This document shows positions 1-64,000 of a DNA stretch of 64,000 bases, piece after piece; the first letter of the stretch is position 1; each line of letters opens with the position of its first letter. The notes beneath the pieces were generated by a model that made no database searches, was not told the origin of the DNA, and saw nothing but the letters and a program-made list of their open reading frames with translations. Source of the stretch: Williamsia maris (lineage in GTDB: Bacteria; Actinomycetota; Actinomycetes; Mycobacteriales; Mycobacteriaceae); contig NZ_JAMTCJ010000002.1 in NCBI RefSeq assembly GCF_024171815.1, positions 868,001 through 932,000 of the forward strand. Direction: 5' to 3'. The translations under genes were made by a program, and so were the position numbers.

Positions 1-860
1 TCGCGCCCGGCACCAACTGGTCGTCGAACCCCAACGCCATGGAGACCCTCAAGCAGGGCAACACCATGTACACCAACGTCGCCGTCACCGACGACAAGGA
101 CGTCTGGTGGGAGGGTCTCGAGGGCAGCCACGACCACCTCATCGACTGGCAGGGCAAGGACTGGACCCCGGAGTCCGACGGTCCCGCCGCGCACCCCAAC
201 TCGCGCTACTGCGTGCCGATGAGCCAGTGCCCGATCATGGCCCCGGAGTGGGACGACCCGCAGGGCGTGCCCATCTCGGCGATCCTCTTCGGCGGACGCC
301 GCAAGACCACCGTCCCGCTGGTGACCGAGGCCCGCGACTGGCAGCACGGCGTGTTCATGGGCGCCACCGTCGGCTCCGAGCAGACCGCCGCCGCCGAGGG
401 CACCGTCGGCGCGATCCGTCGCGACCCGATGGCCATGCTCCCGTTCCTCGGCTACAACGTGGGCGACTACCTGCAGCACTGGATCGAGCTGGGCAAGAGC
501 GCCGACGAGTCGAAGCTGCCCAAGGTCTTCTACGTCAACTGGTTCCGCCGCGGCGCCGACAAGCGCTTCCTGTGGCCCGGTTTCGGTGAGAACAGCCGCG
601 TCCTGAAGTGGATCGTCGAGCGCATCGAGGGCACCGCCGGCGGCGTGGAGACCCCGGTCGGCATCGTCGCGACGCCCGAGGCGCTCGATCTCGACGGACT
701 CGACGTCGACATCGACGACGTCGCCGAGGCGCTCGCGGTGAACGTCGACGAGTGGCGCGAGGAGATCCCGTCGATCGAGGAGTGGTTCTCCTTCGTCGGG
801 GACAAGTTGCCCACCGGCATCGCCGACGAGTTCGCCGCGCTCAAGCAGCGACTCGCATAA
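1..860 (+). CDS. pckG: Phosphoenolpyruvate carboxykinase (GTP), C-terminal part
   Basis: The 5' end lies outside the window; the frame is open from base 3 and gives about 285 residues of a protein normally near 600. The enzyme converts oxaloacetate and GTP to phosphoenolpyruvate, GDP and CO2 in gluconeogenesis and anaplerosis, in the cytoplasm. The visible part starts within the conserved [13 protein letters not shown] stretch and contains the [12 protein letters not shown] segment and the [23 protein letters not shown] block typical of the GTP-dependent family (split here as [11 protein letters not shown] and [12 protein letters not shown]). The P-loop half is upstream of the window. The stop is TAA. 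This is the same anchor gene as M. tuberculosis Rv0211, which fits the synteny of later genes. The identification is very secure. Confidence 0.97.
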
Positions 861-924
861 CGTTTCGCGGTCGCACGAGTAACGCTTGTGGTCACTCGGA
901 TAGCGCTGCGTATCGCTGATTCGG

Positions 925-930
925 TAGCAT
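925..930 (+). promoter_or_regulatory. Candidate -10 element of a leaderless promoter
   Basis: TAGCAT matches the actinobacterial TANNNT -10 pattern and ends 8 bases before the preferred ATG of the phytase-like gene. This spacing is typical of leaderless transcripts. It argues against the longer GTG start at 888, which would lie upstream of the promoter. No convincing -35 is seen. Confidence 0.35.
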
Positions 931-938
931 CCCGACCC

Positions 939-2021
939 ATGGGTCTCAGCCGTCTCGGCCAGCGTGTTCAGATCGGCTGCCTCGTCGGCGCCGTGGCAGT
1001 GTCCGGACTGGTCGCCGCGGCGCCCGCGAACGCCGCGCCGAACGGGCCCACGGCCCGTTACGTCGACACGATGACCGTGCCCGACAACTTCGTCCCGACC
1101 CCGTTCCGCTTCGGCGGACTGTCCGGCATCGACAACATCGGTGGCGGCAACTACGTCGCCGTCAGCGACGACCCGGGCAAATTCGGTCCGGCCCGGTACT
1201 TCCAGTTCCGACTGCCGATCACCGGCAACGGGCAGTTCGCGACCCGGACCCCGGTGCTGACCAACGCCGGCACCATCCTCGGCCCGGGCAACATCCCCCT
1301 GCTGCCCGGTCAGATGGATCTCGAGGGCATCCGCAAACTCGGCGGCAACTTCGTCGTCAGCAGTGAGGGCGCCCGGCCGTTCGTCCGCGTCGTCACCCCG
1401 CCCGGACTGTATGTCCGCGACATCCCGATCCCGGCCGCCTACCGGCCCGGTCCCGGACGTGGCCTGAAGACCAACGACGGCTTCGAGGGGCTGACGGTGA
1501 CCCGCAGCGGTCAGGTCGCGTTGATGACCGAGTCCGCCCTGGTCCAGGACGGTGGCGACCCCACCAAGGCGGCCGGAACCCGGTCGCGCCTGCTGATCAC
1601 CGGCGCCCGCGGCAACAGCGAGTACGTCTACCGCACCGACCCGATCGCCCGGAACGCGAGCAGCCGCGCCACCAACGGTGTCTCGGAGATCCTGTCGATC
1701 AGCAGCACCGACTACCTGGTGCTCGAGCGCGGATTCGACCCGGTCGCCAACCGCAACAGCATCAAGGTCTACGCCGCCACCACGCGCGGCGCCACCTCGG
1801 TCACCGGCGTGAACAAGCTGTCCGGCCGTGAGGTGCCGATGTCCAAGCGGCTGGTGTTCGACTTCGCCAAGCTGCCGATGCTGCGTCCCGACAACGTCGA
1901 GGGCATGGCGTGGGGTCCGACGATCTCGGGCGGCCGTCGCACGCTGATCCTCATCAGCGACGACAACTTCAACAACCCGGCGCAGCACACCAAGCTGCAC
2001 ACGCTGGCACTCACCTTCTGA
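939..2021 (+). CDS. Secreted phytase-like / esterase-like protein
   Basis: A 360-residue exported protein. I chose the ATG at 939 because it opens a clean signal peptide (basic MGLSRLGQR start, hydrophobic stretch to about residue 27, then an APANA-A cleavage site). An upstream in-frame GTG at 888 would add 17 residues before it. The mature part has the repeated beta-rich blocks of the 'esterase-like activity of phytase' family (PF13449-type), such as GGLSGID, EGIRKL, NDGFEGLTV and DNVEGMAWG. Proteins of this family probably act on phosphoester or ester substrates outside the cell, but the substrate cannot be read from sequence. It lies alone between pckG and an ABC exporter operon. Confidence 0.8.
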   Translation: MGLSRLGQRVQIGCLVGAVAVSGLVAAAPANAAPNGPTARYVDTMTVPDNFVPTPFRFGGLSGIDNIGGGNYVAVSDDPGKFGPARYFQFRLPITGNGQFATRTPVLTNAGTILGPGNIPLLPGQMDLEGIRKLGGNFVVSSEGARPFVRVVTPPGLYVRDIPIPAAYRPGPGRGLKTNDGFEGLTVTRSGQVALMTESALVQDGGDPTKAAGTRSRLLITGARGNSEYVYRTDPIARNASSRATNGVSEILSISSTDYLVLERGFDPVANRNSIKVYAATTRGATSVTGVNKLSGREVPMSKRLVFDFAKLPMLRPDNVEGMAWGPTISGGRRTLILISDDNFNNPAQHTKLHTLALTF

Positions 2022-2028
2022 CGCTGCG

Positions 2029-2070
2029 GCGTCCGTAACCGCCCACTCGGCGTCCGTAGCCGCCCACTCG
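2029..2070. repeat. Two-copy 21-bp tandem repeat
   Basis: Bases 2029-2049 and 2050-2070 are the same 21-mer with one difference (GTAACC versus GTAGCC). They lie just after the stop of the phytase-like gene. The second copy ends in CCCAC, which can pair with GTGGG at 2074-2078, giving a weak hairpin. The role is unknown; the rest of 2071-2213 holds only the leader of the next gene. Confidence 0.75.
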
Positions 2071-2213
2071 ACGGGTGGGGCGGGTTCATCCTCTCGACCG
2101 ATGCCACCGGGGTCGAACGCGGGAAAGATCAGGGGATGCCCCGATGGTCGCGACTATCCTGGCGAGCCAGGATTGACGGCGTGACCCCCACACGGTTCGA
2201 GGAGAAGGCATCA

Positions 2214-2987
2214 ATGAGCGTCCCCCAGGATGGTCGGACACCCGGCGCACACGCCGCGACGGCGCAGATCGCCGCGCGCGCAACCGATGTGACGAAGGTC
2301 TACGGCTCCGGAGACACCACCGTCGAGGCCCTCAAAGGGGTGTCGCTGTCGTTCGCCGCAGGCGAGTTCACCGCGATCATGGGACCGTCCGGATCGGGGA
2401 AGTCGACCCTCATGCACTGCCTGGCCGGTCTCGACGACGCCACCGGCGGCACGGTCACCATCGGTGACACGGATCTCACCACCCTGAACGACAAGGACAT
2501 GACGCGGCTGCGTCGTGACCGCATCGGCTTCGTGTTCCAGTCCTACAACCTGGTGCCGACGCTGACCGCGCGGGAGAACATCACCCTGCCGCTCGACATC
2601 TCCGGCCGCGAGCTCGACCAGGAGTGGTTCGACACGGTCATCGGCCGCCTCGGACTGTCGGAGCGTCTCGGTCACCGCCCCAGCGAACTGTCCGGCGGAC
2701 AGCAGCAGCGCGTGGCGTGTGCGCGTGCCCTGGTGGGCAAGCCGCAGATCATCTTCGGCGACGAGCCGACGGGCAACCTGGATTCGCGGTCCTCCGGTGA
2801 GGTCATGAGCATCTTGCGCGCCGCGGTCGACGAGTTCGGTCAGACCGTCGTCATCGTCACCCACGATCCGCGGGCGGCGAGCTGGGCAGATCGCGTCGTG
2901 TTCCTCGCCGACGGCCGCATCGTGCAGGAACTGCAGTCGCCGTCGGCCGACGACGTGTATGCGTACATGAAGAACCTGGACTCCTGA
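2214..2987 (+). CDS. ABC transporter ATPase, MacB/LolD type
   Basis: A 257-residue cytoplasmic ATPase that drives the membrane protein encoded directly downstream. The ATG at 2214 follows a good GAGGAGAAGG ribosome site; a longer frame to 2136 has no family similarity. All ATPase motifs are visible: Walker [10 protein letters not shown] at about 57-65, Q-loop VFQSYNLV, signature LSGGQQQRV at about 159-167, Walker [13 protein letters not shown] and H-loop VTHDP. This pattern, with the [11 protein letters not shown] start, is that of the LolD/MacB/FtsE-like group, which moves lipoproteins, peptides or macrolides or transmits mechanical work. Its stop codon overlaps the permease start by one base (TGATG). 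Confidence 0.93.
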
Positions 2988-5536
2988 TGGCGGCTCCGGC
3001 CATGCGGCGGGTGTCCCTGCGAAATCTCGCCGCGCACAAGGTCCGTCTCGTCCTCACGGTTCTGTCGGTGGTTCTCGGCACGTCGTTCGTCGCCGGCTCG
3101 ATCATCTTCACCGCAACCATCTCCAGTGCCTTCGACGGCATCTTCGACAAGGTCGCGGTCGGTGTCGACACCCGCCTCAGCCCGAAGGACAGTCAGTCCA
3201 CCGGCATCGACGAATCCGTCGTCGACCAGTTGAACAGCCGCAAGGCGGAACTGGGCATCAACCGCGTCGTGCCGCGCTACAGCGCGCCGGTCACCATCGC
3301 CAAGGCGGACGGGACCGCGTTGCAGACCGGCGGGGCGCCGAGCATCGGTACGGCGTATCTGCCGCAGGACCAGGTGCTCTCTCCGACGGAGAGCAAGCTC
3401 TACCCGGGTGGACGCGCGCCCGTGGGTACCGGCGAGATCGTGCTGAACAAGTCGGCCGCCGACAAGGCCGGTCTGAAGGTCGGTTCGTCGACCAAACTCG
3501 TTGTCGCGCGGGGGGACAGCACCCCGCAGACGGTGAAGGTCGTCGGGCTGGTCGACCTCCCCGGAGACACCAGCGGCTACGTGAACGTGCAGCTGCAGGA
3601 ATCGGTGGCCAAGCAGGAACTGTCCGACGGTTCCCGTGCGGCCTACGTCGAGATGTCCGCGGTGCCGGGCGTTTCCGCGCAACAGCTCTCCGACCGCGTC
3701 TCGTCGGCCCTCGGCGACGACTACAAGACGCAGACCGGTGCGCAGGTGCGGCAGGAGGAGAAGGACAACGTCAACCAGTTCCTCGACGTCTTCAACTACA
3801 TCCTGTTGGCCTTCGCCGCAATCGGTCTCATCGTCGGCACATTCATCATCTACAACACCTTCTCGATGATCATCGCCCAACGTGTGCGCGAGCTCGCCCT
3901 GCTGCGGGCGATCGGCGCGAGCCGCCGCCAGATCACCCGGTCGGTGCTGTTGGAGGCCTTCGTGGTCGGGCTGTTCGGTGGCGCGATCGGTCTCGGGATC
4001 GGCATCGGGTTGGCCGCGATACTCAAGGCGGTCACCTCGTCGACCTCGGGGCTGCCGACGGCGTCGCTCCAGATCACACCGACCGCGATCATCTCGTGCA
4101 TGGCCGTCGGCATCGTGGTGACCATGGTCAGCGCGTACGCGCCGGCCCGCCGCGCCGCGCAGGTCTCGCCGGTCGAGGCGATGCGTGAGAGTGCCACCGA
4201 CGGAGCGAGTTCGCTGCGTATGCGCACCTCGATCGGCGCGCTGCTCGCGGTGATCGGGATCGCACTGGTCCTGGTCGGGACGTCGGGTCAGGGCGCGAAG
4301 TTCGCGGCCACCGTGGGTGGCGGCGCTCTCGTGCTCATCTTCGCCGTCGTGTTCGCCGCGCCCGCACTCTCGCGCCCGTTCGTCGGTGCGCTCGGCCGTG
4401 TCATCGGCCGACCGTTCGGCAAGATCGGACAGTTGGCCCGCACCAACGCCGTCCGCAACCCGCGGCGCACCGCGGCGACCGCGTTCGCGCTGACCCTCGG
4501 GTTGATGCTCGTGGCGGTGGTGGGCACGTTCGGATCGAGCCTCAAGGGGTCGATCGACGACACGATCAGCAAGGAGTTGTCAGCCGATCTGGTGCTCGCG
4601 ACATCGGACCAGGGCTCCCTGCCGACCTCGGTGGTCAACGCCGCCAACAACACCGAGGGGGTCGCATCGACCGTCTCGTTCCGGATCGTCGCGGCGAAGG
4701 TGGGCGACGAGACCATCACCGGCGTCTCGCCGAAGGGTGATCTCAGTGCGGTGACACCGTACGAGATGATCGACGGCGCATCGAAATCCATCCCCGCTGA
4801 CGGGATGATCATCTCGGAGAAGACGGCAAAAGCCAAGGGCTGGAAGCGCGGTCAGGTCATCAGGTTCGTCAGCTTCGACGGCACCCCCGCCGACGTCACG
4901 ATCTCCGGTATCTTCCAGGACTCACAGATTCTCGATCCGTTCCAGATGGGTGACGACGCCTACGGGAAACTGGTACCGGCCGGGTTCCAGAGCGACCGAC
5001 TGATCCTCATCAAGGCTGCCGACGGTGTCTCGGTGAATGCGCTGCGCGACAAGCTGACCGCGGCCACGAAAGACTTCCTCACCGTCCAGGTGAACAATCG
5101 GGCCGAGTTCGTCGGGCAGGCGTCGTCGCAGATCGACCAGATGCTCGCCGTCCTCTACGGCATGCTCGGTCTCGCGCTGGTGATCGCGGTCCTCGGCATC
5201 GTGAACACGTTGGCGCTGTCGGTGATCGAGCGCAAACGCGAGATCGGGATGCTGCGTGCGATCGGTATGGCCCGCGCACAGATCCGACGGACCATCTACG
5301 TCGAGTCGGTGCTCATCGCCATCTTCGGCGCCGTCCTCGGGGTCATCCTGGGCAGCGTCGTGGGCATCGCGGTGGTCCGTACGTTCAAGGACCTCGGCAT
5401 CACCACGGCGGTGCTGCCCTACGAGTTGATCGGCATCACGCTCGTCGGGGCCGCGGTCGTGGGCGTGCTGGCCGCCCTGTGGCCCGCGGTCCGCGCGGCG
5501 CGGACCAACCCGCTGGAGGCCATCTCCGACGTCTGA
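2987..5536 (+). CDS. FtsX/MacB-like ABC permease with two FtsX domains
   Basis: An 849-residue membrane protein translated from an ATG that overlaps the stop of its ATPase. It has an N-terminal transmembrane segment (about 24-44), a large extracytoplasmic MacB-type domain (about 45-265), three membrane helices forming a first FtsX domain (about 268-400, ending in ARRAAQVSPVEAMRES), a central pair or trio of helices (about 410-520), a second extracytoplasmic domain and a second FtsX domain ending in RAARTNPLEAISDV. The duplicated architecture means one chain can supply a full permease. Actinobacterial relatives are thought to export lipoproteins, lipids or antimicrobials; the cargo here is unknown. 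It is coupled to the epoxide hydrolase gene downstream. Confidence 0.9.
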   Translation: MAAPAMRRVSLRNLAAHKVRLVLTVLSVVLGTSFVAGSIIFTATISSAFDGIFDKVAVGVDTRLSPKDSQSTGIDESVVDQLNSRKAELGINRVVPRYSAPVTIAKADGTALQTGGAPSIGTAYLPQDQVLSPTESKLYPGGRAPVGTGEIVLNKSAADKAGLKVGSSTKLVVARGDSTPQTVKVVGLVDLPGDTSGYVNVQLQESVAKQELSDGSRAAYVEMSAVPGVSAQQLSDRVSSALGDDYKTQTGAQVRQEEKDNVNQFLDVFNYILLAFAAIGLIVGTFIIYNTFSMIIAQRVRELALLRAIGASRRQITRSVLLEAFVVGLFGGAIGLGIGIGLAAILKAVTSSTSGLPTASLQITPTAIISCMAVGIVVTMVSAYAPARRAAQVSPVEAMRESATDGASSLRMRTSIGALLAVIGIALVLVGTSGQGAKFAATVGGGALVLIFAVVFAAPALSRPFVGALGRVIGRPFGKIGQLARTNAVRNPRRTAATAFALTLGLMLVAVVGTFGSSLKGSIDDTISKELSADLVLATSDQGSLPTSVVNAANNTEGVASTVSFRIVAAKVGDETITGVSPKGDLSAVTPYEMIDGASKSIPADGMIISEKTAKAKGWKRGQVIRFVSFDGTPADVTISGIFQDSQILDPFQMGDDAYGKLVPAGFQSDRLILIKAADGVSVNALRDKLTAATKDFLTVQVNNRAEFVGQASSQIDQMLAVLYGMLGLALVIAVLGIVNTLALSVIERKREIGMLRAIGMARAQIRRTIYVESVLIAIFGAVLGVILGSVVGIAVVRTFKDLGITTAVLPYELIGITLVGAAVVGVLAALWPAVRAARTNPLEAISDV

Positions 5537-6702
5537 TGCCGGAGGGCACACTGGAGGACGTGAGCGCAGACAACATCGTGGAACCGTTCCGGATCGAGAT
5601 CGGCCAGGCCGATCTCGACGACCTCGCCGACCGACTGGCCCGCACTCGCTGGGCCGAGCCGGAGACGGTGGACGACCGCAGCCAGGGCCTGCCCGCGGCC
5701 TACCTGCGTGACCTGGTCACGTACTGGTCAGACGGCTACGACTGGCGTCGCCTCGAGCAGCGGCTGAACGGTCTGCCGCAGTTCCGCACCGACATCGACG
5801 GACTGGGCATCCACTTCATCCACGTGCGGTCGTCGCACGCGGACGCGACGCCGTTGCTGCTGACCCACGGGTGGCCGGGCTCGGTGTGCGAGTTCCTCGA
5901 CGTCATCGAGCCGCTCACCGAACCCGCCGACTCCGAACCGGCGTTCCACCTGGTCATCCCGTCGCTACCCGGATTCGGGTTCAGCGACAAGCCGACGCGG
6001 CCGGGGTGGAACATCGAGCGGATCGCCGACGCGTGGGCGACGTTGATGGCGCGCCTGGGGTACGAGCGCTACGCCGCCCAGGGCGGCGACTGGGGCGCGA
6101 TCATCACCACCGCGCTCGGCGAACGCGACGCCGACCACCTGCTGGGCATCCACCTGAACATGCCGTTGGCGCCGCCGGATCCTGACGACACCCCGACCGC
6201 GCAGGAAGCCGAGATCATCGCGGCCCAGAGGGAGCACAGGCGGTTCCGGACCGGATACCAGAAGGAGCAGTCGACGCGGCCGCAGACCATCGGCTACGCG
6301 CTGGTGGACTCGCCCGTCGGTCAGGCCGCCTGGATCGCAGAGAAGTTCTGGGACTGGACCGATCATGACGGCGACCTCTCGACGATCCTCACGCGGGACC
6401 AGATCCTCGACGGGGTGATGATGTACTGGCTGACCGCGTCCGGTGCGTCGTCGGCGCGGATCTACTGGGAGGCCGCGCAGGGTGGCACGCAGCCCGACGT
6501 CACGGTGCCGGTGGGCGTGTCGATGTTCCCCCGTGAGCTCTACCGCACCTCGGAGCGGTGGGCTCGCAAGCGGTACCCGACGTTGGCCTACTGGAACGAG
6601 CTGGACCGCGGTGGACACTTCGCGGCGCTCGAGCAGCCGGAGCTGTTCGTCGGCGAGATCCGGGCGTGGGCCGCGCAGTGCCTGAGTTCGCCGCAGACGT
6701 AG
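5536..6702 (+). CDS. Epoxide hydrolase (EHN domain, alpha/beta hydrolase)
   Basis: A 388-residue enzyme of the microsomal-type epoxide hydrolase family, which opens epoxides with water. The N-terminal part (about 14-125) is an EHN-type domain. The alpha/beta hydrolase core follows with HGWPG at 111-115 (oxyanion hole), nucleophile Asp185 in GGDWG, and the catalytic His361 in GGHFAALEQP. I chose the ATG at 5536, which overlaps the permease stop (TGATG). A GTG at 5560 is possible, but the GGAGG before it lies only 2 bases away. Translational coupling to an exporter could mean detoxification of a lipophilic epoxide, but this is inference. M. tuberculosis has several such Eph enzymes. Confidence 0.9.
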   Translation: MPEGTLEDVSADNIVEPFRIEIGQADLDDLADRLARTRWAEPETVDDRSQGLPAAYLRDLVTYWSDGYDWRRLEQRLNGLPQFRTDIDGLGIHFIHVRSSHADATPLLLTHGWPGSVCEFLDVIEPLTEPADSEPAFHLVIPSLPGFGFSDKPTRPGWNIERIADAWATLMARLGYERYAAQGGDWGAIITTALGERDADHLLGIHLNMPLAPPDPDDTPTAQEAEIIAAQREHRRFRTGYQKEQSTRPQTIGYALVDSPVGQAAWIAEKFWDWTDHDGDLSTILTRDQILDGVMMYWLTASGASSARIYWEAAQGGTQPDVTVPVGVSMFPRELYRTSERWARKRYPTLAYWNELDRGGHFAALEQPELFVGEIRAWAAQCLSSPQT

Positions 6703-6750
6703 GACCGCCGTGCAGACTGGGTGGCTGGCACCACGGAGAGGACCGATGAG

Positions 6751-7623
6751 ATGACCGATCGACCGGACGGCGGGCACGGCGAACCATCGCCGGGACAGCA
6801 GCCCGACGACCCCACCTGGGCGGCGCCACCACGCGACGATCAGTGGACCTCGGTCGACGGTCCGCAGGGGCCCGTGTACCCGTACCAGCCCGATCCCGGC
6901 TATCCGAACCCGCAGCACCCGCCGACCCGGTCCTTCGACCCGGCCGACGGCGGCTACCCGGCCACCGGGTACCAGCAGAACCCCTATCAGCAGAACCCGT
7001 ACCCGCCCACGAACTACGGCTACCAGCAGCCCTATGACCAGGGCGGATACGGCAGCGGGCAGTACCCTCCGAACAACTACCCCCCGAACCAGTACCCGTC
7101 CGATCAGTACCCCGGTGACGGCGCGGCCGCCGCAGAGCCTCCCGGTGGTGGATCGTCGCGCACGCTGTGGCTGATCGCCGCGGTCGTCGCGCTGCTGGTG
7201 GTCATCGTCCTGGTGGCCGGCTACTTCCTCGTGAGCAACAGTGACGGCGACGACGTCGCGACCCCGGCGGCGACGTCGACGGTCGAGACCACCGACGACT
7301 TCCTGGCCCCCACCGAGGAGTCACCCCCTCCGACGTCCGCGGCGCAGCCGTCGGCGTCGGCGGCCCCGGGCCAGATCCTGTACTCGCTGAGCGGGAACGG
7401 CCAGATCCTCGGACTCACATACGCGGCGGGCAGCACCGTCAAGCTGTCGCCGCGGCTGATCAACCCGCCGTGGGCGGTCGCCACCGATGTGTCCGGGACG
7501 GCGTCGCTGACCGCGGTGGTGCTCCAGGGGCAGGTCACCTGCACCATCACCCTCGACGGCCGCGTGCTCGACACGTCGACCTCGTCGACCGGTCTGCTGC
7601 GGTGCGAGGCGCCCGCACGCTGA
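6751..7623 (+). CDS. MmpS-like membrane protein with Pro/Tyr/Gln-rich N-terminus
   Basis: A 290-residue protein with three parts: a disordered, cytoplasmic Pro/Tyr/Gln/Asn/Gly-rich region (1-135, with repeated QQNPY and PPNQYP units), one membrane helix (about 138-161), an Ala/Ser/Thr/Pro linker, and an extracytoplasmic beta domain (about 200-290). The last domain resembles the end of MmpS proteins (TASLTAVVLQGQVTC, then CTITLDGRVL and a final conserved Cys). MmpS proteins are accessory partners of MmpL lipid transporters. The ATG at 6751 has GGAGAGG about 9 bases upstream. No mmpL gene is adjacent; one is at 31615-33792. MmpS-like is the best reading, but a generic secreted-domain protein is possible. 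Confidence 0.65.
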   Translation: MTDRPDGGHGEPSPGQQPDDPTWAAPPRDDQWTSVDGPQGPVYPYQPDPGYPNPQHPPTRSFDPADGGYPATGYQQNPYQQNPYPPTNYGYQQPYDQGGYGSGQYPPNNYPPNQYPSDQYPGDGAAAAEPPGGGSSRTLWLIAAVVALLVVIVLVAGYFLVSNSDGDDVATPAATSTVETTDDFLAPTEESPPPTSAAQPSASAAPGQILYSLSGNGQILGLTYAAGSTVKLSPRLINPPWAVATDVSGTASLTAVVLQGQVTCTITLDGRVLDTSTSSTGLLRCEAPAR

Positions 7624-7634
7624 GGTCTCCCCGG

Positions 7635-8420
7635 TCAGGTCCGGCGGAACACGAGAACGAGGTTGCTGCCCAGCAGCTCTCGTAGTCCCGGGACTCGCAT
7701 GACCCACCACATCCACCGGGGCAGGTACCGCGGGAACGCGGCGATCAGGGTCGCCTCGTCGGCGCCGATGGTCGCGGCCCACCGAAGGCCGTCGACGGCG
7801 GTCACCGCGAACAGGCTGGTGCCGTAGAGGTTCTTGGGTGGATGGCCGTGTCTGCGGGTGTAGCGTCGCGCGGCCCGGGCGCCGCCGAGATAGTGCGTCA
7901 GCCCCATCTCGTGCCCGCCGAACGGCCCGTACCAGAGGGTGTACGACAGCACCATGATCCCGCCGGATCGCGTGACGCGCAGCATCTCCGAGCCCATCCG
8001 CCACGGGTCGGGGACGTGTTCGGCGACGTTCGACGAGAAGCAGACGTCCATCGAACCGCCGGCGAACGGCAGGTCCATGCCGGACGCGCGGATGCTCGCC
8101 TGGTGCGGCAGCGCGGCGGCGTGCATCTCGGCCGGGTCGGGTTCCACCGAGACGTACCGCGCGCCGCGGGCCCGGAAGCCGTCGGCGAAATAGCCCGGGC
8201 CGCCACCGACGTCGACGACGACCGCGCCCTCGAGCGGGTCGGGGTACAGGTCGGCGATGAGCTCGACCGAATCACGCGCCAGCGCCGAGTAGAAGCGGTC
8301 GGGGTCGGTCTGCTCGAACCGGAAGTCGTTCAGCAGTCCCGCTGCCCGCCGCAGGGTGGCCCGTCGGGCGAAGCGACGGGCGCCGTGCTGGGGCACAGGG
8401 ATCCGGTCGGGCACGGCCAC
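7635..8420 (-). CDS. Class I SAM-dependent methyltransferase (Rv0224c-like)
   Basis: A 261-residue cytoplasmic methyltransferase. The SAM-binding motif VVDVGGGPGYF is at about 68-78, followed by VSVEPDP (acidic residue after strand 2), SGMDLPFAGGSMDV and FSSNVAEHVPDPW (motif of the Methyltransf_11 fold). Length and order next to a divergent GT4 gene match M. tuberculosis Rv0224c-Rv0225, where the pair is thought to serve envelope glycolipid or polysaccharide synthesis. The acceptor is not known. It is convergent with the MmpS-like gene (11 bases between stops) and divergent from the glycosyltransferase; the 104-base gap 8421-8524 must carry both promoters. Confidence 0.88.
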   Translation of the reverse strand: MAVPDRIPVPQHGARRFARRATLRRAAGLLNDFRFEQTDPDRFYSALARDSVELIADLYPDPLEGAVVVDVGGGPGYFADGFRARGARYVSVEPDPAEMHAAALPHQASIRASGMDLPFAGGSMDVCFSSNVAEHVPDPWRMGSEMLRVTRSGGIMVLSYTLWYGPFGGHEMGLTHYLGGARAARRYTRRHGHPPKNLYGTSLFAVTAVDGLRWAATIGADEATLIAAFPRYLPRWMWWVMRVPGLRELLGSNLVLVFRRT

Positions 8421-8524
8421 GACACTAGTGGCACCGCCCTCATCGTCGGCGCCCGGACGTCGGGCCGCTACCCTCGCGGTGAGGTCTGCCCGCCAGGGCG
8501 AGGTTCGTGGAGAGGTCGTGAAGA

Positions 8525-9748
8525 GTGGAACAGCAGGTTGCCGAGGCGACGTTGCCTCGCGAGGTGCTGCTGCTCTGCTGGCGTGACACCGACCATCCCC
8601 AGGGCGGCGGCAGCGAGCGTTACCTCGAGCGGGTCGGCGCGGAACTGGCCCGCCGCGGCGTCACCGTCACGCTGCGCACCGCCGGTTATCCCGGTGCGAG
8701 CGCGACGGAGATGCGCGACGGCATCCGCATCTCGCGCGGTGGAGGCCGGCTGTCGGTGTACCCACGCGCACTCGGCGCGATCCTGGCCGGACGCCTCGGT
8801 CGGGGCCCGCTGGCCGGAATCCGTCCCGACGTCGTCATCGACACCCAGAACGGGATCCCGTTCTTCGCCGCGGCCGTCACCCGCGCACCGGTCGTCGTGC
8901 TCGTGCACCACTGCCACCGCGCCCAGTGGCCCGTCGCCGGACGCCTCCTCGGTGGCCTCGGCTGGCTCATCGAGTCCCGTATCTCGCCGTGGGTACATCG
9001 CCGCAACCAGTACCTGACCGTCTCCGACCCGTCGGCGACCGACCTGCACGCACTCGGTGTCGAGGCCGAGCGGGTCGCGGTGGTCCGCGCGGGCAGCGAT
9101 CCGATCCCGGCCCACGCCCGGCCGTCCGCGACGACGTCGCCCGGTGATCGGCTCTGCGTGGTGTCACGGCTGGTGCCGCACAAGCAGATCGAGGACGCCC
9201 TCGAGGTCGTCGCACGGCTCCGGGAATCGCGACCGGGCATCCACCTCGACGTCGTCGGTGACGGGTGGTGGGGTGATCGCCTGCGTGTGGTGGCCTCCGA
9301 TCTCGGCATCGACGACCACGTCACCTTCCACGGCTACGTCGACGAGGCCACCAAGCACGCGGTCCTCGCCGCCGCGGACCTGCACCTGATGCCCTCGCGC
9401 ACCGAGGGCTGGGGACTCGCGGTCATCGAGGCGGCCCAGCACGGCGTCCCGACGATCGGCTACCGCTCGTCACGCGGTCTGACCGACTCGGTCATCGACG
9501 GGGTGACCGGAGTGCTCGCGGCCGACCGCGACGACCTCGTCCGGGTCACCGCGGACCTGCTCTCCGATCACGATCGGCGGGCGGCGCTCGGCGTGGCCGG
9601 GCGGGAGCGGGTCGAGGGCTACTCCTGGTCGGCGACCGCCGACGCCGTGGCGCTGGTCGCGTCCGCCGCGGTGTCGGGCAGAAGGATCGCCGGGCCGGTG
9701 GACAGCGCGAAGCTGGGCACGTCGGCCAGCGACAGCGTCGCCTCGTAG
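8525..9748 (+). CDS. GT4-family glycosyltransferase (Rv0225-like)
   Basis: A 407-residue GT-B glycosyltransferase that transfers a sugar from an activated donor to an envelope glycan or glycolipid. The N-terminal acceptor domain contains the glycine-rich DTDHPQGGGSERYL loop; the C-terminal half has VVSRLVPHK, DVVGDG, and the EX7E motif with Glu294 and Glu302 (EGWGLAVIE), all typical of GT4. It starts at a GTG with GGAGAGG 9 bases upstream. The last about 35 residues lie beyond the usual end of the fold and overlap, antiparallel, the end of the NTF2-like gene by 130 bases. Confidence 0.9.
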   Translation: MEQQVAEATLPREVLLLCWRDTDHPQGGGSERYLERVGAELARRGVTVTLRTAGYPGASATEMRDGIRISRGGGRLSVYPRALGAILAGRLGRGPLAGIRPDVVIDTQNGIPFFAAAVTRAPVVVLVHHCHRAQWPVAGRLLGGLGWLIESRISPWVHRRNQYLTVSDPSATDLHALGVEAERVAVVRAGSDPIPAHARPSATTSPGDRLCVVSRLVPHKQIEDALEVVARLRESRPGIHLDVVGDGWWGDRLRVVASDLGIDDHVTFHGYVDEATKHAVLAAADLHLMPSRTEGWGLAVIEAAQHGVPTIGYRSSRGLTDSVIDGVTGVLAADRDDLVRVTADLLSDHDRRAALGVAGRERVEGYSWSATADAVALVASAAVSGRRIAGPVDSAKLGTSASDSVAS

Positions 9749-10170
9749 GTCCGTTCGTAGCCGGTCGAACTGATCCGCCAGCCGTCTGACGTGCGTCGAT
9801 AGGTGTCGGCGTAGATCGCCGCGCCGAACAGCATGAACTGGGCGCCCGGTGCGATCACCCGGTCCTGCAGGTACCAGCGACCGGTGGCGGTGTCGCCGGT
9901 GACCTCGATCTCCGGGTGCCCGACGTGGTGCTCGGTGATGATGTCGGCAGTACCCAGCGACGTCCGCATGAACGTCACCAGGGTGTCGCGGTCGGAGAAG
10001 CTCAACGACGCCCCGTACTCGCCGGTGACGTCCTCGGTCAGGGTCCCGGTGAACTCGTCCCACTGCTTGGTGTCGAGGGTGCGCAGGTAGCGGTACTTCA
10101 GCGCGCGGATCTCCGCGGCGTCGGCGATGGTCTGCAGGGTCTCGGTGATGTCTGCGGTCACGCGACCCAT
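9619..10170 (-). CDS. NTF2/SnoaL-like protein
   Basis: A 183-residue protein with an NTF2-like cone fold (residues about 8-150): helical start AEIRALKYRYLRTLDTKQWDEF, then FTEDV-type strand, and the conserved HHVGHPEIEV and GRWYLQDRV strands of the SnoaL_4 group. Such proteins can be isomerases, dehydratases or non-catalytic binders, and no function can be assigned. It is cotranslated with the upstream polytopic protein: the stop of that gene (10158-10160) lies within the first codons. I chose ATG 10170; a GTG at 10161 overlapping the stop (GTGA) is an equal alternative. The Ala/Thr-rich tail is encoded opposite the GT4 3' end. Confidence 0.75.
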   Translation of the reverse strand: MGRVTADITETLQTIADAAEIRALKYRYLRTLDTKQWDEFTGTLTEDVTGEYGASLSFSDRDTLVTFMRTSLGTADIITEHHVGHPEIEVTGDTATGRWYLQDRVIAPGAQFMLFGAAIYADTYRRTSDGWRISSTGYERTYEATLSLADVPSFALSTGPAILLPDTAADATSATASAVADQE

Positions 10171-11897
10171 TGGACCAGCCGTCGCCCGGCACCGACGGCG
10201 GCTCCGAGAAATCCGACCACGATGATCCCGAGCCAGACGCCGTGGGCGGTCCACGACAGGACGCGGTCGGTGGCCGACGCCCGGACGACGTCGGGGTCGG
10301 GGATCCGGTACAGCGTGAGCGCGGATCCGCGGAACGCCACGGCGAGCCCGCGGACCGTCGTCGGTGTGGATCCGTCCTCGACGAGCACCCACCCGACCCC
10401 GAGTTCGGCGAGTCGGGCTGAGATGCCACCGCGGGCGAGCACGTCGGCCACCTCGGTGGCCCGTGAGCGGTCCGGGCGGTCCACGCTCCGGCCGCCGACG
10501 CTCAACTCGCCGGTGGTCACCACCGGTGCGCGCAGCATCCGCGCCGCGGGATCGAGCGACACGACGCCGCCGGTGAAGTCGTAGCGGCGGTTGGTCCCGG
10601 CCGGGACGACGGCGACATCGCCGTCGTCCGCGGGCACGATGCCGGCGACTGCCGCCCAGTCGCGCGGGTAGGCGACGGTGTCGACCGATCCGCCCACCCC
10701 CCACGCCAGGTCGGGCAGGGGGAGCGCGATCAGTCCGATCGCGATTACCGCGGCCAGGCCGCGAGGCACCCACCGGCCGATGGCCTGTACCGCGAACGCC
10801 GCGGTCACCGCGTAGAACGGCACCAGCAGCGCGACCCACTTCTGGGTGTCGCGAAACAGTCCGGCGCCCGGCACGGAGTCGACGATCCACCCGAGCGCGA
10901 CGCGTCCGGGCCCGGTCGCCGCCAGGGTGACCAGGACCACCGTCACCGCGGCTAGCCAGAACAGGTTCCGCAGCAACGGGATCCGACGACGTCGGCGCCA
11001 GGCCTGCGTACCGCCGACGGCCACGACGGCGAGCAGGCACACGGTCGCCACCGGTGCCCACACACCGGCGCGGGTGGACGGCACCGCATCGGCGTTCCAG
11101 ATGCCGCCGAGTCCGGCGAGCGACCCGAGGGTGCCCAGTCCGGTCTCGGCGCGCGCGGCGAACGCGTCGACCGCGGCGCGGTCGGACGTCGTGCCCGCCG
11201 AGGTGAGCGCGGAGGCGACCAGCCACGGCAGGCTCGCGGCGACGATCACGGCAACTGCGCCGGCGATGCTCAGCACGCGGTCGCGCGCTGCGGCCGACCG
11301 CTCGTGCAGCACGGGGATCACCAGGACCGCGACGACCACGGCCGCGGCGAACAGCGATCCGGTGGGCGTGAGACCGGCGACCGCCGACCACGCGAGCAGG
11401 CTCGTCCAGGTGCCGCGGGTCGGCCGGACGAGGCATCGGTGTGCCGACCAGACCATCCAGCTCAGCGCGCCGTAGCCGACCAGGAGACTCCACTGTCCCT
11501 GTAGGAGACGTTCGGCCACAAAGGGATTCCAGATCGCCAGCGCGGCCGCGGCCAGTGCACCCGGGGTGCGGGCGGCGGGGACGACGCGCAGCGCCAGCAG
11601 GCCCGAGCCCACCCCGGCCAGGATGAGTGCACCGAACGTCAGCCCGGCGACGATCAGCGACCCGTCGACGACGTGGCTTGCGAGCGCGATCAGCCAGTCC
11701 TGCGGGACCGCGCGTGCCGGGGTCTCGCCCAACCCCAACGCGGTGTCGGTGACGAAGCTGCGTGGCGTCGACACCGCGTCCCGGTAGAGCAGGGCCTCGC
11801 CGTCGCCGATCACCCCGCCCAGCACCGGTGCCAGGATCAGCGCCGCCAGCCCGACACTGACCGCCCACAGCGTCCCGAGGCTGCGGACGCGAGTCAT
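10158..11897 (-). CDS. Polytopic membrane protein (Rv0226c-like, possible GT-C fold)
   Basis: A 579-residue protein with about 12 hydrophobic helices and a C-terminal helix near VWLGIIVVGFLGAAVGAG. The first loop after helix 1 carries acidic residues (GDGEALLYRDAVS), the position where GT-C transferases keep catalytic Asp or Glu. A soluble stretch (about 430-560) precedes the last helix. Its size and its place beside the Rv0224c/Rv0225 pair match M. tuberculosis Rv0226c. I infer a role in moving or building an envelope polysaccharide, but this is not shown by a catalytic signature. I start it at ATG 11897. The flippase gene begins 39 bases away on the other strand, so both share a very short promoter region. 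Confidence 0.7.
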   Translation of the reverse strand: MTRVRSLGTLWAVSVGLAALILAPVLGGVIGDGEALLYRDAVSTPRSFVTDTALGLGETPARAVPQDWLIALASHVVDGSLIVAGLTFGALILAGVGSGLLALRVVPAARTPGALAAAALAIWNPFVAERLLQGQWSLLVGYGALSWMVWSAHRCLVRPTRGTWTSLLAWSAVAGLTPTGSLFAAAVVVAVLVIPVLHERSAAARDRVLSIAGAVAVIVAASLPWLVASALTSAGTTSDRAAVDAFAARAETGLGTLGSLAGLGGIWNADAVPSTRAGVWAPVATVCLLAVVAVGGTQAWRRRRRIPLLRNLFWLAAVTVVLVTLAATGPGRVALGWIVDSVPGAGLFRDTQKWVALLVPFYAVTAAFAVQAIGRWVPRGLAAVIAIGLIALPLPDLAWGVGGSVDTVAYPRDWAAVAGIVPADDGDVAVVPAGTNRRYDFTGGVVSLDPAARMLRAPVVTTGELSVGGRSVDRPDRSRATEVADVLARGGISARLAELGVGWVLVEDGSTPTTVRGLAVAFRGSALTLYRIPDPDVVRASATDRVLSWTAHGVWLGIIVVGFLGAAVGAGRRLVQWVA

Positions 11898-11935
11898 GGG
11901 ACCCGACCTTAGTGGGGGCTGACAGACTCGACCCC

Positions 11936-13162
11936 ATGGCGACGGGGCAACGGGCGGGCGGACCCCGTGTGTCGTCGGGCGGCTCGCTCGCGTCGTCGAT
12001 GGGCCAGGTCGCCGTCGGCAGCATGGTGGCCAACGTGTGCGCGTATCTCGTGCACCTTCCGGCCAGCGCGTGGTTGTCGACGAGTTCCTATGGCGAGTTC
12101 GCGGTCCTTCTGCAGGCCACGCTCGTTCTCGGCGTCCCCGCACTCGCACTGCAGGCGGTGGCCGCGCGCGAGGTGGTGACGGGTCGTCCGATCGGTTCGC
12201 TGCTGCGTCTCGGCGGCATCACCGCGGTGGCCGTCGCGATACTCGCCGCGCTCGCCGTCGTACCCGTGATGACGCTCGCCCACACCGGGTTCACCGCCAC
12301 CGCCGCCGCGATGGCTGTCGCACCGCTGCTGGTGCTGATCAGCGTGGGCCAGGGGATCCTGCAGGGTCGCGGACAGTTCCATCGCCTGGCATGGGTGATC
12401 GGGATGGTCGGTGTCGTGCGCACCGTGCCGCCGTTGATCGCGCTGGCCGTCGGCGGTGGATCGGCCGATGCACTGGTCGCGACGATGCTCGGCGCGGTGG
12501 TCGCCGTGGGCATCGTCGGATGGCAGACCGGGGTCCGCGACCTCGGCTCCGTCGGCGCGCGGGATCCGGGCGGGCGGCTGTCCCCGACCACGGTGCTGCA
12601 CGCCTCGCAGGTGCAGCTGGTGCTGATCTCGGCGACCTCAGTGGACCTGCTGCTCGCCCGCGTCGTCCTCAGCGAACACGACTCGGGCGTCTACGCGCTG
12701 GGGACGGTGGCGAGCAAGGTGGCGTTCTGGCTGCCCCAGGCGATCGGTCTGGTCCTGTTCCCCCGTCTGGCCGACGCGCAACGATCCGCGCGCGCGTTGC
12801 GCACGGGCGTCGGCGTCCTCATCGGTCTCGCGGGGGTGACGACAGTGGCGGCCCTGGTCGGCGGGCCGCTGGTACCGGTCGTCATCGGCGACGACTACCG
12901 ACCGGTCGCCGGACTGCTGTGGTTGTTCGCGATCACCGGCGGCGCGCTCGCGATCCTGCAGGTGGCGCTGCTCGCCGCCATCGCGCGGGAACGCACCCGG
13001 ATCGCGGTGGTGCCGTGGGCGGTCGTCGTCGGCGAGGTGGTCGTGATCCTGACCGTCGCGCACTCGGTCCTCGGTCTGGCCGTGACAGCCGCGTCCGGAG
13101 CCGTCCTCGCGGCGACGCTCACCGTGGCCGCCACCATGCGGACCGCGACCGTCACCCGCTGA
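11936..13162 (+). CDS. Polysaccharide flippase, MOP superfamily (Wzx/MurJ-like)
   Basis: A 408-residue integral membrane protein with about 12 helices and short loops, resembling O-antigen/teichoic acid flippases. The start has the usual family pattern: a first helix after SSMGQVAVGSMVANVCAYL, then the STSSYGEFAVLLQ segment, and later VASKVAFWLPQAIGLVLFPRLADAQ (written here as VASKVAFWLPQAI and GLVLFPRLADAQ), both characteristic of Polysacc_synt proteins. It would flip a lipid-linked glycan across the plasma membrane. It lies within the GT4/methyltransferase block and is probably part of the same pathway. I chose ATG 11936; an upstream GTG at 11912 would add eight residues without a visible ribosome site. 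Confidence 0.8.
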   Translation: MATGQRAGGPRVSSGGSLASSMGQVAVGSMVANVCAYLVHLPASAWLSTSSYGEFAVLLQATLVLGVPALALQAVAAREVVTGRPIGSLLRLGGITAVAVAILAALAVVPVMTLAHTGFTATAAAMAVAPLLVLISVGQGILQGRGQFHRLAWVIGMVGVVRTVPPLIALAVGGGSADALVATMLGAVVAVGIVGWQTGVRDLGSVGARDPGGRLSPTTVLHASQVQLVLISATSVDLLLARVVLSEHDSGVYALGTVASKVAFWLPQAIGLVLFPRLADAQRSARALRTGVGVLIGLAGVTTVAALVGGPLVPVVIGDDYRPVAGLLWLFAITGGALAILQVALLAAIARERTRIAVVPWAVVVGEVVVILTVAHSVLGLAVTAASGAVLAATLTVAATMRTATVTR

Positions 13163-13189
13163 GCGCCACGGACGCAGCAATGCAGACGG

Positions 13190-13263
13190 CGCAATCCGCG
13201 GCAGTTCATCGCAGATGCGGCACCTGCAGGCGTCGCACCTGTCGGCAACTGCCGCGGATTGCG
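13190..13263. repeat. Perfect 17-bp inverted repeat between convergent genes
   Basis: Bases 13190-13206 (CGCAATCCGCGGCAGTT) pair perfectly with 13247-13263 around a 40-base loop that itself contains the palindrome CTGCAG and repeated GCACCTG. It lies between the stops of the flippase gene and the regulator on the opposite strand, so it may serve as a bidirectional terminator. However, no T-run follows on either strand and the loop is long, so another role is possible. Confidence 0.8.
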
Positions 13264-13274
13264 GAGTAGTCGGC

Positions 13275-14102
13275 TCAGCCGCTCACCGCGGCCAACATCG
13301 CGAGCTTCTGGTGGCTCTCACTGCCCGGAGTGGCGGTGTAGACCAACAGGATCTGCGACTGGTCGGGGTCGAGCAGCGTCTGGCAGTGCACCTCGATCAA
13401 CCCGAGCTCGGGATGCAGCAGGCGCTTTCGCTGATCGGGCAGTGTGGTGTCGACGTCGTGCCTGCTCCAGTGCTCGGCGAAGGCCGGACTCTCGGCGAGC
13501 AGCGCGGTGGCGACCTCGGCGGCCCGCGACGTCGGCCCCTCCGCGGTCACCGCGGTCCGCAGCCGCGCGGTGTGCGCTCGCGCGTGCAGTGCGTGGTCCT
13601 CGGCGGGGTGCTTGGCCCGGGCGTCCGCGTCGGTGAACCAGCGGTAGGTGACGCTGCGCGCGAAGCCGGTGTGGGCGGTCTCGTCGCCCAGGAGCGCGAT
13701 CGCGGGCGGGGTCTGCAGCAGCGTCTCGCCCGCGCTGTTGACGACCATCGCGGGGGTGTCGCCCAGGCGGTCCACGATCCGCATCATGCCCGGGGTCACG
13801 TGATCACCCCGCGCCGCGCGCCGGGGCGTGTTCTGGCCCGCGAGCAGGAACAGGTGATCCCGCTCGGCCAGCGACAGGTGCAGAGCGCGGGCGATCGCGG
13901 CCAGCATCTGATCCGACGGGTGCGGTCCGCGCTGCTGCTCGAGGCGGCTGTAGTAGTCCGACGACATCCCGGCGAGCAGCGCCACCTCCTCGCGGCGCAG
14001 CCCGGTGGTCCGTCGTCGGGCACCCCGGGGCAATCCCACGTCCTCCGGTTGCAGCGCATCCCGACGCCGTGAGAGGAACTCGGCCAACCCTGCGCGATCC
14101 AT
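13275..14102 (-). CDS. XRE-family regulator with MmyB-like ligand domain
   Basis: A 275-residue transcription factor. The N-terminal helix-turn-helix (about 10-80) contains the very typical RRTTGLRREEVALLAGMS and YYSRLEQQRGPHPS stretches. The rest (about 100-270) matches the MmyB-like ligand-binding (PAS-like) domain: VNSAGETLLQTPPA, RWFTDADARA and HPELGLIEVHCQTL. Proteins of this kind usually control an adjacent oxidoreductase or dehydrogenase gene. The ATG at 14102 has a perfect GGAGGT 7 bases upstream. It is divergent from the aminotransferase gene, and the small palindromes at 14185-14225 are candidate sites. Confidence 0.88.
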   Translation of the reverse strand: MDRAGLAEFLSRRRDALQPEDVGLPRGARRRTTGLRREEVALLAGMSSDYYSRLEQQRGPHPSDQMLAAIARALHLSLAERDHLFLLAGQNTPRRAARGDHVTPGMMRIVDRLGDTPAMVVNSAGETLLQTPPAIALLGDETAHTGFARSVTYRWFTDADARAKHPAEDHALHARAHTARLRTAVTAEGPTSRAAEVATALLAESPAFAEHWSRHDVDTTLPDQRKRLLHPELGLIEVHCQTLLDPDQSQILLVYTATPGSESHQKLAMLAAVSG

Positions 14103-14184
14103 CGCGTACACCTCCTGTGTCGCACCCCACGATCGTCTGTTCGGGCGATCCGAACCAGGACTCGTGGGTCCCTGGCTCGCGAAA

Positions 14185-14225
14185 TCCCCTGGGGAAATCC
14201 TGTTGCCCCGATGTGTAAGGCTTAC
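14185..14225. promoter_or_regulatory. Two short palindromes in the regulator/aminotransferase gap
   Basis: TCCCCTGGGGA (14185-14195) and GTAAGGCTTAC (14215-14225) are 11-base palindromes with one central base. The second ends only 4 bases before the aminotransferase ATG. They could be operator half-sites for the divergent XRE regulator, but no consensus is known to me. Confidence 0.35.
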
Positions 14226-14229
14226 CCGC

Positions 14230-15450
14230 ATGGCACGCCAGATCCGTCAATCGCAGAGACTCCGGGACGTCCGTTACGACGTCCGCGGCCCGATCCTCGT
14301 CGAGGCCGAGCGGCTGGAGGCCCAGGGGCACCGCATCCTCAAGCTCAACATCGGCAACCCGGCGCCGTTCGGTTTCGACGCGCCGAGCGCCATCCTGCAC
14401 AACGTCGTCGAGAACATCTCCACCTCGCAGGGATACAGCGACGCCCGCGGCATCATGTCGGCACGCACGGCGGTCGCGCAGTACTACCAGACCCGCGGTC
14501 TGAAGTCGGTCGACGTCGGTGACATCCTCATCGGCAACGGGGTCAGCGAGCTCATCACCATGGTGCTGCAGGCGTTCGTCGACATCGGCAACGAGATCCT
14601 CGTCCCCGCACCCGACTACCCGCTGTGGACCGGCGCGGTCAGCCTCGCCGGCGGCATCCCGGTGCACTACCGCTGCGACGAGTCCAACGGCTGGAACCCA
14701 GACCTCGCCGACATCGAATCGAAGATCACGCCGAACACCCATGCGCTGGTGCTGATCAACCCCAACAACCCGACCGGCGCGGTGTACAGCGAGGACATCG
14801 TCCGCGGGTTCGTCGACATCGCCCGCCGCCACGACCTGGTCCTGATGAGCGACGAGATCTACGAGAAGATCCTGTTCGACGACGCGGTCCATCACCACAC
14901 CGCGACCTTCGCCGGCGACGACGTCCTGTGCCTGACGTTCAGCGGGCTGTCGAAGGCCTACCGGGTGTGCGGCTACCGCAGCGGGTGGGTCGCGGTCACC
15001 GGTCCGCAGCACGTCGCGAGCGACTTCCTGGAGGGGCTACGGCTGCTGGCCAACATGCGTATGTGCGCCAATGTCCCCGCGCAGCACGCGATCCAGACCG
15101 CCCTGGGTGGTTACCAGTCGATCGACGAGCTCATCGTCCCCGGCGGACGGTTCTACGAGCAGTCGATGACCGCCTGGCGCCTGCTCAACGAGATCCCCGG
15201 AGTCAGCTGCGTGAAGCCGCAGGGCGCGCTGTACTGCTTCCCCCGACTCGATCCCGAGATGTACCCGATCGTCGACGACCAACAGTTCGTCATCGACCTG
15301 CTGCACGCGGAGAAGATCCTCGTCACCCACGGGACCGGGTTCAACTGGTTCGACCCCGACCACTTCCGACTGGTGACGCTGCCCGACGTGGCCACCCTCA
15401 CCGAGGCGATCGGGCGGATCTCCCGGTACCTGGCGCATATCCGCGTCTGA
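14230..15450 (+). CDS. alaT: PLP-dependent aminotransferase, alanine transaminase type (AlaT/AspC-like)
   Basis: A 406-residue fold-type I aminotransferase that probably interconverts alanine or another amino acid with 2-oxoglutarate. Visible landmarks are LNIGNPAPFGF near 40-50, YSDARG, PDYPLW, NPNNPTG at 177-183, the cofactor Asp208 in SDEIYE, and Lys242 in SGLSKAYR, which forms the Schiff base with PLP. C-terminal GRISRYL completes the family length. The motif set is closest to the AlaT/AspC (Rv0337c) group; substrate choice cannot be proved from sequence. The ATG at 14230 has no Shine-Dalgarno and may be leaderless. Confidence 0.88.
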   Translation: MARQIRQSQRLRDVRYDVRGPILVEAERLEAQGHRILKLNIGNPAPFGFDAPSAILHNVVENISTSQGYSDARGIMSARTAVAQYYQTRGLKSVDVGDILIGNGVSELITMVLQAFVDIGNEILVPAPDYPLWTGAVSLAGGIPVHYRCDESNGWNPDLADIESKITPNTHALVLINPNNPTGAVYSEDIVRGFVDIARRHDLVLMSDEIYEKILFDDAVHHHTATFAGDDVLCLTFSGLSKAYRVCGYRSGWVAVTGPQHVASDFLEGLRLLANMRMCANVPAQHAIQTALGGYQSIDELIVPGGRFYEQSMTAWRLLNEIPGVSCVKPQGALYCFPRLDPEMYPIVDDQQFVIDLLHAEKILVTHGTGFNWFDPDHFRLVTLPDVATLTEAIGRISRYLAHIRV

Positions 15451-15563
15451 CCCGGAGCGGCGATCCCTGGATGAGGGCGTCCTTGTTGTCCGGCCCGCGG
15501 GGGAGTGGACTCGGTGGCAGTTCACACCACGCGCCGACCACGGCCTGACACCCAGGAGTTCCC

Positions 15564-16313
15564 ATGAAGACCACCGGCAACACCATGTTCATCCCCGGCG
15601 GCACGTCCGGGATCGGACTCGGATTGGCCCTGCGTTTCCACGAGGCGGGCAACACGGTCATCGTCGCAGGACGTCGACGCGAGAAGCTGGAGAAGATCGC
15701 GGAGGAACATCCCGGCATCCACACCGTCGAGCTCGACGTCAGCGATCCCGACTCGATCACCGCGGTCGCCGCCGACGTCCAGGCGCGGTTCGGTGACCTC
15801 GACGTCCTCATCGCGATGGCCGGGGTGATGAAGCCCGAGGACGTCCACACGGGCGATTTCGTCGACACCGCCGTCGACGTGGTGACCACCAACCTGCTCG
15901 GGTCGATCCGGCTCATCGGGGCGTTCACCGAGTTCTTCGCCGCCAAGTCCGAGGCGACGATCATGACGGTGTCCTCCGGCCTGGCCTTCACCCCGATGGC
16001 CGCCACCCCGACCTACTCCGCCACCAAGGCGGCCGTCCACGCGTTCACCGACGCCATCCGTATCCAACTGTCCGACACCGGTATCCAGGTGATCGAGCTG
16101 GCGCCGCCGGCCGTGCAGACCGATCTCATGCCGGGGCAGGCGGAGGCCGAGTGGGCGATGCCGCTCGACGACTTCCTCTCCGAGGTGGTGTCGATCATCG
16201 ACAACGACCCGACCGTGCGCGAGATCCTCGTCGAGAACGTCAAGCCGCTACGTCACTCCGAGACCAACGGCAACCGCGACGCCATGATGGCCCAGCTCGC
16301 CGGCCAGCACTGA
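15564..16313 (+). CDS. Short-chain dehydrogenase (DltE-like)
   Basis: A 249-residue Rossmann-fold oxidoreductase. The nucleotide motif is GGTSGIG at 12-18, followed by AGRRREKL (basic residues after strand 2, favouring NADPH), the MAGVM variant of NNAG, Ser137/138 and the Tyr151-x3-Lys155 pair (YSATK). The PGQ and PPAVQTDL stretch is typical of the DltE-like SDR subgroup. The substrate is unknown. It has its own AGGAG ribosome site and ends at a strong terminator, so it is probably transcribed alone or from the aminotransferase promoter 113 bases upstream. Nothing else was seen in 15451-15563. Confidence 0.88.
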   Translation: MKTTGNTMFIPGGTSGIGLGLALRFHEAGNTVIVAGRRREKLEKIAEEHPGIHTVELDVSDPDSITAVAADVQARFGDLDVLIAMAGVMKPEDVHTGDFVDTAVDVVTTNLLGSIRLIGAFTEFFAAKSEATIMTVSSGLAFTPMAATPTYSATKAAVHAFTDAIRIQLSDTGIQVIELAPPAVQTDLMPGQAEAEWAMPLDDFLSEVVSIIDNDPTVREILVENVKPLRHSETNGNRDAMMAQLAGQH

Positions 16314-16334
16314 GGACGCCGAGCGTCGCAGGAG

Positions 16335-16376
16335 TCAGCAATGTTTCCCGGTCAGCGGGAAGGATTGCTGATTTTT
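16335..16376 (+). terminator. Strong intrinsic terminator
   Basis: Stem TCAGCAAT/ATTGCTGA, a 2x2 internal loop, inner stem TTCCCG/CGGGAA with a 5-base loop, then five T residues. It is placed 21 bases after the SDR stop and ends 9 bases before the stop of the convergent membrane-protein gene. Confidence 0.88.
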
Positions 16377-16385
16377 GGCGGACAC

Positions 16386-16871
16386 CTACCGGCTCTCCCA
16401 GGGGTATCCGTGCCGCCGGAAGGCCTCGCCCGCACGCTTCTTCGCGCCTTCGACATCCTCGTCGAACAGACGGCGGCCGTCGGCGGAGTCGATGATGATC
16501 GCCGACCCGTCGAGGTAGGCACCCGACACCTGGTCGCGTCGGATCACCCGCTCGGACCCCTTGTGCTCGACCACGATCTCGTCGTCGCTGATGGTCAGGC
16601 GCGGTTGGGTGACCGCCCAGATCCACATCAGCGCGGCCCCGACCACCGCGAGCGCCGCGGGTCGCAAGAACGCGATGGCGGTGATGTCGACCGACATGAT
16701 CGCCGACACCAGGTCGTGCGCCGGGACCCAGTCCGAGTCGTCGATCGAGTTCCAGACCAACGGGAGCACGGCGCCGATAGCGACTCCGATCGCCGCTCCG
16801 AATCCGATGGCCCAGTTGCGGTCGCCCGCGTCGACACCCAGCACCGTCTCGGTCGGCTTGTGGAAACCCAT
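16386..16871 (-). CDS. Two-helix membrane protein with a PH-like domain (YqeB-like)
   Basis: A 161-residue protein. Two hydrophobic segments (about 20-40 and 62-87, the latter LRPAALAVVGAALMWIWAV) are followed by a soluble beta-rich domain (about 88-150) with LTISDDEIVVEHKGSE and IRRDQVSGAYLDGSAI (the latter 16 residues), as found in bacterial PH-like domains. The C-terminus AFRRHGYPWE is a pattern seen in YqeB-type actinobacterial proteins. Function unknown. It ends head-on with the SDR terminator. The 150-base gap upstream (16872-17021) holds a small CATCC-GAAA-GGATG hairpin at 16940-16953 and the palindrome noted below. Confidence 0.65.
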   Translation of the reverse strand: MGFHKPTETVLGVDAGDRNWAIGFGAAIGVAIGAVLPLVWNSIDDSDWVPAHDLVSAIMSVDITAIAFLRPAALAVVGAALMWIWAVTQPRLTISDDEIVVEHKGSERVIRRDQVSGAYLDGSAIIIDSADGRRLFDEDVEGAKKRAGEAFRRHGYPWESR

Positions 16872-16989
16872 GCCTCGAAGTGTTCTCGCCCGGCGAATCG
16901 AACGAAACGGTCAGAAGTACGAATGACGGGCGGGCGGACCATCCGAAAGGATGAGCAACCTCCCGGCGAACTCCTGCCCAACCCTTGCG

Positions 16990-17005
16990 CTGGAGTGCAC
17001 TCCAG
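16990..17005. promoter_or_regulatory. 16-bp perfect palindrome, probable operator
   Basis: CTGGAGTGCACTCCAG is perfectly self-complementary and lies 16 bases upstream of the LLM oxidoreductase ATG, where a repressor would block transcription start. TTGCGC at 16985-16990 could be a -35. The cognate regulator is not adjacent and is unknown. Confidence 0.6.
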
Positions 17006-17021
17006 GACTTAGCGTGGATGC

Positions 17022-18002
17022 ATGAGCATCCGCCTTGGCTACCAGATCCCCAACTTCACCTACCCGGGAACGCCCGCCGACATCGTCCCGACTGTCCTCG
17101 CGCAGGCGCGGGAGGCCGAGGCAGGAGGCTTCGACACCGTCCTCGTGATGGACCACTTCTACCAACTGCCCGGGATCGGCAAGCCGGAGGAGCCGATGCT
17201 CGAGGCGTACACGCTGCTGGCGGCAATCGCCGCCGCCACCGAGTCGGTGCAGCTGTCGACGCTGGTCACAGGCAACACCTACCGCAACCCGGCGATGCTG
17301 GCCAAGACCGTCACGACGCTCGACCTCGTGAGCGCCGGCCGTGCGGTCCTGGCCATCGGCGCGGGCTGGTACGAGCTCGAGCACCAGCAGATGGGCTACG
17401 AGTTCGGCACCTTCACCGACCGCTTCGAACGCCTCGACGAGGCGCTGCAGATCATCGAACCGATGTTGCGCGGCCGCCACCCCGAGGTCGACGGGAAGTG
17501 GTACCAGGCGCATTCCACACTCAACGAGCCGCGGGTCCGCGACGACCTGCCGATCATGCTGGGCGGAGGCGGCGAGAAGAAGACGTTCGGTCTCGCGGCC
17601 CGCTACGCCGATCACCTCAACATCATCTGCAACGCCAGCGAGCTGCCACGCAAGCTCGACGCCCTCGCCCAGCGATGCGAGGAGGCCGGCCGCGACCGCG
17701 ACACCATCGAGACCAGCTTCCTGGCGTTCACCATGATCGACGAGGACGGCGACGCCGCACGACGGATGCAGCGCGAGTACCTGATCAAGACCGGTGTCGA
17801 CTACGACAACCTCGACGACGAAGGGCGCGCCGCGGCCACCGACCGGATGTTCGTCGGTTCACCCGACGAGGTCGCCGAGCAGATCCAGCGTCGTGTGCTC
17901 GACGTGGGTGTTGACGGCATCACCATCAACCTGGTTCCGAACGGGCACATTCCGGGCGTGGTCGAGCTCGCAGGCAAGACACTGGCTCCGCTGGTGAAGT
18001 AA
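17022..18002 (+). CDS. LLM-class flavin/F420-dependent oxidoreductase
   Basis: A 326-residue (alpha/beta)8 luciferase-like monooxygenase family member. Landmarks are GYQIPNF at the first strand, VMDHFYQLP, STLVTGNTYRNPAMLAK and TLDLVSAGRAVLAIGAGW (18 residues), which together are typical of the F420-binding subgroup of mycobacteria and relatives. It would transfer hydride between reduced F420 (or FMN) and an unknown substrate in the cytoplasm. The palindrome at 16990-17005 suggests regulated, possibly inducible, expression. A TCTCCGTCGGAGA hairpin at 18007-18019 follows the stop. Confidence 0.88.
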   Translation: MSIRLGYQIPNFTYPGTPADIVPTVLAQAREAEAGGFDTVLVMDHFYQLPGIGKPEEPMLEAYTLLAAIAAATESVQLSTLVTGNTYRNPAMLAKTVTTLDLVSAGRAVLAIGAGWYELEHQQMGYEFGTFTDRFERLDEALQIIEPMLRGRHPEVDGKWYQAHSTLNEPRVRDDLPIMLGGGGEKKTFGLAARYADHLNIICNASELPRKLDALAQRCEEAGRDRDTIETSFLAFTMIDEDGDAARRMQREYLIKTGVDYDNLDDEGRAAATDRMFVGSPDEVAEQIQRRVLDVGVDGITINLVPNGHIPGVVELAGKTLAPLVK

Positions 18003-18029
18003 CCGATCTCCGTCGGAGAAGCAGCCTGG

Positions 18030-19490
18030 CTAGCGGTTGTCCGGGCCCCGCCACGGATCGTCACGACGGGTCTCGGCCGATCCGGGTCCGTCCGGATCGG
18101 ACCATCCGCCCTGAGACGGCTCGTCGGTGACGCGCGGGATGTTCTGCGTCGCATCGTCATCGGTGCCACCCGAACCACCGGTGTCCTTGCGCAGATTCGG
18201 GAACACCGTCGTCGGACGGTCGGATGCCTCGTCGTGATCGCTGCCGCGGTAGTCGGAGTCGCGGAAGGCCGAGTCGTCCGGTCCGCCGTCGTCGTGGGTG
18301 GCGACGGGGTAGTACGGATCGGTGTCGCCGCCCGCGGTGGCGGCGCGGCGGCGCGGTCCGCGAAGGAGCAGGAAGACGCCGGCGACCAACGCGATGGCAC
18401 CGAGCACGCCGAAGACGATCGGCAGCCAACGACCCCACAGGCGGACCGGCGATGCGAGGTCCTTGGCGTTGTCGGCCAACGACTCCTGCGTCTTCTGGTC
18501 GTAGACGAAGGTGGCGTCGAGGTTGGTCAGCTTGTAGTCGCGCAGGGCGGCCGGGGCGTCGTCGCTGACGCCGGAGATCTTGAAGTACTCCTGCACGTGT
18601 TCACGCGCATTGATGATCGTGCCGCTGACCGGATCGACGTACAGATCGCGAGTTGCCTTGTGGTACAGGTCGGCCGGGAGCTTCTGGGTCCGGTCGATGT
18701 CCGGGAAACCGCCGTACCAGGACGACGCCTGGCTCAGCGTGGTGCCCTGCGGGGACTGGTCGTTGGCGTCCTTGAGGCTCGCGAGGTTCGCCTCGGGCAC
18801 GTCCTGGGTGTAGTGGAAGACCTTGACACCGTTGATCTCCGAGGAGTCGACGTACTTCAACGGGCTCGAGGTACGGGTCGTGAGGTCGAAGTAGTTGTAG
18901 TTCTTGGACTTGTCGACGTCGAACGGGAACCGGTACTGCAGTCCGGTGCGGTCGGGGATGGTGACCGTCTTGTCCGACGCGTCGAGCTGGACCTCGGAGC
19001 TGCCGCCACCGCCGAGGGCCGGCAGGGCAGAACTGCGGTCGGTGGTGACGCGGTCCTTGGTCGCGAGCAGCAGGGCGCCGAGGCAGCCTCCGCCGCTGGT
19101 CGAATCCGAACTGGGGGCGACGGTTTCGCCGGAGATCTGGACCTGGTTGATCCGGGTCGAGGTGCCGGCCTGGAAGGTGACCTTCTCGGAGTTGGCCGGC
19201 TTGACCACCACCACGCGCTGCTGGCGCGTGAGGTTGGCGTCGGAGACCTCGGGTTTGGTGTCCGACAGCGAGCAGCGGTTGAGGATCTGCGCGGGCAACG
19301 CCTGGCTGCCGGTGCCGCCATCGGGTCGCTGCGACGACGCCACCGTGGTGAAGTCGGTGTCCATCGGGGTCTTCTCGAGTTGGCCCACGAGGTACAGCGG
19401 GGAGGCGATCGCGACCACCACCAGCAGTGCACCCACGAAGATGAGGACTGGCCCCACGAGTTCCCGGACCGACATTCGGCCTGACGCCAT
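18030..19490 (-). CDS. DUF3068 envelope protein (Rv0227c-like)
   Basis: A 486-residue bitopic membrane protein of the DUF3068/PorA-like family, conserved in mycolate-producing actinobacteria. A short cytoplasmic start is followed by a helix at about 11-35 (GPVLIFVGALLVVVAIAS), a large extracytoplasmic domain (about 36-350), a second helix (about 355-378) and a 100-residue acidic, Asp/Gly/Ser-rich cytoplasmic tail. The ATG at 19490 has AGGAGTT upstream. It is placed as in M. tuberculosis, beside the acyltransferase and aftD, which supports a structural or regulatory role in the cell wall. The long acidic tail is unusual and of unknown use. Confidence 0.88.
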   Translation of the reverse strand: MASGRMSVRELVGPVLIFVGALLVVVAIASPLYLVGQLEKTPMDTDFTTVASSQRPDGGTGSQALPAQILNRCSLSDTKPEVSDANLTRQQRVVVVKPANSEKVTFQAGTSTRINQVQISGETVAPSSDSTSGGGCLGALLLATKDRVTTDRSSALPALGGGGSSEVQLDASDKTVTIPDRTGLQYRFPFDVDKSKNYNYFDLTTRTSSPLKYVDSSEINGVKVFHYTQDVPEANLASLKDANDQSPQGTTLSQASSWYGGFPDIDRTQKLPADLYHKATRDLYVDPVSGTIINAREHVQEYFKISGVSDDAPAALRDYKLTNLDATFVYDQKTQESLADNAKDLASPVRLWGRWLPIVFGVLGAIALVAGVFLLLRGPRRRAATAGGDTDPYYPVATHDDGGPDDSAFRDSDYRGSDHDEASDRPTTVFPNLRKDTGGSGGTDDDATQNIPRVTDEPSQGGWSDPDGPGSAETRRDDPWRGPDNR

Positions 19491-19626
19491 GGCGCAAACT
19501 CCTTTTAGAACTTCTCGTGTCGGTGTGGTGAGCGAGCGCATTCCACCTTGCGAGCGAGACTAACAGCCTGGCCGATCGCTCCGGCGCTGCTAGACGGCGA
19601 TTTGTCGCCCTTGACCGGACCCCGGG

Positions 19627-19632
19627 TAGTTT
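19627..19632 (+). promoter_or_regulatory. Candidate -10 for a leaderless acyltransferase transcript
   Basis: TAGTTT ends 6 bases before the ATG at 19639, the spacing expected of leaderless genes. A GGCGA-TTTG-TCGCC hairpin at 19596-19609 lies at the -35 position. The 148-base gap 19491-19638 also carries the DUF3068 promoter on the other strand (possible TTAGTC). Confidence 0.35.
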
Positions 19633-19638
19633 CGGCCC

Positions 19639-20877
19639 ATGGTCACCAGCGCGGGCGCCGACGACCGCCTCCGCGCGGCGCCACACCGTCCCGGCTTCAT
19701 CCCGGCCCTCGAGGGCATGCGGGCGCTCGCCGCGATCGGCGTCCTCACCACCCACGTCGCCTTCCAGACCCGGTCGGTGGACGGCTCGGTGCTCGGGGCC
19801 GTCTGGGGGCGCCTCGACCTGGCCGTGGCCCTCTTCTTCGCCCTGTCCGGGTTCCTGCTGTGGCGCCCGCACGCCGCCGCGGCCCGGGGCGGACCCGCCG
19901 CGCCCGGGTTCCGGCGCTATCTGCGCCACCGCGTGGTCCGGATCTGGCCCGCCTACCTGGTGGTCGTGGTCTTCGTCCTCGTCCTGCTCCCGGACGCCCG
20001 CGGCGCGACACCGACGGTCTGGCTCGCAAACCTGTTCATCGCCCAGATCTATGTCCCGCTGTCGCTGACGCTGGGGATGACGCAGATGTGGACGTTGTCG
20101 GTGGAGGTCAGCTTCTACGCGCTGCTGCCGCTGATCGCGTTCGCCGTCGTCCGGTTGCGCGGCGACCGCGCGCGCCTGCGGATCCCGCTGCTCCTGGCCG
20201 CCGCCACGATCAGCCTGTCGTGGGGCTGGATCGCCGATGCCCTGCCGCTGGCCGCCGGGGTGGCGCCGAAGAACTGGCTCCCCGGCCACCTGCCGTGGTT
20301 CGTCGTGGGGATGGTCATGGCCGAGATGGCGGCCGCACCCACGCGGGGTCGGATCGCGACGTGGATCGCCGGGCACCGGGTGGCGATGAGCGTGGTGGTC
20401 GTCCTCGCCTACGCCGCGGCGTGCACCCCGATCGCCGGACCCACCGGGCTCGCCGAGGTGTCGTCGGCTCAGTTCGCGGTCAAGATCGTGCTCGGTGCGA
20501 TCGTCGGCTTCGGGTTGCTGGCCCCGATCGTCCTGCGTCCGGCGGGCCGGTTCCGATTCCTGGACTCGGCGGTGATGCAGGCCCTGGGTCGCTGGTCGTA
20601 CGCGATCTTCATCTGGCACCTGGCCGTGCTGTCGGCGGTGTTCTCGCTGTTCGGTTTCGGTGTCTTCGGCGGATCGATGTGGGCCGTGTGGCTGCTGACC
20701 CTGCTCATCACGATCGGGGTGGCGGCGGCCAGCTACGGCTTGATCGAGGAGCCGGCCCGCCGCGCGATGCGGGACGCCGAGCGCCGCCGTAGTGAACGAC
20801 GCCAGGCCGCGACCGATCGCGACGCGGGCAGCGCGCCGGCGGCCACCAGCGTGAGTGCCGCCAGAGCGGGGAGCTGA
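19639..20877 (+). CDS. Membrane acyltransferase (acyltransferase-3 family, Rv0228-like)
   Basis: A 412-residue protein with about 10 membrane helices of the Acyl_transf_3 family. The family start is clear: FIPALEGMRALAAIGVLTTH with the catalytic-type His, then FFALSGFLLWRP and the RYLRHRVVRIWPAYL arginine cluster, and FIWHLAVLS late. These enzymes O-acylate extracytoplasmic glycans or lipids. The position matches M. tuberculosis Rv0228, whose corynebacterial relative (TmaT) acetylates trehalose monomycolate for MmpL export; I infer the same role here. The basic C-terminal tail (RRRSERRQ) is encoded opposite the last 145 bases of aftD. Confidence 0.88.
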   Translation: MVTSAGADDRLRAAPHRPGFIPALEGMRALAAIGVLTTHVAFQTRSVDGSVLGAVWGRLDLAVALFFALSGFLLWRPHAAAARGGPAAPGFRRYLRHRVVRIWPAYLVVVVFVLVLLPDARGATPTVWLANLFIAQIYVPLSLTLGMTQMWTLSVEVSFYALLPLIAFAVVRLRGDRARLRIPLLLAAATISLSWGWIADALPLAAGVAPKNWLPGHLPWFVVGMVMAEMAAAPTRGRIATWIAGHRVAMSVVVVLAYAAACTPIAGPTGLAEVSSAQFAVKIVLGAIVGFGLLAPIVLRPAGRFRFLDSAVMQALGRWSYAIFIWHLAVLSAVFSLFGFGVFGGSMWAVWLLTLLITIGVAAASYGLIEEPARRAMRDAERRRSERRQAATDRDAGSAPAATSVSAARAGS

Positions 20878-23800
20878 ACCCACCAGCTGAAGCCGGTGTA
20901 GCCCGACGGTGACTGCCACGGGCCGAGCGACAACCCGGCGGCGGCCAGCGTGAACATCGCCGCGACCACGAGCGGCAACGCACGAGGACGTCGACGTCGG
21001 ATCCACTGACCGGCCGCGGCGGTCACGAGAGCCGCCAGGGCGCCCGGCCATCCGGTGAGCAGGGTCAGGGCGACGAGAAGTGCCCCCGCGGCGACCAGCG
21101 GCGCGCGGATCGGCGTGGCAACCGGCAGGCGGCCGTCGCGTGTGGGGCGTCGTCGGCCGATCAGGGTGGCGCCGAACAGCGCCGCGACGGCGAGCAGTCC
21201 GATGAGCAGCGACCACCGGTAGGGCCGGTCCAGCGGATAATCCAGCGTGATGGTCCCGGCGACCCCCGCGGGCACGATCCAGCCCTGCTGCCAGCCGTCG
21301 ACGACGATCGGGGCCAGATCCTTGCCGTCGGCGCGGGCGTGCCATCCCGCGTTCTGCGACTCCGGCACCACGAGCACGCGAGCCGAGTCGGAAGCGCCGA
21401 CCCGAACACTGCGGTGATCGGCACCCCATTCCTCTGGCGTCAGGGCCCGCTCTCGCTCCGAGCTTCGCTGCGCTCGATTCTCACTCGGCGACCCTGCCGC
21501 TGACCGCCGCAGCGTCACCGAGTCGACCGTGAACGCCTCGCCGGGGGTGACGGACACCTGCTGCTCGCCGGCGGGCAGGGCGATCGAGTCCGCGCCGCAG
21601 GGGACCGCGGGGACCGGGTCGCCGTCGAGCAGGCTGCGTGCGGTGGTGGTCACCGTCATCGGGACGACGTGGCCCGCCACGGCCATCCCGATGCCCGCGT
21701 CACACCCCACCGTGACGACACGGTCGGGCGACGGCGCGGGCGGTGCACCGTCGACGGCGATCTCGGCGATGCCCACCGGCGCCTGCTTGGCGAAGCCCAG
21801 GCTGTTGACGTCGATGAGGTCGGACGACGACAGCACCGTCACCGACACCCGGTCGGTCACCGCCGGGTCGAGGGTGATCCGCCCGCTCGCGGGCAGGGTC
21901 CGGACCTGGCGACCGGTCCCCAGATCGACCGCGACCCGGACCGGCGCAGCGGGATACAGCCCGCGGGGCCGGGCGATGGTCATCGCGGAGACGCGCTGGG
22001 GTCCGGGCAGCGTCAGCCGCAGCGACGGGGGCGTCGCGCCGGGCGTGGTGGTCGACTCGGGTGCGATCCAGGACGTCCCGGGGTCACCGTCGACGGCCGC
22101 CGACGCCGTGCCGCGCGGATCGACGACCAACGAGGCGCCCTGTGCGCGAACGGCTCCCTGGGCGGTCAGCAGTTGCGTCAGGGCGGTCCCGGGGGCGGCG
22201 CGCAACCAGACCCGCGGGGTGACGTCGGTGGCCTCGGGTACCGACAGCACCCGGGTGAACACGCCGGGCTCCTCGGGCGACAGTGCGAGTGCCGCCGAAC
22301 AACGCGTGACGTCGGCGTCGGCCGCACACGCCGTCCGCCCGCCGAGTTCGGTGCCCAGGTCCCACCCGGCCACCGACCGTCCCGCGACCAACGGCGGCAG
22401 GATGACCCGGTGGCGGATGGCCAGGTCGGCGCCCGCGCGGGTGTCGGTGAGTGACATCTCCGCGATGGCGAACTGACTGCCCGCGGTGTTGTTGTCGGTG
22501 CCGATGGCGCGCACCTGGATCCATCGGGTCGGTCCGCTCGGCGCGACGATGGTCGTCTTCGCGCCGGGCGTGAGGCCCTGTGCCACCGAACTACCCGCCT
22601 CGGTGGTGACCAGCAGACTCGTGACCGGCGCGCCGAGGGCTTTGCCCGGGGTGACGGTCACGGCGAGGTCGGAACGCGGTCGGGTGAAGTCCACCTGCAG
22701 CCACTGGCCGACCGCGGAGTCGATGCCCCGGCTGATCCAGGACGTGTTCGGATCGTCGTCGAACGCCGCGGCGGTCGAGTTCGCCGGTGAGGTCTGTCCC
22801 AACTGTGTTGCGTCCGAAGCGGACCCGGAGGCGGTGACCGACACCTGATCCGGGGCGCCGTCGAGCAGCCACTGCCCGCGGACCAGACCGGCGCCCGGGA
22901 CGGGGTAGTCGGGCACGGCGTTCTGGGTGGATCGCCGATCCCCGGGCGCGCGGATCGCCGAGCTGTGGTCGTCGACGCGACCGAAGTCCGTCTCCCGATC
23001 GGTGGGGGTGTCGGTCACAATCGCGCCGGACGGGCCCGATTCGTCCACGCCGGCGCGTCGTGCGTCGGCGTCGAGCAGCGTCGGGCCGAGGGGCGGCTCC
23101 CCGGTTCGCGCGGCGTGATCCTGCAGCCGCGCCAGTGATTCCGGACCGCCGACGATCCGCGGCATCGCATCGAGATCCACCAACGACGGCCCGGTGCCCC
23201 CGGGGATGGTGTCTCCCGTGGATGCGCCCGCCGAACGGACCGCGAAGATCTGGATCGCGGGCAGCTGCGGCGCCAGCCCGTCGTCGCCGACGATGCCCTT
23301 GATCGTCCGTGGCCCCACCTCGGGACCGAACTGCGCGACGCGGACCAACCCCGGCGACGCCGTCAGTGCCTGTTGCGCGACGATCGGTCGCGCCGACCGC
23401 GATGCGGCCGGATCGAGGTCGGCCCGCAGGACGACGTAGCCCACGCCCTGTCGGGCCAGGGTCGCCGCCATCCCCGCCGACCCCCGACCGGAGCTGATGA
23501 GCCGCTGCACCGAGTCGAGCGCCCGGATCGCGCCGGGAGGGACCAGTGGGATCGCGTCGCGGACCGCCCAGGGCACATCGGCGAGGGGCTGGAGCGGCTC
23601 GTCGCGGGTCAGGCCCCAACTCTGGTCGGCCAGCGGTGCTCCCGGCACGACCAGCGTGCGTTCCGGGTGCTCGGCGGGACCCGAGTTCTTCTTCAGCCAG
23701 TCGGCGGTCTGCGACCAGTAGTCGGGGATCGCGTCGTAGGTCCCCTGCGGGGCGATGCGTCCGGTCCACACCAGCGACCCGGCTCCGATCACGGCGACCA

Positions 23801-25103
23801 ACAGCGCGATGGTCGCGGCGAGTGCAGGCGACCGTTCCGGATGGGCCGCCGCCCGCCCCGCCTGCGGCCAGGAGACGGTGCCCGGCAGCGGGATCCGTGC
23901 GAGCAGGTGCGCGATGCCCAGGACGAGCGGGATGCGGATCATCGGGTCGAACTTGTGCACGTTGCGCAGTGGTGCGCCCGCGCCGTCGAGGAACACCCGG
24001 ATCGGTTCGGCCAGCGGGGAGCCGAGCTGCCCGGCGAACCCCAGGCACATCAGCAGCAGCCCGACGACGAGAGCGGTGACCAGTCGTCCTCGTCCGGGCA
24101 TGCGGCGCATGGCGAGTCCGGCGAGACCGGCCGCCGCGACCACGCCGGTCGCGACCACAGCCGCCGGCTGGTTGACCAGCAACGACCCCGCGACCCGTTC
24201 CGGGGAGACGAACGGAGTCCACGAACTCGTCCCGCGCAGGACCTCGGTCAGCGAGGTCCACTCCGTGGTCACCCGTGACGACTCGATGAAGTCGAGGAAC
24301 GGCGGACTCACGCGCGACAGGATCAGCAGCGGGACGATCCACCAGGCGCACGCCAGCGCCACCCCGAGCGCCCACCACCCGGAGAACCGGACCCATCGCG
24401 CGGCGGGCCCGGCGTGTGCGGAGCCGATGGCGACCGGCGCGTGCGCCAGCCACCACACCACGGCGATGGCGCAGGCGGCGAGCGTCGCGACGGCGTTGAC
24501 CGCGCCCATCAACGCGACCGCGCACGCCGATCGGAAGGCCAACTGACGCAACGACGACCGTAGCTGCGGGTGGTCCAGGGCGATGACGACCGGGATCAGC
24601 ACCCACGGCGCGAGCATCATGACCGTGGTCTCCGAGGAGATCGATCCCAGGGTGGTCAGCACGCGGGGACTGAGGACGAAGGCGACCGCGGCGACGATCC
24701 GGGATCCGCGTGAGCCGATGCCCAGCGCCTCGGCGAGCCGGACGATGCCGAGGAACCCGACGAAGGCGAGGACGGCCCACCACAGCCGCTGGGTGACCCA
24801 TGGCGGCAGGCCGACGACATCACCGAGGACGAAGAACGCGCCGTGCGGGAAGAAGTAGCCGTACGCCTGGTTCTGGACCTGGCCGAACGTGGCCTGCGAC
24901 GACCACAGATGGGTGGCGCGGGCGAGGAAGCCGACGGGGTCGGCGGTGAGATCGAGTTTGGTGTCCGCGGCGATGGCGCCGGGGGACTGGGCGAACGCGA
25001 CGAGCAGAGCGGCCAGGGCCGCGAGCGCGACCCCGCGTCGGGTCAGACGCTGATCATCCACCGAGCGGGGACGGACGTCAGTTCTGCACTCCGGCGTTGT
25101 CAC
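20733..25103 (-). CDS. aftD: Alpha-(1->3)-arabinofuranosyltransferase
   Basis: A 1456-residue GT-C membrane enzyme that adds branching arabinofuranose from decaprenylphosphoryl-arabinose to arabinogalactan and lipoarabinomannan outside the plasma membrane. The N-terminal half has many helices with the family's TKLDLTADPVGFLARATHLW and QNQAYGYFFPHGAF stretches; acidic residues in this first loop are the catalytic site in GT-C enzymes. The large soluble part contains two discoidin/F5-8C-like carbohydrate-binding segments (around AAAFDDDPNTSWISRG and AAVDGDPGTSWIAPE), and the last helices sit near 1310-1430. It is as large as known AftD proteins (about 1400). The GTG at 25103 overlaps the DUF2613 gene by 26 bases; a GTG at 25061 just after that stop is an alternative. 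Confidence 0.95.
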   Translation of the reverse strand: MTTPECRTDVRPRSVDDQRLTRRGVALAALAALLVAFAQSPGAIAADTKLDLTADPVGFLARATHLWSSQATFGQVQNQAYGYFFPHGAFFVLGDVVGLPPWVTQRLWWAVLAFVGFLGIVRLAEALGIGSRGSRIVAAVAFVLSPRVLTTLGSISSETTVMMLAPWVLIPVVIALDHPQLRSSLRQLAFRSACAVALMGAVNAVATLAACAIAVVWWLAHAPVAIGSAHAGPAARWVRFSGWWALGVALACAWWIVPLLILSRVSPPFLDFIESSRVTTEWTSLTEVLRGTSSWTPFVSPERVAGSLLVNQPAAVVATGVVAAAGLAGLAMRRMPGRGRLVTALVVGLLLMCLGFAGQLGSPLAEPIRVFLDGAGAPLRNVHKFDPMIRIPLVLGIAHLLARIPLPGTVSWPQAGRAAAHPERSPALAATIALLVAVIGAGSLVWTGRIAPQGTYDAIPDYWSQTADWLKKNSGPAEHPERTLVVPGAPLADQSWGLTRDEPLQPLADVPWAVRDAIPLVPPGAIRALDSVQRLISSGRGSAGMAATLARQGVGYVVLRADLDPAASRSARPIVAQQALTASPGLVRVAQFGPEVGPRTIKGIVGDDGLAPQLPAIQIFAVRSAGASTGDTIPGGTGPSLVDLDAMPRIVGGPESLARLQDHAARTGEPPLGPTLLDADARRAGVDESGPSGAIVTDTPTDRETDFGRVDDHSSAIRAPGDRRSTQNAVPDYPVPGAGLVRGQWLLDGAPDQVSVTASGSASDATQLGQTSPANSTAAAFDDDPNTSWISRGIDSAVGQWLQVDFTRPRSDLAVTVTPGKALGAPVTSLLVTTEAGSSVAQGLTPGAKTTIVAPSGPTRWIQVRAIGTDNNTAGSQFAIAEMSLTDTRAGADLAIRHRVILPPLVAGRSVAGWDLGTELGGRTACAADADVTRCSAALALSPEEPGVFTRVLSVPEATDVTPRVWLRAAPGTALTQLLTAQGAVRAQGASLVVDPRGTASAAVDGDPGTSWIAPESTTTPGATPPSLRLTLPGPQRVSAMTIARPRGLYPAAPVRVAVDLGTGRQVRTLPASGRITLDPAVTDRVSVTVLSSSDLIDVNSLGFAKQAPVGIAEIAVDGAPPAPSPDRVVTVGCDAGIGMAVAGHVVPMTVTTTARSLLDGDPVPAVPCGADSIALPAGEQQVSVTPGEAFTVDSVTLRRSAAGSPSENRAQRSSERERALTPEEWGADHRSVRVGASDSARVLVVPESQNAGWHARADGKDLAPIVVDGWQQGWIVPAGVAGTITLDYPLDRPYRWSLLIGLLAVAALFGATLIGRRRPTRDGRLPVATPIRAPLVAAGALLVALTLLTGWPGALAALVTAAAGQWIRRRRPRALPLVVAAMFTLAAAGLSLGPWQSPSGYTGFSWWVQLPALAALTLVAAGALPASRSVAAWRRSLRRRSASRIARRAGSSIKP

Positions 25104-25278
25104 GCGTGCCGTAGTCGACCGAGCCCTTCACGAAACCGTTGTCCGCGTTGAAGCTGTTGACGTCGGTCGACGGGTTGTCGTCGGAGGAGATGTACCCGCC
25201 GAGGAACACGACCGCGATGGCGACGATGACGCCCATGATCCCGGCGATGGCTCCGGCGATGAGGCGGTTGTCGGTCAT
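25078..25278 (-). CDS. DUF2613 small membrane protein (Rv0236A-like)
   Basis: A 66-residue protein with one membrane helix (about 7-30, AGAIAGIMGVIVAIAVVFLGG) and a short polar C-terminal part with SSDDNPSTDVN and FNADNGFVKGSVDYGTR (17 residues). Size, helix and its place just upstream of aftD match M. tuberculosis Rv0236A. Its stop lies inside the annotated aftD start, so the two are probably cotranscribed and it may be an AftD partner; that is inference. Function is not known. Confidence 0.82.
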   Translation of the reverse strand: MTDNRLIAGAIAGIMGVIVAIAVVFLGGYISSDDNPSTDVNSFNADNGFVKGSVDYGTRDNAGVQN

Positions 25279-25355
25279 GGGTGTGGTGCTCCTGAGGTCG
25301 ACGTCGTACTGCTCGCGTCGAAACTACCATCCGCCCCGTCCGGTTTCGGTGCCGC

Positions 25356-25877
25356 TCAGGAGCGCGCGGCGGCCGTGGCGTCCGCGGTGCACCGGGCGGG
25401 GACGACCAGCACCGGTCGGCGGCAGTGTTTGAGCACCGCCTCGGCGACGCTGCTGTGCAGCAGTGCCTTGAGTCCGGACGCTCCGCGGGTGCCCGTGACC
25501 AGCACGTCGACGGCCAGTTCGTCCGCGGCGTCGACCAACGCGCCCCACACCGTCGAGTCGACCTCGGCCAGCCGTCCGTCGGCCTCCATCCCGCACGCAC
25601 GGGCCCGTTGCACACCCCGGTCGTTCAGGGTGGCGGCCTCGATGCGCAGGAGTTCGTCGACCTCGGTGTCGACCGAGACGCCCACCATCGTCTGCATCCC
25701 GCCCGACAACGACGACAGGCGCGCGGTCTGGTGCGACCCGGTCTCCCAGGCGGTGACCACGACGGCGCGACGACCGGCGAGGAACCGGCCCGCGTAATCG
25801 ATTGCCCGATCCGCGTTCTCGGTGCCGTCGTAGGCGATCATGATCAGGTCCGAGGTCGGCTGGTCCGTGGTTGCCAT
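25356..25877 (-). CDS. Universal stress protein
   Basis: A 173-residue UspA-family protein with one domain. The start MATTDQPTSDLIMIAYDGTE gives the first strand and the conserved Asp (AYDGTENA); the C-terminal half has VDVLVTGTRGASGLKALLHS and CRRPVLVV, equivalent to the ATP-binding loop G-x2-G. The usual small Gly before Ser (GSV) is replaced (HSSV), so nucleotide binding is uncertain. The preferred ATG at 25877 has GGGGACC upstream; longer starts are less likely. It is divergent from lpqI, with 91 bases between. Such proteins help survival in stationary or hypoxic cells. Confidence 0.88.
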   Translation of the reverse strand: MATTDQPTSDLIMIAYDGTENADRAIDYAGRFLAGRRAVVVTAWETGSHQTARLSSLSGGMQTMVGVSVDTEVDELLRIEAATLNDRGVQRARACGMEADGRLAEVDSTVWGALVDAADELAVDVLVTGTRGASGLKALLHSSVAEAVLKHCRRPVLVVPARCTADATAAARS

Positions 25878-25968
25878 GATGGTCCCCTTCGTCACCTGTG
25901 GTGTGGGACGAGAATAGTCCGTGGACTGGTCATTCGTGCGGGAATCGGACCGTGTCAGACTGCTTGTC

Positions 25969-27210
25969 ATGTGGAAACCGGAGGCACGACGCCGTCATGG
26001 TGTGACCGTCGGCGTGATGGGTCTGGTCGCAGTGCTGGCCGGTTGTGGCAGCGGGGCCGACGGTGTCGCGACCTCGACGAGCAGTGCCGCGTCGGCGACC
26101 TCCGCGGCGGCGTCCGCCTCCGCGACGGCGTCCGCCTCCGCGACGTCGGCGGCGCCGAGCACGTCGAACCCGGTCGCCGCCGGATGTGCGTCGGCAATCG
26201 TGGCGTCGATGTCGTTGCGCGACAAGCTCGCCGCCATGCTCGTGGTCGGGGTGAGCGGAACGCAGGACGCGCGTCGCGTCGTCGACACCTATCACGTGGG
26301 TGGGATCTTCGTCGGCAGCTTCACCGACTTCTCGATCCTGGCGGACGGCCGGCTGAAGGCCATCGCCGCGCAGTCGAAGCGGCCGTTGATGGTGACGGTC
26401 GACCAGGAGGGTGGTCGGGTCTCGCGGTTGTCCGAACTCGGTATCGACAGCCCGTCGGCTCGCGAACTCGTGAAGACCTCCACGCCGGCGCAGGTGCGCC
26501 GCATCGCCGCGAAGACCGGCGCCGGTCTGAAGCGTCTCGGGATCAACGTCGACTTCGCGCCGGACGCCGACGTGAGCGACGAGTCCGACGACGAGGTGAT
26601 CGGCGACCGGTCGTTCTCCGACGACCCGGCCGTCGTCGCCCGGTATGCGGGCGCTTTCGCCGACGGTCTGCGCGACGCCGGGGTCATGCCGGTGTTCAAG
26701 CATTTCCCCGGTCACGGCCACGGCTCGGGCGATTCCCACACCGGCACCGTGCGGACGCCGCCGCTGTCGCGGCTCATGAAGAGCGATCTCGTGCCGTACC
26801 GGACGCTGTTGCCGGGGCGGGCGACCCGCGCGGTCCCGACGGCCGGGGTGATGGTGGGGCATCTGATCGTGCCCGGGCTGACCGGCGACGAACTGCCCGC
26901 GAGCATCTCGGCACCGGCGATGCGGCTGTTGCGGAACGGGACCGGCTACGGCGGCAGGCCGTTCGACGGTCCGATCTTCACCGATGACCTCAGTGGGATG
27001 GCCGCGATCAGCGCGCGGTACGGGATCGAGGAGGCGGTCGTGCGCGCGTTGACGGCCGGGGCCGACCTCGCGTTGTGGCTCAGCACGGACAAGGTCCCCG
27101 ATGTGCTGGCCGAGCTCACCTCGGCGGTGCGGGCGAAGCGCCTGCCCCAGGCTCAGGTCGACCGGTCGGTCGCGCGGAACCTGCGCGCGACCGGTGCGGG
27201 TGCCTGCTGA
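25969..27210 (+). CDS. lpqI: Lipoprotein beta-N-acetylglucosaminidase, GH3 (LpqI)
   Basis: A 413-residue lipoprotein of glycoside hydrolase family 3, predicted to release GlcNAc or muropeptide sugars during cell-wall recycling. A signal peptide ends in the lipobox LAGC with acylated Cys26, followed by a low-complexity Ala/Ser/Thr linker (to about 65). The TIM-barrel carries the NagZ hallmarks KHFPGHG and GDSHTGT (His/Asp dyad used as acid/base) and the nucleophile region TDDLSGM. The order aftD, DUF2613, lpqI is as in M. tuberculosis (Rv0237). ATG 25969 is close to a CAGACT -10-like box (25956-25961), so it may be leaderless. Confidence 0.93.
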   Translation: MWKPEARRRHGVTVGVMGLVAVLAGCGSGADGVATSTSSAASATSAAASASATASASATSAAPSTSNPVAAGCASAIVASMSLRDKLAAMLVVGVSGTQDARRVVDTYHVGGIFVGSFTDFSILADGRLKAIAAQSKRPLMVTVDQEGGRVSRLSELGIDSPSARELVKTSTPAQVRRIAAKTGAGLKRLGINVDFAPDADVSDESDDEVIGDRSFSDDPAVVARYAGAFADGLRDAGVMPVFKHFPGHGHGSGDSHTGTVRTPPLSRLMKSDLVPYRTLLPGRATRAVPTAGVMVGHLIVPGLTGDELPASISAPAMRLLRNGTGYGGRPFDGPIFTDDLSGMAAISARYGIEEAVVRALTAGADLALWLSTDKVPDVLAELTSAVRAKRLPQAQVDRSVARNLRATGAGAC

Positions 27211-27229
27211 CGCGTCGGCTCAGACGGCG

Positions 27230-27532
27230 TCAGCGGGCACTACGCGGGTACGCATCCGGACACGAGCTGTCCGCGTCACCACCGAAGCGGTAGGACGATA
27301 GATGCGTCTCCGAACGAAGTACCCCACGTAGAATTCGTTCGGAATCGCGTAGTGCCCGCAGGTCCGTGCGCGCCGGATGTCCCGATGTGGGACGCGACGC
27401 CGCGAGCTCCGCGGCCCCGGGAATACTCCCCATATCCCGAAGCCGCGAAATGACGAGGAGGGTGACGGTCGAAACGGCCAGTGAGCTCATGATCGTCACG
27501 AGCACCACCGTCCACATCAGCACGTCACCCAA
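27230..27532 (-). CDS. Hypothetical one-helix protein (doubtful)
   Basis: A possible 100-residue protein from a TTG at 27532, or 95 residues from ATG 27517. Its start is a convincing membrane helix (MWTVVLVTIMSSLAVSTVTL), followed by a polar tail rich in Arg and Ser. I do not recognise it. The C-terminal third is read through the inverted-repeat element 27233-27359, so part of the frame may be fortuitous. There is no clear ribosome site. The alternative is that 27211-27635 is non-coding, with only the element and the TetR promoter. No other gene was seen in this 425-base gap. Confidence 0.3.
   Translation of the reverse strand: MGDVLMWTVVLVTIMSSLAVSTVTLLVISRLRDMGSIPGAAELAASRPTSGHPARTDLRALRDSERILRGVLRSETHLSSYRFGGDADSSCPDAYPRSAR
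27233..27359. repeat. Multi-branched inverted-repeat element
   Basis: An outer 14-bp perfect stem (27233-27246 with 27346-27359) closes two inner arms. Arm 1 is ACGCATC/GATGCGT (27250-27256 with 27301-27307) and holds the hairpins CGGACA-CGAGC-TGTCCG (27257-27273) and ACCG-AAG-CGGT (27281-27291). Arm 2 is a 10-bp perfect stem TCCGAACGAA/TTCGTTCGGA (27309-27318 with 27334-27343). The nesting is like a three-way-junction RNA or a small mobile/REP-like element. It begins 23 bases after the lpqI stop. Confidence 0.7.
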
Positions 27533-27619
27533 CGGAACTTTCCTTCCGATTGACCGAGCAGTGCCCCCCGAGACATTCGTCCCTCCGCACTGCTACTGTC
27601 GTCCTCATGCACCGTTACG

Positions 27620-27632
27620 TTACAGCTTGTAA
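27620..27632. promoter_or_regulatory. Candidate TetR autoregulatory operator
   Basis: TTACA-GCT-TGTAA is an inverted repeat ending 3 bases before the ATG of the TetR gene at 27636. This position would block transcription of a leaderless message. Autoregulation is common in TetR proteins; the link is inference. Confidence 0.45.
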
Positions 27633-27635
27633 TGT

Positions 27636-28247
27636 ATGATGGTCAACACCGGGAGACCACGAGATTCATCGATCGACGACGCCATTCTCGATGAGGCAGC
27701 GAGAATGATCGTCGAGATCGGTTACGGCGCGACGACCATCGACGCGGTGGCTCGCGCCGCCGGGACGACGCGGCCGGCGGTGTACCGCCGGTACGCGTCG
27801 CTGGCGCAGATCGTATCCGCCGCGATGAGTTCGCGCGTGGTGTTCGATCCCCGCACCGACTCGGGCGATCTGCCCGCTGACCTGGACGCATTGCAGAAGC
27901 AGCAGATCGCGTTCTTCACCGATCCCCTGGTCATCCGGGCCATGCCCGGTCTGATCGAGGAGAGCTCGCGCAACGACACCCTGCGTTCGCGTCTGTTCGA
28001 CGACATCATGACGCCGCGTCGCGCGGCCGTCCGCCGGGCGCTCGATCAGGCCACCCGTCGCGGCGACATCACCGCCGGCGCCGACCCGGACGAGATCTGC
28101 GACCTGCTGACCGGCCCGCTCCTGCTGCGCACCTTGATGCCCGCCCTCGGTGCCGTCGACACCCATCTCGCCGAGGTCACCGTCGCCGCGGCGCTCGATT
28201 CGGTGGGCTATCGTCGGGCCGACGTCGCCACGGTCGAGCGTTCGTAA
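27636..28247 (+). CDS. TetR-family regulator
   Basis: A 203-residue TetR protein. The DNA-binding start (about 12-60) reads AILDEAARMIVEIGYGATTI then DAVARAAGTTRPAVYRRYAS, the typical helix-turn-helix with the YRR(Y/F) end. The C-terminal domain matches the TetR_C_11-like group (FTDPLVIRAMPGLIEE). Ligand and targets are unknown; an inverted repeat at its own start codon suggests autorepression. ATG 27636 is followed directly by a second ATG at 27639. Its stop codon lies inside the operator of the next TetR gene. Confidence 0.85.
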   Translation: MMVNTGRPRDSSIDDAILDEAARMIVEIGYGATTIDAVARAAGTTRPAVYRRYASLAQIVSAAMSSRVVFDPRTDSGDLPADLDALQKQQIAFFTDPLVIRAMPGLIEESSRNDTLRSRLFDDIMTPRRAAVRRALDQATRRGDITAGADPDEICDLLTGPLLLRTLMPALGAVDTHLAEVTVAAALDSVGYRRADVATVERS

Positions 28248-28265
28248 CTTACTGCCTGGTAAGTT
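28246..28265. promoter_or_regulatory. TetR operator, copy 1 of a shared motif
   Basis: AACTTACTGCCTGGTAAGTT is an inverted repeat (AACTTAC/GTAAGTT) 38 bases upstream of the second TetR gene. The same 20-bp layout occurs at 43836-43855 between fabG4 and fadA2. The match strongly suggests one regulator for both places. Confidence 0.7.
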
Positions 28266-28303
28266 GAGGTCTTCAGTTCGGACCCGGCGGAAGGCGGTGC
28301 ACC

Positions 28304-28930
28304 ATGGCCGGTGGCACGAAGCGGCTTCCCCGCGCGGTACGCGAACAGCAGATGCTCGACGCCGCCGTCTCGGTGTTCGCCGAGAAAGGCTTCCGCGAGA
28401 CGGCGATGGACACCATCGCCGCCGCCGCGAACATCAGCAAGCCGATGCTGTATCTCTACTACGGATCCAAGGACGAGCTGTTCGCCGCCTGTGTGAACCG
28501 TGAGGGCAGCCGGTTCATCGAGGCCATGACCACCGGGTTCGACCCGAACCTCAAGCAGCGCGATCAGGCCCGCACCGTGATCTACGAGTTCCTGCACTTC
28601 GTCGACACCAACCGCTCGTCGTGGCGGGTGCTGTACCGCGTGGCCACCGCGCAGTCGAACTTCACCGCGATCGTCGACGCCAGCCGCGCGCGGCTCATCG
28701 AGATGATCGCCGATCTGCTCCGTCGCGGCACCACGGTCGAGGGCGCGACCGAGACCGACTTCGAACTGATGGCGGTCGCGCTCGTCGGAGCCGGTGAGGC
28801 CGTGGCCGACCGGATCACCGAGGGCGACATCGATCTCGACAGCGCCACCGACCTCGTCTTCGGCATGGGGTGGCACGGTCTGGCCGGCGACAAGAAGGTC
28901 AGTGGCGAGCACGCCTCACAGATCGGGTAG
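28304..28930 (+). CDS. TetR-family regulator, likely controller of htdX-fabG4/fadA2
   Basis: A 208-residue TetR protein with the N-terminal helix-turn-helix (about 10-60: [18 protein letters not shown], then [20 protein letters not shown]). The ligand domain is of the usual 130-residue length. In M. tuberculosis a TetR gene (Rv0238) lies at the same place, between lpqI and the htdX-fabG4-fadA2 genes. The shared operator at 28246 and 43836 supports autoregulation plus control of these fatty-acid genes, perhaps by an acyl-CoA ligand; the ligand is a guess. The 3' end overlaps the convergent SDR gene by 15 bases. Confidence 0.88.
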
Positions 28931-29707
28931 CGGCAGGTCCATGTTGGGCTTGATGATGCCGCCGTCGACCTCGAGGATCTTGCCGGTCGTGTAGGACCCG
29001 GCCGCGGACGCGAGATACAGTGCGGCTGCTGCGATCTCGTCGGTGTGGCCGATGCGGCGCAGTGGGGTCGCCTGCTCCAGCCCGGTGCGCATGCCCTCGT
29101 CGGAGGTCACCATCTCCAGCGCCGAGGTGGCGATCGCACCGGGTGCGATGGCGTTGACCCGGATCCGCGGCGACAGGTCCTCTGCGGCGAGCCGGGTGTA
29201 GTGCGCGAGTGCGGCCTTGGCGGTGCCGTAGGCGGCGAACGCCCGACCGGGCAGCCGTCCCATCGCCGAGGTGATGTTGATGATCGATCCGCCGTCGGCG
29301 TTCTCGAGCATCAACGGCACCGCTGCACAGGTCAGCGCATGTGCGGTCGACACGTTGAACCGGAACGCACCCTCGAGCGCCTTCACGCTGGTGTCGAGCA
29401 GCGCGCTCGGCATCGTGCCGCCCACGTTGTTGACGACGATGTCGAGCCGGCCGAGCTCGTTCTTCGCCGTCGCGGCCAGCCCTGCGGTGACCTCCGGGTC
29501 GCTGAGATCCGCCGCGACCACCACGGCGCGGCGCCCCAGGGCGCGGACCTGCTCGGCGACCTCGTCGAGTTGCGACTCGGTGCGCGACCCGATGACGATG
29601 TCGGCGCCGGCCTCGGCGAATGCGATCGCGATGGCCGCCCCGAGCCCACGACCCGCTCCGGTCACCACCGCCACCTGCCCGTCCAGTCGGAATCGGTCCT
29701 GGATCAT
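28916..29707 (-). CDS. Short-chain dehydrogenase/reductase
   Basis: A 263-residue classical [11 protein letters not shown] at 16-23 binds NAD(P), IGSRTESQL follows strand 2 (Arg favours NADPH), NNVGG replaces NNAG, and the catalytic Ser146, Tyr159 and Lys163 (YGTAK) are all present. C-terminal GKILEVDGG is the family signature. It belongs to the FabG-like group that reduces 3-oxoacyl or related substrates; the real substrate is unknown. The ATG at 29707 has GAGGAG upstream. It is divergent from an IclR gene with a perfect palindrome in the gap, so IclR control is likely. Confidence 0.9.
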
Positions 29708-29730
29708 CGGCACTCCTCGAAGTCGGTGAT

Positions 29731-29744
29731 GACGAATATTCGTC
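29731..29744. promoter_or_regulatory. 14-bp perfect palindrome, probable IclR operator
   Basis: GACGAATATTCGTC lies 24 bases upstream of the SDR start and 84 bases upstream of the divergent IclR gene. IclR proteins commonly bind 12-15 bp palindromes in such shared promoters. The pairing is inference. Confidence 0.6.
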
Positions 29745-29827
29745 GCCACGTGGTCTACTATTTCGACGCGCGGCTCAGTGTAGGGACTGCCCGCGCGAAC
29801 TGACAAGCATCTGTCCGCGACGAGAGG

Positions 29828-30718
29828 ATGCCCCGAGTGGTCGATCGATCTCCCTCGCCGCCGACCCGCCGGGTCATCGAGGTGGTGGGGATGCTGGCGT
29901 CCGCCGACCGCCCGATGGGGGTGGGCGAGATCGCCACGGCGCTGGGCATCGCCAGGGCGACCGCCACCGCGGTGGTTCGCGAACTGGCCGACGCGTCGTG
30001 GGTCACGCGCGACGCCGACCGGCGCTACACGGTGGGCCCGGCGCTGGCCGGTATCGGTGCGCGTCTCGCCCTGCCCGCCTCGGTCGCCGAACGCCTCGAC
30101 GCGCTCGCGACCGAGGTCGGGTGCGGGGTGACGTTGAGTCGCATCGACGTCGGTGCGCTCACGGTGGTGGCGAAAGCCCACGGCGGCAGCCGGGACATCC
30201 CCGGCGTCCCGGTGGGACAGCGTGTTCCGCTCGCCTACCCGGCCGGCGCGGCGGTCATGCCCTGGCGCGACGGCGCCGAGCGCGACGGATGGGTCGCCGG
30301 TGCAGGCGATCACGATTCCGCTGAACACCTCCTCGCCCTGGTGGAGCAGCGTCGGTACGCGGTGTTCCGGCCTTCGTCGGGGGACGCGGGGCTGGTCGAC
30401 GTCCTGGCCGACCTGCTCGACGTCGTCGGCGGCGATCTGCTGCGACCACGACTGCGCACGAAGGTGCTGACGCAGTTGTCGGCGCTGACGGCACGGTCGT
30501 ACACCGCCGATGAACTCGACGACGTCGGGTCGCTGCCGGTCAGCTACCTCGCGGCACCGATCGTCGTCGGCGGACAGGCGGTCCACGAAGTGCAGATGGG
30601 GCCGCTGCGGTCGGCCGTCACCCGGGACGAACGCACCGCCTACATCGCCGCCCTGACCTCGGCGGCGCACGATCTGGCGCGCGATCCCGGTATGGGTGCG
30701 GGTCAGTCAGGCGGGTAG
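29828..30718 (+). CDS. IclR-family regulator
   Basis: A 296-residue protein with an IclR winged helix-turn-helix at about 12-75 ([40 protein letters not shown] (20-residue stretch shown in part), DADRRYTVG) and an effector-binding domain (about 80-285). It should bind an aromatic or organic acid, as family members do, and control the divergent SDR gene. The GTG at 29837 is an alternative start. The last 16 bases overlap the convergent GT2 gene. Confidence 0.85.
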
Positions 30719-31605
30719 CGCCTGCGCAGACGGAGTCGGAGGCCGTGCGCGGTCGAGCGGATCGAGATCCGCTCGGCCAGAGGGAAATCCGCGGCCCGCT
30801 CGGCCACGTCGTCGATGAGTCGTTCGGCGTCGGCGACCTCGTCCGGAGGCGCGCCGGCGCCGGTGAGCGCGGCGTACGCGCGGTACTCGCGACCGAACGT
30901 CGAACGACACAGGTCGCGGTGGACCTGTGCCGTCGGCGCGTCGGCGGTCACGGCCTGTTTGTAGGACTGCTGCGACGACGTCTGCGCGTCGTGCCTACGG
31001 TATGCCACCCCGGGGAGCGACGTTCGTCCCATCCGGGTCCCGTTCAGCGCCAACCGCATCCAGAGGTCCCAGTCTTCGGCCGGCACTGTCCGGTATCCGC
31101 CCGCGTCGAGGATCGCGCTGCGCCGACCGGTGAGCGACGGCTGCATCACCGCGCAGTTCAGCAACAGCTCATAGGTGAGCGAGCGCGGGTCGGCCCGCAG
31201 CAGCGGCTGCGGTTCGACGGCGAAACGCCCGGGGCCGACGAACAGCGCGGGCGAGAACACCAGATCGAGATCGTGACGGCGCATCAGTGACAGCTGCGAG
31301 CGGAACCGCCACGGCAGACTCACGTCGTCGGCGTCCATCCTGGCCACCAACGGGGTCTTGGCCGCGTCGAGCAGGGCGTTGGCGGCTCCGGTCACGCCGA
31401 GACGTCTCCCGCCGACGTCCAGCAGTCCGACGCGCCGATCCCGGCGGGCGACGCGGTGCACGACGGCCGCGGTGTCGTCCTCGCTGGCGTCGTCGACGAC
31501 CAGGACCCGCCCGTCGCGGGGCAGGGCCTTCGTCACCGAGGTGATGGCGCGCTCGACCGTGGCGGCCGCGTTGCGCGCCGGGATCATCACCGTCAAGGCT
31601 TCCAC
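30703..31605 (-). CDS. GT2-family glycosyltransferase
   Basis: A 300-residue inverting GT-A enzyme. The fold starts with [18 protein letters not shown], then [10 protein letters not shown], the metal-binding MDADD near residue 93 and the catalytic-type EDWDLWMRL later. This set is typical of GT2 enzymes acting on polyprenyl or cell-surface glycans. No sugar can be assigned. It is isolated: the MmpL gene lies 9 bases upstream on the same strand, so it could be cotranscribed with it and share MarR control. Confidence 0.88.
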
Positions 31606-31614
31606 CGGCGAAGA

Positions 31615-33792
31615 TTAGCCCGGGACAGAACTCTTGTCCGTGCGAGATCGGTTCTGATCCGGGTGACTGGGCCACCAGATCCGTTCGCCGATGAGGGTGA
31701 ACAGGGCCGGGACCACGACCGTCCGAACCACGAACGTGTCCAACAGGATTCCCAGACCCACGATGATCCCGAGCTGGGTCAGCGTGATGAGCGGCAGGAT
31801 CCCGAGGACGCAGAACACTGCGGCGAGCACGATGCCGGCGCTGGTGATGACGCCGCCGGTCGCGGAGACGGCGCGGATCATCGCTGTGCCGATCCGGTGG
31901 CCCGCGCTCTCCTCGCGCGCCCGGGTGACCAGGAAGATCGTGTAGTCGACACCGAGAGCGACCAGGAACAGGAACGCGAAGAGGACGACGTTGTTGTCGA
32001 GGGCGGGGAAACCGAACACGTGCTCGCTGACCCAACTGCCGAGTCCCAACGCGGCGACGGTGCTCGACACGGTGACGGCGATCAGGACCAGCGGTGCGAG
32101 GACGGCGCGCAGCAACACGAACAGCACGGCCAGCACGATGGCGAGGATCAGCGGGATCAGCAGCAGACGGTCGTCGCCCGCGGCGTCGCGGGTGTCGAGG
32201 GCCTGGGCGTCGCTGCCTCCGACCAGGGCGTCGGCCGAGTCGACGCCGGCCAGGGTCGACCGGATGGAGGAGATGGTGTCGAACGCGCCGCTCGACGCCG
32301 GGGGCGAGGTCAGGACGACGCTCCACCGGGTCTGGCCGGTGTCGGAGGTGCCGGTCTGTCGGACCGATTCGACGCCGGGGGCCGCGGTGAGCGCCGCGTC
32401 GACCTCTGCGGCCGTCGCGGTGGTCGCGGTGACGGTCGTGGGATCGGATTGACCGGCCGGGAAGTGCTCGTCGAGCACGTCGAACCCGACGACCGAATCG
32501 GCACTGACACGGAACTGCTCGGTCTGTGACAGTCCGATGGAGGTGCCGAACAGTCCTGCGGCGCAGATGATCAGCAGTGCGAAGGCGGCGACCGCCGACC
32601 GGACGGGATGGCCGACGACTCCGGTGGCCACCCGGTGCCACACGCCGGTGTCGACGGTGTCATGGTCGGATGCTTCCCCTGCCTCGGCCCGGGGGACGAA
32701 TGGCCAGAACAACTTCCGACCGAAGAGCCCGAGCGCCGGTGGCAGCACGAACAGGACGAACACCGCGGCGATGAGCAGCCCGACGGCCGCGAAGGCGCCG
32801 AGGCTGCGGGTGCTCGGCAGTGCGGCGAGCAGCAGGATCAGCAGGGCGAGGACCACGGTGAGGTTGCTGGCGACGATCGCGGGGCCCGCCCGTCGGACCG
32901 CGGCACGCAGGGCGTCGCGGTGGTCGGGGAAGCGCCGCAGCTCCTCTCGGTATCGCGATATCAGCAGCAGCGCGTAGTTCGTGCCCGCGCCGAACACCAG
33001 GACGCTGGTGATCCCCGACGTCGAGCCGTCGAAACTCAGGCCGGTGGCGCCGGCGAGTGCGGTTCCCGCGGAGGCGGCGATGCGATCGGCGAGACCGACC
33101 ACGATCAGTGGGACCAACCACAGGATGGGGGAGCGGTAGGTCGCGATCAGCAGCAGTGCGACCACGAGTGCGGTGACCGCGAGCAGCGTGACGTTGGCGC
33201 CGGAGAACGAGTTGGCGATGTCGGCCGCGAACGCGGGGCCGCCGGTGACGTGGGTCCGCAGGTCCGACGGCAGACCGGTGTCGGCGGCATCCCGCAACTC
33301 GTCGACGGTGTCGCGCAGGCCGAAGCCACTCAGCTCTGTCGACACCGGAACCGTTGCGATCGCGGCCTTCCCGTCCGGCGCGACGACGACCGACGGTCCC
33401 TCGGTGACGTTCTCGCTCGCGGGGAGCGACCGGTTGACGGCGAGCATCCGCGTACGTGCGGTGTCGATCGCCGAGCGGTCGGTGTCGGTGAGGGCGGCAC
33501 CGTCGGGTCGGTCGACCACCAGGATGGCCGGGGTGACATCCGCGTCGGGGAACGCGGCCAGGATGTCATCGATCTGCGCCGACTGGGCCGAGTCGGGCAG
33601 CGACACCGGCGAGTCGTCGCCGGAACCGTTCTCGCCGACCACGGTCATGAACGCGATGGCCAGGAACAGGATCACCAGGCCGACGGCCCACGATCGGCGG
33701 CCACTGACGACGGAGGCGAGGCGATCCCAGGCGGAGGAGGTCCGCGCGCTCGTGTTCGTCACGCTCGTGCTGTTCGTGCTCGCGTTGTTCAC
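31615..33792 (-). CDS. MmpL/RND-family membrane transporter
   Basis: A 725-residue RND-type transporter with the MMPL domain twice: helix 1 (RRSWAVGLVILFLAIAFM), a first extracytoplasmic domain, five helices around VLVFGAGTNYALLLISRYREE (20 residues VLVFGAGTNYALLLISRYRE), helix 7, a second domain, and five helices with FLVALGVDYTIFLVTRARE. The GAGTNYALLL and GVDYTIFL segments carry the proton-relay Asp/Tyr positions. No ATG fits; I start at GTG 33792, just before NNASTNSTS. It exports lipids or drugs using the proton gradient. It is divergent from a MarR gene, which usually represses such a pump. Confidence 0.85.
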   Translation of the reverse strand: MNNASTNSTSVTNTSARTSSAWDRLASVVSGRRSWAVGLVILFLAIAFMTVVGENGSGDDSPVSLPDSAQSAQIDDILAAFPDADVTPAILVVDRPDGAALTDTDRSAIDTARTRMLAVNRSLPASENVTEGPSVVVAPDGKAAIATVPVSTELSGFGLRDTVDELRDAADTGLPSDLRTHVTGGPAFAADIANSFSGANVTLLAVTALVVALLLIATYRSPILWLVPLIVVGLADRIAASAGTALAGATGLSFDGSTSGITSVLVFGAGTNYALLLISRYREELRRFPDHRDALRAAVRRAGPAIVASNLTVVLALLILLLAALPSTRSLGAFAAVGLLIAAVFVLFVLPPALGLFGRKLFWPFVPRAEAGEASDHDTVDTGVWHRVATGVVGHPVRSAVAAFALLIICAAGLFGTSIGLSQTEQFRVSADSVVGFDVLDEHFPAGQSDPTTVTATTATAAEVDAALTAAPGVESVRQTGTSDTGQTRWSVVLTSPPASSGAFDTISSIRSTLAGVDSADALVGGSDAQALDTRDAAGDDRLLLIPLILAIVLAVLFVLLRAVLAPLVLIAVTVSSTVAALGLGSWVSEHVFGFPALDNNVVLFAFLFLVALGVDYTIFLVTRAREESAGHRIGTAMIRAVSATGGVITSAGIVLAAVFCVLGILPLITLTQLGIIVGLGILLDTFVVRTVVVPALFTLIGERIWWPSHPDQNRSRTDKSSVPG

Positions 33793-33805
33793 GAACCAGA
33801 CAATC

Positions 33806-33816
33806 TCAGAAACTGA
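33806..33816. promoter_or_regulatory. Candidate MarR site between pump and regulator
   Basis: TCAGAAACTGA is a short inverted repeat (TCAG/CTGA, 3-base centre) in the AT-rich gap 33793-33865 between the divergent MmpL and MarR starts. It is shorter than usual MarR operators, so the assignment is weak. Confidence 0.3.
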
Positions 33817-33865
33817 ACTGTTAAGCAAATGAGACTTATCGTGAGGTCGTGGGTAAGCTGCCGTC

Positions 33866-34333
33866 GTGGAACGTGCGGAGCTCGAGTCGGCGATGGCGGC
33901 GGACATGCGTGCGCTGGCGGCCGCGTCCGAGCAGTTGGGCCGGGTGTTCGCGGGACAGCATGAGCTCGGTGCCAACGATTTCCAGGCCCTGTTGCGGATC
34001 ATGGTGGCCGATGTGGAGGGCACGCCGTTGACCGTAGGGCGGCTGGGCACCTCGCTGGGGATGTCGTCGGCGGCCATGACCTACCTCGTCGAGCGCATGA
34101 TCAGCTCGGGGCACATCCGCCGTGAGCCCGATCCGGGTGATCGCCGCCGGGTGATCCTGCGCTACGACGACCACGGGATGGAGGTCGCGCGCGAGTTCTT
34201 CGGTCCGCTGGGCGAACTGACCCGCGGCGCCCTCGCCGACGTCGACGAGGACGACCTGGCGACCGCCCATCGGGTGTTCGGGATCCTGATCGATGCGGTC
34301 CGCACCTACGAACAGCGCCTGACCTCAGGCTGA
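33866..34333 (+). CDS. MarR-family regulator
   Basis: A 155-residue winged-helix protein: LTVGRLGTSLGMSSAAMTYL is the recognition helix region and IRREPDPGDRRRVILR is the wing with the conserved DxRR motif. It starts at a GTG (33866). MarR dimers release DNA on binding a phenolic or lipophilic ligand; the divergent MmpL pump is the obvious target. The stop overlaps the convergent hydrolase gene by 9 bases. Confidence 0.9.
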   Translation: MERAELESAMAADMRALAAASEQLGRVFAGQHELGANDFQALLRIMVADVEGTPLTVGRLGTSLGMSSAAMTYLVERMISSGHIRREPDPGDRRRVILRYDDHGMEVAREFFGPLGELTRGALADVDEDDLATAHRVFGILIDAVRTYEQRLTSG

Positions 34334-35236
34334 GGTGGTCGTTTCCGCGCGGCGCACCGTTCGCTCGATCCCGTCGAGCACGGAGTCCCAGTGCTGTCGC
34401 GCGAGATCGTGACCCATGCCGGGGATGGTCAGCAGTTCGGCGCTCGTCATCGCGGCCGCGGTGGCCCGCCCGCCGGACGGGGCGATGACACGGTCGGCGT
34501 CGCCGTGGATCACCAGTGCCGGGATCCGCAGGTCCCGTAGACCGCGGGTGCGGTCGGTCTCGGCGAAGATCGCCGCGATCTGCCTGCCGGAGCCGGTGTC
34601 GTCGCCGCCCGACCGGGCCAGTGAGCGCGGCATGATCGTGCGGACGTCGTTCTCGTCGGCGTCGGTCCGGTCGCGGGATCCGATCCGCTCGAACGCGGCG
34701 ACCATCTCGTCGACCGGGTCCGGCTTCGGAGAGCGCAGCCCGGACAGCAGATACCGCTTCGAGGACTTCCCGTTCCGGCGGTCGCCCGGGCGGCCCATGA
34801 TCGAGACGAGCGACTGCACGAGATCCGGATGCCGGATCGCGGTCTGCTGCGCGATGAACGATCCCAGCGAGACGCCGACGATGTGGGCGCCGCGGGGCGC
34901 GACCGCTCTCATGAGCCCTGCGGTGTCGTCGGCCATGTCCTCGAGGGAGTAGGTCACCGGCGCCGATCGGCGCAGGTACTGCCACGCGGTGGGGATCGGA
35001 CCGGTCAGGTGCGTCGAGCGGCCGACGTCGCGGTTGTCGAACCGGACGACGCGGAGCCCACGACCGACCAGGTCGGCGCAGAACTCGTCGCGCCACCACA
35101 GCATGTCGAGACCCAGTCCCATGATCAGCACGACCGTCGGATCGCTCTCGTCGCCAAAGATTTGGTGGCACAGTCGGATATCTCCGATTCGGGCGAACTG
35201 CTCGGGCGCATTGTCGTACCGTTCGTCCACACGCAT
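34325..35236 (-). CDS. Alpha/beta hydrolase
   Basis: A 303-residue alpha/beta hydrolase. The nucleophile is Ser123 in GVSLG (121-125), the acid is Asp in HGDADRV and the base is His in GMGHDL. LIMGLGLDMLWW carries the oxyanion residues, and RFDNRDVGRS is typical of the lipase/esterase group close to LipG of mycobacteria. The substrate is unknown, probably a small ester or lipid. The 35-base gap to the divergent phospholipase gene (35237-35271) can hold only a minimal promoter for either. Confidence 0.88.
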   Translation of the reverse strand: MRVDERYDNAPEQFARIGDIRLCHQIFGDESDPTVVLIMGLGLDMLWWRDEFCADLVGRGLRVVRFDNRDVGRSTHLTGPIPTAWQYLRRSAPVTYSLEDMADDTAGLMRAVAPRGAHIVGVSLGSFIAQQTAIRHPDLVQSLVSIMGRPGDRRNGKSSKRYLLSGLRSPKPDPVDEMVAAFERIGSRDRTDADENDVRTIMPRSLARSGGDDTGSGRQIAAIFAETDRTRGLRDLRIPALVIHGDADRVIAPSGGRATAAAMTSAELLTIPGMGHDLARQHWDSVLDGIERTVRRAETTTSA

Positions 35237-35271
35237 TCCTTCGTTAATGTGAGCACCTTACGGTCCGCAGA

Positions 35272-37275
35272 ATGCCCTCAGTCGATCGTCGTAGATTCTT
35301 GCAACTGTCCGGTGGAGTCGCCGCGGCGACGTTCCTGTCCGACAGCATCGCCCGCGCCGCCGACATCCCCGCAGCGCGCACCACCGGTACGCTCGCCGAC
35401 GTCGAGCACATCGTGGTCCTGATGCAGGAGAACAGATCCTTCGACCACTATTTCGGATCGATGCGCGGGGTGCGGGGGTTCGGTGATCCGCATCCGGCGA
35501 AGCGCAGGGACGGGAAGTCGGTCTGGTTCCAGTCGGACGGGTCGCGCGACATCGCACCCTTTCACCCGGACCACGACGATCTGGGGCTGACGTTCATCGA
35601 GGATCTCGATCACTCGTGGGCCGGCGGGCACAGAGCGTTCAACTCCGGCCACTACGACCAGTGGATCCCGGCGAAGACGCCGACCACCATGGCGCACCTA
35701 CTGCGCGACGACATGCCCTTCCACCACGCGTTGGCGGACGCATTCACCGTCTGCGACAACTATCACTGCTCACTGCTCGGACCCACCGACCCGAACCGGT
35801 ACTACATGTGGACCGGATGGGTGGGCAACGACGGCCGCGGCGGCGGTCCCGTGATCGACAACGCCGAGAAGGGATACGACTGGTCCACCTACCCGGAGCG
35901 CCTCGAGAAGGCCGGCGTCTCGTGGAAGATTTATCAGGACAGCGGTACCGGGCTCGACGCAGCCGGGTCGTGGGGGTACGCAAAGGACCCGTACGTCGGC
36001 AACTACGGCGACAACTCGCTCCTGTACTTCAACCGATATCGCACGGCCGCGTCGACAGATGCGCTGTATGCGAAGGCGCGCGTCGGAACCCAGGCCGCGT
36101 CCGGCGGTGACGCTTCGCTGTTCGACGGTCTGCGGCGGGACGTGAAAGCCGGTTCTCTCCCGAAGATCGCGTGGATCGTCGCGCCCGAGGCGTACACCGA
36201 GCATCCGAGTTGGCCGGTCAACTACGGCGCCTGGTACATCGCGAACGTGCTCAACGCGTTGACATCCGACCCGGACACCTGGGCGCGCACCGCATTGTTG
36301 ATCACCTACGACGAGAACGACGGCTTCTTCGATCACATCGTTCCTCCGCATCCCCACGGTGCCGGTGTCCCGGGCGATTCGACTGTGAGCACGGTCGACG
36401 AGGTGTTCTCGGGGCGAGGCACCGATCCCGCCGGTGCCTACGGTCTCGGTCAACGGGTTCCGATGATGGTGATCTCGCCGTGGAGTTCCGGTGGCTGGGT
36501 GTGTTCAGAGGTCTTCGACCACACGTCCATCCTGCGTCTGATGGAGAAGCGGTTCGGTGTGAGGGAACCGAACATCACACCGTGGCGGCGCTCCGTGTGC
36601 GGAGACCTCACCTCGGCATTCGACTTCACGATCCAGAAGTCGGCGGTTCCGCGCCTGCCTGCGACCGCGGGCTACCGCCCCGATCACGTGAAGCATCCCG
36701 ACTACCGCCCGGCACCCCCTGCGGTCGGCGCCGTCCCGGTGCAGGAGCGTGGCTCACGTCCGTCGCGTGGCCTGGCGTATCGACTCGCGACGACCATTGC
36801 CGTCACACCGGGATCCGCGGATCTCACCGTGGTCAATGCCGGGAGTCTCGGTGCGCACTTCCAGGTACGGTCGGCGGCGTTGCCGGTTCCCCACAGCTTC
36901 ACGGTGGGGGCCGGGGCGACCCTGCGGGCGTCGGTGCCTGCGAATCAGATCGCGGTGCACGGACCGAATGGCTTCTTCCGTGAGGTGCGCGGAACCGCGA
37001 AGGGCATGACGATCGCCGAGAAGGTCGACGGTGCCGCACTGCGACTCACGATCACCAATTCCACGGCTGAGCCGTTCACTGTGACGATCACCGAACACGG
37101 TGGCGTGGGCCGATCGGTCGTGGTGCCCGCCGATGGGCGGACCGGATACGCGCCCGTCCTCGACCACGGCTGGTACAGCGTCGAAGTACGCCTCGCAGAC
37201 CACGTCCGAACCCTCGCCGGGCGCGTCGAAACGGGTGCTCACGGCATCAGCGATCCTCGCATCGGTGGTTCCTGA
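35272..37275 (+). CDS. Tat-exported phospholipase C (phosphocholine-specific type)
   Basis: A 667-residue enzyme that hydrolyses phospholipids to diacylglycerol and a phospho-head group outside the cell. The twin-arginine signal is plain (DRRRFLQLSGG at 5-15, hydrophobic stretch, cleavage near ARA-A). The catalytic phosphoesterase domain starts with HIVVLMQENRSFDHYFGSMR (20 residues), which holds the metal/nucleophile region, and continues with NYHCSLLGPTDPNRYYMW and LITYDENDGFFDHI. Two C-terminal DUF756 beta domains (about 490-660) complete the PlcA/B/C architecture. It matches the mycobacterial and Pseudomonas enzymes in length. It may serve phosphate or lipid scavenging; a virulence role cannot be claimed here. 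Confidence 0.92.
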   Translation: MPSVDRRRFLQLSGGVAAATFLSDSIARAADIPAARTTGTLADVEHIVVLMQENRSFDHYFGSMRGVRGFGDPHPAKRRDGKSVWFQSDGSRDIAPFHPDHDDLGLTFIEDLDHSWAGGHRAFNSGHYDQWIPAKTPTTMAHLLRDDMPFHHALADAFTVCDNYHCSLLGPTDPNRYYMWTGWVGNDGRGGGPVIDNAEKGYDWSTYPERLEKAGVSWKIYQDSGTGLDAAGSWGYAKDPYVGNYGDNSLLYFNRYRTAASTDALYAKARVGTQAASGGDASLFDGLRRDVKAGSLPKIAWIVAPEAYTEHPSWPVNYGAWYIANVLNALTSDPDTWARTALLITYDENDGFFDHIVPPHPHGAGVPGDSTVSTVDEVFSGRGTDPAGAYGLGQRVPMMVISPWSSGGWVCSEVFDHTSILRLMEKRFGVREPNITPWRRSVCGDLTSAFDFTIQKSAVPRLPATAGYRPDHVKHPDYRPAPPAVGAVPVQERGSRPSRGLAYRLATTIAVTPGSADLTVVNAGSLGAHFQVRSAALPVPHSFTVGAGATLRASVPANQIAVHGPNGFFREVRGTAKGMTIAEKVDGAALRLTITNSTAEPFTVTITEHGGVGRSVVVPADGRTGYAPVLDHGWYSVEVRLADHVRTLAGRVETGAHGISDPRIGGS

Positions 37276-37281
37276 CGCGGC

Positions 37282-38883
37282 TCAGAACGGCGGGTCGTCG
37301 CCGAAGCCCTCCCAGGAGAACCGGGTTGGCGGCGGCGGTGTCTCGATGACGGGCTCAGGCGCGTCTGCGGCCGCGGCCGCGGCGTCGTCGAGACGTTGTT
37401 GGTTGGCGGCACGGGCCGTGCGTCGGCGGGCGTGCTTCTCCTCCAGGCGGGTTCGGCGTCTGGTGGGTTCGGCGTCGGGAGCCGTGCAGTCGGGATCCGG
37501 TGGGGCGTGGCTCGGTCGCTCGAACTCGATGTCACGCAACGACGGGAACAGGTCGTCGCCGGTGAACGCCGGGCCGGGGACGATCAGCCCCTCGGGGGTG
37601 ACGATCGTCGTGGTGGCGCGTCCGTTGTCATCGATCGTCAGGGTGTCGAGGAAGTCGCTGAACGTCTTCATGTTGTGGTGGAACCGGCATTTGGGTCCCA
37701 TGCCCTCGCGGCAGGTCTGTCCGCCGCGTTCAGGGTTCTCGTGGTCGTACTCGTCGGTGTGGTCGAGGTCGCAGCGCCACGCCGGTTGGTTGCAGCCGGG
37801 GATGTCGCAGTACAGGCCACGAGCGCGGATGACGGTGTCCAGTGCGGTCGACGGACGGTAGGGATCTCCGGGCTGCGTCGGTTTCAGGGGTGCGTCGTCG
37901 AAGCCCATCGGCCGGATCCGGGTCGCCGGATGGGCGATGATGTCGCGGATGTGGTCAGCGGAGACGACGCCGTAGCCGTCGATGAACCCGGGGTCCTCGC
38001 CGTCGCCTGCCGCGGTCTCGAGATCGCAGAGCACGGTGACGACGGCTTTCGATGTCGGCATCGCGATCTCACGCGCTGCGGGCCCGTCCGCGTCGGGCAC
38101 CGGCTCGGCGTCGCAATCGGGGTTGCCGCACTGGCATTCCCACGCCACGTTCATGACGAGGCAGAAGTGGGCGTCGCTCTTGCGGGCGCTCTTCGTACGT
38201 GGATCCTGCGAGCAGACGTGCTCGGCAACGGTCTCGACACGACGGAACATCGCGATGGCGTTCTCCGCGGTCATCGACGAGCTGATGATGCCCATGCCGT
38301 CGTCGCCGCGGTCCAGCCAGAAGGAGCGGGCATCGACCGCCGCTTTGCGCCGGGCGCGAACCGCCGCGGGATCGACCCGGAAGATGACGCGATCGATCAT
38401 GTCCCGCATCCGGTGTGCCGACCACGACCCGCCCCGGCGGAGGGATTCGGTGATGTCCGCGTCGACCGACCTCTGGTGGTCGGGGTCGGTGACGAGGTCC
38501 GTGCGCTCGACGATGGTCTTCACCTGCGCGGCGGTGATGAGCCCGTCCCGCAGGCATTCGGCCACCATCGGTAACCGGTCGCGAAGCGCCACCCCGGTGT
38601 CGATCAACCGTTCCGCGGTCGACTGCGGCATCGAGTGGAGTACCGCGACACGGGTTGCGCAGCGCGACAGCGCATCCAGCTTGCGCTTGTCGGATGCCTC
38701 CTCCGGTGCGACCAGCTGGGCGTGCAATTCTGCGGCGTTCCGCAGACGCACCCACTCCAGATATGACTGCCCCGCCGCCGCGTGCTTCATGTCCAGCAAC
38801 AGGGCGTTGATCGGCGCGCCGATCGGCTCGGACAACAGCCCCGTGGCTGCCGCCGACACCCCCGCCCAACCCCCGTCGATCAT
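37282..38883 (-). CDS. DUF222 / HNH endonuclease protein (13E12 repeat family)
   Basis: A 533-residue protein with the DUF222 domain (about 40-300) and a C-terminal HNH nuclease motif (CDIPGC, WRCDLDHTDEYDHENP, CRFHHNMKTF; zinc Cys pairs and catalytic His are present). The last about 120 residues are rich in Pro, Arg and Ala. This family is multicopy in mycobacteria, Gordonia and relatives (13E12 or REP13E12), often linked to repeats and phage-like insertions. It might be a domesticated selfish gene. The tandem repeat immediately upstream (38939-38994) fits that picture. Function is not known. Confidence 0.88.
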   Translation of the reverse strand: MIDGGWAGVSAAATGLLSEPIGAPINALLLDMKHAAAGQSYLEWVRLRNAAELHAQLVAPEEASDKRKLDALSRCATRVAVLHSMPQSTAERLIDTGVALRDRLPMVAECLRDGLITAAQVKTIVERTDLVTDPDHQRSVDADITESLRRGGSWSAHRMRDMIDRVIFRVDPAAVRARRKAAVDARSFWLDRGDDGMGIISSSMTAENAIAMFRRVETVAEHVCSQDPRTKSARKSDAHFCLVMNVAWECQCGNPDCDAEPVPDADGPAAREIAMPTSKAVVTVLCDLETAAGDGEDPGFIDGYGVVSADHIRDIIAHPATRIRPMGFDDAPLKPTQPGDPYRPSTALDTVIRARGLYCDIPGCNQPAWRCDLDHTDEYDHENPERGGQTCREGMGPKCRFHHNMKTFSDFLDTLTIDDNGRATTTIVTPEGLIVPGPAFTGDDLFPSLRDIEFERPSHAPPDPDCTAPDAEPTRRRTRLEEKHARRRTARAANQQRLDDAAAAAADAPEPVIETPPPPTRFSWEGFGDDPPF

Positions 38884-38938
38884 GTGTGCAGTTTAAAACA
38901 AGGGTCTGACAACCCTTCTCGTCTGTCCACAACCGCCG

Positions 38939-38994
38939 CCGAGCGTGCCGAAACGACCTACCGAGCGTGCCGAAAAGACCCGCCGAGCGTGCGG
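38939..38994. repeat. 22-bp tandem repeat (2.5 copies) by the DUF222 gene
   Basis: CCGAGCGTGCCGAAA begins at 38939 and again at 38961; a third, partial copy (CCGAGCGTGC) begins at 38983, each 22 bases apart. It fills much of the 124-base gap between the DUF222 start and the O-methyltransferase stop (38884-39007). Role unknown; similar short repeats may mark DUF222/HNH loci. Confidence 0.8.
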
Positions 38995-39007
38995 TGTCGA
39001 GGGATGA

Positions 39008-40687
<1,680 letters not shown>

Positions 40688-40721
40688 ACCTCCGTTGTAC
40701 CGGGCCTACGGCACACACAAA

Positions 40722-40781
40722 CGCTCCACATACATCGAAACGCTCCGGTTGCAACCGGAGCGTTTCGATGAAAGTGGAGCG
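40722..40781. repeat. Nested perfect palindrome / hairpin
   Basis: Bases 40733-40770 form a perfect 38-base palindrome (19-bp stem, no loop on DNA). Outside it, CGCTCCAC (40722-40729) pairs with GTGGAGCG (40774-40781) across 3-base internal loops. It lies 14 bases beyond the stop of the CsbD-like gene and 34 bases before the aldo/keto reductase start. It is a candidate terminator for the former, with only a weak T-rich tract beyond. Confidence 0.85.
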
Positions 40782-40795
40782 GATTGCCGATGAGA

Positions 40796-41374
40796 TCAGC
40801 GGCGCTTGATCACGATCGCCGCGATGATGCCGGCGATGACCGCCACGACACCGGCGATGAGGGCCGGGTTGGTCGCGGCCTTCTCGACGTCGCGGCTGTC
40901 GATGCTGCGGATGTTCGACGCGACCTTGTCGGCCACCTCGTTCGCCTTCTTCTCGGCGTTCTGGGCGACGTCCTTGGCCTGGGCCTTGGCGTCGGCCGCC
41001 GCGTCCTTGGCCTTGTCGGCGACCTCGTCGGCCTTGTCCTTCGCGTCCTGCGCGGCGTCCTTCACCTGCGCCTTGGCGTCGTCGGCGGCGTCTTCGGCCT
41101 TGGCCTTGACGTCCTTGGCCTGAGCCTTCACGTCAGACGCGACATCCTCGGCCTTGTCCTTCGCTTCGTCGGCGACGTCCGAGGCGGCGTCCTTGGCATC
41201 CTCGGCGGCATCGGAGACCTTGGCGCCGGCCTGCTTGGTCTTGGCGCCGGCCTTGTCGGCGGTGCCCTCGGCCTTGAGGTCATCGTTGTCGGTGGCGTCA
41301 CCGACCGCCTTCTTGGCCTCGCCGGCGACTTCCTGCGCCTTGTTCTGTGCCTTGTCGATGAAATCTGCAGACAT
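40796..41374 (-). CDS. CsbD-like stress protein with LEA-type repeats and membrane anchor
   Basis: A 192-residue, very Ala/Lys/Asp-rich protein. The first about 50 residues match the CsbD stress-protein pattern (FIDKAQNKAQEVAGEAKKAV, then DLKAEGTADKAG). A central region (about 55-150) is made of 11-residue-like repeats such as AKDAASDVADE and AKAQVKDAAQD, resembling group 3 LEA proteins and apolipoprotein-type amphipathic helices. The end is a hydrophobic helix (ALIAGVVAVIAGIIAAIVI) with KRR. I infer a membrane-tethered protectant for dehydration or envelope stress. ATG 41374 has GGAG upstream. No catalytic function is expected. Confidence 0.75.
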   Translation of the reverse strand: MSADFIDKAQNKAQEVAGEAKKAVGDATDNDDLKAEGTADKAGAKTKQAGAKVSDAAEDAKDAASDVADEAKDKAEDVASDVKAQAKDVKAKAEDAADDAKAQVKDAAQDAKDKADEVADKAKDAAADAKAQAKDVAQNAEKKANEVADKVASNIRSIDSRDVEKAATNPALIAGVVAVIAGIIAAIVIKRR

Positions 41375-41452
41375 GGAACTCACTCCTTCGTGATCGGCCC
41401 GACGTCTTCGAGCTCATTGATTGTGTAGTCGTAACGAACAACCTAGATGCAC

Positions 41453-41490
41453 GAACTCCCCGCCGTGAGATAGATCACGACGGGGAGTTC
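41453..41490 (-). terminator. Hairpin after the htdX operon
   Basis: A 16-bp stem with one mismatch (41453-41468 with 41475-41490, 6-base loop) lies 17 bases beyond the htdX stop. It has no clear T-run, so it may act as a Rho-assisted terminator. The rest of 41375-41452 holds the CsbD-like gene's leader. Confidence 0.6.
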
Positions 41491-41506
41491 ATGTGGATCG
41501 ATCGGT

Positions 41507-42400
41507 TCAGGCGCCGCGCAGGGTTCCGGTCAGGTGCGGGTAGCCCTTGCTGCGGTTGAGCACCGACACGTCGTAGCCCGACGTGCCCGAGCTGCCGTCG
41601 ACGGCGTCGACGTATCCGTTGACCTTGGCGGGCAACAGGATCGGCTTGCCGAACTTCGCCTCGTAGACGACATCGTCGGGCAGGTGCGCCTCGATGCTGC
41701 CGAGAATGGCTGCTGCGGTCCACATCCCGTGCGCGATGGCGCGCGGGAAGCCGAACGCCTTGGCGGTCAGGTTGGCCATGTGGATGGGGTTCCGGTCGCC
41801 GCTGGCCCCGGCGTACGCACGGATGCGCCCCAGGTCCACCGCGAGCGAGACATCCGGCGCCGGCGGTCGGTGATCCTTCGGCGGTGCGGACCGCTCGCCG
41901 TCGGACAGGCTGGTCCGCTGCTGGCTCAGCAGCGTCGAGACCTGCTCGGTCACCAGTTCGGTGCCGACGCTGATGCGGCTGACCACGTCGACGAGGATGC
42001 CCTTGCGGTGCTCGCGCAGCTTCTCCGCGTGCGTCGCGATCGAGAGCGGCTCACCGATCGAGATCGGCCGCAGTCGGTGGATGCGGTTCTCCAGATGCAC
42101 CGAACCGACCGCGCCGAACGGGAACGCCTTGGCGACCATGGTCTGCATCATCAGCGGGAACTGGGCGACGAACGGGAACGTCAGCGGCAGGAACTCGCCG
42201 AACTGCAGACCGGTGGCCGAGCAATACGCCCGGACCTGGTCGGCGTCGGTGGTCAGGTTCGACACCGTGTAAACGGTGTCGGGCAGCGATGCGTCCGGTC
42301 GGACCGGACCGCTCTTGCCGATGCCGGGGAGCATCCCCAACACCGCGCTGCGGTAGACGTCCGAGGTCGCCGGGAGGCGCGTGAGTGCGACGGTTGCCAT
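41507..42400 (-). CDS. htdX: MaoC-type 3-hydroxyacyl dehydratase (HtdX-like)
   Basis: A 297-residue double hot-dog dehydratase that removes water from 3-hydroxyacyl thioesters. The C-terminal MaoC domain has the hydratase-2 motif with Asp202 and His207 (AGASGDRNPIHMAN); the N-terminal half is the degenerate repeat (FGEFLPLTFPF). The order htdX-fabG4 with divergent fadA2 matches M. tuberculosis Rv0241c-Rv0242c-Rv0243. The start ATG 42400 comes 1 base after the fabG4 stop; GTG 42409 is an alternative. It acts with FabG4 in a fatty acid elongation or degradation cycle. Confidence 0.92.
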   Translation of the reverse strand: MATVALTRLPATSDVYRSAVLGMLPGIGKSGPVRPDASLPDTVYTVSNLTTDADQVRAYCSATGLQFGEFLPLTFPFVAQFPLMMQTMVAKAFPFGAVGSVHLENRIHRLRPISIGEPLSIATHAEKLREHRKGILVDVVSRISVGTELVTEQVSTLLSQQRTSLSDGERSAPPKDHRPPAPDVSLAVDLGRIRAYAGASGDRNPIHMANLTAKAFGFPRAIAHGMWTAAAILGSIEAHLPDDVVYEAKFGKPILLPAKVNGYVDAVDGSSGTSGYDVSVLNRSKGYPHLTGTLRGA

Positions 42401-42401
42401 C

Positions 42402-43757
42402 TCAGGCACCCAGCAGGGCCTGGCCGCACACGCGGACCACGTTGCCGGTCACCGCGGACGACGCCGGGCTCGCGAAGTACGCCACGGTCTCGGCGACGTC
42501 GACGGTCTGACCGCCCTGCTGCAGCGAGCTCATCAGGCGGCCGGCCTCGCGGGTGGCGAGCGGGATCGCCGCGGTCATGGCGGTCTCGATGAAGCCGGGG
42601 GCCACCGCGTTGATGGTGATGCCCTTCTCGGCGAGGATCGGCGCGTAGGCGTCGACCAGGCCGATGACGCCGGCCTTCGAGGTGCCGTAGTTGGTCTGGC
42701 CGCGGTTGCCCGCGATGCCGGCGATCGACGAGACGTCGATGACCGCGCCACCGGACTTCAGTGCGTCGGCGGCGATGAGGTCGTCGACCAGCTTCTGCGG
42801 TGCGAGGAGGTTCACGGCGATGACCGAGTCCCAGCGCGACGCGTCCATGTTGGCGAGCAGTTTGTCGCGGGTGATGCCCGCGTTGTTGACGATGATGTCG
42901 ATACCGCCGAAACGCTCCTTGGCCAGCTCGGCCAGCGTCGCACCCGCGTCGGCGGCGGTCACGTCGACGGGGAACGCGGTGCCCTTGACCTTGTTCGCGG
43001 TCTTCGACAGTGCCTCACCGGCGGCCGGGATGTCGGCGACGATGACGTGCGCGCCATCGCGGGCCAGGACCTCGGCGATGGTCGCGCCGATGCCGCGTGC
43101 GGCGCCGGTGACGACGGCGACACGGCCCTCGAGCGGCTTGTCCCAGTTCGCGGGCGGGGTGGCCTCACCGGTTCCGATGCGGATGACCTGCGCGTCGACG
43201 AACGTCGACTTCGCCGAGAGGACGAAGCGGACGGTCGACTCGAGACCGGACAGGCCGGTCGGGGCGTCGGGCGCGACGTAGACGAGCTGCACGGTGGCGC
43301 CCTTGAGGAGCTCCTTGCCCAGCGAGCGGGTGAAGCCCTCGAGTGCGCGCTGCGCGATGCGCTCGTTCGGGTCGGTGATCAGCTCCGGCGTGGTGCCCAG
43401 GACCAGGAAACGTGCCGACGGGGTGACCGACCGCAGCGTCGGGGTGAAGAACTCGTAGAGCTCCTTGAGGTCGGCCGGGGAGGTGATGCCGGTGGCGTCG
43501 AGGACCACGGCGCCGAACTTGTCGGCCGACTTGCCGGTGACGTTGTTGTGAATCACCTCATAGTCAGGGGTGTCGAGCAGCTCGCGGAGGGGCTCGATCA
43601 GTCGGCCGGACCCGCCGAGCAGGACCGGACCGGTCAGCGCCGGATCCGACGGCTTGTACCGGCGCAGCGGCGGCGGCACGGGCAGACCCGCCTGCTTGGC
43701 GATGAACGCGCCCGGAAGCGAATGAACGAATTGCGAGTACAGGCCGGTGTTTGCCAC
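42402..43757 (-). CDS. fabG4: High-molecular-weight 3-oxoacyl reductase FabG4
   Basis: A 451-residue SDR with an extra N-terminal flavodoxin-like domain (about 40-200) before the catalytic domain. The latter has TGAARGIG at 217-224, NNAG, Ser343/344, Tyr357 and Lys361 (YGTSK). This two-domain form is the HMwFabG of mycobacteria (FabG4, 454 residues), which reduces 3-oxoacyl-CoA with NADH. I start at GTG 43757, which has AAGGAG 7 bases upstream; a longer reading lacks support. Transcription starts in the 137-base divergent gap to fadA2, which carries the TetR operator at 43836. Confidence 0.93.
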
Positions 43758-43835
43758 GTCATGACTCCTTGTTGGTTTGGTTTTCCCCACCCCACCCGGC
43801 GGTTGCGCGTTGGCACCCGGCGGGGTTCGACAAGT

Positions 43836-43855
43836 AACTTACTCGCGAGTAAGAA
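43836..43855. promoter_or_regulatory. TetR operator, copy 2 of a shared motif
   Basis: AACTTACTCGCGAGTAAGAA contains the perfect 16-bp palindrome CTTACTCGCGAGTAAG in the fabG4/fadA2 divergent promoter. It has the same half-sites and spacing as 28246-28265 upstream of the TetR gene at 28304. One dimeric repressor could control both transcripts. Confidence 0.75.
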
Positions 43856-43894
43856 TACTCCATAGCTTCCATCCGACACCCGGGGAGATCAGCA

Positions 43895-45226
43895 GTGGCA
43901 ACAGCAGGAACATCCAAGAGCACTCGAGCCAAGTCCGGAGCCGCCAAGGCGAAGACGGTTCGGCCGGTCGCGATCGTCGGCGGCAACCGCATCCCGTTCG
44001 CCCGCCAGGACAAGGCCTACGCCAAGGCCAGCAACCAGGACATGTTCACCGCCACCCTGAACGGCCTCGTGAGCCGTTTCGGACTGCAGGGTGAGCGTCT
44101 CGGCATGGTCGCCGGCGGTGCCGTCCTCAAGCACTCGCGCGACTTCAACCTCATCCGCGAGTCCGTCCTCGGTTCGGCCCTGTCGCCGTACACCCCGGGC
44201 ATCGACGTCCAGCACGCCTGCGGCACCGGCCTCTCGGCCATCTCGCTGGTCGCCGACGGCATCGCCACCGGCAAGTACGACGCCGGCATCGGCGGCGGCG
44301 TCGACACCACCTCGGACGCGCCGATCGGCGTCTCCGAGCCGCTGCGTCGCGCGCTGCTCGAGGTCAACCGGGCGCGCAGCACCGGCGACCGCCTCAAGGC
44401 GATCGCCGCCCTGCTGCCCAAGATCGGCATCGAGATCCCCAAGAACGGCGAGCCGCGCACCGGCATGTCGATGGGCGACCACGCCGCCATCACGGCCAAG
44501 GAGTTCGGCATCAAGCGCGCCGACCAGGACGCGCTCGCCGCGGCCAGCCACCAGAACATGGCCAAGGCGTACGACGCCGGCTTCTTCGACGACCTGATCA
44601 CCCCGTTCCTGGGCCTGACCCGCGACGAGAACCTGCGTCCGGACAGCTCGGTGGAGAAGCTGGCCAAGCTCAAGCCGGTCTTCGGTGTCGGACTCGGCGA
44701 CGCCACGATGACCGCGGGCAACTCGACGCCGCTCACCGACGGCGCGTCGGCGGTGCTGCTGTCCAGCGACGAGTGGGCCGCGGAGAAGAACCTGCCTGTG
44801 CTCGCGCACCTGGTGGACGTAGAGACCGCAGCGGTCGACTACATCAACGGCCCCGACGGCCTGCTGATGGCGCCCACCTATGCGATCCCGCGTCTGCTCG
44901 AGCGCAACGGCCTGACCCTGCAGGACTTCGACTACTACGAGATCCACGAGGCGTTCGCCTCGGTCGTGCTGTGCACGCTCGCCGCTTTCGAGTCCGACGA
45001 GTACTGCAAGGGACGCCTGGGCCTCGACTCGGCCCTGGGCTCGATCGACCGCTCGAAGCTCAACGTCAACGGCTCCTCGCTCGCGGCCGGGCACCCGTTC
45101 GCCGCCACCGGTGGACGCATCGTCGCCCAGACGGCCAAGCAGCTGCACGCGAACGGCGGCGGTCGCGCGCTCATCTCCATCTGTGCCGCTGGCGGACAGG
45201 GCGTCACCGCCATCGTCGAGGTCTGA
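43895..45226 (+). CDS. fadA2: Acetyl-CoA acetyltransferase / thiolase FadA2
   Basis: A 443-residue thiolase. An Ala/Lys-rich lead of about 20 residues precedes the core. The active-site Cys109 is in QHACGTG, His400 in AAGHPFAATGG and Cys430 in CAAGGQG, so all catalytic residues are present. It cleaves or forms 3-oxoacyl-CoA in fatty acid beta-oxidation. Start is GTG 43895, with only a weak ribosome site. Divergent fabG4-htdX supply the reductase and dehydratase, so the three genes could run a complete reversible cycle, lacking only an enoyl reductase/dehydrogenase here. Confidence 0.92.
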   Translation: MATAGTSKSTRAKSGAAKAKTVRPVAIVGGNRIPFARQDKAYAKASNQDMFTATLNGLVSRFGLQGERLGMVAGGAVLKHSRDFNLIRESVLGSALSPYTPGIDVQHACGTGLSAISLVADGIATGKYDAGIGGGVDTTSDAPIGVSEPLRRALLEVNRARSTGDRLKAIAALLPKIGIEIPKNGEPRTGMSMGDHAAITAKEFGIKRADQDALAAASHQNMAKAYDAGFFDDLITPFLGLTRDENLRPDSSVEKLAKLKPVFGVGLGDATMTAGNSTPLTDGASAVLLSSDEWAAEKNLPVLAHLVDVETAAVDYINGPDGLLMAPTYAIPRLLERNGLTLQDFDYYEIHEAFASVVLCTLAAFESDEYCKGRLGLDSALGSIDRSKLNVNGSSLAAGHPFAATGGRIVAQTAKQLHANGGGRALISICAAGGQGVTAIVEV

Positions 45227-45239
45227 TCGACACCGGTGA

Positions 45240-45286
45240 CCGTGATCTGCGCGAAGTGACTTCCGAGGGGTTTGCGCAGGTCACGG
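45240..45286 (+). terminator. Hairpin 14 bases after fadA2
   Basis: A 13-bp stem with one G-T pair (45240-45252 with 45274-45286, 21-base loop) follows the fadA2 stop. A T-rich tract is only at 45300-45304, so it is probably a first, weak stop before the stronger one. Confidence 0.55.
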
Positions 45287-45348
45287 CACCACAGAAAAAG
45301 TTTTCGAGAATGTGTAACGCCTGACCGGCGGCACTCGATATCCAAGAC

Positions 45349-45404
45349 AGCTTCGGCTGAGCTGCCAGACCCCCGACCCGGCAGCTCGGTCGAAGCTTTT
45401 TATT
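45349..45404 (+). terminator. Strong intrinsic terminator between fadA2 and the siderophore operon
   Basis: AGCTTCG/CGAAGCT (45349-45355 with 45391-45397) and, inside it, GAGCTGCC/GGCAGCTC (45359-45366 with 45380-45387) are followed by TTTTATT. It insulates the siderophore operon from fadA2. Nothing else was seen in 45227-45434. Confidence 0.85.
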
Positions 45405-45434
45405 GTCCGGGTTCGCCCGCCGACCGGTCGCACA

Positions 45435-45458
45435 GCTACTTAGGCTAGCCTATGTTCC
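45435..45458 (+). promoter_or_regulatory. Iron box (IdeR/DtxR-like) with overlapping -10
   Basis: TTAGGCTAGCCTA around 45440-45452 holds the palindrome TAGGCTAGCCTA and matches about 12 of 19 positions of the TTAGGTTAGGCTAACCTAA consensus in either alignment. TAGCCT (45446-45451) is a good -10 placed 7 bases before the ATG, so the iron regulator would sit on the promoter of a leaderless message. Confidence 0.7.
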
Positions 45459-46337
45459 ATGGGAACCGTGTTCGGAGCCGTCGTGGCCATCACCGACCTG
45501 ACCCCACGCCTGCGCCGCGTCGTGTTCGATGTGCCGGGCCTCGCCGATCTGGGTCTGCCCGACTCCGGCGATGACGCCGTCGGGATCTACTTCCCGCGCA
45601 GCGGGGAGAACTGTCCGCCCGCGATGGAGCACCGCGACGGCGTCCTCGCCTACTTCGATGCCGACGCGGCACCACCCGGCCGCAACTACACCGTGCGACT
45701 CCGCGGGCCCGGTCCACGACAGATCACCGTCGACTTCGTCGTGCACGAACGAGGGGTCGCCAGCGACTGGGTGCGGTCGGTCGAGCGTGGTGATCAGGTG
45801 GTCCTCGCGCACGCGCGCAGTTGGTACCGACCCCCGGCCGACACCGACTGGCAGCTGCTGGTCGCCGACCTCTCGGGTCTGCCCGCCCTCGCCCGCATCC
45901 TCGACGAACTGCCCGCGGGGACGCCCGCGACGGCGATCGTGGAGGTGGGTGACGACTCCGATCTGGCCTACCTCCCCCGACGCGAGGGCGTCGAGGTGGT
46001 GATGTCGGTGGGCACCGGCAACGGATACGCAGAGAGTGCGCTCACCGCCCTGGTCGGCGACTTCGTCCATCCCGAGGGCCGCGGCTACTGCTGGTTCGCC
46101 GGTGAGGCACTGCCGTCGCGGCAGATCCGCAAGCGCCTGCGTTCCGACCACGGGTTCACCGCCGCCCAGTTCGACATCATCGGCTACTGGCGCTTCGACT
46201 CCGAGACCTGGGACCGCAAGTTCGAGTCGATGAGCGACGAGCTGGTCGCGGTCTACGAACGGGCCCTGGCCGACGGCAAGGGCGACAAGGTCGCCTCGGA
46301 GGAATTCGACCTGGCGCTCGAGCGCGCGGGGCTGTAG
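45459..46337 (+). CDS. Siderophore-interacting protein (FAD ferric-siderophore reductase)
   Basis: A 292-residue SIP/ViuB-type flavoprotein that releases iron from ferric siderophores in the cytoplasm, using NAD(P)H. The FAD-binding domain (about 3-120) has the signature RNYTVR at 75-80; the C-terminal domain has ACDE-like conserved parts (LLVADLSGLPALARIL, WFAGEALPSRQIRKRLR). It is the first gene of a six-gene operon and lies directly behind an iron box, so it should be induced by iron limitation. The FecCD start follows 9 bases after its stop. Confidence 0.92.
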   Translation: MGTVFGAVVAITDLTPRLRRVVFDVPGLADLGLPDSGDDAVGIYFPRSGENCPPAMEHRDGVLAYFDADAAPPGRNYTVRLRGPGPRQITVDFVVHERGVASDWVRSVERGDQVVLAHARSWYRPPADTDWQLLVADLSGLPALARILDELPAGTPATAIVEVGDDSDLAYLPRREGVEVVMSVGTGNGYAESALTALVGDFVHPEGRGYCWFAGEALPSRQIRKRLRSDHGFTAAQFDIIGYWRFDSETWDRKFESMSDELVAVYERALADGKGDKVASEEFDLALERAGL

Positions 46338-46346
46338 GCCGCGCGC

Positions 46347-47408
46347 GTGGTGTCGACCCTGGGTCCGTCCGATCTCGCTGCCCCCGCACCCGCGGGCGGC
46401 GCACCTACCGACCTCGGACGCCGCCGCTGGACCGGTCTCCTCGTGGTCGTCGGGGTCCTGCTCGTCATGTGCGTGCTCAGTCTCGCCATCGGCACCGAGT
46501 CCGTCGGACTCGGCACGGTGTGGCGAGCGCTGACGGACTACACCGACACCGGCAACGAGTGGATCGTGCACGATCTGCGGATCCCGCGCACCATCCTCGG
46601 CATCGTCGTGGGCCTCGCCCTCGGTCTGTGCGGCGCGCTCATCCAGGGCGTCACCCGCAATCCGCTGGCCGACACCCAGATCCTCGGGATCAACTCGGGC
46701 GCAAGCCTCTTCGTCGTCTCCGCGATCGCGTTCCTCGGACTGACCTCGGTGATGTCCTACATCTGGTTCGCCTTCATCGGCGCCCTCGTGTCGATGGTGT
46801 TCGTCTTCCTGGTGGGCATGACCGGCCGCGCCGAGGCCACCCCGGTGCGGGTGCTGCTCGCCGGTGTCGCCATCGGTGCCGTGATGGACGGCGTCGGATA
46901 CACGATCCGGCTGCGCAACCCGCGCGCCTTCGACCAGTTGCGGTTCTGGGACGCAGGCGCCTTCGACGGCCGCCCGATGTCGGTGGTCTGGGTGATCCTG
47001 CCGTTCGTTGTCGTCGGTGCGGTGCTGTCGATCTTCGTCAGCCGTTCCCTCAACGCCGTCGCGTTGGGTGACGACCTCGCCGCCGCGATGGGTGGCAACG
47101 TGAAGCGCACCCGCGTGCTCGGACTCGTGGCGGTGACGCTGCTCGCGGGCTCGGCGACTGCGGCGGCCGGCCCGATCGGCTTCGTGGGCCTGATGGTCCC
47201 GCACGCCGTGCGATGGTTCACCGGTCCCGACTGGCGCTGGATCTGCGCCTACTGCGTGTTCGCCGCGCCGTCGCTCATGCTCGCCGCCGACATCGTCGGC
47301 CGTGTGATCATCCCGCCGGGTGAACTGCCGGTCGGCATCGTCACCGCGTTCGTCGGGGCGCCCGTGCTGATCTGGCTCATCCGCCGCTCGAATGCGACAG
47401 GCCTGTGA
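46347..47408 (+). CDS. FecCD-family iron-siderophore permease, subunit 1
   Basis: A 353-residue permease with about 9-10 helices. The family start RIPRTILGIVVGLALGLCG and GVTRNPLADTQILGINSGAS, then PIGFVGLMVPHAVRWFTG near the end (coupling to the ATPase), are all present. It forms the channel for ferric siderophore import together with the next gene. It starts at GTG 46347 and its stop overlaps the next GTG (GTGA). No periplasmic-type binding lipoprotein gene is in this operon. Confidence 0.92.
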   Translation: MVSTLGPSDLAAPAPAGGAPTDLGRRRWTGLLVVVGVLLVMCVLSLAIGTESVGLGTVWRALTDYTDTGNEWIVHDLRIPRTILGIVVGLALGLCGALIQGVTRNPLADTQILGINSGASLFVVSAIAFLGLTSVMSYIWFAFIGALVSMVFVFLVGMTGRAEATPVRVLLAGVAIGAVMDGVGYTIRLRNPRAFDQLRFWDAGAFDGRPMSVVWVILPFVVVGAVLSIFVSRSLNAVALGDDLAAAMGGNVKRTRVLGLVAVTLLAGSATAAAGPIGFVGLMVPHAVRWFTGPDWRWICAYCVFAAPSLMLAADIVGRVIIPPGELPVGIVTAFVGAPVLIWLIRRSNATGL

Positions 47409-48481
47409 CCGCGCCCGAGAAACGTCTGGACCCCGTCGATTTCGGCTCACGGCAGTTCGTCCTGCGCCGCGGACCGCGGGTGTCGATGCGGGCGTCCTGG
47501 CGCACCATCACCGTCCTGTCCGTCCTCGGTGTCGGCGCCCTGGTGCTCGCGGTCTTCGCCCTCGGCGTCGGGGAGTACCCGGTCTCGCCCGCGGGCGTGG
47601 TCGAGGTGCTGACCGGTCAGAACCACAGCTTCGACCAGGTCGTCGTCCTGGAGTACCGGATGCCGCGGATCCTGTTGGCCCTGGTCATCGGTGCGGCCCT
47701 GGGCATCTCGGGTGCGATCTTCCAGGCGCTCACCCGCAACCCGCTGGGCAGCCCCGACGTCATCGGCTTCGAGATCGGCGCCTACACCGGTGCCCTGGTG
47801 GCCATCGGCATGCTCGGCGGCAGTTACTACACGACCGCCGCCGGGGCGATGGTCGGCGGACTGATCACCGCGGCCGTCGTCTACTCGCTGGCCTACAAGA
47901 ACGGTGTCGCCGGGTTCCGACTCATCGTCGTCGGCATCGCGGTCGGTGCCGTGCTGAGCTCGGTGAACCAGTGGATCATCATCAAGATCAAACTGCAGCA
48001 GGCGATCACCGCGTCGATCTGGCAGCAGGGCTCGTTGAACGGTTTGGAGTGGGGACAGCTCTACCCGGTGCTGGTGTGCGTCGCCGTCGCGTTGGTCGCG
48101 CTCGTCGCCATCGGACCGCAGCTGCCGATCCTGCAGATGGGCGACGACGCCGCGGGCGCTCTCGGCGTCCGCCCCGAACGGGCCCGCATCGCCTACTTCG
48201 TCGTCGGGGTCGTTCTCGTGGCCGTCGCGACCGCGGCCGCGGGACCGATCGCCTTCGTCGCGCTGGCAGCACCGCAGCTGGCCCGCCGACTCACGGGCGC
48301 ACCCGGCGTCGGCATGGTCTCCTCGGCCGTGATGGGGGCGTTCCTGCTGTTGTTCAGCGACCTCGTCGCTCAGAAGATCGTCGCGCCCGCGCAGCTCCCG
48401 GTCGGAGCGGTGACGGTGTCGGTGGGCGGGCTCTACCTCATCTGGCTGCTGGTGATCCAGGCCCGGAAGCGCCAGGCATGA
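47405..48481 (+). CDS. FecCD-family iron-siderophore permease, subunit 2
   Basis: A 358-residue permease, paralogous to the preceding one: YRMPRILLALVIGAALGISG and ALTRNPLGSPDVIGFEIGAY are the same conserved helices, and PIAFVALAAPQLARRLTG is the cytoplasmic coupling region. The pair makes the heterodimeric channel. Start and stop overlap neighbours by 4 bases each (GTGA, ATGA), a sign of translational coupling and fixed subunit ratio. Confidence 0.92.
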   Translation: MTAPEKRLDPVDFGSRQFVLRRGPRVSMRASWRTITVLSVLGVGALVLAVFALGVGEYPVSPAGVVEVLTGQNHSFDQVVVLEYRMPRILLALVIGAALGISGAIFQALTRNPLGSPDVIGFEIGAYTGALVAIGMLGGSYYTTAAGAMVGGLITAAVVYSLAYKNGVAGFRLIVVGIAVGAVLSSVNQWIIIKIKLQQAITASIWQQGSLNGLEWGQLYPVLVCVAVALVALVAIGPQLPILQMGDDAAGALGVRPERARIAYFVVGVVLVAVATAAAGPIAFVALAAPQLARRLTGAPGVGMVSSAVMGAFLLLFSDLVAQKIVAPAQLPVGAVTVSVGGLYLIWLLVIQARKRQA

Positions 48482-49371
48482 GCGACGACAGGAGAATGGG
48501 TGTGATGGGCGAGACGACAGGACAGGACGCCACCGACGGGGTCCGGCTGGGGGCGCGCTCGCTGACCCTCGGCTACGGCGGCAGCGCCATCGTCGACGGG
48601 TTGAGTGTCGACATCCCCTCCGGCGCCATCACCGCGATCGTCGGCCCCAACGCCTGCGGCAAGTCGACGCTGCTCCGCGGACTCGCCCGCCTGCTCAAGC
48701 CGACGACCGGACACGTCATCCTCGACGGTGCCGACATCACCTCGCTGAAGACCAAGGAGGTCGCGCGCCGACTCGGTTTGCTGCCGCAGTCGTCGATCGC
48801 CCCCGAGGGCATCACCGTCGCCGACCTCGTCGCCCGGGGGCGCTTCCCGCACCAGAAGGTCATGCGGCAGTACTCGCGCGACGACCAGCGGGCGGTGGCG
48901 CAGGCCATGGAGGCCACCGGCGTGACGTCCATCGCGGGCCGTCCGGTCGACGAACTCTCCGGCGGGCAACGCCAACGCGTCTGGGTGGCGATGGTCCTGG
49001 CCCAGCAGACGCCGTTGATCCTGCTCGACGAGCCGACGACGTTCCTCGACATCGCCCACCAGATCGAGTTGCTCGACCTGTTCGCCGAGCTCAACGCAGA
49101 GCAGGACCGGACCATCGTCGCCGTGCTGCACGACCTCAACCACGCCTGCCGCTTCGCCGACCACATCATCGCGATGAAGGCGGGATCGATCGTCGCGCAG
49201 GGCAATCCGGCCGACGTCATCACCGCCGAGCTGGTCGAGGACGTCTACGGGCTGCGATGCCAGATCATCGACGACCCGGAGACCGACACCCCGCTGGTGA
49301 TCCCGCGCGCATCGCGGACCGCCCGCGCCCGGCGCGACCTCGCCGCCGTCCCCGACGCGCGCGAGGCATGA
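48478..49371 (+). CDS. ATPase of the ferric siderophore importer (FepC/FhuC-like)
   Basis: A 297-residue ABC ATPase. Walker A is GPNACGKST at 56-64, then LLPQSS (Q-loop), signature LSGGQRQRV at 160-168, Walker B LILLDEPT at 180-187 and H-loop VLHDLNHAC. The layout is that of FepC/FecE. A tail of about 40 residues (Arg/Ala-rich) is longer than usual. The ATG at 48478 overlaps the permease stop; ATG 48496 is a possible internal alternative. It energises the two FecCD permeases. Confidence 0.93.
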   Translation: MSDDRRMGVMGETTGQDATDGVRLGARSLTLGYGGSAIVDGLSVDIPSGAITAIVGPNACGKSTLLRGLARLLKPTTGHVILDGADITSLKTKEVARRLGLLPQSSIAPEGITVADLVARGRFPHQKVMRQYSRDDQRAVAQAMEATGVTSIAGRPVDELSGGQRQRVWVAMVLAQQTPLILLDEPTTFLDIAHQIELLDLFAELNAEQDRTIVAVLHDLNHACRFADHIIAMKAGSIVAQGNPADVITAELVEDVYGLRCQIIDDPETDTPLVIPRASRTARARRDLAAVPDAREA

Positions 49372-51116
49372 GCGCCGCAGACATCGGCAGATCAGGCGAG
49401 ACCCGTTCGCCGACCGTGCTGACCGGGTCGCGCATCCTGCTGCTCGGGATGGTGCGCAACCGACGCTGGCTCACCACCGGGTCCCTGCTCTACGGCCTGC
49501 ACCAGATCACACAGGTGCTCGTGCCCGTCGTCATCGGCGTGGTCATCGACAAGGCGGTCAGCACCGGCGACGTCGGCGCACTCGTCGTGTGGATCGCGGT
49601 GCTGTTCGGCCTGTTCATGGCGCTGACGCTCACCTGGCGGTTCGGCGCGCGGATCCTCACCTGGGCCGAGGCGGGGGAGGGGTGCACCCTGCGCGTCGAG
49701 GTCGCCGCGAAGATCCTGTCGCCGAGAGGTGTTCGTACCGATCTGCGGTCGGGTGAGCTGCTGACCATCTCCAGCAGCGACGCCGACAACGCCTCCTACA
49801 TGCTCGACTACATCCCGCGGATCGTCGAAGCCGTCACCGCCACCCTGGCGTGCGCCGTCGCGCTGATGATCATCAACGTCCCGCTCGGACTGGGTGTCCT
49901 GGTGGGTACGCCGGTCGTGCTCGCGGTCCTGCACCTGAGCGCTCCGTTGATCACGCGACGCGTGCAGGACCAGCAGGAGACCGTGGGGCGGGCCACCGCG
50001 GTGGCCACCGACCTCATCGCCGGGTTGCGCCCGCTGCGGGGGATCGGCGCGCAACAGGCTGCCGCGCAGCGCTATCGGGACATCAGCCAGTCCTCGCTCC
50101 AGGCGACGCTGCGCGCGGCGCGGACGCAGCGCGGGTTCGCAGGCGTCTCGGCCACCATCAGCAACCTGCTGTCCGCGGGCATCGCGATCGCCTCCGGCTG
50201 GCTGGCGCTCGACGGCCACATCAGCATCGGACAGTTCGTCACCGTCATCGGACTCGCGCAGTTCCTCATCGAGCCGCTCACCCAACTCACCGAGGTCCCG
50301 AGCTGGGTCGCCGAGGCGCGGGCGTCGGCCAACCGGCTGTCGCTGGTGTTCGCGGCGCCGTCGCTGCTGCCGGACGGCGAACGCGACCCGGGTGAGCCGC
50401 CCTACGGACTACAGCTCTCGGGACTGGGCTACGGCTCCCTCGACGATGTCGACCTGACCGTCGCGCCCGGCGAGTTCCTCGGGGTGGTCGCCCCGAACTC
50501 GGCCGACGCCGAGGCGCTCGTCGCGGTCCTGTCCGGTCGGGTCCCGCCGGAGGAGTACCGCGGGACCGTGCGCCTCGGGGCGAACCACCTGCACGAGATC
50601 GAGCACCGGCAGGCGCGCGAGGCCATGGTCGTCGAGCCGCACATCACCGACATCTTCACCGGCACCCTTGGGTCCAACATCACCGCGGGCGCGCCGGATC
50701 CCGACCCCGAACTCGTCACCGACGCCCTGCGCTCCTCGGCCGCCACCGACGTGGTGACCATGCACGCCGCCGGTCTCGACGCACCGGTCACCGAGCGCGG
50801 TTCGAGTCTGTCCGGCGGCCAACGCCAGCGCGTCGCCCTGGCGAGGGCGCTGCTCGTCGAGCCGTCGGTCCTGGTGCTGCACGACCCGACCACCGCCATC
50901 GACTCGGTGACCGAGAAGACCGTCGCCGACGGGATCACCGGGATGCGACACCGCGGCGAGACCGGGTTCACCACCGTCCTGGTCACCAGCAGCCCGACCC
51001 TGCTGGCCGGCGTCGACCGAGTCGTCGTGCTCACCGCCGGTGGGGTGGTCGCCTCGGGGTCGCACGCCGAGCTCAGTGAGACCGACGACGACTACCGACG
51101 GGCGGTGCTGCGCTGA
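49368..51116 (+). CDS. Half ABC transporter with degenerate nucleotide site (pair 1, member A)
   Basis: A 582-residue type IV ABC half-transporter: six helices (about 20-320) and a nucleotide-binding domain (about 335-582). The signature LSGGQRQRV is intact, but the Walker A position reads APNSADAEA with no Gly-Lys-Ser/Thr; Walker B ends LVLHDPTT with Pro where the catalytic Glu should be, and the H-loop His is missing (TSSPTL). It must work with the following gene, which supplies intact Walker motifs. Position in a siderophore operon suggests an IrtAB-like import or siderophore export. ATG overlaps the ATPase stop. Confidence 0.9.
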   Translation: MSAADIGRSGETRSPTVLTGSRILLLGMVRNRRWLTTGSLLYGLHQITQVLVPVVIGVVIDKAVSTGDVGALVVWIAVLFGLFMALTLTWRFGARILTWAEAGEGCTLRVEVAAKILSPRGVRTDLRSGELLTISSSDADNASYMLDYIPRIVEAVTATLACAVALMIINVPLGLGVLVGTPVVLAVLHLSAPLITRRVQDQQETVGRATAVATDLIAGLRPLRGIGAQQAAAQRYRDISQSSLQATLRAARTQRGFAGVSATISNLLSAGIAIASGWLALDGHISIGQFVTVIGLAQFLIEPLTQLTEVPSWVAEARASANRLSLVFAAPSLLPDGERDPGEPPYGLQLSGLGYGSLDDVDLTVAPGEFLGVVAPNSADAEALVAVLSGRVPPEEYRGTVRLGANHLHEIEHRQAREAMVVEPHITDIFTGTLGSNITAGAPDPDPELVTDALRSSAATDVVTMHAAGLDAPVTERGSSLSGGQRQRVALARALLVEPSVLVLHDPTTAIDSVTEKTVADGITGMRHRGETGFTTVLVTSSPTLLAGVDRVVVLTAGGVVASGSHAELSETDDDYRRAVLR

Positions 51117-52915
51117 TGGCCGGCTCCTCGACCACCGCGACCGACGATCCCGCCGACGCACCCGACACCCTTCTACCGATCGCGACCGCCCGGGACTCCT
51201 GGCGATGGCTGCGCGTCGAACTGCGCCGCAACGTCGGGTCGACCTCCCTGATGCTGCTGGTCGGGATCATCGCGGCCGCCGCGTCGGTGCTGCCGACCTA
51301 CGTCTTCGCCGAGTTGATCGACCGCGTGCGTGACCGCGATCCGGTCTCGTCGATCACCGTCATCGCGGTCGTGATCGTCGCCGCCGCCGTCGTCGGTGGC
51401 GTCACCACCGGGGTGTCGACGTACCTGGTCAGCAAGCTGGGCGAGACACTGCTGGCGCGGCTGCGTGAACGCGTCATCGAGCGGTCGCTGACGCTGCCGA
51501 CCACGACGATCGAACGCGCGGGCAAGGGAGACCTGTTGTCGCGCATCGGCGACGACGTCAACACCATCGGCCGCGCGGTGACCGACGTGCTGCCGACGAT
51601 GATCACGTCGATGCTGATGGCCGTGCTCGGCATCGCGGCCATGACCGGTCTGGACTGGCGTCTCGGTCTCGCCGGACTGCTCGCCGCGCCGCTCTACATC
51701 TTCAGCCTCCGGTGGTACCTCACCCGGTCGGCGCCGCGATACGCGGTGCAGCGCAGGGCCGTCGCCACGCGCTCGGCGAAGCTGATGGAGGCCATGGTCG
51801 GCGCACGGACGGTGCACGCCTACGGACTCGAGGACCGGCACCTCGGTGAGATCGACGCCGCCGCCGTGCGGGCCCGCGACATCTCGATCGGGATCGTCAC
51901 GCTGTTCACCCGTTTCGTGGGCCGCACCAACCGTGCCGAGTTCGTCGGGCTGTCCGCCGTTCTCATCACCGGCTTCTTCCTGGTGCGCGGAGATCTGGTC
52001 AGCGTGGGCGCGGCCACCGCGGCCGCCCTGCTGTTCCACCGACTCTTCTTCCCGATCGCGACGATCCTGCACAGCTTCGACGAGGTGCAGTCCGCGGGCG
52101 CGAGCCTGGCGCGTCTCGTCGGTGTCGTCGACATCCCCGACGACGCCACCCGGCCCACCACGGCGCTCGCCGAACCGGCGGACACATCCCTGGAGCTGTC
52201 CGACGTCGAGTTCGGGTACGCCCCCGGACATCCCGTACTGCACGGGGTGAGCATCCGGATCGCACCCGGCGAACGGGTGGCCCTGGTCGGGTCCACCGGT
52301 GCGGGCAAGACGACGCTCGCGGCCATCGCCGCGGGTCAGTACGCGCCGACCCGCGGGTCGGCCCGCATCGGCGGGGTGTCGGTCGCCGATCTCACCGTCG
52401 ACCAGCTCCGACGCCAGGTCACCATCGTCAGTCAGGAGGTGCACGTCTTCGCGGGCCCCCTCGTCGACGACGTGCGACTGGCCCATCCGTCGGCGGGGCG
52501 GGACGAGGTCCGCGCCGCTCTCGACGTGGTCGGTGCCCTGGAGTGGGTCGACGCCCTTCCCGACGGGATGGACACCGTGATCGGCGAACTGGGCCGCGAA
52601 CTGACCGCAGCCTCGGCGCAACAGCTCGCCCTGGCCCGGCTGGTCCTGGCCGATCCTGCGGTCGCCGTCCTCGACGAGGCGACGGCGGAGGCGGGCAGCC
52701 TCGGCGCGCGCGGTCTGGAGCAGGCCGCTTCGGCCGCCACCCGTGGACGCACCACTCTCGTTGTCGCACATCGACTCACGCAGGCCGCCGCCGCGGATCG
52801 GATCGTGGTGCTCGAGCACGGCCGCGTCGTCGAGGTCGGGACGCACGACGAGTTGCTCGTCGCGCGCGGCCGTTACGCCGAACTCTGGGACGCCTGGAGT
52901 TCGCGATCGGCGTGA
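51116..52915 (+). CDS. Half ABC transporter with intact Walker motifs but no LSGGQ (pair 1, member B)
   Basis: A 599-residue half-transporter. The membrane part (about 25-330) is followed by an NBD with canonical Walker A GSTGAGKTT, Q-loop TIVSQEVHVF, Walker B VAVLDEATAEAG and H-loop VAHRLT. The signature, however, is replaced by LTAASAQQLALARL. Together with member A it forms one complete ATP site (its Walker motifs plus A's LSGGQ) and one dead site. TGATG overlap with member A fixes the pairing. Its last 43 bases overlap the convergent MFS gene. Confidence 0.9.
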   Translation: MAGSSTTATDDPADAPDTLLPIATARDSWRWLRVELRRNVGSTSLMLLVGIIAAAASVLPTYVFAELIDRVRDRDPVSSITVIAVVIVAAAVVGGVTTGVSTYLVSKLGETLLARLRERVIERSLTLPTTTIERAGKGDLLSRIGDDVNTIGRAVTDVLPTMITSMLMAVLGIAAMTGLDWRLGLAGLLAAPLYIFSLRWYLTRSAPRYAVQRRAVATRSAKLMEAMVGARTVHAYGLEDRHLGEIDAAAVRARDISIGIVTLFTRFVGRTNRAEFVGLSAVLITGFFLVRGDLVSVGAATAAALLFHRLFFPIATILHSFDEVQSAGASLARLVGVVDIPDDATRPTTALAEPADTSLELSDVEFGYAPGHPVLHGVSIRIAPGERVALVGSTGAGKTTLAAIAAGQYAPTRGSARIGGVSVADLTVDQLRRQVTIVSQEVHVFAGPLVDDVRLAHPSAGRDEVRAALDVVGALEWVDALPDGMDTVIGELGRELTAASAQQLALARLVLADPAVAVLDEATAEAGSLGARGLEQAASAATRGRTTLVVAHRLTQAAAADRIVVLEHGRVVEVGTHDELLVARGRYAELWDAWSSRSA

Positions 52916-54333
52916 TCGGCCTCGCCCGTCCCATCTGATCGCCCCGGCAGGAATGCGGCGAACACGAATGCCGCGACGGCACCGCCGGCCGCGATGAGGA
53001 GGATGACCGTGAACGCGTTCTTTGACGGGGTCACCCCGTTCGACAGCGTCATGCCCGCGAGCACGACACCGGCGATCGCGGACGCGAACGACGTCCCGAC
53101 CGACCGCATCAGGGTGTTCAGGCTGTTGGCGGCCGCGGTCTCGGTGGCGGGCACCGCGCCCATGATGAGCGCGGGCATCGCGCCGTAGGCCAGTCCGATG
53201 CCCGCGCCGATGAGGATCGACACGAGAATGAACTCCCACAGGTGGGTGAGCGTGAACGCAGCGAGGACATAGGCGCCCGCCACCACGATCGCGCCGGCCA
53301 TCAGGGTGACCCGCGGGCCCATCGATGCGCTGATCTTCGCCGAGATGGGCGACACCAGCATCATCACGAAGCCCGACGGGGCCATCACCAGTCCGACGAC
53401 GAGCAGTGACTTGCCCAGGCCGTAACCGGTCGACTCGGGCAACTGCAGCATCTGCGGGAAGACCAGCGACATCGCGAACATGGCGATGCCGAACACGACC
53501 GCGGCGAGGTTGGTGAGCAGGACCTGACGGCCCGCGCTGACGCGCAGATCGACCAGCGGACGTGTCGTCCGGAGCTCCCACCATCCCCAGACGGCGAACG
53601 CGACCACGGCGAGCGCGAACATCCCTGCGGTCATACCGCTCGTCCAGCCCCAGTCGGCGCCCTTCGAGATCGCGAGCAGGAGTCCGACCAGAGCGGTCGA
53701 CAGGGTGATCGCGCCGACGTGGTCGAAGGCGCCGCCGGTGCGGACCTTCGATTCCGGCAGAACCACGGTGATCGAGATCAGCACGACGACACCGAGCACC
53801 GTCGACACCCAGAACAGCATGTGCCAGTCCCAGTTGTCGGCGATGACGGCCGAGATCGGCAGTCCCAGAGCGCCACCGACGCCCAGGGATGCGCTGATCA
53901 TGGCGGTGGCCGATCCCAGCTTCTCCTTGGGCAGCACGTCGCGCAGGATGCTGATGCCCAGCGGGACGACGCCCGCGGACAGACCCTGCAGGGCACGGCC
54001 GACGATGAGCGGTGCCAGCGATTCGCTGAGTGCACCGACCACCGAGCCGACGATCAGGATCGCGACACTGATGAGCAGCATCCGGCGCTTGCCGAACATG
54101 TCGCCGAGGCGGCCGACGACCGGGGTGGCCACCGCCGCGGCGAGCAGCGTGGCGGTGATGACCCAGGAGGTGTCCGACGAACGCGCGTCGAGCAGCGTCG
54201 GCAACTGCGGGATGATCGGGATGAGCAGCGTCTGCATAAGCGAGACGACGATGCCCGCGAACGCGAGCGAGATGATGACCAGGGTGACGTTCGGCGTCGA
54301 CGACGACGAACGCGGTGGTGTGGTGGTGGACAT
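52873..54333 (-). CDS. MFS drug/siderophore exporter (DHA2 type)
   Basis: A 486-residue major facilitator with about 14 helices. Motif A GRLGDMFGKRR lies after helix 2, and the motif C-like GVGGALGLPISAVIAD follows, both typical of drug:H+ antiporters of the DHA2 group. It exports a small hydrophobic compound. The gene is divergent from a TetR gene with a clear operator between them (54378-54397), so it is probably the regulator's target. Its place inside the siderophore locus leaves open a role in siderophore export. Confidence 0.9.
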   Translation of the reverse strand: MSTTTPPRSSSSTPNVTLVIISLAFAGIVVSLMQTLLIPIIPQLPTLLDARSSDTSWVITATLLAAAVATPVVGRLGDMFGKRRMLLISVAILIVGSVVGALSESLAPLIVGRALQGLSAGVVPLGISILRDVLPKEKLGSATAMISASLGVGGALGLPISAVIADNWDWHMLFWVSTVLGVVVLISITVVLPESKVRTGGAFDHVGAITLSTALVGLLLAISKGADWGWTSGMTAGMFALAVVAFAVWGWWELRTTRPLVDLRVSAGRQVLLTNLAAVVFGIAMFAMSLVFPQMLQLPESTGYGLGKSLLVVGLVMAPSGFVMMLVSPISAKISASMGPRVTLMAGAIVVAGAYVLAAFTLTHLWEFILVSILIGAGIGLAYGAMPALIMGAVPATETAAANSLNTLMRSVGTSFASAIAGVVLAGMTLSNGVTPSKNAFTVILLIAAGGAVAAFVFAAFLPGRSDGTGEADHADRELQASQSSA

Positions 54334-54377
54334 GTGCGGCGTCCTTCCGGACGGTGGGGTGGGCGGCTCGGCTACTT

Positions 54378-54397
54378 TAAGTCAATCGACTGACTTA
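54378..54397. promoter_or_regulatory. TetR operator, site 1 (MFS/TetR gap)
   Basis: TAAGTCAATCGACTGACTTA is an inverted repeat (TAAGTCA/TGACTTA, 6-base centre) in the 100-base gap between the divergent MFS and TetR genes. A near-identical site stands at 55120-55137. Confidence 0.78.
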
Positions 54398-54433
54398 GGC
54401 AAGAGGTGCCATCGCTGTGTCTCTGATGGTTGA

Positions 54434-55114
54434 GTGGTCGTCATCGGTAGAGAAACGAAAGTGGGAGATGTGGAAGCCAGGACGCCGAAGAACGAGCGGG
54501 CCGTCGCGACGCGCGATGCGATCCTGCTCGCGGCGGAGCGACTGTTCGCCGAGCAGGGCATCGCCGCCGTCTCGAATCGTCAGGTGAGCGAGGCCGCCGG
54601 GCAGGGCAACAACGCCGCGGTGGGATATCACTTCGGAACGAAGACCGACCTGGTCAGGGCCATTGTCGCCAAGCATTCGGCCGCCATCGACCAGGGCCGT
54701 GCGGAGCTGGTGCGCCTACACCGGGGCTCGAGCGAGGTGCGGTCGTGGGTGTCGTGCATGGTCCTCCCGGTCACCGACCATCTGGCCGCGCTCGGCAGTC
54801 CGACCTGGTACGCACGCTTCGGTGCGCAGGTGTCGACCGATCCCGAGTTGCGGGCGGTTCTTCTCGACGAGGCGACCACCTCGCAGTCGCTGCGGATCGC
54901 GATCAACCAGCTCGCCGTCTGCACGCCCGAGCTGTCCGACGGCACCCGCGCCGCCCGTAACTCGATGGCCCGCATATTGGTCTCGCAAGGATGCGCCGAA
55001 TTCGAACGCTATCTGGCGCAGGCAGATTCGAATGCTGACGCGACGTGGGATCGGTGTGGCAAGGACCTCGTCGACGCCATCGTCGGAATGTGGACGGCAC
55101 CGGTCAGCCCATGA
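54434..55114 (+). CDS. TetR-family regulator of the MFS/P450 module
   Basis: A 226-residue TetR protein (from GTG 54434; GTG 54461 or 54470 would remove 9 or 12 residues and none has a good ribosome site). The helix-turn-helix covers about 20-65 (AILLAAERLFAEQGIAA, VSNRQVSEAAGQGNNAAVGYHFG). The paired operators at 54378 and 55120 flank this gene, so it most likely represses the MFS gene, itself and the downstream P450 gene, with an unknown inducer. Confidence 0.85.
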   Translation: MVVIGRETKVGDVEARTPKNERAVATRDAILLAAERLFAEQGIAAVSNRQVSEAAGQGNNAAVGYHFGTKTDLVRAIVAKHSAAIDQGRAELVRLHRGSSEVRSWVSCMVLPVTDHLAALGSPTWYARFGAQVSTDPELRAVLLDEATTSQSLRIAINQLAVCTPELSDGTRAARNSMARILVSQGCAEFERYLAQADSNADATWDRCGKDLVDAIVGMWTAPVSP

Positions 55115-55119
55115 CCCTC

Positions 55120-55137
55120 AAGTCAGTCGCTTGACTT
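55120..55137. promoter_or_regulatory. TetR operator, site 2 (P450 promoter)
   Basis: AAGTCAGTCGCTTGACTT has the same half-sites and 6-base spacing as 54378-54397 and lies 75 bases upstream of the P450 start. It brings the P450-ferredoxin-P450 genes into the TetR regulon. Confidence 0.75.
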
Positions 55138-55211
55138 AAACTAAATCCATCGGTCTACTGGAGTGACGGTGCGGCACGTGAGTCGCACCGCTCACCTCCG
55201 GGAGGATTCGC

Positions 55212-56432
55212 ATGACCGACACCGACACCCGGACGGACTCGCAGGCCGAGATCCCGTCCTTTCCGATGAAGCGGGCGTCCGGGTGCCCGTTCGACCCGCC
55301 GCCACTGCTGGGTGAACTCCAATCAGACGCGCCGGTGACCCGCGTTCGCCTCGCCGATGGTCGGACGCCCTGGCTGGTGACGAAGTATCACGAGCAGCGA
55401 CAGGTGTTGGCCGACCGGCGGATCAGCTCCGACATCCGAACCCCGGGACATCCGTACCACTCCGGTGAGGACGCCCGTCCGGTCAGCTTCATCACCATGG
55501 ACGATCCCGAGCATCTGCGTCTGCGTCGCATGGTCACCGCGCCGTTCGGGATCAAGCGGGTCGAGAAACTCCGTCCCACGATCCAGGCCATCGTCGACGA
55601 CCTCATCGACGCGATGCTCGCCGGTCCGCCGCAGGCCGATCTCGTGGAGGCGTTCGCGCTGCCGGTTCCGTCGCTGGTGATCTCGGAGATGCTCGGGGTC
55701 CCGTACGCCGACCACGACTTCTTCCAGGAGAACAGTCGACTGATGGTGAGTCGTGCGGTGTCGCGGTCGGAGAGTGCCGCCGGCCATCAGCGGCTCATCG
55801 ACTACCTCACGGAGCTCGTCGGTGCGAAGTGTGTTGATCCGGGGGATGACCTGCTGTCGGAGTTGGCCGTTCGAGTCAACGACGGTGAGTTGACCCGCGG
55901 TGACGTCGCCGAGATGGGGACGCTGCTGCTGCTCGCCGGTCACGAGACCACGGCGAACATGATCGCGCTGGGCACCGCAGCCCTGCTGTACAACCCGGAT
56001 CAGCTGGCGCTGCTGCGCGACTCCGACGACCCGGCCGTCGTCACCTCGGCGGTGGAGGAACTCCTGCGCTACCTCAACATCACCCACAACGGACGCGCAC
56101 GAGTCGCGCTGGAGGACATCGAGATCGGCGAGACCACGGTGCGGGCCGGCGAGGGACTGATCATGGCCAACGACATCGGTAATCGGGATCCCGACGCGTT
56201 CGACGACCCGGACCGCCTCGACATCACACGAGACGCGCGGCGTCATGTGGCGTTCGGTTTCGGTGTGCACCAGTGCCTGGGGCAGCCGCTGGCCCGCCTC
56301 GAACTGCAGATCGTCTACCGCACGCTCTACCGCCGGATACCCACCCTCGCGCTCGACTGCGACCTGTCCGACGTCCCGTTCAAGGACGACGCCGCGGTCT
56401 ACGGCGTCCACGAGTTGCCGGTCCGCTGGTGA
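55212..56432 (+). CDS. Cytochrome P450
   Basis: A 406-residue soluble bacterial P450. The I-helix oxygen motif is AGHETTAN, the K-helix ExxR is EELLRYL, and the heme-binding loop is FGFGVHQCLG with the axial Cys355. The profile (short, CYP105/107-like SFITMDDPEHLRLRRMV start) suggests oxidation of a natural product or xenobiotic rather than a primary metabolite. A GGGAGG-type ribosome site lies upstream of ATG 55212. Electrons probably come from the ferredoxin encoded next. Confidence 0.9.
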   Translation: MTDTDTRTDSQAEIPSFPMKRASGCPFDPPPLLGELQSDAPVTRVRLADGRTPWLVTKYHEQRQVLADRRISSDIRTPGHPYHSGEDARPVSFITMDDPEHLRLRRMVTAPFGIKRVEKLRPTIQAIVDDLIDAMLAGPPQADLVEAFALPVPSLVISEMLGVPYADHDFFQENSRLMVSRAVSRSESAAGHQRLIDYLTELVGAKCVDPGDDLLSELAVRVNDGELTRGDVAEMGTLLLLAGHETTANMIALGTAALLYNPDQLALLRDSDDPAVVTSAVEELLRYLNITHNGRARVALEDIEIGETTVRAGEGLIMANDIGNRDPDAFDDPDRLDITRDARRHVAFGFGVHQCLGQPLARLELQIVYRTLYRRIPTLALDCDLSDVPFKDDAAVYGVHELPVRW

Positions 56433-56463
56433 CCCCATCCCTGCTCACGAAAGGAATGACCCC

Positions 56464-56658
56464 ATGAGAGTGACCCTCGATCAGGACAAGTGCGTCGGAT
56501 CCGGGCAGTGCATCACCGCGGCGCCCGAGGTGTTCGACCAGCGCGACGACGACGGCATCTCCTTCGTCGTCGACCCCGATCCGCCAGCGACATCGATCCC
56601 GGAGGTGGAGCAGGCGGCGGCGGTGTGTCCGGCCCTGGCGATCAGGTTGCTGGGCTGA
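56464..56658 (+). CDS. 3Fe-4S ferredoxin (P450 partner)
   Basis: A 64-residue single-cluster ferredoxin. Cys10 and Cys16 (CVGSGQC) and Cys55 followed by Pro bind the cluster; Gly13 stands where a fourth Cys would be, giving the 3Fe-4S type usual beside actinobacterial P450s. It passes electrons from a reductase, not encoded here, to P450. AAGGA precedes ATG 56464; it is 31 bases after the P450 stop. Confidence 0.93.
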   Translation: MRVTLDQDKCVGSGQCITAAPEVFDQRDDDGISFVVDPDPPATSIPEVEQAAAVCPALAIRLLG

Positions 56659-56750
56659 TCAGGACCGGTCGGATCGGCGAAGCGGCCCCCGGACAGAAAA
56701 CTGATGCTAACGTCAGGTTCAGGAAAGTGGTTCTGACCGGGAGGTGCCCT

Positions 56751-57973
56751 GTGACCAGTTCGCTGCACGTGGACGGAGCGTCACCAGGCGTCCTGCGCCC
56801 GTTCTGGGAGGCGGACCTGCCCACGCGACTCGCCGCCTTCGCCGACCTGCGGGCTCGGCCCGACCTGCCCTTCCATGAGATGGACTCCGGCGGCCAGGGC
56901 TTCTGGTCGGTGACGTCGTACGCGGACGCGGTCGCGGTGACGAAGGATCCCGCGACGTACTCGAACGCGCGTGGCTTCTCCCTCGACGACATGTCGCGGC
57001 AACTGCTCGAGACGATGGCGTCGATCATCGGCATGGACGACCCCAAACACAAGCAGCAGCGCAAGCTGGTCCAGGGTGCGTTCACCATGCGTGCGATCGC
57101 GGCGCTGACCGACAACGTGGCGTCGCTGTCCGACGTGATCGTCGACGAGCTGCGTGACCTCGGCGAGTTCGACTTCGTCGACGCGGTCGCCTCGAAGCTG
57201 CCGCTCCAGGTGATCTGCGACCTGCTCTCGATCCCCGCGTCGGACCGTCCGCACCTGCGGGTGCTGGTCGATCGTGTCCTGGGCGTGAGCGATCCGAGTT
57301 TCGGTGGACCGCAACAGGGCGTCGAGGCCGTGATCGAACTCTTCGGATACGCCATCGAACTCGGCAAGGAACGCCAGGCCACGCCGGGCGACGACCTCAC
57401 CTCGCTGCTGATGTCGGCCGAGGTCGACGGTCAGCGGCTGACGCCGACGGAGTTCGGTTCGTTCCTGATCCTGATGATCGCGGCGGGCAACGACACCACC
57501 CGCACCGGGCTCGCCTGGGCGATCCATCTGCTCTCTGAGCACCCCGAGCAACAGCGGATGCTCGCCGCCGACTTCGACGGACACCAGGCCAACGCGATCG
57601 AAGAGATTCTCCGGTGGTCGTCGCCGTCCTGCACATGCGCCGAACCGCGACGCGCGACACCACGATCCGCGACGTCGCGGTGGCCGAGGGCGACAAGATC
57701 GTCATCTGGTATCTCGCCGCCAATCGCGATCCGGCGATGTTCGAGAACCCCGACGCCTTCGACATCACCCGGTACAACGCGAGCAAGCAGATAGCTTTCG
57801 GTGCGGGTGGGCCACACTTCTGTCTCGGAGCGAACCTGGCGCGCATGGAGATCCGGGTCGTCCTGCAGAAATTGCTGGCCGCATTCCCGGACCTCCACGC
57901 GACCGGCCGGCCGGATGCGCTGCTCTCCCAGTTCGTGCACGGCGTGAAATCACTGCCGTGCACGGTGCGATGA
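56751..57973 (+). pseudogene. Cytochrome P450 with a one-base frameshift
   Basis: A P450 of about 407 residues if one base is restored. It starts at GTG 56751 (GGGAGG 6 bases upstream). The first 292 codons read normally through AAGNDTTRTG (I-helix) and EEILRWSSP (ExxR). At about 57626 one G seems missing (CCGTCC where CCGGTCC is expected), and the conserved continuation VLHMRRTATRD, then FGAGGPHFCLGANLAR with the heme Cys, is in the next frame to the TGA at 57971. It is either a recent inactivation or an assembly error. The family is like CYP124/125-type fatty acid or steroid P450s. Confidence 0.85.
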
Positions 57974-57974
57974 G

Positions 57975-58622
57975 TTACCGCCCGCTCGAGCGTTCCCGTT
58001 CGAGCGGAGTGAAACCGTCCGCGGGCGGCTCGCCGGCGATGCGGTTCGACCGCTTGCGACCCTGGTACCCCGACACCGACTCGAACGCCGCGGACACACC
58101 CATCGGCGACGACTCATAGGTCATCGACTTCTCCCGGGCGAACCCGAGATCGGCCCCCACCTCGACGGCGTCGATGTTGGAACCGAGGAACACGAAGTCC
58201 CAGTCGTAGCGCGTCTCCTGTCGCGTGATCAGTTCTCGCACACCGGTGTTCGACCACTCACGGCTGGCGTTCTCGTGACCGTCGGTCATCACCAGGATGG
58301 TCACCGACCCCGGACGCTCGTGCTCCGGCTTCGCGGCCAGATCGGCGCCGACGTCGGTGATGAGCTTCCCGATCGCGTCGTACAGCGCCGTCATGGCACG
58401 CGGCTCGAGGACCAACGGCGGCACCTCCGCGATGGGCTTCGCCGAGTAGACGAGTTCGTACCGGTCGTCGAATTGCGCGAGTGTCACGACGGTCTCGCCG
58501 TCGGACGCCCGCTCCTTGGCGATGAACGCGTCGAAACCGCCGCGGGTGTCGTCCGCGATGGACTGCATCGAGCCGGAACGGTCGAGCAGGGCGGCGACGA
58601 GGGACAGCTGGGGATCGGTCAT
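57975..58622 (-). CDS. von Willebrand factor A-domain protein
   Basis: A 215-residue VWA protein. The metal-ion adhesion site is intact: DRSGS (Asp14, Ser16, Ser18), the Thr in MTALYDAIGK, and the Asp in ILVMTDGHENAS. It lacks a signal peptide, so it is cytoplasmic and resembles small VWA proteins that assist AAA or TerD-type stress systems. Partners are not nearby. ATG 58622 has GGAGTG upstream. It lies convergent to the broken P450, one base beyond its stop. Confidence 0.8.
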   Translation of the reverse strand: MTDPQLSLVAALLDRSGSMQSIADDTRGGFDAFIAKERASDGETVVTLAQFDDRYELVYSAKPIAEVPPLVLEPRAMTALYDAIGKLITDVGADLAAKPEHERPGSVTILVMTDGHENASREWSNTGVRELITRQETRYDWDFVFLGSNIDAVEVGADLGFAREKSMTYESSPMGVSAAFESVSGYQGRKRSNRIAGEPPADGFTPLERERSSGR

Positions 58623-58728
58623 GTGCACTCCAGAGAACGAGTCGCCGGGGCGACGCGGACGAACTTGATGGAGCGAACCGTACAAGTGACCACCGACAAC
58701 CGACCCCGACGTTCGCGGGGCGGACGGC

Positions 58729-59676
58729 TCAGGCGGGGGTGTTCGTGAGGTATCCGCCGCCGCGGGTGAAGTAGTCCAGCGCCGCGTGCTCGACGCCATC
58801 GTCGGTGCGCAGCCGGTCGATCACGAGACCGTGCGAGCCGCCGCGGTACGCCTCGCTGCCCGCGACGATGACCATGCCGTCGTCCTCGGCGATGAACACC
58901 CGGCCGGGTGTCCCTCCGTAGATGCTGCGGGAGAGGTGTGCCGCGGTGATCCGCAGGCGGTCGCCGCGAAACCACGTGTAGGCGTTGGGATACGGGTCCT
59001 GGAGGGCACGGATGAACCGCTCGATCTCGCCGGCGGGCTTGGTCCAGTCGACCAGGCTGTCGATGTCGGCGCGCTTGTGGAAGAAGGTGCGTCGGCTCAG
59101 GTCCTGGGGCGTCAGCTCGGCGGTCCCGAACTCGATGGCGTCGAGCGCCTCGACGAGGACCTCGGGGATGAGGTCGATGGTCGCCTGGACCAGACCGGTG
59201 CCGGTGGAGGTGTCGGTGATCGGCACGGCGCGCTGGGTGATGATGCCGCCGGTGTCGAGATCGTCGTCCATCATGTGGGCGGTCAGACCGGTCTGCGACG
59301 CACCGCTGATGAGTGCCCAGATGACCGGCGAGAACCCGGTGAACTCGGGGAGCAGCGAGTCGTGGAGGTTCAACGTGCCGTGCTCGGGGATGGTGAACAG
59401 CTCCGGTGGGAGCCAGGTCCGCCAGTTGTTGGCCACCATCACGTCGGGCGCGATGTCGCGGACCGCGGCGATCAACTCGTCGGTGGGTCGCTTGGCGAGG
59501 TGGACGTCGATCCCCTCGCTGCGGGCGAGGTCCTCCACCGAGTCGGCCCAGATCGACTCGTAGGCGTGCTCGCTCGGCGGGTGGGTCACCACGAGTTCGA
59601 CCTGATGACGTGACTTGACCAACGCCTCCAGGGTCTTGTGTCCCCAGGTCTGGTAGCCCAACATCACGACGCGCAC
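58729..59676 (-). CDS. N-formyltransferase for hydroxyornithine (siderophore assembly)
   Basis: A 315-residue enzyme of the methionyl-tRNA formyltransferase fold. The start [20 protein letters not shown] and [17 protein letters not shown] are typical of siderophore enzymes that use formyl-tetrahydrofolate to formylate N5-hydroxyornithine (CchA, Rft type). The catalytic triad is Asn103, His105 and Asp141 ([16 protein letters not shown]). It starts at GTG 59676 with AAGGGG 5 bases upstream; GTG 59682 is possible. It is divergent from mbtH with an iron box between, so it should be induced by iron limitation. This predicts a hydroxamate siderophore. Confidence 0.88.
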
Positions 59677-59700
59677 AGTCACCCCTTGCCTGGCCACCGA

Positions 59701-59719
59701 TTTGGTTAGCCTTGCCTTT
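59701..59719. promoter_or_regulatory. Iron box between formyltransferase and mbtH
   Basis: Read on the minus strand, AAAGGCAAGGCTAACCAAA matches 14 of 19 positions of the IdeR/DtxR consensus. It lies 25 bases from the formyltransferase start and 95 from mbtH, in the divergent promoter region. Low iron would release both transcripts. Confidence 0.75.
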
Positions 59720-59747
59720 GATACCATCGCCCAGTTCAGGTATCAAA
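59717..59747 (+). promoter_or_regulatory. 9-bp inverted repeat beside the iron box
   Basis: TTTGATACC (59717-59725) pairs with GGTATCAAA (59739-59747) around a 13-base loop. It starts inside the iron box and would lie at the 5' end of the mbtH message, whose leader is unusually long (about 90 bases). It could be a second operator or an RNA hairpin. Confidence 0.5.
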
Positions 59748-59813
59748 TGCGTTCCCATCGCGGACGCCACGCGTCTCTGCGCCCGGTGCCGACGCTCGAC
59801 GAGAGGAAGTGGA

Positions 59814-60032
59814 TTGTCCGGCAATCCTTTTGACGACACCGACGGCACCTTCGTGGTGCTGGTGAACGCCGAGGACCAGTATTCGCTGTGGCCGTCGTTC
59901 TCCGACGTCCCCGGCGGCTGGACCGTGACGTTCGGCGACACCGGGACCGACCGGGCGAGCTGCCTCGACCACATCGAGAAGACCTGGACCGACATGCGTC
60001 CGCGCTCCCTCCGGGAGCAGATGCAGGCGTGA
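59814..60032 (+). CDS. mbtH: MbtH-like protein
   Basis: A 72-residue MbtH-family chaperone that binds and activates NRPS adenylation domains. The family signature is plain: [12 protein letters not shown], then [24 protein letters not shown] start at TTG 59814, with AGAGG about 8 bases upstream; this gives the usual length. Its stop overlaps the next gene start (GTGA). The partner is almost surely the NRPS that starts at 63564. Confidence 0.9.
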
Positions 60033-61759
60033 CCGGGGGATGGGTCCTGCGCCGGACCATCACCCGCAACACCCGATGGCTGGTGGGTGGTTCGGTCCTC
60101 ATCGCCGGATATCAGCTGTGTGAGGTCGCGATCCCGATCCTCATCGGCGTCATCGTCGATCGGGCCGTCTCGTCCGGGTCGTACGTCTCGATCGCGGTGT
60201 GGACCGCTGTCCTCGCCGCGGTCTTCGTCGTGCTCACCGTCCTCTACCGCCTCGGCGCCCGACAGCTGATGTTCGGGATCGCGCGCGAATCGCATCTGCT
60301 GCGCGACGAACTCAGCGGCCGCGCGCTCGAACCCGGCGGCCTGGCCGTCGCGGCCGGACGAGACGACGCCTGGTCGTCGGGCGAGCTGCTGTCGATCTCG
60401 ACCACCGACGCCGACAACACCTCGTACGTCATCGACTACATCCCGCGCGTGGTCAGTGCGGTCGTCGGGACGGTCGCGTGCGGCGTGGTGTTGCTGACGA
60501 TCGACCTCGTTCTCGGCGCGATGGTGCTCGTCGGCATCCCCATCGTGGTGCTGGGTCTGCAGGTCACCGCGCCCCTGATCGCGCGCCGCGTCGAGGCGCA
60601 GCAGGACACGGTCGGCCGCACCTCGGGCCTGGCCACCGACCTCGTGAGCGGACTCCGACCGCTGCAGGGGATCGGGGCCACGGGAGCCGCGTCCGACCGG
60701 TACCGACGGTCCAGCCGCACCTCGCTGGCCGCCGCGCTGCGGGCCGCGCGGATCCAGAGCGTGCACGCGGGCGCTTCCGCCGCGGTCGGCGCATTGGCCG
60801 CGATGGGGGTCGCGGTCGCCGCGGTGTACTTCGCGCTGACCGGTGACATGGGCATCGGTGCACTGATCACCGTCATCGGCCTGGCGCAGTTCCTCATCGA
60901 CCCCTTCGCGTTGCTGGCCATCGTGCCGAGCTGGGTGGCCGAGGCCCGGGCCAGTGCTGATCGTGTGGCCGCAGTGCTCGGGGCACCGCTGCTGCGCGGC
61001 GCTTCGGAAAAACGGTCGGTCGCCGGATCCGATCGTGCTCCGGCCGGCCCCCGCGGTGCGGTGCGCATCGACTGCTCCGCCCACGGCGGACTGACCGACC
61101 TCGTCCTCGACATCGCGCCGGGGGAGTACGTGGCCGTGCTGGCGCCGTCGGCACGCGACGCCGCCGCCCTCGTCGAATTGCTGGCCGGCGATCCGACCGC
61201 CCCGGCGGGCTCGGTCAGCGTCGATGGCCGCCGGATCGAGGACATCCCGGCGGGCACCCGGCGACACGCGATCGTCGTCGAGCACCACGACGCCCACCTG
61301 TTCACCGGCACGTTGGGATCGAACATCGACTGGGGCACGACGGCGAGCGCCCGGCCGGGCGACGTCGAGGCGTCGCTGGCGGCGTCGGCCGCCGACGAGG
61401 TGGTCGCGCTGTACCCGGCCGGACTCGATCACCCGGTGACCGAGCGGGGCGCGAGCCTGTCCGGCGGACAGCGACAACGCCTCGCACTGGCCCGCGCACT
61501 CATCGCCGCCCCCGACGTCCTCGTCCTGCACGACCCGACGACCGCCGTCGACGCGGTCACCGAGCAGGCCATCGCCGACGGGATCCGTGCCGTGCGCGGC
61601 CGTGCTGCGAAGACGACCGTCGTCATCACCAGCAGCCCCGCCCTGCTCGCCACCGCCGACCGCGTGCTGCTGCTCGTCGACGGTGCGATCGCTGCCGTCG
61701 GTTCCCACTCCGAGCTCGCCCGTGGTCGCGACGACTACCGAGAGTTGGTGTCCCGATGA
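60029..61759 (+). CDS. Half ABC transporter with degenerate nucleotide site (pair 2, member A)
   Basis: A 576-residue half-transporter, clearly paralogous to 49368-51116: shared DADN(A/T)[19 protein letters not shown] and [11 protein letters not shown]. The NBD has an intact LSGGQRQRL signature, but the Walker A place reads APSARDAAA, Walker B ends LVLHDPTT (Pro for Glu), and the H-loop His is absent (TSSPAL). It starts at GTG 60029 overlapping the mbtH stop. Its substrate is probably the siderophore made by the linked NRPS, in or out. Confidence 0.9.
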
Positions 61760-63549
61760 CCATCCCCGATGTCGCGCCGATCCTGCCGGTCGCGCAGTCG
61801 CGGCGAACCCTGCGGTGGCTGCGCGCCGACCTCGCACATCGCCCGCGCACCCTCGTCGCGACGTTGGTCGTCGGTGTCGCCGCGGCCGGTGCGTCGGTCA
61901 TCCCGATCTACCTGCTCGGCTCCCTCGTCGACCGCGTCCGCGACGGCGCCGACGTGTCCGACCTGTGGCCGCTCGCCGCCGTCATCGGCGTCGCCGCACT
62001 CCTCGGCGGGCTCGGTACCGGGGTCTCGACCTACCTGGTGACCAAGCTCGGGGAACAGACGCTGGCCGACCTCCGCGAATCGGTGCTCCGTCGCGCGCTG
62101 GACCTGCCCGCCGACACCATCGACGAATCCGGACGCGGTGACCTGCTCTCGCGCGTCGGTGCCGACGTCGGCGCGGTCGGCAAGGCGGTGTCGCAGGTCG
62201 TGCCCACGATGATCAACGCGTTCTTCCTCGGCGTGCTGAGCCTGGTCGGGATGGCGGGGATCGACTGGCGACTGGGACTGGCCGGGGCGCTTGCCATCCC
62301 GGCCTACATCCTCGCGCTGCGGTGGTATCTGCCGCGCTCGGCGCCGCTGTACCGCGACGAGCGGATGGCCATCGCAGCGCGCGCGCAGGTGATGGTGGAA
62401 TCGCTCCAGGGCATCAAGACGATCGACGCCTACGAGCGGCACGAGCATCACCGCGACGAGATCAGCGTCGCCTCGGCTCGTGCGCGTGATCTGTCGATCG
62501 CCGTGTTCACCCAGTTCACCCGCTTCGTCGGGCGGATCAACCGGGCCGAGTTCGTCGGCCTCGCCGCCATCCTGGTCGTCGGCTTCCTGCTGGTCCGCGA
62601 CAGTGACGACAGCGGTGGCGGGGTGACCGTCGGTGCGGTGACCGCGGCCGCGCTTCTCTTCCACCGCCTGTTCAACCCCATCGGCATGCTGATGTTCAAC
62701 TTCGACGAGGTCCAGGCCGCCGGCGCCAGCCTCTCGCGACTGGTCGGCGTCGTCGACATCGCTGTGTCGGACAAGCGGTCCGGTGTCGCCGTTCCGCGGG
62801 ACGCACGGGTCGAGGTCCGCGATGTCCGTTTCGCCTATCACCCCGATCACCCGGTGCTGCAGGGTGTCTCACTGACCATCCCCGCAGGCACGCGGACCGC
62901 GCTGGTCGGGTCGACCGGTGCGGGCAAGACCACGCTCGCGGCGATCATCGCCGGCATGCGCGACGCCGACTCCGGATCGGTGACCATCGGCGGTGTACCC
63001 GTAGGGGACATCGACCCCGCCCGACTGCGGTCACACGTCGCGACCATCACGCAGGAGGTGCACGTCTTCGCCGGCCCCCTGATGGAGGATCTCCGGTTGG
63101 TCGCGCCCGACGCCACGCGCGACGAGGTCCTCGCCGCGGTCGACGCGGTCGGCGCACTCGACTGGGTCACCGCCCTGCCCGAGGGCATCGACACCCGTGT
63201 CGGCGAAGGCGGCCTGGCGCTGACCGCCGCGCAGGCACAGCACATCGCGCTGGCCCGTCTGGTCCTCGGCGACCCCCGTGTCGTCGTGCTGGACGAGGCC
63301 ACCGCGGAAGCGGGCAGCGCGAGCGCTCGCGACCTCGAGGACGCGGCTCTCGCGGCCACCGCGGGCCGCACCACACTGGTTGTCGCACACCGTCTCACGC
63401 AGGCCGCGGCGGCGGATGCCATCGCGGTCATGGAGCATGGACAGATCATCCAATTCGGTCCGCACTCCGAGCTGTTGAGAGATGGGAACGGACGGTACGC
63501 GCAGCTCTGGCGTGCATGGGAGACCGATGCGGTGACTCCGACAGGCTAG
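61756..63549 (+). CDS. Half ABC transporter with intact Walker motifs but no LSGGQ (pair 2, member B)
   Basis: A 597-residue half-transporter paralogous to 51116-52915. Walker A GSTGAGKTT, TITQEVHVFAGPL, Walker B VVVLDEATAEAG and VAHRLTQ are intact; the signature is degenerate (LTAAQAQHIALARL). It pairs with the preceding gene (ATGA overlap) to give one working and one dead ATP site. Its TAG stop lies inside the iron box of the next promoter. Confidence 0.9.
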   Translation: MTIPDVAPILPVAQSRRTLRWLRADLAHRPRTLVATLVVGVAAAGASVIPIYLLGSLVDRVRDGADVSDLWPLAAVIGVAALLGGLGTGVSTYLVTKLGEQTLADLRESVLRRALDLPADTIDESGRGDLLSRVGADVGAVGKAVSQVVPTMINAFFLGVLSLVGMAGIDWRLGLAGALAIPAYILALRWYLPRSAPLYRDERMAIAARAQVMVESLQGIKTIDAYERHEHHRDEISVASARARDLSIAVFTQFTRFVGRINRAEFVGLAAILVVGFLLVRDSDDSGGGVTVGAVTAAALLFHRLFNPIGMLMFNFDEVQAAGASLSRLVGVVDIAVSDKRSGVAVPRDARVEVRDVRFAYHPDHPVLQGVSLTIPAGTRTALVGSTGAGKTTLAAIIAGMRDADSGSVTIGGVPVGDIDPARLRSHVATITQEVHVFAGPLMEDLRLVAPDATRDEVLAAVDAVGALDWVTALPEGIDTRVGEGGLALTAAQAQHIALARLVLGDPRVVVLDEATAEAGSASARDLEDAALAATAGRTTLVVAHRLTQAAAADAIAVMEHGQIIQFGPHSELLRDGNGRYAQLWRAWETDAVTPTG

Positions 63550-63559
63550 GCTATCCTTA
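63541..63559 (+). promoter_or_regulatory. Iron box and leaderless promoter of the NRPS gene
   Basis: ACAGGCTAGGCTATCCTTA matches 14 of 19 positions of the IdeR/DtxR consensus. TATCCT (63552-63557) is a good -10 six bases before the GTG start, so the box covers the promoter. It makes the NRPS separately iron-regulated although it also follows the ABC genes closely. Confidence 0.78.
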
Positions 63560-63563
63560 CCGG

Positions 63564-64000
63564 GTGACCGACATATCTGTTTCCGAACTTCTCGAAGCCT
63601 GGAACGATCGGTCTGCACCTCCGTCGGTGAGCACCGTACCGGCCATGATCGCCCCGCAGTTCGCAGCGGGCGGCGACGCCATCGCGCTCGTCCACCGGGG
63701 TCGTCGGTGGAGCTACGACGAACTCGGTGCCCGCGTCGCGCAGCTCGCGCACAAGCTGCGCGCGGAGGATCCCGACCCCGAGGACATCATCGCCATCGGG
63801 GTCCCGCGCGGGGCGGAGATGGTGGTGGGCGTGCTGGCCGTCATGGCGGCCGGGTGCGCGTTCGTCCCTGTCGACCCGTCGTGGCCCGCGGCCCGAAGAG
63901 CGCAGGTCCTCACCGATTCACGGGCGACACGCGTCCTCGTCGAGCCCGGCCGGGGCGGGGCCGATTCGGGCGAGGGGTGGTCGATCCCGACCGTGGAGGT
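63564..64000 (+). CDS. Non-ribosomal peptide synthetase, N-terminal fragment (adenylation domain)
   Basis: The frame opens at GTG 63564 and runs off the window with 145 full codons visible. After a short lead (VSELLEAWNDRSAPP) the sequence enters the start of an adenylation domain: IALVHRGRRWSYDELGARV (core A1/A2 approach), then IGVPRGAEMVVGVLAVMAAG and AFVPVDPSWPAARR, the LKAGGAYVPxDP-like core A2. Beginning directly with an A domain fits an NRPS loading module. With MbtH, formyltransferase, reductase and transporters around, it should build the siderophore. Domains beyond the edge, and the amino acid chosen, cannot be read. Confidence 0.9.
   Translation, partial: MTDISVSELLEAWNDRSAPPSVSTVPAMIAPQFAAGGDAIALVHRGRRWSYDELGARVAQLAHKLRAEDPDPEDIIAIGVPRGAEMVVGVLAVMAAGCAFVPVDPSWPAARRAQVLTDSRATRVLVEPGRGGADSGEGWSIPTVE

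Follow-up and report, generated by a model that had tools for sequence, protein, structure and literature searches.

Two pairs of ABC half-transporter genes in the 64,000-nucleotide stretch of Williamsia maris DNA that we analysed (the window) encode subunits, A and B, whose motifs divide between one canonical composite ATP site and one site that has lost every motif that could be placed. We consider it likely, with a probability of roughly 0.7, that A and B pair as an exporter-fold heterodimer that exports siderophores with a single working site, the other site having been dismantled by erosion from a TM287/288-type transporter. Neither A nor B alone could form a complete site, so A would have to complement B in an obligate heterodimeric ABC transporter.

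The four open reading frames lie on the forward strand where the original prediction had placed them: A1 at 49368..51116 and B1 at 51116..52915 form pair 1, A2 at 60029..61759 and B2 at 61756..63549 form pair 2. The two genes of pair 1 share 1 base, those of pair 2 share 4. All four proteins exceeded the curated Pfam cut-offs for ABC_membrane and ABC_tran and have the TMD-NBD order of half-transporters, the ABC_membrane TMD being fused to a C-terminal NBD. No NCBIfam cut-off was reached by any of them among the best 25 of the 166 to 172 families that each protein matched. A1 and A2 are 49% identical, B1 and B2 58%, and the motif patterns of A2 and B2 are the same as those of A1 and B1.

Alignment showed that the ATP-binding motifs of A1 are dismantled. 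APNSADAEA (50490..50516) stands where GxxGxGK[ST] is expected, the Q-loop Gln is His425 (50640..50642), the Walker B Asp-Glu is His505-Asp506 (50880..50885), and the H-loop His is Ser541 (50988..50990). The signature LSGGQ (50808..50822) and the D-loop Asp512 (50901..50903) are intact. B1 retains its Walker A, GSTGAGKTT (52289..52315), its Q-loop, the Walker B Asp520-Glu521 (52673..52678), and the H-loop His552 (52769..52771). It has lost the signature, which reads LTAAS for LSGGQ (52601..52615), and the D-loop (AEAGS, 52685..52699), where the Asp has become a Gly within ATAEAGS. The six lost motif instances thus all fall in one composite site, four of them from A (Walker A, Q-loop, Walker B, and H-loop) and two from B (signature and D-loop), and the canonical site has none. 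The alignment left the A-loop aromatic of A uncertain; if it is scored as a loss, seven independently scattered losses over 14 motif instances would give a clean split in 2 of 3432 ways, a rough figure. Most of what had been read from the sequence survived this analysis: A lacks the Walker A Lys and the H-loop His and retains LSGGQ, B retains the Walker motifs and the H-loop without LSGGQ, and each pair has one canonical and one lost site, a state that recurs throughout the family. The supposed lack of the catalytic Glu in A is more exactly a Glu to Asp change, and three changes are new: the Q-loop Gln to His and Walker B Asp to His in A, and the D-loop Asp to Gly in B.

The same pattern appears across 144 actinomycete A/B pairs. 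This set, in which both window pairs and a duplicate are counted, holds 143 distinct pairs at 99% identity, since L033 and L086 are the same record, and 130 at 90%. The Walker Lys is found in none of 142 A proteins and in all 144 B proteins, and A carries SGGQ and the D-loop Asp in 144/144 each. A P-loop pattern (GxxxxGK[ST]) is absent from A in 144/144 pairs and present once in B in 144/144. An SGG[QEKRH] string does occur in five of the 144 B proteins, where the aligned signature reads LTAS, LTAA, LTPG, LPAT, and LTPV. When each 90%-identity cluster was represented by a single row (130 out of the 144, basal members included), the picture was unchanged, with the Walker Lys in 0/128 A and 130/130 B, SGGQ in 130/130 A, and the D-loop Asp in 13/105 B.

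We then scored the inner clade of 132 pairs, with denominators that shrink where rows are gapped or cut; up to 31 of the 132 B rows stop short of the late motifs, in most cases at the end of the fetched locus. The kept site is close to invariant: each SGGQ position and the D-loop Asp of A (132/132), the A-loop Tyr, Walker Lys, and Q-loop Gln of B (132/132 each), and its Walker B Asp (106/106), Glu (105/105), and H-loop His (101/101). At the lost site, A has the Walker Lys in 0/130, the three P-loop glycines in 2/132, 1/131, and 1/130, the Q-loop Gln in 1/132, the Walker B Asp in 4/132, and the H-loop His in 2/132, while B has the signature glycines in 2/125 and 3/124 and the D-loop Asp in 1/102. 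New residues have become fixed there instead: His425 in 129/132, His505 in 112/132, and Gly527 of B in 101/102. We give almost no credence to the idea that these are decaying, non-functional genes. The former Walker A of A does drift between relatives, but its Lys never returns, and the idea is already contradicted by the near-invariance of the kept site over 132 pairs and by the new residues of the lost one. We looked for intact motifs on alignment and for random variation among homologues and saw neither, which agrees with the suggestion that the pairs mark a defined subfamily.

A tree built from the membrane domains only recovered the family as one clade. In a deep tree, A grouped with the degenerate halves of TM287/288-like heterodimers (support 0.83) and B with their consensus halves (support 0.985). 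Pairs 1 and 2 descend from separate old clades. A basal clade of 12 members keeps the Walker B Glu in 11/12 and the B D-loop Asp in 12/12, these 12 being its keepers among the 144, yet has the A Walker Lys and the H-loop His in 0/12 each. Because this clade is half eroded, the motifs were probably lost stepwise, and its members suggest an order of loss. The family probably began as a TM287/288-type heterodimer whose already weak site was eroded step by step. The A and B distances correlate at 0.96, a value that mostly reflects shared descent.

The limits of the family were set by motifs and tree. Limits drawn by E-value only were rejected because three outgroup heterodimers (8.3e-62, 2.1e-61, and 1.6e-60) overlap with a basal member (2.9e-59). 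Among the 89 genomes of the order with a match, 79 had one at E <= 1e-70 and 10 had two, with four candidates scored per genome. From the order-level search, 68 of 99 listed places were fetched (30 loci and 38 regions), one more being window pair 2; from the wider search, 20 of many places were fetched as regions. Two matches fell in plasmid records (Nonomuraea and Embleya) with no annotated genes there. Presence of B in the same fetched locus as A was the entry condition for the 147 pairs of the tree. Outside it stand four loci with B about 11 kb from A (L142, L143, L179, and L180), fragments or split frames (L045, L069, L075, and L076), two cases in which A and B run together in a single frame (L052 and the second pair of L009), one at a contig end (L188), and copies of the window pairs (L001, L002, and L082). 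The 27 short loci L152-L178 were excluded from the pair tree, although six of them served in the deep tree, and the weak NBD-only matches L077-L081 were ignored.

Models of the monomers without nucleotide reached a mean pLDDT of 92 for A1 and a pLDDT of 89 for B1, and both matched type IV (exporter fold) structures in Foldseek. The first three matches of A1 were MsRv1273c/72c, TmrAB, and TM287/288. For B1, IrtAB came first by E-value, with TmrAB, TM287/288, and MsbA within about one order of magnitude. The helix of A1 starts at residue 378, which aligns with residue 395 of B1, and that of B1 starts at Lys398. The A1 helix therefore begins three aligned residues earlier, consistent in the model with there being no phosphate-binding loop.

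In the transporter we propose, the site to which B supplies the Walker A, Q-loop, Walker B, and H-loop and A the signature and D-loop would bind and hydrolyse ATP and drive the cycle. The Q-loop Gln and the Walker B Asp help to hold Mg2+ in a working site. The dismantled site is probably nucleotide-free and would serve as a fixed hinge between the two proteins, taking the role that ATP "glue" plays in ordinary degenerate sites. The same heterodimer might instead keep ATP permanently bound at the degenerate site through unusual contacts, as in Pdr5 or MsRv1273c/72c, a reading that we find rather unlikely. The deviant site of Pdr5 is reported to retain ATP despite loss of the Walker Lys (PMC8421411), so a site may be occupied even after its motifs are lost, and ATP at the degenerate site of MsRv1273c/72c has been proposed to act as glue (PMC12038006). 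However, the phosphates in MsRv1273c/72c are described as occupying the Walker A groove on the degenerate side (PMC12038006), and in our family nearly all inner members have lost the P-loop glycines, Q-loop Gln, and Walker B Asp from A and the signature glycines from its partner, with a helix at the place of the P-loop in the A1 model. That the dead site is empty in vivo, making these one-ATP exporters with fixed contacts for glue, is a proposal to which we give even odds, together with its bolder form, in which the pocket is a sensor.

In that form, the dismantled pocket could sense a metal or another ligand and gate siderophore export by cell iron. Both window pairs belong to a clade of 72 in which the Q-loop and Walker B positions of A are both His in 70/72, and 69 of these 70 double-His proteins have an acidic residue at 380 or 382. 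The combined feature is present in 30/60 of the rest of the inner clade and in 0/12 of the basal clade. Four coelichelin-type A proteins count against the sensor idea, with His at the Q-loop position in 0/4 and at the Walker B position in 3/4.

What do the pairs transport? Pair 1 closes a forward-strand run that starts with a siderophore-interacting FAD protein (45459..46337; Pfam SIP and FAD_binding_9). Two FecCD-type importer permeases follow at 46347..48481 (46347-47408 and 47405-48481; Pfam FecCD, 311.8 and 269.1 bits), then an importer ATPase, of the FepC type by position (48478..49371; Pfam ABC_tran, start chosen by eye), that overlaps the start of A1 by 4 bases. A formyltransferase gene (58729..59727, reverse strand; Pfam Formyl_trans_N and Formyl_trans_C) diverges from A2, and pair 2 directly precedes a long NRPS gene, whose frame opens inside the end of B2 on the forward strand (63516..63998; AMP-binding) and exits the window. 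The first 3000 residues of its continuation contain adenylation, condensation, and PP-binding domains. A Peripla_BP_2 lipoprotein is encoded at the locus beyond the window. Two consensus patterns for an IdeR/DmdR-type iron box had no match in the window, which says little because the boxes of Williamsia may differ from them.

In named loci of at least 19 kb, at least one siderophore marker was found in 54/59 and at least two in 46/59, also when the two FecCD queries were counted once. There was none in the other 5/59, in 3/7 further inner-type regions (L226, L227, and L229), or, above thresholds, around 4/12 basal members. The one-dead-site architecture is not tied to siderophores. These marker-free loci and regions favour transporters that are not siderophore-specific and export another product, which we hold to be improbable given the 46 loci with at least two markers and the position of pair 2 directly before the NRPS gene. 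For both window pairs, the most likely role is export of a hydroxamate siderophore that this NRPS makes, and the FecCD system would re-import its iron-loaded form.

The direction is not settled, because exporter-fold siderophore importers (IrtAB and YbtPQ) exist and IrtAB is the first match of B1 by E-value. The fold does not fix direction, and pair 1 closes a run that starts with SIP and FecCD genes; the pairs might therefore import iron-siderophores like IrtAB and YbtPQ, or one might import and the other export. We regard this as unlikely. A FecCD-type importer is already present at the locus, as is the Peripla_BP_2 lipoprotein. IrtAB is described with nucleotide in both sites and a SID domain (PMC10246721), which a Pfam scan did not find in A or B, and CchG/CchI are presumed exporters (PMC12161575). 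Among 14 layouts, Fec importer genes and a pair occur together in seven relatives besides L009 (L010, L013, L020, L038, L051, L059, and L065), each with one pair within the stretch covered, up to about 10 kb per side. The same position can be filled by either clade, and two neighbouring pairs were seen only in the window and its near-twin L009. With one pair each in these seven relatives, from either clade, the suggestion that one pair imports and the other exports finds no support, and export by both remains our preferred reading. The two pairs may still serve two siderophore forms.

A 2020 review refers in its abstract to the "unclear functional advantages" of degenerate sites (PMC7756269), and a recent model has ATP bound at the degenerate site as glue (PMC12038006). 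A widespread bacterial family in which one site is stripped of its nucleotide motifs and the other stays invariant puts the glue model to a natural test. If our reading is right, fixed protein contacts would have replaced the ATP-glue step in natural one-ATP ABC exporters. The sequence signature (no P-loop and LVLH[DE]PTTAVD in A; LTxxQ and ATAEAGS in B) may help to recognise such transporters in actinomycete genomes, where they often lie beside siderophore genes. Among the titles and abstract openings listed in searches of an open-access library, we found no description of this family or of a bacterial exporter half lacking Walker A.

A and B resemble IrtAB and YbtPQ in fold, in having two subunits, and in siderophore context, but, judged by motif only, they differ from IrtAB in not having two nucleotide-capable sites. 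One relative, G620, has the coelichelin-like order N-oxygenase, FecCD, FecCD, FepC, binding protein, B, NRPS, A. Its A and B have motif losses of the kind described here, as do those of G400, G294, and G215. In the Streptomyces coelicolor coelichelin cluster an NRPS gene presumably sits between cchG and cchI, and we liken G620 to CchG/CchI by layout. ExiT of Mycobacterium smegmatis is a possible known relative that carries no weight in our conclusions. CchGI is "presumed to export coelichelin" (PMC12161575), and ExiT is named with exochelin export (PMC6684656).

TM287/288, TmrAB, BmrCD, and MsRv1273c/72c share with A/B the fold and the split of a degenerate and a consensus half between subunits, provided that A and B do form a dimer. 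TM287/288, TmrAB, and BmrCD keep Walker A in the degenerate half, as did the three outgroup pairs in our alignment. In contrast, the degenerate half A has none (Lys 0/142, no P-loop 144/144). In MsRv1273c the catalytic Glu is reported as Asp and the switch His as Gln, with ATP in its Walker A groove (PMC12038006).

A close parallel is Pdr5, by likeness and not by descent: nearly all motifs of one site are changed in both. The PDR subfamily is found in fungi, plants, and others. A/B additionally lose the P-loop glycines, Q-loop Gln, Walker B Asp, and partner D-loop Asp, which Pdr5 probably keeps at least in part, leaving Pdr5 the less extreme case. It is also a eukaryotic full transporter with NBDs before TMDs, whereas A/B are bacterial half-transporter genes of the exporter fold, and their Pfam order is not the NBD-TMD-NBD-TMD of PDR proteins. 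In Pdr5 one site is described as canonical and the other as changed in the Walker A Lys, Walker B Glu, H-loop His, and partner signature (PMC7756269). The joint loss of the Walker A Lys and the partner signature, which the original prediction had taken as the mark of a subfamily, thus has a precedent, while the subfamily itself holds. The Pdr5 Walker Lys is a Cys and further residues are lost, yet the deviant site is reported to bind ATP (PMC8421411). The best reading is that A and B are like Pdr5 but more extreme, exporters with one ATP site.

We confirmed the positions of the two pairs given in the original prediction; all four ORFs encode TMD-NBD half-transporters on the forward strand: A1 (49368-51116) and B1 (51116-52915) in pair 1, A2 (60029-61759) and B2 (61756-63549) in pair 2. 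When the four proteins were aligned, the losses stated for them were seen again: A keeps LSGGQ and lacks the Walker A Lys, the catalytic Glu, and the H-loop His, while B keeps the Walker motifs and the H-loop and has lost LSGGQ. The alignment also revealed three further losses: in A, the Q-loop Gln and the Walker B Asp have each become His, and in B the D-loop (ATAEAGS) lacks its Asp. The motifs sort cleanly into one canonical and one lost composite site of a putative head-to-tail dimer, as proposed. In the intact site, B supplies Walker A, the Q-loop, Walker B, and the H-loop, and A supplies the signature and D-loop; the lost site combines the reciprocal elements. This clean split concerns the motifs that could be placed, the A-loop of A having no certain placement. 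Because neither half alone can build a complete site, the sequences are most naturally read as those of an A/B heterodimer in which only one ATP site works.

We scanned 84,980 species genomes with A1 and A2 and obtained 73 loci. Sixty-eight (L009-L076), all with actinomycete titles, contain relatives whose match goes further than weak NBD similarity; the remaining five (L077-L081) come from other groups and match weakly, in the NBD alone. As the patterns used in the scan are biased to close relatives, the lack of matches elsewhere does not amount to absence. Within the order to which the window belongs, matches at E ≤ 1e-70 came from 89 of 298 genomes. From part of these matches we built an unrooted tree of 147 A/B pairs, of which 132 are inner, 12 basal, and 3 outgroup heterodimers. 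Support was 1.0 for the family (the same branch as the outgroup) and for the inner and basal clades. TMD columns alone gave 1.0, 1.0, and 0.991, respectively; thus, the clades are independent of the motif columns.

The complementary losses are largely conserved in the inner clade. In A, the Walker Lys is found in 0/130 and the first P-loop Gly in 2/132; the Q-loop holds Gln in 1/132 (His in 129), Walker B holds its Asp in 4/132 (His in 112) and its catalytic Glu in 27/132 (Asp in 99), and the H-loop His remains in 2/132. The signature S, G, G, and Q and the D-loop Asp are each present in 132/132. In B, the A-loop Tyr, Walker Lys, and Q-loop Gln are each found in 132/132, one P-loop Gly in 131/132, the Walker B Asp in 106/106 and Glu in 105/105, and the H-loop His in 101/101. 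Its signature keeps Ser in 6/127, the glycines in 2/125 and 3/124, and Gln in 106/124, so that in this register Gln is mostly retained and the loss is that of Ser and the glycines. The D-loop of B has Asp in 1/102 and Gly in 101. Lost positions are thus of two kinds, drifting (Walker A of A) versus fixed to new residues. Reducing each 90% cluster to a single row (130 rows in total) changed the counts little.

Basal members have no Walker Lys (0/12) or H-loop His (0/12) in A and no first signature Gly (0/12) in B; the D-loop Asp of B is kept (12/12), and Walker B of A keeps its Glu in 11/12 and its Asp in 6/12. In the three outgroup pairs, the A-like half keeps Walker A and the H-loop, but its catalytic Glu has become Asp and its Q-loop Gln has become Glu; the B-like half reads LSAGE at the signature. 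In a deep tree of 102 sequences (FastTree), which took in other exporters and some outgroup proteins entered more than once in near-duplicate form, A (n = 29) and B (n = 29) formed clades with supports of 1.0 and 0.971. A joined the degenerate halves of heterodimers (0.831), which are weakly resolved among themselves (0.32). B grouped with consensus halves (0.985) together with L006, a paralogue on a long branch. The simplest order would start from an ordinary degenerate heterodimer that lost the P-loop, the H-loop, and the partner signature, and then the Walker B Asp and the partner D-loop, a tentative scheme drawn from three outgroup pairs on a long branch. Corynebacterium/Leucobacter members (L072, L074, L075, and L076) have diverged and may be a source of further intermediates; in L072 and L075, Walker B of A reads LDE and the signature of B reads LDES.

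AlphaFold models had mean pLDDT values of 92 (A1) and 89 (B1). The P-loop helix begins at Lys398 in the B1 model and at residue 378 in the A1 model, an offset of three alignment positions towards the N-terminus, which leaves A1 with no predicted phosphate-binding loop of the usual kind. The first Foldseek matches were MsRv1273c/72c, TmrAB, TM287/288, and CydDC for A1 and IrtAB, TmrAB, TM287/288, and MsbA for B1, with identities among the 50 matches listed of 19-24% and 22-32%.

By content, the window locus is a hydroxamate-type siderophore cluster. Pair 1 is preceded by a siderophore-interacting FAD protein (SIP), two FecCD permeases, and an importer ATPase. A formyltransferase ORF (58729-59727, minus strand) diverges from pair 2, and an NRPS gene directly follows it; this open frame runs ∼20 kb past the window end and ∼23 kb in all (L112 517 to L113 3646). 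Beyond lie a Peripla_BP_2 lipoprotein (other strand) and a lysine/ornithine N-oxygenase. Between the pairs (52873-57794) are a minus-strand MFS transporter gene, one for a TetR regulator, and two P450-like ORFs, the second with its best Pfam stretch at residues 300-363 only, so that its frame may be cut or shifted. A minus-strand ORF (57975-58799, start uncertain), von Willebrand-like by eye without a Pfam match, overlaps the formyltransferase ORF.

We searched relatives for siderophore markers using the window's own genes as queries, with bit-score thresholds chosen after viewing the matches. Among the 59 named loci that span 19 kb or more, at least one marker was found in 54, at least two in 46, and at least three in 43 (FecCD counted once); five (L012, L034, L036, L048, and L066) had none. 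Seven further inner-type regions had siderophore genes in four (G620, L225, L228, and L230) and none in three (L226, L227, and L229). The 20-kb regions around four basal members (L221-L224) had no marker at the set thresholds; two gave weak ATPase matches (79 and 85 bits), and the sampled neighbours were unrelated in three.

The original prediction also suggested that the two pairs may divide import and export. Pair 2 falls in a clade of 22 that also contains four other Williamsia loci, 16 loci of Mycolicibacterium and Mycobacterium, and an Actinomycetota MAG. Pair 1 sits in a core of 4 with its near-twin L009 and two Pseudonocardia (support 1.0 for these placements in both the full and TMD-only trees). 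Among 14 loci whose layouts were compared, L009 had two pairs and every other locus one within the stretch covered. The L051 locus of Williamsia herbipolensis has a pair-2 type directly after SIP-FecCD-FecCD-FepC, which is pair 1's place in the window; the same importer run is thus followed by different types in window 45459-52915 and L051 6907-14411. Role is therefore not tied to clade, which argues against the import/export split. Because the nearest relatives of pair 1, apart from L009, are from Pseudonocardia while L051 has a pair-2 type there, pair 1 looks like a replacement or a horizontal gain.

Relatives of a coelichelin type were found in four genomes. In 4/4 their B reads LDVTK at the former signature and STAEAGS at the D-loop, whose Asp is gone; their A has His at the Q-loop in 0/4 and at Walker B in 3/4. 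A and B lie ∼11 kb apart in four genomes (L142, L143, L179, and L180, with L201-L204), with the complementary losses unchanged. The genes of G620 run N-oxygenase, FecCD, FecCD, FepC, binding protein, B, NRPS, A, the NRPS gene sitting between the separated halves. This order fits the coelichelin cluster, where the NRPS gene also lies between the two transporter genes. Separately, CchGI of the coelichelin cluster is a presumed exporter (PMC12161575).

What the dismantled site holds may differ from known systems. In a clade of 72 containing both pairs, the Q-loop Gln and Walker B Asp of A are both His in 70/72, accompanied by an acid at 380 or 382 in 69; in the rest of the inner clade the His pair occurs in 42/60 and is joined by the acid in 30/60, and in the basal clade His pair and acid occur together in 0/12. 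A metal or ligand pocket is possible; against it, none of the coelichelin-type A proteins has His at the Q-loop. In published descriptions, the weak site of degenerate exporters retains bound ATP (PMC7756269 and PMC12038006), and so does that of Pdr5 (PMC8421411). In the A/B family, on the contrary, the P-loop is gone, so that the dead site is probably empty and held by protein contacts.
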